From Candidatus Cloacimonadota bacterium (lineage in GTDB: Bacteria; Cloacimonadota; Cloacimonadia; Cloacimonadales; Cloacimonadaceae), in the NCBI GenBank assembly GCA_028681035.1, contig JAQUJJ010000064.1:1-19433 (forward strand): a stretch of 19,433 bases of DNA, given 5' to 3'. A program made the translations under genes and the position numbers. Positions 1 to 19,433 of the stretch are shown here, piece after piece. Positions within the stretch are counted from its first letter, which is position 1; each line of letters begins with the position of its first letter. The notes under the pieces are model-generated. The model had not been told where the DNA came from. It ran no database searches and saw nothing but the letters and a program-made list of their open reading frames with translations.

Positions 1-221
1 CTAACGTATCTGAAGACACAGATTGAATAACGAATCAGATTAGTTGCCAACGTCAGCTCTTTGTTTGTCTCTTTCAATAAATACCTTCCTTCTTTCTCCA
101 CAGACGCTTTTTTGAATATCTCTTCAATAAAAGCATTGGATAAATAGGAGTCAGTTCTTTTTCGCAAAAAGTATGCATTCTCGTTAAGAACCAGATTTGC
201 AATATCGTTTAGCTCATCCAT
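1..221 (-). CDS. Unrecognised protein, N-terminal 73 residues only
   Basis: An open frame starts at an ATG whose first base is 221 and runs off the left edge with no stop (73 complete codons). The upstream AAGGAG, about 8 bases before the ATG, is a strong ribosome site. The start lies 10 bases after the stop of the Res-like gene, so this is very likely the fourth gene of the restriction-modification operon. The visible part starts MDELNDIANLVLNENAYF and is rich in charged and leucine residues, apparently mostly helical, with no signal peptide, membrane segment or motif that I recognise. It could be an accessory protein of the defence operon or an unrelated passenger; I cannot assign a function. 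Confidence 0.65.
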   Translation of the reverse strand, partial: MDELNDIANLVLNENAYFLRKRTDSYLSNAFIEEIFKKASVEKEGRYLLKETNKELTLATNLIRYSICVFRYV

Positions 222-231
222 ATAATACTCC

Positions 232-3200
232 TTACACGTGTAATAATAGATTGTCTATGTAACCTTGCTCTTCCATAAACACCACATTATTCTTCAGATA
301 CTCATCTGGATTGTAGCCCCGGAGCTTTAGCTCTTGTTTGGGAGTCCAGGACAATATCCAGCTACTAAGGATTACATTGGGATCGGCAAGCCTTGTCTCG
401 ATCTCTTTGATACGCTTGTGGAACTGGATTTTCTCGCTGTTTATCCCTTCATGCATCAGTCCATGAGGTTCGATAAAGTGAACATACTGCTTATCTTCAG
501 ATAAAATCCAAAGGATAAAATCGGGATGGAAGTTACCAGCTTCAAAGAAGCCAACTCCCTTTCCTCTGCTGAGATTTCTTAAGAGATATAGCTCCAGTCC
601 TTTATCTTTCATAACTTTCTTGTTCTTATCGCACCAAGCTTTCAAATCTGTAATAAACTGATACTCACTTTCATTAAATGCCACTGGCAGGATTGTGATG
701 TTACCGCCATTACGAACATGAAACAGGGGCTGAAAGAGGTGCCTGCCAAAGTTGCAAGCTCTGAGATCACCTACTGATAGTAGCTCATCTTTTTTGTCAT
801 TTATCTCTTGTTTGAGCCCTTCTATTTGCTGGATCACCGTGACGTCATCTCCATCAACTATAAGCCGATAGACCTCATCAGAAGGCAGATTATCATCTTC
901 GCGGGTAAGTTCTCTTAGTTCCAAGCGTGGCTCTATGAAGGACTTCTTACAGAAGTTATAGTATTTCTCGCTAAAGCGCTTGACCAGTTCTGTAGCAATC
1001 TGCTGCAGTATCAGCACTTCATCATAGTTTTGAGGTGTGAGCCTTGTTTCGGGTAGATACAGTTTGTACCAGGATGAATCCGAGAGTAAGCTGATAATCC
1101 CTTGCTTAGATAGGTTGAGGTTGTGCCAGCTTTTTTCCCGTTTAAAGCGTTCCAGTTCGAAATACAAGCGATCCATGTCCAGGAGGCTGATCTGCTTGCT
1201 TTTCAGCTTCACTTCGTCCTTAACCCCATCCTGAACTGTTCCACGGGACTTAATCGTCTGAATTCGGGGATACCAATCCGATACGACAGGATTCCTCTGC
1301 AAATACTGAGGAACTGAGCATATGGTAGGCACAGGGCCGTCTTTCTTAAAGTCGTATTCCAAGCCATCTTTCTTTTTCTTGGGTCTCAGGATTTTGAGCT
1401 TCTTGCCAAAATCGGCAGTCACATTCATAGGGATGGTAATAACAAGCCTTTTCTCATTGCCCGGCAAGCCTTCATCCCGCAGATATTGTCTGAACTTATC
1501 CATGAAGTCTGCTTCGATGCCAAAGACATTCAAGGTTTCGATATCTTCGATGAAATTGGGCTTTGTGGTGGCATAAGTATGCCCACTGCGCTTTAGACTC
1601 CAATCGTAGCCTTTGAGGCGCACACCGCGCCCAAATAGCTGGATTATTTGCGTTCCTTCGCTCTTACCCACATGCATAAGTCCCATCGTACTCACTCTCC
1701 AGCAATCCCAGCCTTCAACGAACTTCTTGGAACCGATCAACAGATTGATGGGAGAGGAGGAATCCTTCACTGAAGCAAACATCGCCTCACTAAAATCACT
1801 ATCCCCCACAATAAGCTGGATATCGCTCTGATTTGCGATCTTTTCAATGTGATCACACAAGCCCTTGGCATCACCTACATTTATCAAACCAAAGGGTGTA
1901 TCACTGTTACCGAGATACAAAGCCACTTCTCCGGAATCGCCCTTGATCCTATCCATTCGGAGTTGTCCATTGGCAGGATTATTGAAAAGTTGTGCCAAAA
2001 TATCTCGATAAAGCGCTTCAATCCCAAATTGAGAACTAATAGATTTTAGCAGGTAATTGAAGGAATGGGCAAAGATGTCGTTTCCATTATCATCAAGCAG
2101 CCCGGTGCTGTTGCCATTGTCATAGAGAATTCGCTGAATGCTGCTTTGGAACACAGCAGAATTACTTAAGAACTTAGCAATAAAGACAATTATCTGACCA
2201 ACGTCAGAGAGTAATTCTTCACTGGGAAGCTCGATTTCTTGTTTACCTTTTTTCTTGGTAACAGTACTCCCTACAAAGACCCAAAGAGGTTTTTCCAGAT
2301 TGAAGGGCTCGAGCTCCTGTTTTTTATCAGCATATACCTTTAGCTGCTGGTAGTATTTGAGCAGACAAGCTGTCAAATACACATCCTGAACCTGTGAATA
2401 GGTCTTGGGCAGGTTTAATATTTGATAGTCCTTACCAAAGCCATCCTCATAAAACCAGCGATAGGAGTAATCGAAGATAATAGTCTTGGCATAGCTATCT
2501 TCAAAGGTCTTGTTACCGGCAGCAGCAACCGCTTGGGCAAAGGTGGCAGAATACTCAAAAGTGAAGCCTTTGGCGCAGAGTTCTGAACGTCTGGTAAACC
2601 ATACCCCTTCTTCTTTTCCGCTCATGCCCCGATGCCCTTCATCTACCAAGAGCAGGTTTTGATCTCCCAGGCTGCGGGTGGCAATAGTATTGGGTCCTTC
2701 GGTATCACCCAATTTGGTGATTTCAATCACATCTATCATGTCCAGGCTACCACTTTGCTTAGTGTTTAACCTCTGTGCAAAGCTGAATCCGCTCAATTTA
2801 AGCTCTTCCAAATGCTGTTCGCTAAGGCGTTCATTGGGGCTCAGCAGGATAACCCGGGATATTTCGCTACCCTCACGGGACTTCTTGGCATAATTGCGGA
2901 ACTGCAGGAGATTCACATGCATCAGCAGTGTCTTACCGCTGCCTGTGGCATTTTGCAGACAGAGCTTATTCAAATCATCCAAGGAATAGGGGTCGATATC
3001 CTGAAAGCCTGTCCATTTTGCATTAAAGCGCTCCACATAGCCGTTCAGGTCTTCCAAGAGCTTCTCTTTATCCGTAAAATAGCGATCCAGATAGATTTCC
3101 ACAAAGAGCAGGGTGAGCCATTGAAAATACTTCCAGACTATGGGACGGCTACGCATCGTGTTGATATTTCTGGTATAGGAAACAATGTTCTCTTCATAGA

Positions 3201-3462
3201 TGAGGAGCTGCTCTTTACTGATAGGGTGGAACTCATTATAGAATAGTTCACTCTCCACCAGAGCATGATAGAACCTATGTAAGCCATCGGTGTCATAGCC
3301 TTCCAATCGGCTGTCTCGGATCGGTGCTGCCAGCTTGTGGAAGGGTTTGGTATTATCTTTATACTCCAAGAGCGGATCAATCCCAAATTGACTCATCAGC
3401 CACTGGTTCAGGAGCAGTTTATTGGTGAATTTATGATTCTGTAAGGTCGCTTTACGAGCCAT
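232..3462 (-). CDS. res: Type III Res-like DEAD/DEAH helicase with C-terminal nuclease-like region
   Basis: Predicted superfamily 2 helicase/translocase of 1076 residues, the likely restriction subunit of the operon. Visible motifs are Walker A ATGSGKT (172-178, Lys177), the DEGH box (274-277), an SAT motif shortly after it, and a C-terminal helicase lobe with EGWD and QLFGRGVR. Near the C-terminus a PD-(D/E)XK-like pattern appears: FHPDF with Asp981, then FIEPHG with Glu998. Type III Res enzymes usually have Lys two residues after the acidic residue; here it is His1000. I chose the ATG at 3462 over a GTG at 3477 because it forms a TAATG overlap with the methyltransferase stop and has GGGAG about 8 bases upstream. 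In type III systems Res uses ATP to scan DNA and cleaves unmodified sites with Mod. Sequence specificity cannot be read here. Confidence in the helicase class is high, in the nuclease moderate. Confidence 0.88.
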   Translation of the reverse strand: MARKATLQNHKFTNKLLLNQWLMSQFGIDPLLEYKDNTKPFHKLAAPIRDSRLEGYDTDGLHRFYHALVESELFYNEFHPISKEQLLIYEENIVSYTRNINTMRSRPIVWKYFQWLTLLFVEIYLDRYFTDKEKLLEDLNGYVERFNAKWTGFQDIDPYSLDDLNKLCLQNATGSGKTLLMHVNLLQFRNYAKKSREGSEISRVILLSPNERLSEQHLEELKLSGFSFAQRLNTKQSGSLDMIDVIEITKLGDTEGPNTIATRSLGDQNLLLVDEGHRGMSGKEEGVWFTRRSELCAKGFTFEYSATFAQAVAAAGNKTFEDSYAKTIIFDYSYRWFYEDGFGKDYQILNLPKTYSQVQDVYLTACLLKYYQQLKVYADKKQELEPFNLEKPLWVFVGSTVTKKKGKQEIELPSEELLSDVGQIIVFIAKFLSNSAVFQSSIQRILYDNGNSTGLLDDNGNDIFAHSFNYLLKSISSQFGIEALYRDILAQLFNNPANGQLRMDRIKGDSGEVALYLGNSDTPFGLINVGDAKGLCDHIEKIANQSDIQLIVGDSDFSEAMFASVKDSSSPINLLIGSKKFVEGWDCWRVSTMGLMHVGKSEGTQIIQLFGRGVRLKGYDWSLKRSGHTYATTKPNFIEDIETLNVFGIEADFMDKFRQYLRDEGLPGNEKRLVITIPMNVTADFGKKLKILRPKKKKDGLEYDFKKDGPVPTICSVPQYLQRNPVVSDWYPRIQTIKSRGTVQDGVKDEVKLKSKQISLLDMDRLYFELERFKREKSWHNLNLSKQGIISLLSDSSWYKLYLPETRLTPQNYDEVLILQQIATELVKRFSEKYYNFCKKSFIEPRLELRELTREDDNLPSDEVYRLIVDGDDVTVIQQIEGLKQEINDKKDELLSVGDLRACNFGRHLFQPLFHVRNGGNITILPVAFNESEYQFITDLKAWCDKNKKVMKDKGLELYLLRNLSRGKGVGFFEAGNFHPDFILWILSEDKQYVHFIEPHGLMHEGINSEKIQFHKRIKEIETRLADPNVILSSWILSWTPKQELKLRGYNPDEYLKNNVVFMEEQGYIDNLLLHV

Positions 3463-6400
3463 TAGTTTTGCTCCCACATCCGTTTCATAAACTCTTCCTC
3501 AATTAGCCGCACCTTCCAGGTATCGCCATCCTTTTGCAGGTTAGGCAGGTTGTTACTGCCATTTACATAGATGGTATCAAATTCCCAGTCCAGGGTACTG
3601 ATGCGGTTCTTCTGGAACCATGCGTCCAAGATTAGGTTATCCTCTTCCAGGTTTCCGGTCAGCTTGCGCCAAACGATAAGCACCTTTTCTTTTAAGCCAT
3701 CGTTGGGGCTATAGGGATTCTTGGGCACCCAGCCTTCCACCTTGCGAATCCACCATTTGCCATCAGGAATCTGTTTGAAATCTCCATTAATAATCAGCTT
3801 GGTATCCTGATCCTCAGGTAAATCCGGGTCTGGCAAGCGAGTGAAGACTGTTGTTAATGATTGTGGAATTCCCATATGCACTAATCTAAGACCAATCAGA
3901 TAATTAAATGTCTCGATCAAATCCACTGACTTCTCTATGTACTCATCACTACCGGGCTTTTTCACTTTTAGCACATAGGAGGTGGGATCAGTGAAAGCAT
4001 CGATATTGAGTAAGCTCTGGCTGCCCTTGCTCTCAACATCCAGCATATAGTGAAGCAGGTAGTCTTCTTGGAGTGATGCATTAGCTGCTATGGTTTTATC
4101 TCTGATGGTCTCGTTTTGTAGAACCAGATTGTTAAGGGTATCTTCATAGCCTTCCAATCTAAGATACTTAAAACAATGGGTGATACCTGTATCTCTGTTC
4201 TTGGGTTTACCATCTTTCCAGTCATTACAATAAACTACCTTACTGATACGGGGCTTTAGGACGGTATTAAAATAGTCACCCATTTCGGCCAGTATGTACT
4301 TGCGATGACCCTTATCCTCTCGATTTAGGTTTATAACCGCATGACCCGAAGTGCCAGAGCCAGCAAAGTAATCTAAAACGATCGGATTTTTCACTAGATT
4401 TGTCCCAGCCTGAATACAATCAACATTCGTAAATATTGATTTGGGGTATGTAAATGGATTTCCTGGTAAAATCTGATTTAGTATTTGTGTGCCATGATTA
4501 TTGGCAGAATACTTCGAGTCAGTCCAGCATGATTTATAATTAAACGTCTTCTTTTTTCGTTTAATGTCGTAGGTGTCTCTTTGCTTCAAATAATGTACAA
4601 TGAGTTCGTCTTTGATAGATTCGATAGTATGTCTGGCAAATCTCCATTTTCTTTCAATACCTTGTGGATCAATTGGATATACTTCAATTGTGCCATCAGG
4701 AAGGATTTCATTTACTTTGGGGTGATGGTCATTGGGGCATACATCTCCAAACCCAACTATCTTATCTCCCTCAATTTTGATTGCATAGAAACAACTAGCT
4801 CCAGATGTTCTAAGAGATTCATCACCAGTTACATCCCGCAAATTACGGATATCCCAATCTCTTTCATCTTCCCTTAATTGCTCAGATATATATCTGCCTG
4901 GTTTCGGATATAGAAAATATGCAAATTCGTGTGTATATGTGAAATTATCTCCTTGTTGGCCAGATGGATTATGAACCACAGATATGCAACTTTTTTCATG
5001 TTCAGGATAGTGTTCAGATAATAAACAACCAAGAACCTCTTGCTCAACTTCATCTATAGCCACGATTTGAACTCCTGTACTACCCAACAAACCCTTGGCT
5101 GCATCTATGCGATTATCAATAAGGCAAAGCCATGAGGAGTCTTTGTATGTATTTTTATACAGTATTTCTGAGGATTTGGCATTGTATGGGGGATCAATGT
5201 AAATGCATTTTACTTGTTCTCTATATCTCTCAATTAATAGATTGATCATCTGGAAGTTCTCACTATGAATAAGTAAGCCATCACACTGTTCATCAAAACC
5301 TTGTATTGAGCTCAGCAACTTGGCTTTAAATACTTCGTCAAAGAAGCGAGTATCCAGCATCAGTTTGTCGTTAACCTTGAGAAAGTTTATGGTGAGAGGA
5401 TTGGTAAATGCCGGACAGGTAGTATCACCTTCGATCTCATCAATTGCATAAAGCTTTATCCATTCATCTATCTGCTCTTTGTTGGCTATTATCTGCTGAT
5501 ATAGCTCTTCCGGTATCCGGTCGAGGGTAATGCAGTAGTTTGTCTCAACCACGAATTTCTTTTTGAGCCAGAGCTTCTTTTGGAAGTCCTCAAGCTGAGC
5601 CATAAACTCTATTAGCTTAATAGCTATTTTACGCAGGACTTTGATCTTGGCAAGATAGTCTTCCACTTTGGGAGCTTCAGCGTTTTCGATGTCATCCAGG
5701 CGCATAATTTCGTTTTTGATATAGAAATCCAGCTCACGTTTGAGGAAGGCACCCAGGTTTTTATGAATGAAGTAGTCCATCGTATTGCGTGCTGTATACT
5801 GGTTTATGTACTTAGTCAGTAGGATTCTATCTTTCTCTTTCTCTGTGGGAATAATGGTCGATAGCTGCTGATAGTATGTAGCCATTGATGGCTCTATCTT
5901 TAGGGCATTCATGATGCATGATAAGGCATCTTTATTTAGGGCATCCTGCTTGGCTCCTGCTTGGTCAGGTCGGTATTCAAAGTTAATGATCTGTTCATTC
6001 TTTTCATTTAGCTCCACCGGGTTGTCTTTATGGATGAGGAAGTAGCGTTTGGTGGCATCACTGGCTTTCACATTGGCATGATCGCCTTCGGTGGCATCTA
6101 TAATGCGGAAGTGGAGTTTAAGTCCTTCGGGGACACTGCTGTCATCGAGATCAATCTCTTCATCACTCTTCTTCTTGGTTTCCTTCAATGCTTTAATAGC
6201 TTCGGTGAGATTGACGGTATAATTGGCAAAATACTCAGTGGTTTTGATGTAGTATTGGTCGGCATTTGCCCAATGCAGCTTTACTTCTTCTCCGTTATAG
6301 GGGATGGAGAAAGGGGCTGCCTTTCCCGGTGTTTCTCTGGTATAGTATCGTCTGGAGATAAAGTCGCCATCATCGTAATAGCGTTCAAAGAACCGATAGA

Positions 6401-6749
6401 GATGGTCATATATCTCTGCTTCAGAACTGGCACTATCTTTGATGGCATCATATTTCGCACGAGCTTCCATAACTTTGGGAGTAACTTCTGGGTCTGGTGC
6501 CCCGAAATCTATGGCAGTTTGGATGGCATTGTCCAGTTCTTGTTTTAGCTTGTCTTTCTTGGTTTCATCCACTTGTCCAAAGGTATCTTGGATTACCTGT
6601 AACAGATCATTTTCTATGAAACTACTGACCTGCTCAGATTTAGCATGCATAATCCTGTAAAAACCAAAATCCAGATCAGGTTGATTGAGTTGGAACAGCT
6701 CTTTGAGTTTATTTATCAGCTTAGACCGTAATTGGTCGGTAGTAGGCAT
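3462..6749 (-). CDS. mod: Large beta-class DNA methyltransferase (type III Mod-like)
   Basis: Predicted site-specific DNA amino-methyltransferase of 1095 residues, probably modifying adenine with S-adenosylmethionine. The catalytic motif IV is DPPY (Asp519-Tyr522) and the cofactor motif I is FAGSGT (from Phe795). Motif IV before motif I is the beta-class order found in type III Mod proteins, so target recognition should lie between them. Typical Mod proteins are about 600-700 residues; this one carries roughly 500 extra N-terminal residues with no motif I recognise, perhaps for docking with the two helicases. The ATG at 6749, six bases after AAGGAG, is better placed than the in-frame TTG at 6752. 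It follows the SNF2 stop by 10 bases and overlaps the next start by one base. The segment encoding the probable recognition domain is AT-rich compared with its flanks. A BREX- or DISARM-type methylase is an alternative, but the partner genes of those systems are absent. Confidence 0.88.
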   Translation of the reverse strand: MPTTDQLRSKLINKLKELFQLNQPDLDFGFYRIMHAKSEQVSSFIENDLLQVIQDTFGQVDETKKDKLKQELDNAIQTAIDFGAPDPEVTPKVMEARAKYDAIKDSASSEAEIYDHLYRFFERYYDDGDFISRRYYTRETPGKAAPFSIPYNGEEVKLHWANADQYYIKTTEYFANYTVNLTEAIKALKETKKKSDEEIDLDDSSVPEGLKLHFRIIDATEGDHANVKASDATKRYFLIHKDNPVELNEKNEQIINFEYRPDQAGAKQDALNKDALSCIMNALKIEPSMATYYQQLSTIIPTEKEKDRILLTKYINQYTARNTMDYFIHKNLGAFLKRELDFYIKNEIMRLDDIENAEAPKVEDYLAKIKVLRKIAIKLIEFMAQLEDFQKKLWLKKKFVVETNYCITLDRIPEELYQQIIANKEQIDEWIKLYAIDEIEGDTTCPAFTNPLTINFLKVNDKLMLDTRFFDEVFKAKLLSSIQGFDEQCDGLLIHSENFQMINLLIERYREQVKCIYIDPPYNAKSSEILYKNTYKDSSWLCLIDNRIDAAKGLLGSTGVQIVAIDEVEQEVLGCLLSEHYPEHEKSCISVVHNPSGQQGDNFTYTHEFAYFLYPKPGRYISEQLREDERDWDIRNLRDVTGDESLRTSGASCFYAIKIEGDKIVGFGDVCPNDHHPKVNEILPDGTIEVYPIDPQGIERKWRFARHTIESIKDELIVHYLKQRDTYDIKRKKKTFNYKSCWTDSKYSANNHGTQILNQILPGNPFTYPKSIFTNVDCIQAGTNLVKNPIVLDYFAGSGTSGHAVINLNREDKGHRKYILAEMGDYFNTVLKPRISKVVYCNDWKDGKPKNRDTGITHCFKYLRLEGYEDTLNNLVLQNETIRDKTIAANASLQEDYLLHYMLDVESKGSQSLLNIDAFTDPTSYVLKVKKPGSDEYIEKSVDLIETFNYLIGLRLVHMGIPQSLTTVFTRLPDPDLPEDQDTKLIINGDFKQIPDGKWWIRKVEGWVPKNPYSPNDGLKEKVLIVWRKLTGNLEEDNLILDAWFQKNRISTLDWEFDTIYVNGSNNLPNLQKDGDTWKVRLIEEEFMKRMWEQN

Positions 6750-6759
6750 CAATATCTCC

Positions 6760-9648
6760 TTATACTACTTTCCACCGGATGGTGAAGAGGGTTGTAGTTT
6801 TTGTCTTTTGTTTCAGTCTATGAGACAGTGCATCAATCAGCTTATCTCTTTTTTCGGCAATCTGGTCTTCTGTGTCAAATATCTTCTCACGCAATTTGCG
6901 TTTCTTCTTTTCCAGTTTGGCGATGTCTTCCTGTAAATCGTGCTGTTCTTTCAAAGTGGGGCTTTGACGGCAAAGACGCTGCTTTTCACGAATCTGCCTT
7001 TTGATATCATCCAATTCCCGCTCGACAGATTTTACCATGTCATCTGCCCATTTCTCCAGTTGTTCACGGGCTTCGGTAAAGTGCTTGTTATTCTCTTCCA
7101 GATTCTTTGCCAAAGTAGCTTCTACGTGTCTTTCAGCATTATCTTTCAGGTTTACATCCGCAGGTATTACATCGAGATTCTGGTCTGAGACAGAGCCATT
7201 GCATAGGAACAGCTTTTCGCAGGTCTCCTGGTCGAGGCTATTGCCTGCATCATCCAAGGCAGTGAAGAGCAGATACTCTTCTGTATCCAGAGAGTTTACG
7301 GCAAGCAGGTCGAGCCTTAAGTATCCGCTCTTGCCTATCAGTTGTTCAATAAGAGTGATTCTTGTGGAGTGTTTAGTAATGTCAAATACTACTTCCACGG
7401 GAGGGCATGCTTTCTTTTTACCTTGCTCCAGCACGTATTCACCCAAGGGATGGCTCATGCGATAGAGAAACTCATTTCCGAAGTTTTCGCTATCTTTGGA
7501 GATCAGGCGATATGTCCCGGTACGGCTGTTTTTACATGGAGCTTTCTTCAATTTGAAAGTATGGTGTTGGTCGTTAAAGGCTGCTTCAGTGGTCAGGATG
7601 TGTTTGGTGAGTTGCCAGAAGAGTTTACCTATCTTGTCCAAAGCCTCTACGGCATCAGTATGGTTTGCTTTGAGGCGTTCATGAACATCCTCATCAAAGT
7701 GTTCCAAGAGCTTACGGCGAGTATCTTTCATCCGGGTTTGGATTGTATCTTCCAGATCTTTCTGAAGTTTGTTAAAAGCTGTTGCAATCTCCTCCGCAGT
7801 ACGGCATTGCTGATAAATCTCCAGCACTTTACGTTCGAAATCAACTCCCGATTCCAATGAGCCGAGGACATCATCAGAAGCACCAAAGACACCGGAAAAC
7901 AAGTGAAACTTCTCCGAGAGGATTACAAACACTCTTTGGTCTGCTTCATTACGTTCATTCAAGAAATTGATCACTACCACATCGTGCTTCTGTCCATAAC
8001 GATGGCAGCGACCAATCCTCTGCTCAATGCGCTGGGGATTCCAAGGCAGGTCGTAATTGATCACCATGGAGCAGAATTGCAGGTTCAAGCCTTCAGCACC
8101 CGCTTCAGTGGCAATCAGGATGCTGGAATGATCTCTAAAGCGTTCTATGATTGCAGTGCGCAGATCAACCTGTTTGGAACCTGAAGATCTGCCATTGGTT
8201 TGATTTGCAGCCAACCATTCAGTGTAGATTTGACCCGTAGCATCGTCTTTATTGGAACCATTGAAGGTGAGTACTTCTCCGGCATAGCCGTTGGCTTCCA
8301 GATAATCCTTGAGCCAGGCTTGGGTGCGTCTGGATTCTGTGAAAACCACTGCTTTGCGAGCTGCTCCCATGTTTTGCATTTGGGAAAAGCCGATATCTAA
8401 GGCTGTTAGTAATGCCTTGGACTTAGAATCCACCCCGAAGCTTCTGGCAGTATCTATATAGCCATTCAGGGCTTTTATTTCAGCATCTAATTTGGCTATG
8501 TCAATTTGGAGAGGACGATCTGCTTCAGGAGGAGTGACAGGTTCAGTCTCAGTTTCCAGGTCTTCCTGATCCTCTAAAAGCTCATCCAGTAAGTCATCAT
8601 CTATATAATCGTCTATAATTAGTTGTTGTAAGGCACTTTGCTCTTTAAGAAAATCCTGCCTCAGTTTAACTAAGCGGTCTCTGATAATCTCCAGTGTACC
8701 TGCTACCGCATGGGGTGAGGAAGCCAGTACTTTGCGTACCAGAAGGATGAGCAGATGTTTCTGCCCTTGAGGGAGAGCATAGTTGTCCTCTGTTTTTAGA
8801 AATTCAGAAACGCCCATATACAAATCGTGTTCTCGTTCGGTGGGGGTGAAAGGGCGGGTAATGGGTCTGCGTTCTGTGAATTTCACATATTCCAGTACCT
8901 GGCTGCGGAGGGTCCTCCAGCAAAAGGTCTGTAAGCGTTCTTTCAAATCGCTGAGGCTACCACCGGAATTCATATATTGGGAACGGAATGAAGGCAGATC
9001 ACCAAACAGGTTTTCATCAATCAGAGTTGATAATCCGTATAGTTCAGTAAGAGAGTTTTGCAAAGGAGTGGCTGTAAGAAGTATCTTTTTGATACCTTCG
9101 GTTGCTCTGCGAATCTCTTGTCCCAGTTTATTGCTCTGCCTGTAAGCATTGCGCAGCTTATGGGCTTCATCAATAACCACTAAATCCCATGGGAGCAATT
9201 TGATAGAACTGGCATTCTGCCCAGCATAATGCATGGAGACAATTACTATTTGCTTAGTATCGAAGGGGTTGTCGTGACCTTTCTTTTTCAGGTCTTTGGC
9301 TGTTTTCGCATCCAGTACATGCACAGGGAGATTGAACTTCTCTTGCATCTCCAAAGCCCATTGCTTTCTCAGTGAAGCAGGGCTGATTATCAGGATTCTG
9401 CGTTTTCTTTCTGCCCAATACTGACAGATAGTCAAGCCGGCTTCAATAGTCTTACCCAGTCCAACTTCATCTGCCAATAAAACACCCTTAGATATCGGGG
9501 AGCGTAAACTGAACAGGGAAGCTTCAATCTGATGGGGATTGAGATCAACGCAGGCATCGAATAGAGCTCTACCTACTCTATCTACGCCTGCCCCACCAAT
9601 ACGGCTGAGCTCGTACGCATAGTACTTTGCATGGAAGTCCGTAATCAT
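6760..9648 (-). CDS. SNF2-family helicase of restriction-modification operon
   Basis: SNF2/Swi2-type ATPase of 962 residues, first gene of the operon. It has GLGKT (Lys66), DEAH (160-163), an LTATP motif, and in the second lobe GAEGLNL followed by NPQRIEQRIGRCHRYGQ (about residues 535-552), the classic SNF2 motifs V and VI. An acidic, low-complexity stretch at about 355-390 and a long charged coiled-coil-like region near the C-terminus suggest partner binding. The ORF opens upstream at 9726, but I chose ATG 9648 because the text after it (MITDFHAKYYAYEL, then DLNPHQIEA) resembles the usual start of this family, whereas the upstream residues look like untranslated DNA; the ribosome site (AGGCAGG) is only modest. 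A SNF2 helicase upstream of a Mod-Res pair presumably makes this a three-component system. DISARM class 1 also has a SNF2 helicase next to a methylase, but drmA, drmB and drmC are not seen here. Confidence 0.86.
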   Translation of the reverse strand: MITDFHAKYYAYELSRIGGAGVDRVGRALFDACVDLNPHQIEASLFSLRSPISKGVLLADEVGLGKTIEAGLTICQYWAERKRRILIISPASLRKQWALEMQEKFNLPVHVLDAKTAKDLKKKGHDNPFDTKQIVIVSMHYAGQNASSIKLLPWDLVVIDEAHKLRNAYRQSNKLGQEIRRATEGIKKILLTATPLQNSLTELYGLSTLIDENLFGDLPSFRSQYMNSGGSLSDLKERLQTFCWRTLRSQVLEYVKFTERRPITRPFTPTEREHDLYMGVSEFLKTEDNYALPQGQKHLLILLVRKVLASSPHAVAGTLEIIRDRLVKLRQDFLKEQSALQQLIIDDYIDDDLLDELLEDQEDLETETEPVTPPEADRPLQIDIAKLDAEIKALNGYIDTARSFGVDSKSKALLTALDIGFSQMQNMGAARKAVVFTESRRTQAWLKDYLEANGYAGEVLTFNGSNKDDATGQIYTEWLAANQTNGRSSGSKQVDLRTAIIERFRDHSSILIATEAGAEGLNLQFCSMVINYDLPWNPQRIEQRIGRCHRYGQKHDVVVINFLNERNEADQRVFVILSEKFHLFSGVFGASDDVLGSLESGVDFERKVLEIYQQCRTAEEIATAFNKLQKDLEDTIQTRMKDTRRKLLEHFDEDVHERLKANHTDAVEALDKIGKLFWQLTKHILTTEAAFNDQHHTFKLKKAPCKNSRTGTYRLISKDSENFGNEFLYRMSHPLGEYVLEQGKKKACPPVEVVFDITKHSTRITLIEQLIGKSGYLRLDLLAVNSLDTEEYLLFTALDDAGNSLDQETCEKLFLCNGSVSDQNLDVIPADVNLKDNAERHVEATLAKNLEENNKHFTEAREQLEKWADDMVKSVERELDDIKRQIREKQRLCRQSPTLKEQHDLQEDIAKLEKKKRKLREKIFDTEDQIAEKRDKLIDALSHRLKQKTKTTTLFTIRWKVV

Positions 9649-9872
9649 TCGCCTGCCTATAATAACTATATTTTTATGAGATATCCTATAAATCTTCGAT
9701 GCTACAAGATGAAGTATTGAGAACAATACTACTTCTGGATTAGTCTCATTCTGTCAATCACAAATTCCTTTGCATCTGTTAACATCTTTTGCGTTTATCG
9801 AGCAGCAGAGTGTTAGAATTGTTTCACAGGATAAGAAGGACATCAAACAGTTCCTGTCCAAACTGAAGTCAT

Positions 9873-9886
9873 CAACCTCGAGGTTG
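9873..9886. repeat. 14-bp perfect palindrome
   Basis: CAACCTCGAGGTTG is a perfect two-fold symmetric sequence, much more GC-rich than its surroundings. It lies between the two divergent operons, about 225 bases upstream of SNF2 and 240 bases upstream of the rightward promoter. Its size and symmetry suit a dimeric repressor's operator, but no regulator gene is present in the window and a chance palindrome is possible. Confidence 0.4.
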
Positions 9887-10022
9887 TATAGATCGTCTGC
9901 AATAAATCAATTTTAATGCCCTTAGGATGCGTTTTGATTAAGATTGCAGTGATTGGTCTATTCTGCTGTAACTATGCCCACAGAGGCTGTTATTGGCGCA
10001 GATGCCAGCTTAGTAGCTTTAA

Positions 10023-10045
10023 CAATATCATCAAAAATGATATTG
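10023..10045. repeat. Inverted repeat with 9-bp stem and 5-base loop
   Basis: CAATATCAT and ATGATATTG are exact complements separated by CAAAA. No T-run follows on either side, so it does not look like an intrinsic terminator. It ends about 80 bases before the predicted -35 box of the RiPP operon, which would fit an upstream operator or a DNA cruciform; function is unproven. Confidence 0.4.
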
Positions 10046-10126
10046 GTGGAACTCCATTACGAGTTTGGACTCATATGATTGTCTACACAATACATGAGAG
10101 GTAATATGAAGAACAGCATTTAGGGC

Positions 10127-10154
10127 TTGACAAGATGGCTGTGTGTAGTAAATT
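10127..10154 (+). promoter_or_regulatory. Predicted sigma-70-type promoter of the RiPP operon
   Basis: A perfect TTGACA (10127-10132) and TAAATT (10149-10154, four of six consensus positions) are separated by 16 bases. Transcription would begin near 10162, leaving about 70 bases of leader before the precursor start at 10233. No other promoter of this quality is seen before the downstream genes, which are packed as one operon. The call rests only on consensus matching. Confidence 0.45.
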
Positions 10155-10232
10155 GTTATCATAGGTGGATTGGGTTGCTCAAGTAATGGATCAACTCATT
10201 TCACGGTCATTAAAAAAGCGAGGTTAACTACG

Positions 10233-10439
10233 TTGAAGAACCAAGATAAAAAAGAAGAAAAGCCTGATGTAAAGATTGAAGACACTAAGTTAAGCTTTAA
10301 ATTCAGCTTTTCCAAGCCTAATGACATGGATAGGGAACTTAATGAAGCGATTATTGCTTTTGCAAAAGAGCATCACTTAAGCGCTTCTCAATCCACATGC
10401 TGCGGAGCATCCAAAGGCAAGAATAGAAACGGTAACTGA
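10233..10439 (+). CDS. TOMM/LAP RiPP precursor peptide
   Basis: Predicted 68-residue ribosomal precursor, substrate of the three azole-forming enzymes encoded directly downstream. I chose the TTG at 10233 because GCGAGG lies about nine bases upstream; an earlier in-frame TTG at 10170 has its purine run too close, and the later ATG at 10326 has no ribosome site. The N-terminal part is highly charged (KNQDKKEEK), followed by a strand-like FKFSFSKP (22-29) that could be the part gripped by the leader-binding domain, then a helix-like stretch (33-48). The tail, from about residue 50, holds nearly all the modifiable residues: Ser50, Ser52, Ser54, Thr55, Cys56, Cys57 and Ser60, ending KGKNRNGN. The contiguous S-T-C-C is the best candidate for linked oxazole/thiazole rings. 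No Gly-Gly cleavage site is evident. Assignment rests on size, composition and position rather than on a family match. Confidence 0.72.
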   Translation: MKNQDKKEEKPDVKIEDTKLSFKFSFSKPNDMDRELNEAIIAFAKEHHLSASQSTCCGASKGKNRNGN

Positions 10440-10461
10440 TGAAAGGTTATCTGGATTCTCT

Positions 10462-11520
10462 ATGTTTCGAGATAGTAGCATTCTTGTTTTTCGGTCAGAT
10501 GTATTCCTAAGAGAGAGTAAATCAGGTAACTGGGAAGTTTTTTCTGATCATTTAGGATTGATCAAACAGGCTGATTTTGACGGTAAAGGATTGACCGTTA
10601 GTAGCATAATGAGGGATGCTCTTGATGGGGTTAATACTGTTGGAAACATAAAAAGTATTATGTCTGAGAAAGGTTTCGCTAAAGATGAAACTGATTTAGT
10701 GATAAAATCTCTTTTTCAAGCGGGCTTAATTGCCGTATTGGACGAGTCTAATAATGACGACTTGCACTATGAAGATATTGCTCAAAGAAACTCACTTTCT
10801 TTTTTAACTGCTCACCCAAACAAAGTGATTGAATCACTATCAAAGTACTCTTGTTATATACACGATAAACTCGGATTTGGCCTTTATCTCGGTTATTATC
10901 TCAAATTAACTGGCTTCACAGATATCAACTGGGGTGCTAGTAATACCACTAATCAGCTTGGATCTTCTGAATACATTGATTTATATAGCAAGCTAGTATC
11001 CGCCAAAGCTCAATCTTTCAACGATTTTGTTCAGTATTCAGAGGGGAAAAAAGTAATTGTTTTCGGGTTTGATACCCAATTAGATAACTTGATCAAGCTA
11101 AACGAAGAATCCTATTCAGATGGAAGTTATTATCTACCAGTTTTGAGTATAGGGCAAATCCTTTATTGTGGCCCTTTTGTTAAACCCGGGATTTCTCCTT
11201 GCATGAAGTGTATAAGTAGAAAGTATGAAGACATTCAGGGTGCCAACATGACTACGTTACGTTTTTCTAACGTCTTGCAAGGGTCGATTCCAGCTTGGCA
11301 CTCGGTTATTGCAAACATCGCGGGTCAGGTTTTTAACACATTAACAAGACCTTGGGGCTCACTGCTTTCTAATAATGTTCTTGCATATGATAACCGAGAT
11401 ATTTCGTCAAAGCATTTCAGAGTATTAAAAGATCCAAGATGCCCTATATGCGGAGCATTAAGTATTCATCCAGAAACGACATCAATAACTTCTGCTAACA
11501 AACATCATCGACATGAATAG
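10462..11520 (+). CDS. TOMM cyclodehydratase E1-like partner with leader-binding domain (C protein)
   Basis: 352-residue protein of the SagC/BalhC type, also named TOMM precursor leader peptide-binding protein. The N-terminal ~95 residues look like the small winged-helix RRE (PqqD-like) domain that holds the precursor leader. The rest is a degenerate E1/ThiF-like fold with two CxxC pairs, Cys247/Cys250 and Cys327/Cys330, expected to bind one structural zinc as in fused cyclodehydratases such as TruD. No intact GxGxxG is seen, as expected for a protein that presents substrate and activates its YcaO partner rather than using ATP itself. It starts 22 bases after the precursor stop, with only a weak GGA ribosome site. 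Its last eight bases overlap the YcaO start, implying coupled synthesis of the two subunits. The sequence gives no sign that it is fused to, or truncated from, a larger enzyme. Confidence 0.85.
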   Translation: MFRDSSILVFRSDVFLRESKSGNWEVFSDHLGLIKQADFDGKGLTVSSIMRDALDGVNTVGNIKSIMSEKGFAKDETDLVIKSLFQAGLIAVLDESNNDDLHYEDIAQRNSLSFLTAHPNKVIESLSKYSCYIHDKLGFGLYLGYYLKLTGFTDINWGASNTTNQLGSSEYIDLYSKLVSAKAQSFNDFVQYSEGKKVIVFGFDTQLDNLIKLNEESYSDGSYYLPVLSIGQILYCGPFVKPGISPCMKCISRKYEDIQGANMTTLRFSNVLQGSIPAWHSVIANIAGQVFNTLTRPWGSLLSNNVLAYDNRDISSKHFRVLKDPRCPICGALSIHPETTSITSANKHHRHE

Positions 11521-12793
11521 ATCTGTTACATGGATGGACTTTCAAGATGAAATTATAGGGCCATTTGGTATCTTAGAGGACGTGTTCAAGATACTTCTTG
11601 AACCAGATAAGTTTCCTCTTCATATGTACGGTGCACAACTGAGTAAAAATCATGGAGACTTGTTAGATGAAAGTGAGGATAGGCTTCCAGCATGTGGCGT
11701 TGGGTTTAACCCATCACATGCCAAGGCATCTGCAATTGCTGAAGCTCTTGAGAGATACTCGTTGATAACCTGGTATCCCAGTATCGAATCAGTATATGAT
11801 TATAGAAACGTTCGAAGTGATTTAGCTGGCTATGAATTTCCAATTTCGTTTCCCCCATCATTCAAAGTCAGTAATATCTCAACACAAACCATTTTCAGGG
11901 AATCAAGATTCTGTTATCCACAAGTATATTCAAAAAGGATACCGGTACCAGTGGGCTTGCTAACTTTAACTGATGGCTTCATTGGGCTTCAAAGTTCGAA
12001 TGGTATGGCTACAGGAAACAGTTTGACTGAGGCTGCTATATACGCTCTGTACGAAGTAATTGAAAGAGATACACTCATGTTGGCGTGGTACCGTGAAATA
12101 AGAGGCATCAGGCTAAATCCATTCCAGTACATCAATGAGAACTTGGCTCATGTTTTAAGTACCAACAATATGCGAACCATACACTTAAGATGTTGTTATT
12201 ATATATCAGATTTCAACGTCCCGGTATTTCTATCAGCTTTTATAGAAGGCTCATTAGAAAGCCCATTATCAGTTTCTCTTGGATCAGCTTGCTCTTTAAA
12301 CATCAGAAGTGGGATAGAGCGTTCGATAAAAGAAGCTATTCTGTCCTGGCATGGGTCTCGCGATCTTATCTCTCAGAAAGGACGAATTGGTGATAAACAG
12401 ATAGAGATTAAGAACTTCAGCGACCACTTGCTTTATTGCCATAATTCTAAACAAGCCAAGTCAGTAGCTCAATGGATTTGTCAATCTACTGATATGCAAC
12501 TTGACCATTTAAGAGAGTATTCTGATGAGGAGGATGATTTCGAGTGTTTAACAAAAAGAATTACAATAAATGGCTTCGAATATTTGATATTCGATATGAC
12601 TCCAGAGGAGATTTTGCAAACTAAGCTTGGATTAAAGGTCGCAAGAGCTATTGTCCCCGGAACCATACCATTGTCAGTCGGAAACTGGAATGTTAAGTGG
12701 ATTAAGAGGATGAAAACACCCCCTGATTTTGTTGTTGGGGAATATGCAAAAGGCAAGAAACACTGGGTCACTCAGCCTCACCCATTTCCATGA
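11513..12793 (+). CDS. YcaO-type azoline cyclodehydratase (TOMM D protein)
   Basis: 426-residue YcaO ATPase that uses ATP to phosphorylate backbone amides so that Cys, Ser or Thr side chains close into thiazoline or oxazoline rings. ATP/Mg-binding residues typical of the family are visible: E77-A-L-E80-R81, N163-G-M-A-T-G168 and E181-V-I-E184-R185. The protein ends exactly in P422-H-P-F-P426, the PxPxP tail that in azole-forming YcaO enzymes reaches into the active site and is needed for activity. That tail separates it from YcaO proteins for thioamides or ribosomal protein modification. The ATG at 11513 overlaps the preceding gene by eight bases and lacks its own ribosome site, consistent with translational coupling. 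It should act in the cytoplasm as a complex with the E1-like partner on the precursor encoded at 10233. Confidence 0.93.
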   Translation: MNRSVTWMDFQDEIIGPFGILEDVFKILLEPDKFPLHMYGAQLSKNHGDLLDESEDRLPACGVGFNPSHAKASAIAEALERYSLITWYPSIESVYDYRNVRSDLAGYEFPISFPPSFKVSNISTQTIFRESRFCYPQVYSKRIPVPVGLLTLTDGFIGLQSSNGMATGNSLTEAAIYALYEVIERDTLMLAWYREIRGIRLNPFQYINENLAHVLSTNNMRTIHLRCCYYISDFNVPVFLSAFIEGSLESPLSVSLGSACSLNIRSGIERSIKEAILSWHGSRDLISQKGRIGDKQIEIKNFSDHLLYCHNSKQAKSVAQWICQSTDMQLDHLREYSDEEDDFECLTKRITINGFEYLIFDMTPEEILQTKLGLKVARAIVPGTIPLSVGNWNVKWIKRMKTPPDFVVGEYAKGKKHWVTQPHPFP

Positions 12794-12799
12794 GAATCA

Positions 12800-13663
12800 A
12801 TGAACGAGTTTCTTAAAAACATCAAATCTGCAGTTTACAAACATGATGATTCTGCCCAAGAATCAGTCGGTGAGTTGTTTTGGGTTAACACTAAGATGTT
12901 TGATCTAAAACATACTCTCATAGCAGAGGACCCAATATTTGAAACAAATCTGGACATTGAATTAGATCAAAAGAGGTTTTTATCTGATTTGATCATTGAG
13001 AGCGGGAAGAGATACAATTGCTTTCCTAGACAAAAGCTTAATCTGCCAAGACCTATTAAAAAACACTTCAGCAATCTGATTAAGTCTCGATCAAGTACAA
13101 GAGAATTCAATCCTTATGGTATGCTCTCGATGAATGATCTATCAGATATTTTCTTCTACACATATGGCTTTACAGTTTATGACTCCAAGAGCAAAGCCTT
13201 TAAAAGATCTATACCTTCTGCTGGCGGCTTGTATTCACTTGCGTTGTATGCTATATGTAACAATGTTGAGGGTTTTAAAAGAAATAGTATTATCCATTAT
13301 GCAGCCCATGATCATAGCGTAGATCTGTTATCTGAGTATCCCGATCTTCAGATGTCTTCATATTTTGAGGATTCGAACTGGATCAATGATGCTGCAATGG
13401 TGATGTTAATATCCGGTATACCTGCCCGTATGGAATGGAAATATGGGGAACGTGCCTGGCGATTCATCCAACTGGAAGCTGGACACGCTGCTCAAAATAC
13501 TCAGTTAACATCAACTGCCTTAGATATACAGTCTTGTCCAGTGGTTGCCTTTTATGATGATAAAATTGGTCACCTAATTGGTGTTGATTGCCTCACAGAG
13601 GTAGTCCTATATGCGATTGTTTTAGGAATAATTGACAACGGAGCAAGCCATGAAACACAATAA
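12800..13663 (+). CDS. SagB-type FMN-dependent azoline dehydrogenase
   Basis: 287-residue nitroreductase-fold enzyme of the SagB/McbC type, which uses FMN to oxidise azolines to aromatic azoles. Diagnostic elements are R97-S-S-T-R-E-F103 (flavin phosphate contact in this fold), P139-S-A-G-G-L-Y145, and the helix E217-R-A-W-R-F-I-Q-L-E-A-G-H229, which is strongly conserved in SagB-type proteins. The first ~90 residues form a poorly conserved extension common in the group. It starts six bases after the YcaO stop, with GAG as a weak ribosome site, and its end overlaps the next gene by 14 bases. With this gene the operon has a complete ring-forming and oxidising set, so the product should carry oxidised thiazoles/oxazoles. 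No second dehydrogenase is present in the window. Confidence 0.9.
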   Translation: MNEFLKNIKSAVYKHDDSAQESVGELFWVNTKMFDLKHTLIAEDPIFETNLDIELDQKRFLSDLIIESGKRYNCFPRQKLNLPRPIKKHFSNLIKSRSSTREFNPYGMLSMNDLSDIFFYTYGFTVYDSKSKAFKRSIPSAGGLYSLALYAICNNVEGFKRNSIIHYAAHDHSVDLLSEYPDLQMSSYFEDSNWINDAAMVMLISGIPARMEWKYGERAWRFIQLEAGHAAQNTQLTSTALDIQSCPVVAFYDDKIGHLIGVDCLTEVVLYAIVLGIIDNGASHETQ

Positions 13664-14783
13664 TCTGCTTATTATTGTGGCCGTAATTGTTTTGATTACT
13701 GCCACCATATTGTTTGGATGCAAGCAAAAGCCGGTTGATAACACTATCAGAGTGGGAGTTATTCTCCCCCTAACTGGTGATTCTGCTTATATGGGAGTGG
13801 CGTTTAAGAGCGGAATGGATTTAGCTCTTGAACAGTATGAGCAAAAACGTGCCGCAGAGAAACTTCCTGAAGTTAAAATATTCTATGAAGACAGCATGGA
13901 TTTGAGCAAGAATGCGGTTTCAGCTTATCAAAAACTAAAAAGCATAGATAAAGTTGATATGTATATCTGTGTTTCGGGAGGGTGGAAAGCTTTAATACCC
14001 TTGGCGAATGCTGATAAAAAAGTTCTGTTCTGCTCAGCTGTGTCACCCTCGAAAGTAACTGAGGGAAGTGACTGGACATTTAGGTTCTACACGAGCGCAG
14101 ATGCAGATGCAGCATTGATGGCAAAATATGCGATAGAGAAATTAGCTTTGCAAAAAATTGGTATTCTATATGTGAATGACGATTTTGGTTCTAGCTACAA
14201 GGATGTTTTTTCATCAGTATTTACGGAAGGTACCAACAATGCGGTAATTACAGAGGGCTTCAATCCCAGTGACAGCGATTTTCGCACAGTCTTGGCAAAA
14301 TTTAAAACTCAGAAGATTGATGGTTTATACCTCCTTGGTTATGGGACAAACATGGGCTTAGTCCCAAAGCAAATGAAAGAAATCGGACTAAATGCTACAT
14401 TCCTAAGCATTGGAACGATCAGTTTACCTGATGTGATGCAACTTGCAGGGAACAGCATAAATGGCACATTTTATACAACTACAAAATTCAATGCATTTAT
14501 GCCTGAGACTAAGGAATTGATTGACTTTGTAGGCGATTACAAAACGAAGTATAATCAACAACCCATGTTCTTTGAGGTTTTTGGCTTTGATTCCTTCAAT
14601 ATCCTTGCGTCTGTTTTCAAGAATAGCGGGAAAGACAGTGACAAGATCAGACAAGGATTATTGGCTGTTAAGAACTACAAAGCAGCAGTGGGAGAAGTAA
14701 GCTTTGACGATAACCGCGAAGCAAGCTTCCCGTTGATAGTCCGACAAATCCGCAATGGCGAACTAGTAGATGCAGAGTGGTAA
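13650..14783 (+). CDS. Lipoprotein substrate-binding protein of a Liv-type ABC importer
   Basis: 377-residue periplasmic-type binding protein of the Leu/Ile/Val-binding (Peripla_BP_6, receptor-like) family. The ATG at 13650 has CGGAG six bases upstream and gives a clean lipoprotein signal: K2, a hydrophobic core, then L21-F-G-C24, with Cys24 the expected lipidated residue. The mature part begins with the family's typical IRVGVILPLTGD. Members bind branched-chain amino acids, other amino acids, urea or amides, and some aromatic compounds; the ligand cannot be told from this sequence. It overlaps the SagB-type gene by 14 bases, so it is part of the RiPP operon, and its permeases lie about 3.5 kb downstream after two intervening genes. 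That linkage makes an azole peptide, a fragment of it, or a related metabolite a possible ligand; this is inference. Confidence 0.88.
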   Translation: MKHNNLLIIVAVIVLITATILFGCKQKPVDNTIRVGVILPLTGDSAYMGVAFKSGMDLALEQYEQKRAAEKLPEVKIFYEDSMDLSKNAVSAYQKLKSIDKVDMYICVSGGWKALIPLANADKKVLFCSAVSPSKVTEGSDWTFRFYTSADADAALMAKYAIEKLALQKIGILYVNDDFGSSYKDVFSSVFTEGTNNAVITEGFNPSDSDFRTVLAKFKTQKIDGLYLLGYGTNMGLVPKQMKEIGLNATFLSIGTISLPDVMQLAGNSINGTFYTTTKFNAFMPETKELIDFVGDYKTKYNQQPMFFEVFGFDSFNILASVFKNSGKDSDKIRQGLLAVKNYKAAVGEVSFDDNREASFPLIVRQIRNGELVDAEW

Positions 14784-14786
14784 GAT

Positions 14787-17447
14787 ATGACTAAAGCTGA
14801 TTCACGTAGTTCGAAGGGAGGAAAACTCCTCCCTCCTGCGATTACTGATCCTAAAAATGTTGAAATGCTCAGAGATTTGACTACAGAGCTTGAAATGAAA
14901 ATAGAGCGTGCCTTGCGCTCTCTATTCACCAGTAGCGTGATGCCTTGGGAGCAATGGTTTATCAATGCTATTTCCAACCCTGATAATAGAGCCTCCCTTG
15001 GTATTCCCAACAATTTGGAAAAGATTGATATTAGCCATCTTATGGGTGGCAGGGAAGGCTTTCATGAGACTTTCCGGCGTACGAATCTCGAACGGCTTGG
15101 AATAATCATATCAGAATCTCTTAGAACCATTGTCTGCCATCCCCTAGCAGGCTCTGGGTTAAATCATTATGCCAAGACCGTAGAGACACTTTCTGCAGAA
15201 TTACTGAGAGAGCTTCGCTGGAACGAGTTTGACGGTTCTCTTAAGCATATGATTAGTAATAAATTAGAAATCCTTGTAAAAGATAAACTGCATACATTGT
15301 TTGACGCAATCAATAATATAGTCGAAAGGTACAATGACAACCAGGATGGAGAATTCAAAGTAAAGACTAACATTGATGAAGATGAATGCAAGGAAAGAGT
15401 AACTGAATGTATTTTGAAACTAATGGAAGTTATTGATGATCAGACGGATGCTGCTGATGCTTGTTTTTCTCCTTTCTTATCAGAAATTAATGTTGATTTG
15501 AGCAAGGAAAACCAGTCCGGAGTCGCTTATCCAAAAGCCAAAGATGAAGAACAATCCCAAATCCAAACAGAAATTGTTAATGTGCTAATAGATATACTTA
15601 ACGAATCGTCTGAATCAATTGAAAAAATTGACTGGAAAGATATCGAAGAGCTTACCTATGGGTATTGGCATAGTTATAAAGACCCGGCTATGAATGTAGT
15701 TCTCGATACACTTACAAGAGCCCGATATGATAAAACTATATTATCCAATAGATATGCGTGCAAAGTAATCGACTCGCTTGTTGACGGATATGTAGCATCC
15801 GTCGGCGTAAACAGTTGTTTGACCCTACTGTGGCTGTGCTCTGTAGTTACTTATTCAAGTCATGGTGCAGAAAAACAGTTGGATTTAATACTCAAAAACC
15901 ACTATTCAGAGCCAGTGGAGGATAGTAAAAACGCGTGTTTATCGCATACTGAGCCATTTCTTCACAATAAAAAGAGAGTTTTAGAGTCCTTGGGCGTTCT
16001 TCAAGAATTCAAGGATAAGCAGTATATCAAACGCGTGATTGCTGTCCCAGGTGCAATTGAGGTATGCGCATTTATAAATGCTAAATCTGATGACGAGCAT
16101 ATCAAGATATTGCCTTCTGAGTTTAAGCAGGGACTTGACGCATTATTGGAAAATGTTTTGTGTATTAATAACCGTACTCATGATGGGCAGAAACCACTAA
16201 AAGAATCTGACTGGGGGCACTTGTATTTCATGTGCAACAAGCTTGATGCCCTGTATTCATTTTGGATATGGTATCATGCAGACTTGCTGACACATCAGAG
16301 GCATACACTGCATAAAATTGGTAAATACTGGTATTCAGATATAGTGTACAATAAAGTAGAAAAAATTATCAAAGAAAAGGAGTTTTTTGCTGACAAATGC
16401 GATCTTGAAGAAACTCTTTTTGAGAAATTGTTCGAAGAGATAGGTAATGGGTATCAATTAACACCTCAAGTTGTTGATGCTCAGCGAACGGCCCTAATTG
16501 AAGATCAAAGAAATACTGATCATTGTATTTGTAAAAAAGTATGGAAAGGGAAAAGAAGGATAAAGGGAACTGAACAATCTGTTTTTTTGTTGGGAGGAGC
16601 TGGCTTTGGCAAGACGGAACTACTCAAGCAAATATATACACATAAAGATGATGCTCCCGTTACTGAAGAAAGAACTAGTTCTGAAGCAAACCAAGACGTA
16701 AACACATCTAGCCAGTCAATTCCAGCAAAGATGATTCAGCTAACCCCCCTATCTTTTGTAAAAACTTGCGACTTCTCTAATACTCTTAAGGAATATACAT
16801 CAGATCTAGTGTATCACCATAAGTGTGTTATTTTTATTGATGAATTGCACATAGAAACTCAACCTAGCATTTATGCGCTGTTACTTGTCCCATTGGGAGA
16901 AGGAGTTAAAAACTCAAGAAGCGATGCAAAACCGATTATCCCTATTTGTGGACTTGATGAGCCGTATGATAAATGCGAGTGGATAGATAACAACGAGTTA
17001 AACATCCATTTTGTATTTGCCAGTAGTAGATATCAGACTAAAAGGGTGTTTCTTGAAGAGGCATTCATAACCAAAAACACAGCGATGCGGGATTTTTCAA
17101 CAAGAGTACAACACTGGATTGAATTACCTGGGTTTCATTTAGTACCCGAGCAGAAACTAGCACTCGATGGTTTGGTTTTTCGTAAGACAGGTATATGTGA
17201 GGAAATGATAGGTAACAAAAAAAACGAGCCTACAGACATTACTTTGACAGTGCCTATGAATGCTATATCAGTCGACATAATGAAGAAGTTTCTCGATTTA
17301 AGCATTTCTTCTACAAGGGAATTCATGGCAAATAAAGATCCTCATGTCATACGTGACCGACTTAATGGTGCAAATGGTGTTGAGCGTCAAAACTCATACC
17401 CAGGATGGCTGTGGTCACATATGGAGGAACAATTCAATGGTAAGTAA
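14787..17447 (+). CDS. Large P-loop (AAA-like) ATPase, unrecognised family
   Basis: 886-residue protein with a clear nucleotide-binding core in its C-terminal third: Walker A G603-G-A-G-F-G-K-T610 and Walker B IFID685-E686, followed by a likely sensor strand (HFVFASSR). The first ~550 residues appear largely helical, charged and without recognisable motifs; the last ~150 contain no zinc-binding, protease (no HExxH) or nuclease pattern that I can see. No signal peptide or convincing membrane helix is present, so it is probably cytoplasmic. It starts three bases after the binding-protein stop and overlaps the next gene by 11 bases, so it belongs to the operon. Roles compatible with the context include remodelling a modification complex, driving precursor processing or delivery, or immunity, but none is shown by the sequence. 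STAND/NACHT- or AAA-type classifications are open; length and layout do not match ABC transporter ATPases (no LSGGQ). Confidence 0.82.
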   Translation: MTKADSRSSKGGKLLPPAITDPKNVEMLRDLTTELEMKIERALRSLFTSSVMPWEQWFINAISNPDNRASLGIPNNLEKIDISHLMGGREGFHETFRRTNLERLGIIISESLRTIVCHPLAGSGLNHYAKTVETLSAELLRELRWNEFDGSLKHMISNKLEILVKDKLHTLFDAINNIVERYNDNQDGEFKVKTNIDEDECKERVTECILKLMEVIDDQTDAADACFSPFLSEINVDLSKENQSGVAYPKAKDEEQSQIQTEIVNVLIDILNESSESIEKIDWKDIEELTYGYWHSYKDPAMNVVLDTLTRARYDKTILSNRYACKVIDSLVDGYVASVGVNSCLTLLWLCSVVTYSSHGAEKQLDLILKNHYSEPVEDSKNACLSHTEPFLHNKKRVLESLGVLQEFKDKQYIKRVIAVPGAIEVCAFINAKSDDEHIKILPSEFKQGLDALLENVLCINNRTHDGQKPLKESDWGHLYFMCNKLDALYSFWIWYHADLLTHQRHTLHKIGKYWYSDIVYNKVEKIIKEKEFFADKCDLEETLFEKLFEEIGNGYQLTPQVVDAQRTALIEDQRNTDHCICKKVWKGKRRIKGTEQSVFLLGGAGFGKTELLKQIYTHKDDAPVTEERTSSEANQDVNTSSQSIPAKMIQLTPLSFVKTCDFSNTLKEYTSDLVYHHKCVIFIDELHIETQPSIYALLLVPLGEGVKNSRSDAKPIIPICGLDEPYDKCEWIDNNELNIHFVFASSRYQTKRVFLEEAFITKNTAMRDFSTRVQHWIELPGFHLVPEQKLALDGLVFRKTGICEEMIGNKKNEPTDITLTVPMNAISVDIMKKFLDLSISSTREFMANKDPHVIRDRLNGANGVERQNSYPGWLWSHMEEQFNGK

Positions 17448-18312
17448 CATATATGATCGTCACCTTGACATGATATCTATGAAAGATCAGGAGCAGATTA
17501 ACCAAACTTCAGTAGCAATCATTGGTCTGGGAGGTGTGGGCGGTTCTGCCGCAATGCTATGTGCTAAGGCAGGATACGGAAAGCTGCGTCTCTGCGATTT
17601 TGATAGCTATGAAGAGAGTAACATAGTAGAGCAAGAGTTTGCCCACTTAGGGAATTTGAGCACTCCCAAAAATGAAGTGGTTAGTCAGCAGTTGATAAAC
17701 CATAGCAGGCATTGCCAGATAGAATCTATAAATCTCGAGATTAAGACCGTCGATGAGGCAAAAGAGTTTATTGGCGATGCTGATGTTGTAATCTCTGCTG
17801 TAGATAACGCAAAAGCAAAGATACTGATTGATATTGCTTCACAAGACCTTGGCAAGCCACTTTTTACAGCGTCTAACATCGGTTGGACTGTTCTATATAC
17901 AAGCTTCATGCCGGATGGATGGCGTTTTACTGATATTTACAAAGATTTACCGGGACTTGAACAACTGCAACCTCTGGCTCTGAAATTTGTGGAACTCCAT
18001 CATACAGTATATTTTGCTGTTGTTGGAAGTTTCAAGGTTGACTATTTCCGGAGGTTGATTACTGGGCAGGATGACCATCTCCGCTATATGGCAACACATG
18101 CTTATATTGCAGCGGGTTTTGTAGTAAATGAGGTGAACAAGTATGTTACAGGTAGAGCACCATTTGTAAAAGCACCAGATTCTGTTGCATTGGACATGTT
18201 ACACAATCAGCAGATTAATCTCAATGACTATGTTTCCAAGATTATGGAAATTACCTTGCTGGTAATGCAAGACTCTATTGATGAAGCCTGTGAACGTTTC
18301 CAACGCGATTAA
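17437..18312 (+). CDS. ThiF/HesA/MoeB-like E1 enzyme (stand-alone)
   Basis: 291-residue E1-superfamily protein, distinct from the cyclodehydratase partner because its nucleotide site is largely intact: G30-L-G-G-V-G35-G, the acidic D54-F-D56 at the end of strand 2, S61-N62, Lys78 and Asp123. These enzymes adenylate a C-terminal carboxylate. The usual Arg of the SNxxRQ motif is Glu65 here, no CxxC zinc motif is present, and no leader-binding domain precedes the Rossmann fold. The ATG at 17437 was chosen over the earlier ATG at 17344 because GGAGG lies nine bases upstream and the upstream residues are out-of-frame text of the ATPase gene. It overlaps that gene by 11 bases. Possible roles are activating the precursor's C-terminus (as MccB does for microcin C), or supplying a sulfur- or adenylate-carrying partner not seen here. 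Confidence in the fold is high, in the role low. Confidence 0.85.
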   Translation: MVSNIYDRHLDMISMKDQEQINQTSVAIIGLGGVGGSAAMLCAKAGYGKLRLCDFDSYEESNIVEQEFAHLGNLSTPKNEVVSQQLINHSRHCQIESINLEIKTVDEAKEFIGDADVVISAVDNAKAKILIDIASQDLGKPLFTASNIGWTVLYTSFMPDGWRFTDIYKDLPGLEQLQPLALKFVELHHTVYFAVVGSFKVDYFRRLITGQDDHLRYMATHAYIAAGFVVNEVNKYVTGRAPFVKAPDSVALDMLHNQQINLNDYVSKIMEITLLVMQDSIDEACERFQRD

Positions 18313-18326
18313 TCCAGTGTCAGACA

Positions 18327-19175
18327 ATGGCTTTGCAATTACTTTTTAACTGTATTGACAATGCACTAATCTATGTATTAGTCGGATTAGGGTTATCACT
18401 AATCGTTCGAATTTCCCATACCATGCACTTTTCCTATGCTGCCATTTCAACCTTGGGTTCTGTAATCGCTCTGCAATACTATTATAAATTTGGCTTAGTA
18501 GCTATCTTGATGGGACTTCTATTCGGATCGATACTGGCTATAGGCATGGAATGGTTGATATTCTCCCCTGTGCGAAAACGCGGAGATCCAATGGCAGAAT
18601 TGCTTGCTTCATTGGGCGGTTTCATCGTTATAAGTAATTCAATGGCTTTTATATGGGGTAATTCAATAATCTCATTTCACGGTTATTATTCCAGAATTTA
18701 CTCAATCGGACAGATATACATAACATCTGGGATGTGCCTGCGTTTCATCATTTCCTCACTGCTGATTTTACTCTTCTCTATAATCCTGAGTAAAACTCAA
18801 ATTGGCATCCGTTTGAAAGCAATTGGTAGCAATAGTGATCTGGCTGTTATTTATGGACTCGATACAAGATTGCTATATGTTCTTGCCACAACAATATGCT
18901 CGTTAATGCTGATCTCGGCATCATTATTAGGAGCATTGGACAAGGGAATACGTACAACAGATGGATTGAGCTTGTTTTTAGCAGGGATAGTGATCGTTTG
19001 GATCGCTGGGACAAAGAGTATCCCAGCTATATTGATGACAGCATTAGGGATTGCTGCACTTCAAAGCCTGGCTGCATGGTATCTTGGGGGAATCTGGGTT
19101 GATATTGCTGTGTACTCAATATTGGTGTTGTTTCTTACCATTTCTGGACGGAAACAGTCCATTCTCATAGGTTGA
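18327..19175 (+). CDS. livH: Liv-type ABC importer permease, LivH-like
   Basis: 282-residue inner-membrane permease of the branched-chain amino acid (BPD_transp_2) family, LivH/UrtB type. About eight hydrophobic segments are visible, at roughly residues 5-27, 33-52, 55-79, 88-110, 135-156, 181-203, 214-234 and 245-275. The cytoplasmic loop GIRLKAIGSNSDLAVIYGLD resembles the family's ATPase-coupling loop. It starts 14 bases after the E1-like gene with no strong ribosome site, and the LivM-like gene follows three bases after its stop. With the lipoprotein at 13650 and presumably LivG/LivF ATPases beyond the right edge it would form an importer. The symbol marks family membership only; substrate may differ from branched-chain amino acids. 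Confidence 0.9.
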   Translation: MALQLLFNCIDNALIYVLVGLGLSLIVRISHTMHFSYAAISTLGSVIALQYYYKFGLVAILMGLLFGSILAIGMEWLIFSPVRKRGDPMAELLASLGGFIVISNSMAFIWGNSIISFHGYYSRIYSIGQIYITSGMCLRFIISSLLILLFSIILSKTQIGIRLKAIGSNSDLAVIYGLDTRLLYVLATTICSLMLISASLLGALDKGIRTTDGLSLFLAGIVIVWIAGTKSIPAILMTALGIAALQSLAAWYLGGIWVDIAVYSILVLFLTISGRKQSILIG

Positions 19176-19178
19176 CTT

Positions 19179-19433
19179 ATGGAATATCTCGCTCATCTAT
19201 TGGTGTTAATTGGTATCTATACAATACTGACGATTTCGGTTAATCTACTAACCGGAATAGCTGGACAGATATCCCTTAGTCAAGGGGCGTTTTTAGGGGT
19301 TGGAGCTTACGTCTATGCAATTCTTTCCACCCAATATAGGTTTTCTTTTGGGGTGTGTTTACTTGCTGTATTTCTTATCTCGGGTGTGCTTGGTCTAGTT
19401 ATTGCATTTTTAGCTATCCGACAAAGCAAAAGT
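19179..19433 (+). CDS. livM: Liv-type ABC importer permease, LivM-like, N-terminal part
   Basis: Open frame from ATG 19179 running off the right edge (85 codons, no stop). The text LLTGIAGQISLSQGAFLGVG is the signature start of LivM/UrtC-type permeases, the usual heterodimer partner of LivH. Three hydrophobic segments can be seen, near residues 5-25, 32-50 and 55-80. It begins three bases after the LivH-like stop, so the pair is almost certainly co-translated. The ATPase subunits normally follow this gene and would be outside the window. Confidence 0.88.
   Translation, partial: MEYLAHLLVLIGIYTILTISVNLLTGIAGQISLSQGAFLGVGAYVYAILSTQYRFSFGVCLLAVFLISGVLGLVIAFLAIRQSKS

Follow-up and report, generated by a model that had tools for sequence, protein, structure and literature searches.

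A predicted azole RiPP operon contiguous with Liv-type importer genes, a rare P-loop ATPase gene and a second E1-like enzyme gene in Candidatus Cloacimonadota

The window analysed here, a complete contig of 19,433 bp from a Candidatus Cloacimonadota bacterium, carries from position 10,233 onwards a run of nine genes on the + strand. In order, these encode a precursor peptide, an E1-like partner protein, a YcaO protein, a SagB-type dehydrogenase, a Liv-type lipoprotein, an 886-aa P-loop protein, a ThiF-like enzyme, LivH and LivM. The successive genes are separated by 22, -8, 6, -14, 3, -11, 14 and 3 bp, three of the junctions being overlaps. The features of the region are:

10127..10154, + strand: promoter-like sequence TTGACA-16-TAAATT upstream of the precursor gene (a consensus match only, 10/12, with the count of such sites no higher than in shuffled DNA)
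10233..10439, + strand: precursor peptide, 68 aa, TTG start, core region SASQSTCCGASKGKNRNGN with Asn as last residue (candidate by frame compatibility with two relatives)
10462..11520, + strand: cyclodehydratase E1-like partner (C protein) with CxxC...CxxC (TIGR03882; N-terminal RRE putative)
11513..12793, + strand: YcaO cyclodehydratase with C-terminal PHPFP, a PxPxP tail (PF02624)
12800..13663, + strand: SagB-type azoline dehydrogenase (TIGR03605)
13650..14783, + strand: Liv-type lipoprotein substrate-binding protein with GYGTN (PF13458)
14787..17447, + strand: 886-aa P-loop protein of a rare family, with AAA+-like motifs in the C-terminal part (motif strings)
17437..18312, + strand: ThiF/E1-like enzyme, 291 aa (PF00899)
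18327..19175, + strand: LivH-type permease (PF02653)
19179..19433, + strand: LivM-type permease, incomplete at the contig end (PF02653)

The open reading frames lie where the first-pass annotation had placed them, and its observation that the Liv, ATPase and E1 genes directly follow the azole set is borne out by the spacing (-14 to +22 bp). The one start that was moved is that of the ThiF gene, which is more likely 17437 than the longest-ORF start at 17344 because GGAGG precedes 17437 and the window's own ThiF is entered in the database with 291 aa. The likely starts of the binding protein and of the precursor are 13650 and the TTG at 10233, with GGAG and GAGG upstream, respectively. Since the contig end cuts LivM, the LivG and LivF genes and any downstream exporter or protease gene fall outside view. 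Upstream of the operon is a restriction module on the - strand. No Rfam families or tRNAs were found in the window, and in the protein database the longest contig given for the window's own proteins is 19,433 bp.

The partner protein (P0002) scores 50.4 bits against TIGR03882 (cut-off 36.9), has no Pfam match at E ≤ 0.1 and exhibits weak similarity to MusD, TruD and LynD (E 0.0016, 0.03 and 0.073). Its AlphaFold2 model (pLDDT 33, unusable) shows three strands followed by three helices; an RRE at the N-terminus is only suggested, and Foldseek analysis of this low-confidence model gave no match at E ≤ 0.001. The YcaO protein exceeds the PF02624 cut-off (133.4 bits against 25.7) and scores 151.2 bits against TIGR03604, below the cut-off of 219.25 for that subfamily. 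The next gene product is a SagB-type dehydrogenase with 110.3 bits against TIGR03605 (cut-off 78.4). By these family matches, the PxPxP tail and the candidate precursor, the first four genes are a standard LAP/TOMM azole-forming set, as first proposed, with the missed TIGR03604 cut-off as the one departure. The locus has in common with LAP/TOMM clusters a PxPxP YcaO, a separate E1-like TIGR03882 partner, SagB and a short Ser/Thr/Cys core. It differs from them in that the window shows no exporter or protease and in what follows the set: Liv genes, a second E1 enzyme and an AAA+-like protein. In gene content the locus is almost certainly an azole RiPP operon, azoles in the product being predicted.

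The precursor exhibits no meaningful match with family models. The database entries of two relatives of the partner protein (P0018 and P0019) are extended at the N-terminus into the precursor gene, in a frame other than its own; the extensions were back-translated and read in the precursor frame. In P0019 this frame allows the window's ASQSTCCGASKGKNRNGN-stop at 19/19 positions, and in P0018 it allows the last 12 precursor positions including the stop (12/12), compatibility here not being identity, as the last residue could be Asn or Asp in P0018 and also His or Tyr in P0019. Among 200,000 random tails there was no full fit to either relative, the best reaching 11/18 and 6/11 positions. Compared with the window, the P0018 extension has 9/12 residues the same before the precursor stop and 1/7 after it; for P0019 the values are 13/13 and 6/7, and the lack of a drop is due to how close P0019 is to the window. 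On this frame evidence the precursor looks real, with a Ser/Thr/Cys core, SASQSTCCGAS, followed by a conserved hydrophilic tail, KGKNRNGN, and a C-terminal Asn.

Promoter- and terminator-like sites were scanned on both strands of positions 9,600–19,433 and compared with shuffled DNA. Of 11 promoter-like sites on the + strand, nine are within the operon and two precede the precursor; this strand also has two terminator-like sites, both of which are intragenic (17871 in ThiF and 19272 in LivM). The totals for both strands, 27 promoter-like and 5 terminator-like sites, are not in excess of the shuffles (29.9 and 6.2), so the scan neither proves nor refutes a single transcript. One of the nine promoter-like sites within the operon lies at the SagB/binding-protein junction (13632–13661, + strand).

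The lipoprotein downstream of SagB matches PF13458 (Peripla_BP_6) with 147.3 bits (cut-off 31.7), and LivH and LivM match PF02653 with 43.6 and 43.5 bits (cut-off 26.8). Both permeases are below every NCBIfam cut-off, the best match of LivH being the urea permease UrtB. A Peripla_BP_6 lipoprotein with two BPD_transp_2 permeases is the arrangement of Liv/HAAT importers, from which the window differs in that the ATPase and ThiF genes split the Liv genes, the ATPase subunits were not seen in the contig and an Asn replaces the Glu of the GYxxE motif. The window protein reads GYGTN where three aligned relatives, out of 27 matched solved sequences, read GYYPE, GYYNE or GYHAE. This Glu would be the residue that binds the amino group of an amino-acid ligand, and its replacement suggests that the ligand may be other than a free amino acid.

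The next gene encodes the 886-aa P-loop protein, which had been called unrecognised; no Pfam or NCBIfam cut-off is reached (best Pfam match AAA_16, E 0.0019) and there is no match among the PADLOC models at E ≤ 0.01. The Walker A string GGAGFGKT (residue 603), the Walker B string FIDELH, and FASSR, DFSTR and STREF, or close variants of these, occur in the same order in 5/5 members of the family. We tentatively read these as AAA+ motifs (Walker A, Walker B, sensor 1, arginine finger and sensor 2), a STAND-type ATPase being a possible alternative class. The AlphaFold2 model of the protein is unusable (pLDDT 45). No relative was confirmed among 40 pattern matches in viral contigs and 258 in genome contigs, and plasmids and phages gave no match. 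One weak short match was found in 400 genomes of the phylum of a Ca. Chloroheliaceae locus and two in 296 genomes of the phylum of a Flavivirga locus, all at E 1.5e-4 or worse.

The ThiF-like enzyme matches PF00899 with 121.7 bits (cut-off 28.1), and MccB and PaaA are among its solved-structure matches. Within its 291 aa the GxGGxG motif starts at residue 30, leaving no room for a fused N-terminal RRE. The ATP-binding Lys (Lys78) and the Mg-binding Asp (Asp123) are kept in 11/11 ThiF sequences. At the Arg of the NxxRQ motif, which aligns with the Arg of ThiF/MoeB, the window protein has Glu65; the Glu is present in 6/6 subfamily sequences, two of which are just 44–45% identical, and the Arg is kept in 5/5 distant relatives (23–28% identity). 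Arg167 of EnfB has been reported to be essential for ATP binding, so the window's ThiF may not adenylate. Compared with MccB, PaaA, GrcB, EnfB and IndF, the protein has the same PF00899 fold, the spacing of Lys78 and Asp123 is that of Lys180 and Asp225 in EnfB, and the candidate substrate ends in Asn as does MccA; it differs by lacking an RRE, by Glu65 at the ATP-binding Arg and by its location beside a YcaO set. It thus resembles RiPP ThiF-like enzymes but appears to fail one defining residue, and its adenylation is uncertain. The words YcaO and cyclodehydratase do not occur in the available text of a review of such enzymes (PMC12250964). Profile matches to ThiF at E ≤ 0.001 were obtained in 6/10 entries searched, none above 67 bits, and 0 of 59 candidate relatives in viral contigs were confirmed. 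At E ≤ 1e-25 there was no relative in 297 genomes of one phylum, where an empty answer carries no weight, and one in 296 genomes of another, within whose 3.8 kb locus no YcaO was found at E ≤ 1e-3.

EnfB, one of the ThiF-like enzymes of RiPP pathways, is able to convert an activated C-terminus to an amide with whichever amines are available (available text of PMC12250964). A comparable activity in the window would allow the Liv system to import a small amine or amide that ThiF joins to the activated C-terminus of the precursor, so that the importer feeds biosynthesis. The position of the ThiF gene between the binding protein and the permeases, the altered binding-protein site and the UrtB match of LivH, though below cut-off, all fit this scheme; it is nonetheless unlikely, given the Glu in place of the ATP-binding Arg in all six close ThiF relatives and a ligand that is only presumed. 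A further explanation takes ATPase and ThiF as an E1-plus-AAA conflict module, for ubiquitin-like conjugation or defence, that entered the operon. PADLOC E1-E2 models do match ThiF (best E 8.9e-16) and the restriction module adjoins the operon, but the matches cover the E1 part only and the ATPase has no PADLOC counterpart, which makes this origin very improbable. Membership in an E1-E2 defence module was rejected, since the Pfam matches of the window include neither an E2 nor a ubiquitin-like domain.

Relatives of the operon proteins were drawn from 5.8 billion proteins clustered at 90%, with only the 7,994 candidates sharing most words being scored for the ATPase. The relatives listed are four for the ATPase besides itself, three for the partner and ten for ThiF besides its own entry, three of these at 85–88% identity. 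A longest contig of 13,558 bp is common to partner P0018, ATPase P0013 and ThiF P0022, and one of 21,868 bp to partner P0019 and ThiF P0023, with no ATPase listed at the latter size. From these equal sizes we infer that the three genes are together on the first contig, and the partner and ThiF genes on the second. The frame just upstream of P0023 fits the C-terminus WKHFGIEKHC-stop of ATPase P0014 at 11/11 positions, compared with 4/12, 5/12 and 5/7 for the tails of P0006, P0015 and P0016, and 8 of 20,000 random 10-mers reached at least 9 matches. An ATPase tail would lie directly before ThiF on the 21,868-bp contig. Recurrence of the block from the partner through the ATPase to ThiF beyond the window is supported by these reading frames and contig sizes, and to this extent the operon unity first proposed from spacing stands, one of the two further ATPases being placed by its frame. 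The Liv genes would belong to the block by their spacing in this one contig.

An assembly chimera of unrelated pieces would also produce such a gene run, the window being a bare contig. This is scarcely credible, as relatives of partner, ATPase and ThiF are found at one other contig size and reading frames of relatives show both the precursor-partner and the ATPase-ThiF junction again; the argument does not reach to the Liv end or to the restriction side.

The other listed relatives do not extend the block. The relatives P0017 and P0021 are on contigs (1,793 and 6,041 bp) too short for the 7.9 kb span from partner to ThiF. The longest contig sizes of ATPases P0014, P0015 and P0016 (26,113, 16,687 and 28,081 bp) are shared by none of the listed partner or ThiF relatives, and those of ThiFs P0024 and P0025 (15,294 and 9,446 bp; 44–45% identical) by no listed partner relative. 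Part of these missing listings could be due to the ends of contigs, to shorter contigs within the same clusters or to partners that are too divergent to be found, and the ATPase family may well exist apart from azole genes. These listings do not bear out an ATPase that is always accompanied by partner and E1 genes, 3/4 listed ATPase relatives being without a partner or ThiF listed at their longest contig sizes. Of 106 candidate partner relatives in viral contigs, 0 were confirmed.

The ATPase agrees with its counterpart on the 13,558-bp contig (P0013) at 66% of the aligned positions, with gaps in 135 columns, and is the least conserved of the three comparable proteins, the partner being 85% and ThiF 88% identical. 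Residues 1–430 are 78% identical to P0013 and 54–62% to the other three relatives, and residues 466–793 are 55% identical to P0013 and 63–67% to the other three. The ATPase looks like a mosaic in these alignments. In the half with residues 466–793, P0013 is about equally distant (53–56%) from all members, so the pattern would fit equally well with this half of P0013 being replaced or fast-changing and with an exchange in the window.

The nine operon proteins were compared by tblastn (E ≤ 1e-4) with the best 80 of 421 confirmed GTDB relatives of YcaO and with 5 plasmid loci. The YcaO proteins of the best 80 loci are 20–29% identical over the best segment. Matches in the 85 loci were found for SagB in 20, the partner in 4, the Liv proteins in 1, ThiF in 1 (approximately 8 kb away) and the ATPase in 0. 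The whole set was present in 0/85 other YcaO loci, a comparison whose limited sensitivity is evident from the low partner count, and one in which many flanks end with the contig. The claim that no described RiPP class has this combination agrees with the collections and literature searched, in which none with this gene set was found. Within those papers YcaO and LivM are co-mentioned in a single one, on E. coli stress networks, and in the available text of a 2015 TOMM survey (PMC4603692) importer, branched-chain and AAA are absent as words.

The sole Liv case is a Paenibacillus locus in which a five-gene row, whose first three genes match the binding protein, LivH and LivM, ends 0.8 kb upstream of two ORFs, the second with the YcaO match. 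Such a Liv-type run beside YcaO ORFs is in keeping with azole genes, an ATPase/ThiF pair and Liv genes having separate functions on one transcript, the Liv proteins forming an ordinary nutrient importer. Liv-type binding proteins are widespread, with matches in 320 plasmid records, and the ATPase relatives without listed partner or ThiF relatives agree with this as well. Against it, the ATPase and ThiF genes part the binding-protein gene from livH, the SagB and binding-protein genes overlap, and the binding-protein site is unusual; we regard separate functions as somewhat unlikely.

The reading we prefer, to which we give a probability of roughly 45%, is a single operon that makes an azol(in)e-containing RiPP and provides a dedicated route for its uptake. 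The contiguity of the azole genes with the Liv, ATPase and E1 genes stands as first described, and their common function, like that of the Liv genes, is conjectural. The partner would bind the precursor leader, YcaO would cyclise Ser/Thr/Cys residues of the core and SagB would oxidise some of the azolines, steps that the protein families support. ThiF may modify the hydrophilic tail or the C-terminal Asn, finding its substrate through the RRE of the partner. The lipoprotein, LivH, LivM and the presumed downstream LivG and LivF would carry back into the cell either the completed peptide or whatever this has captured outside. The AAA+-like protein, probably the fast-changing part of the operon, may be an accessory remodelling or release factor, possibly for self-protection.

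The uptake reading of the Liv genes is preferred because of the analogy with methanobactin. Cu-methanobactin is bound in the periplasm by MbnE, which is OppA-related (available text of PMC7558416), and periplasmic binding protein genes are described in two kinds of complete Mbn operon (available text of PMC3621798). The window shares with methanobactin operons a RiPP with a Cys-containing core and a periplasmic binding protein, and differs in having no MbnB/MbnC or TonB receptor and a binding protein of another family. Membership in the methanobactin group itself was rejected, as the Pfam scan of 13 window ORFs gave neither MbnB nor MbnC. The contig shows no exporter, protease or outer-membrane receptor; with the first two missing from view, traffic in either direction is possible. 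The Liv matches in just one other YcaO locus, the altered ThiF and the ATPase and ThiF relatives with no partner listed at their contig sizes were counted against uptake. In a bolder form, which is distinctly unlikely, an azole peptide would be modified at its C-terminal Asn by an RRE-less, rewired ThiF that uses the leader-binding domain of the partner, and be recaptured by a Liv importer with a remodelled pocket, and the AAA+-like protein would recombine and diversify to match a partner or threat.

A recent ThiF mining study kept RRE-fused ThiFs only and left out YcaO clusters, on the ground that ThiFs there act as docking domains only (available text of PMC12150305). An RRE-less ThiF separate from the docking partner, as predicted here, is a case that such mining would miss. 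If the preferred reading is true, the operon would pair an azole RiPP with uptake of the Liv type, and a second E1 enzyme would work beside the YcaO set.

Within the protein comparison, the relatives of the 886-residue ATPase (14787-17447) share strongly conserved blocks, and the variation among them falls in the linkers between these blocks, which are long, of low complexity and rich in indels.

A run of Liv-type genes is also found near a YcaO gene in the locus L023 (1414-10846) of Paenibacillus sp. V4I3. This run is composed of five consecutive genes, the first three of which match the Liv binding protein, LivH and LivM, and it stops 0.8 kb upstream of the ORFs containing the YcaO. Liv matches were found in none of the 84 other YcaO loci compared (the set, L023 included, being the best 80 of 421 YcaO relatives' loci plus five plasmid loci).

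Two further loci hold more than one YcaO or YcaO-like gene:

L006, 37-9949, Stahlbacteria contig: radical-SAM-like protein, E1-like partner, YcaO, SagB, outer-membrane-receptor-like protein and a second YcaO, located at the contig end (all but SagB and the first of the YcaO proteins were named by eye)

L001, 3333-10584, on a plasmid of Rhizobium leguminosarum: three YcaO-like genes (from annotation), clustered with a TOMM leader-binding protein, methyltransferase and SagB

Upstream of the operon, the window encodes three consecutive genes:

232-9726, reverse strand: SNF2/DrmD-like helicase, Type III methyltransferase and Type III restriction enzyme

The helicase was matched by the DrmD model in the search of window proteins (E-value 1e-211). 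Because matches to this helicase and the methyltransferase are adjacent on Aeromonas and Klebsiella plasmids, these genes look like a known mobile restriction module.
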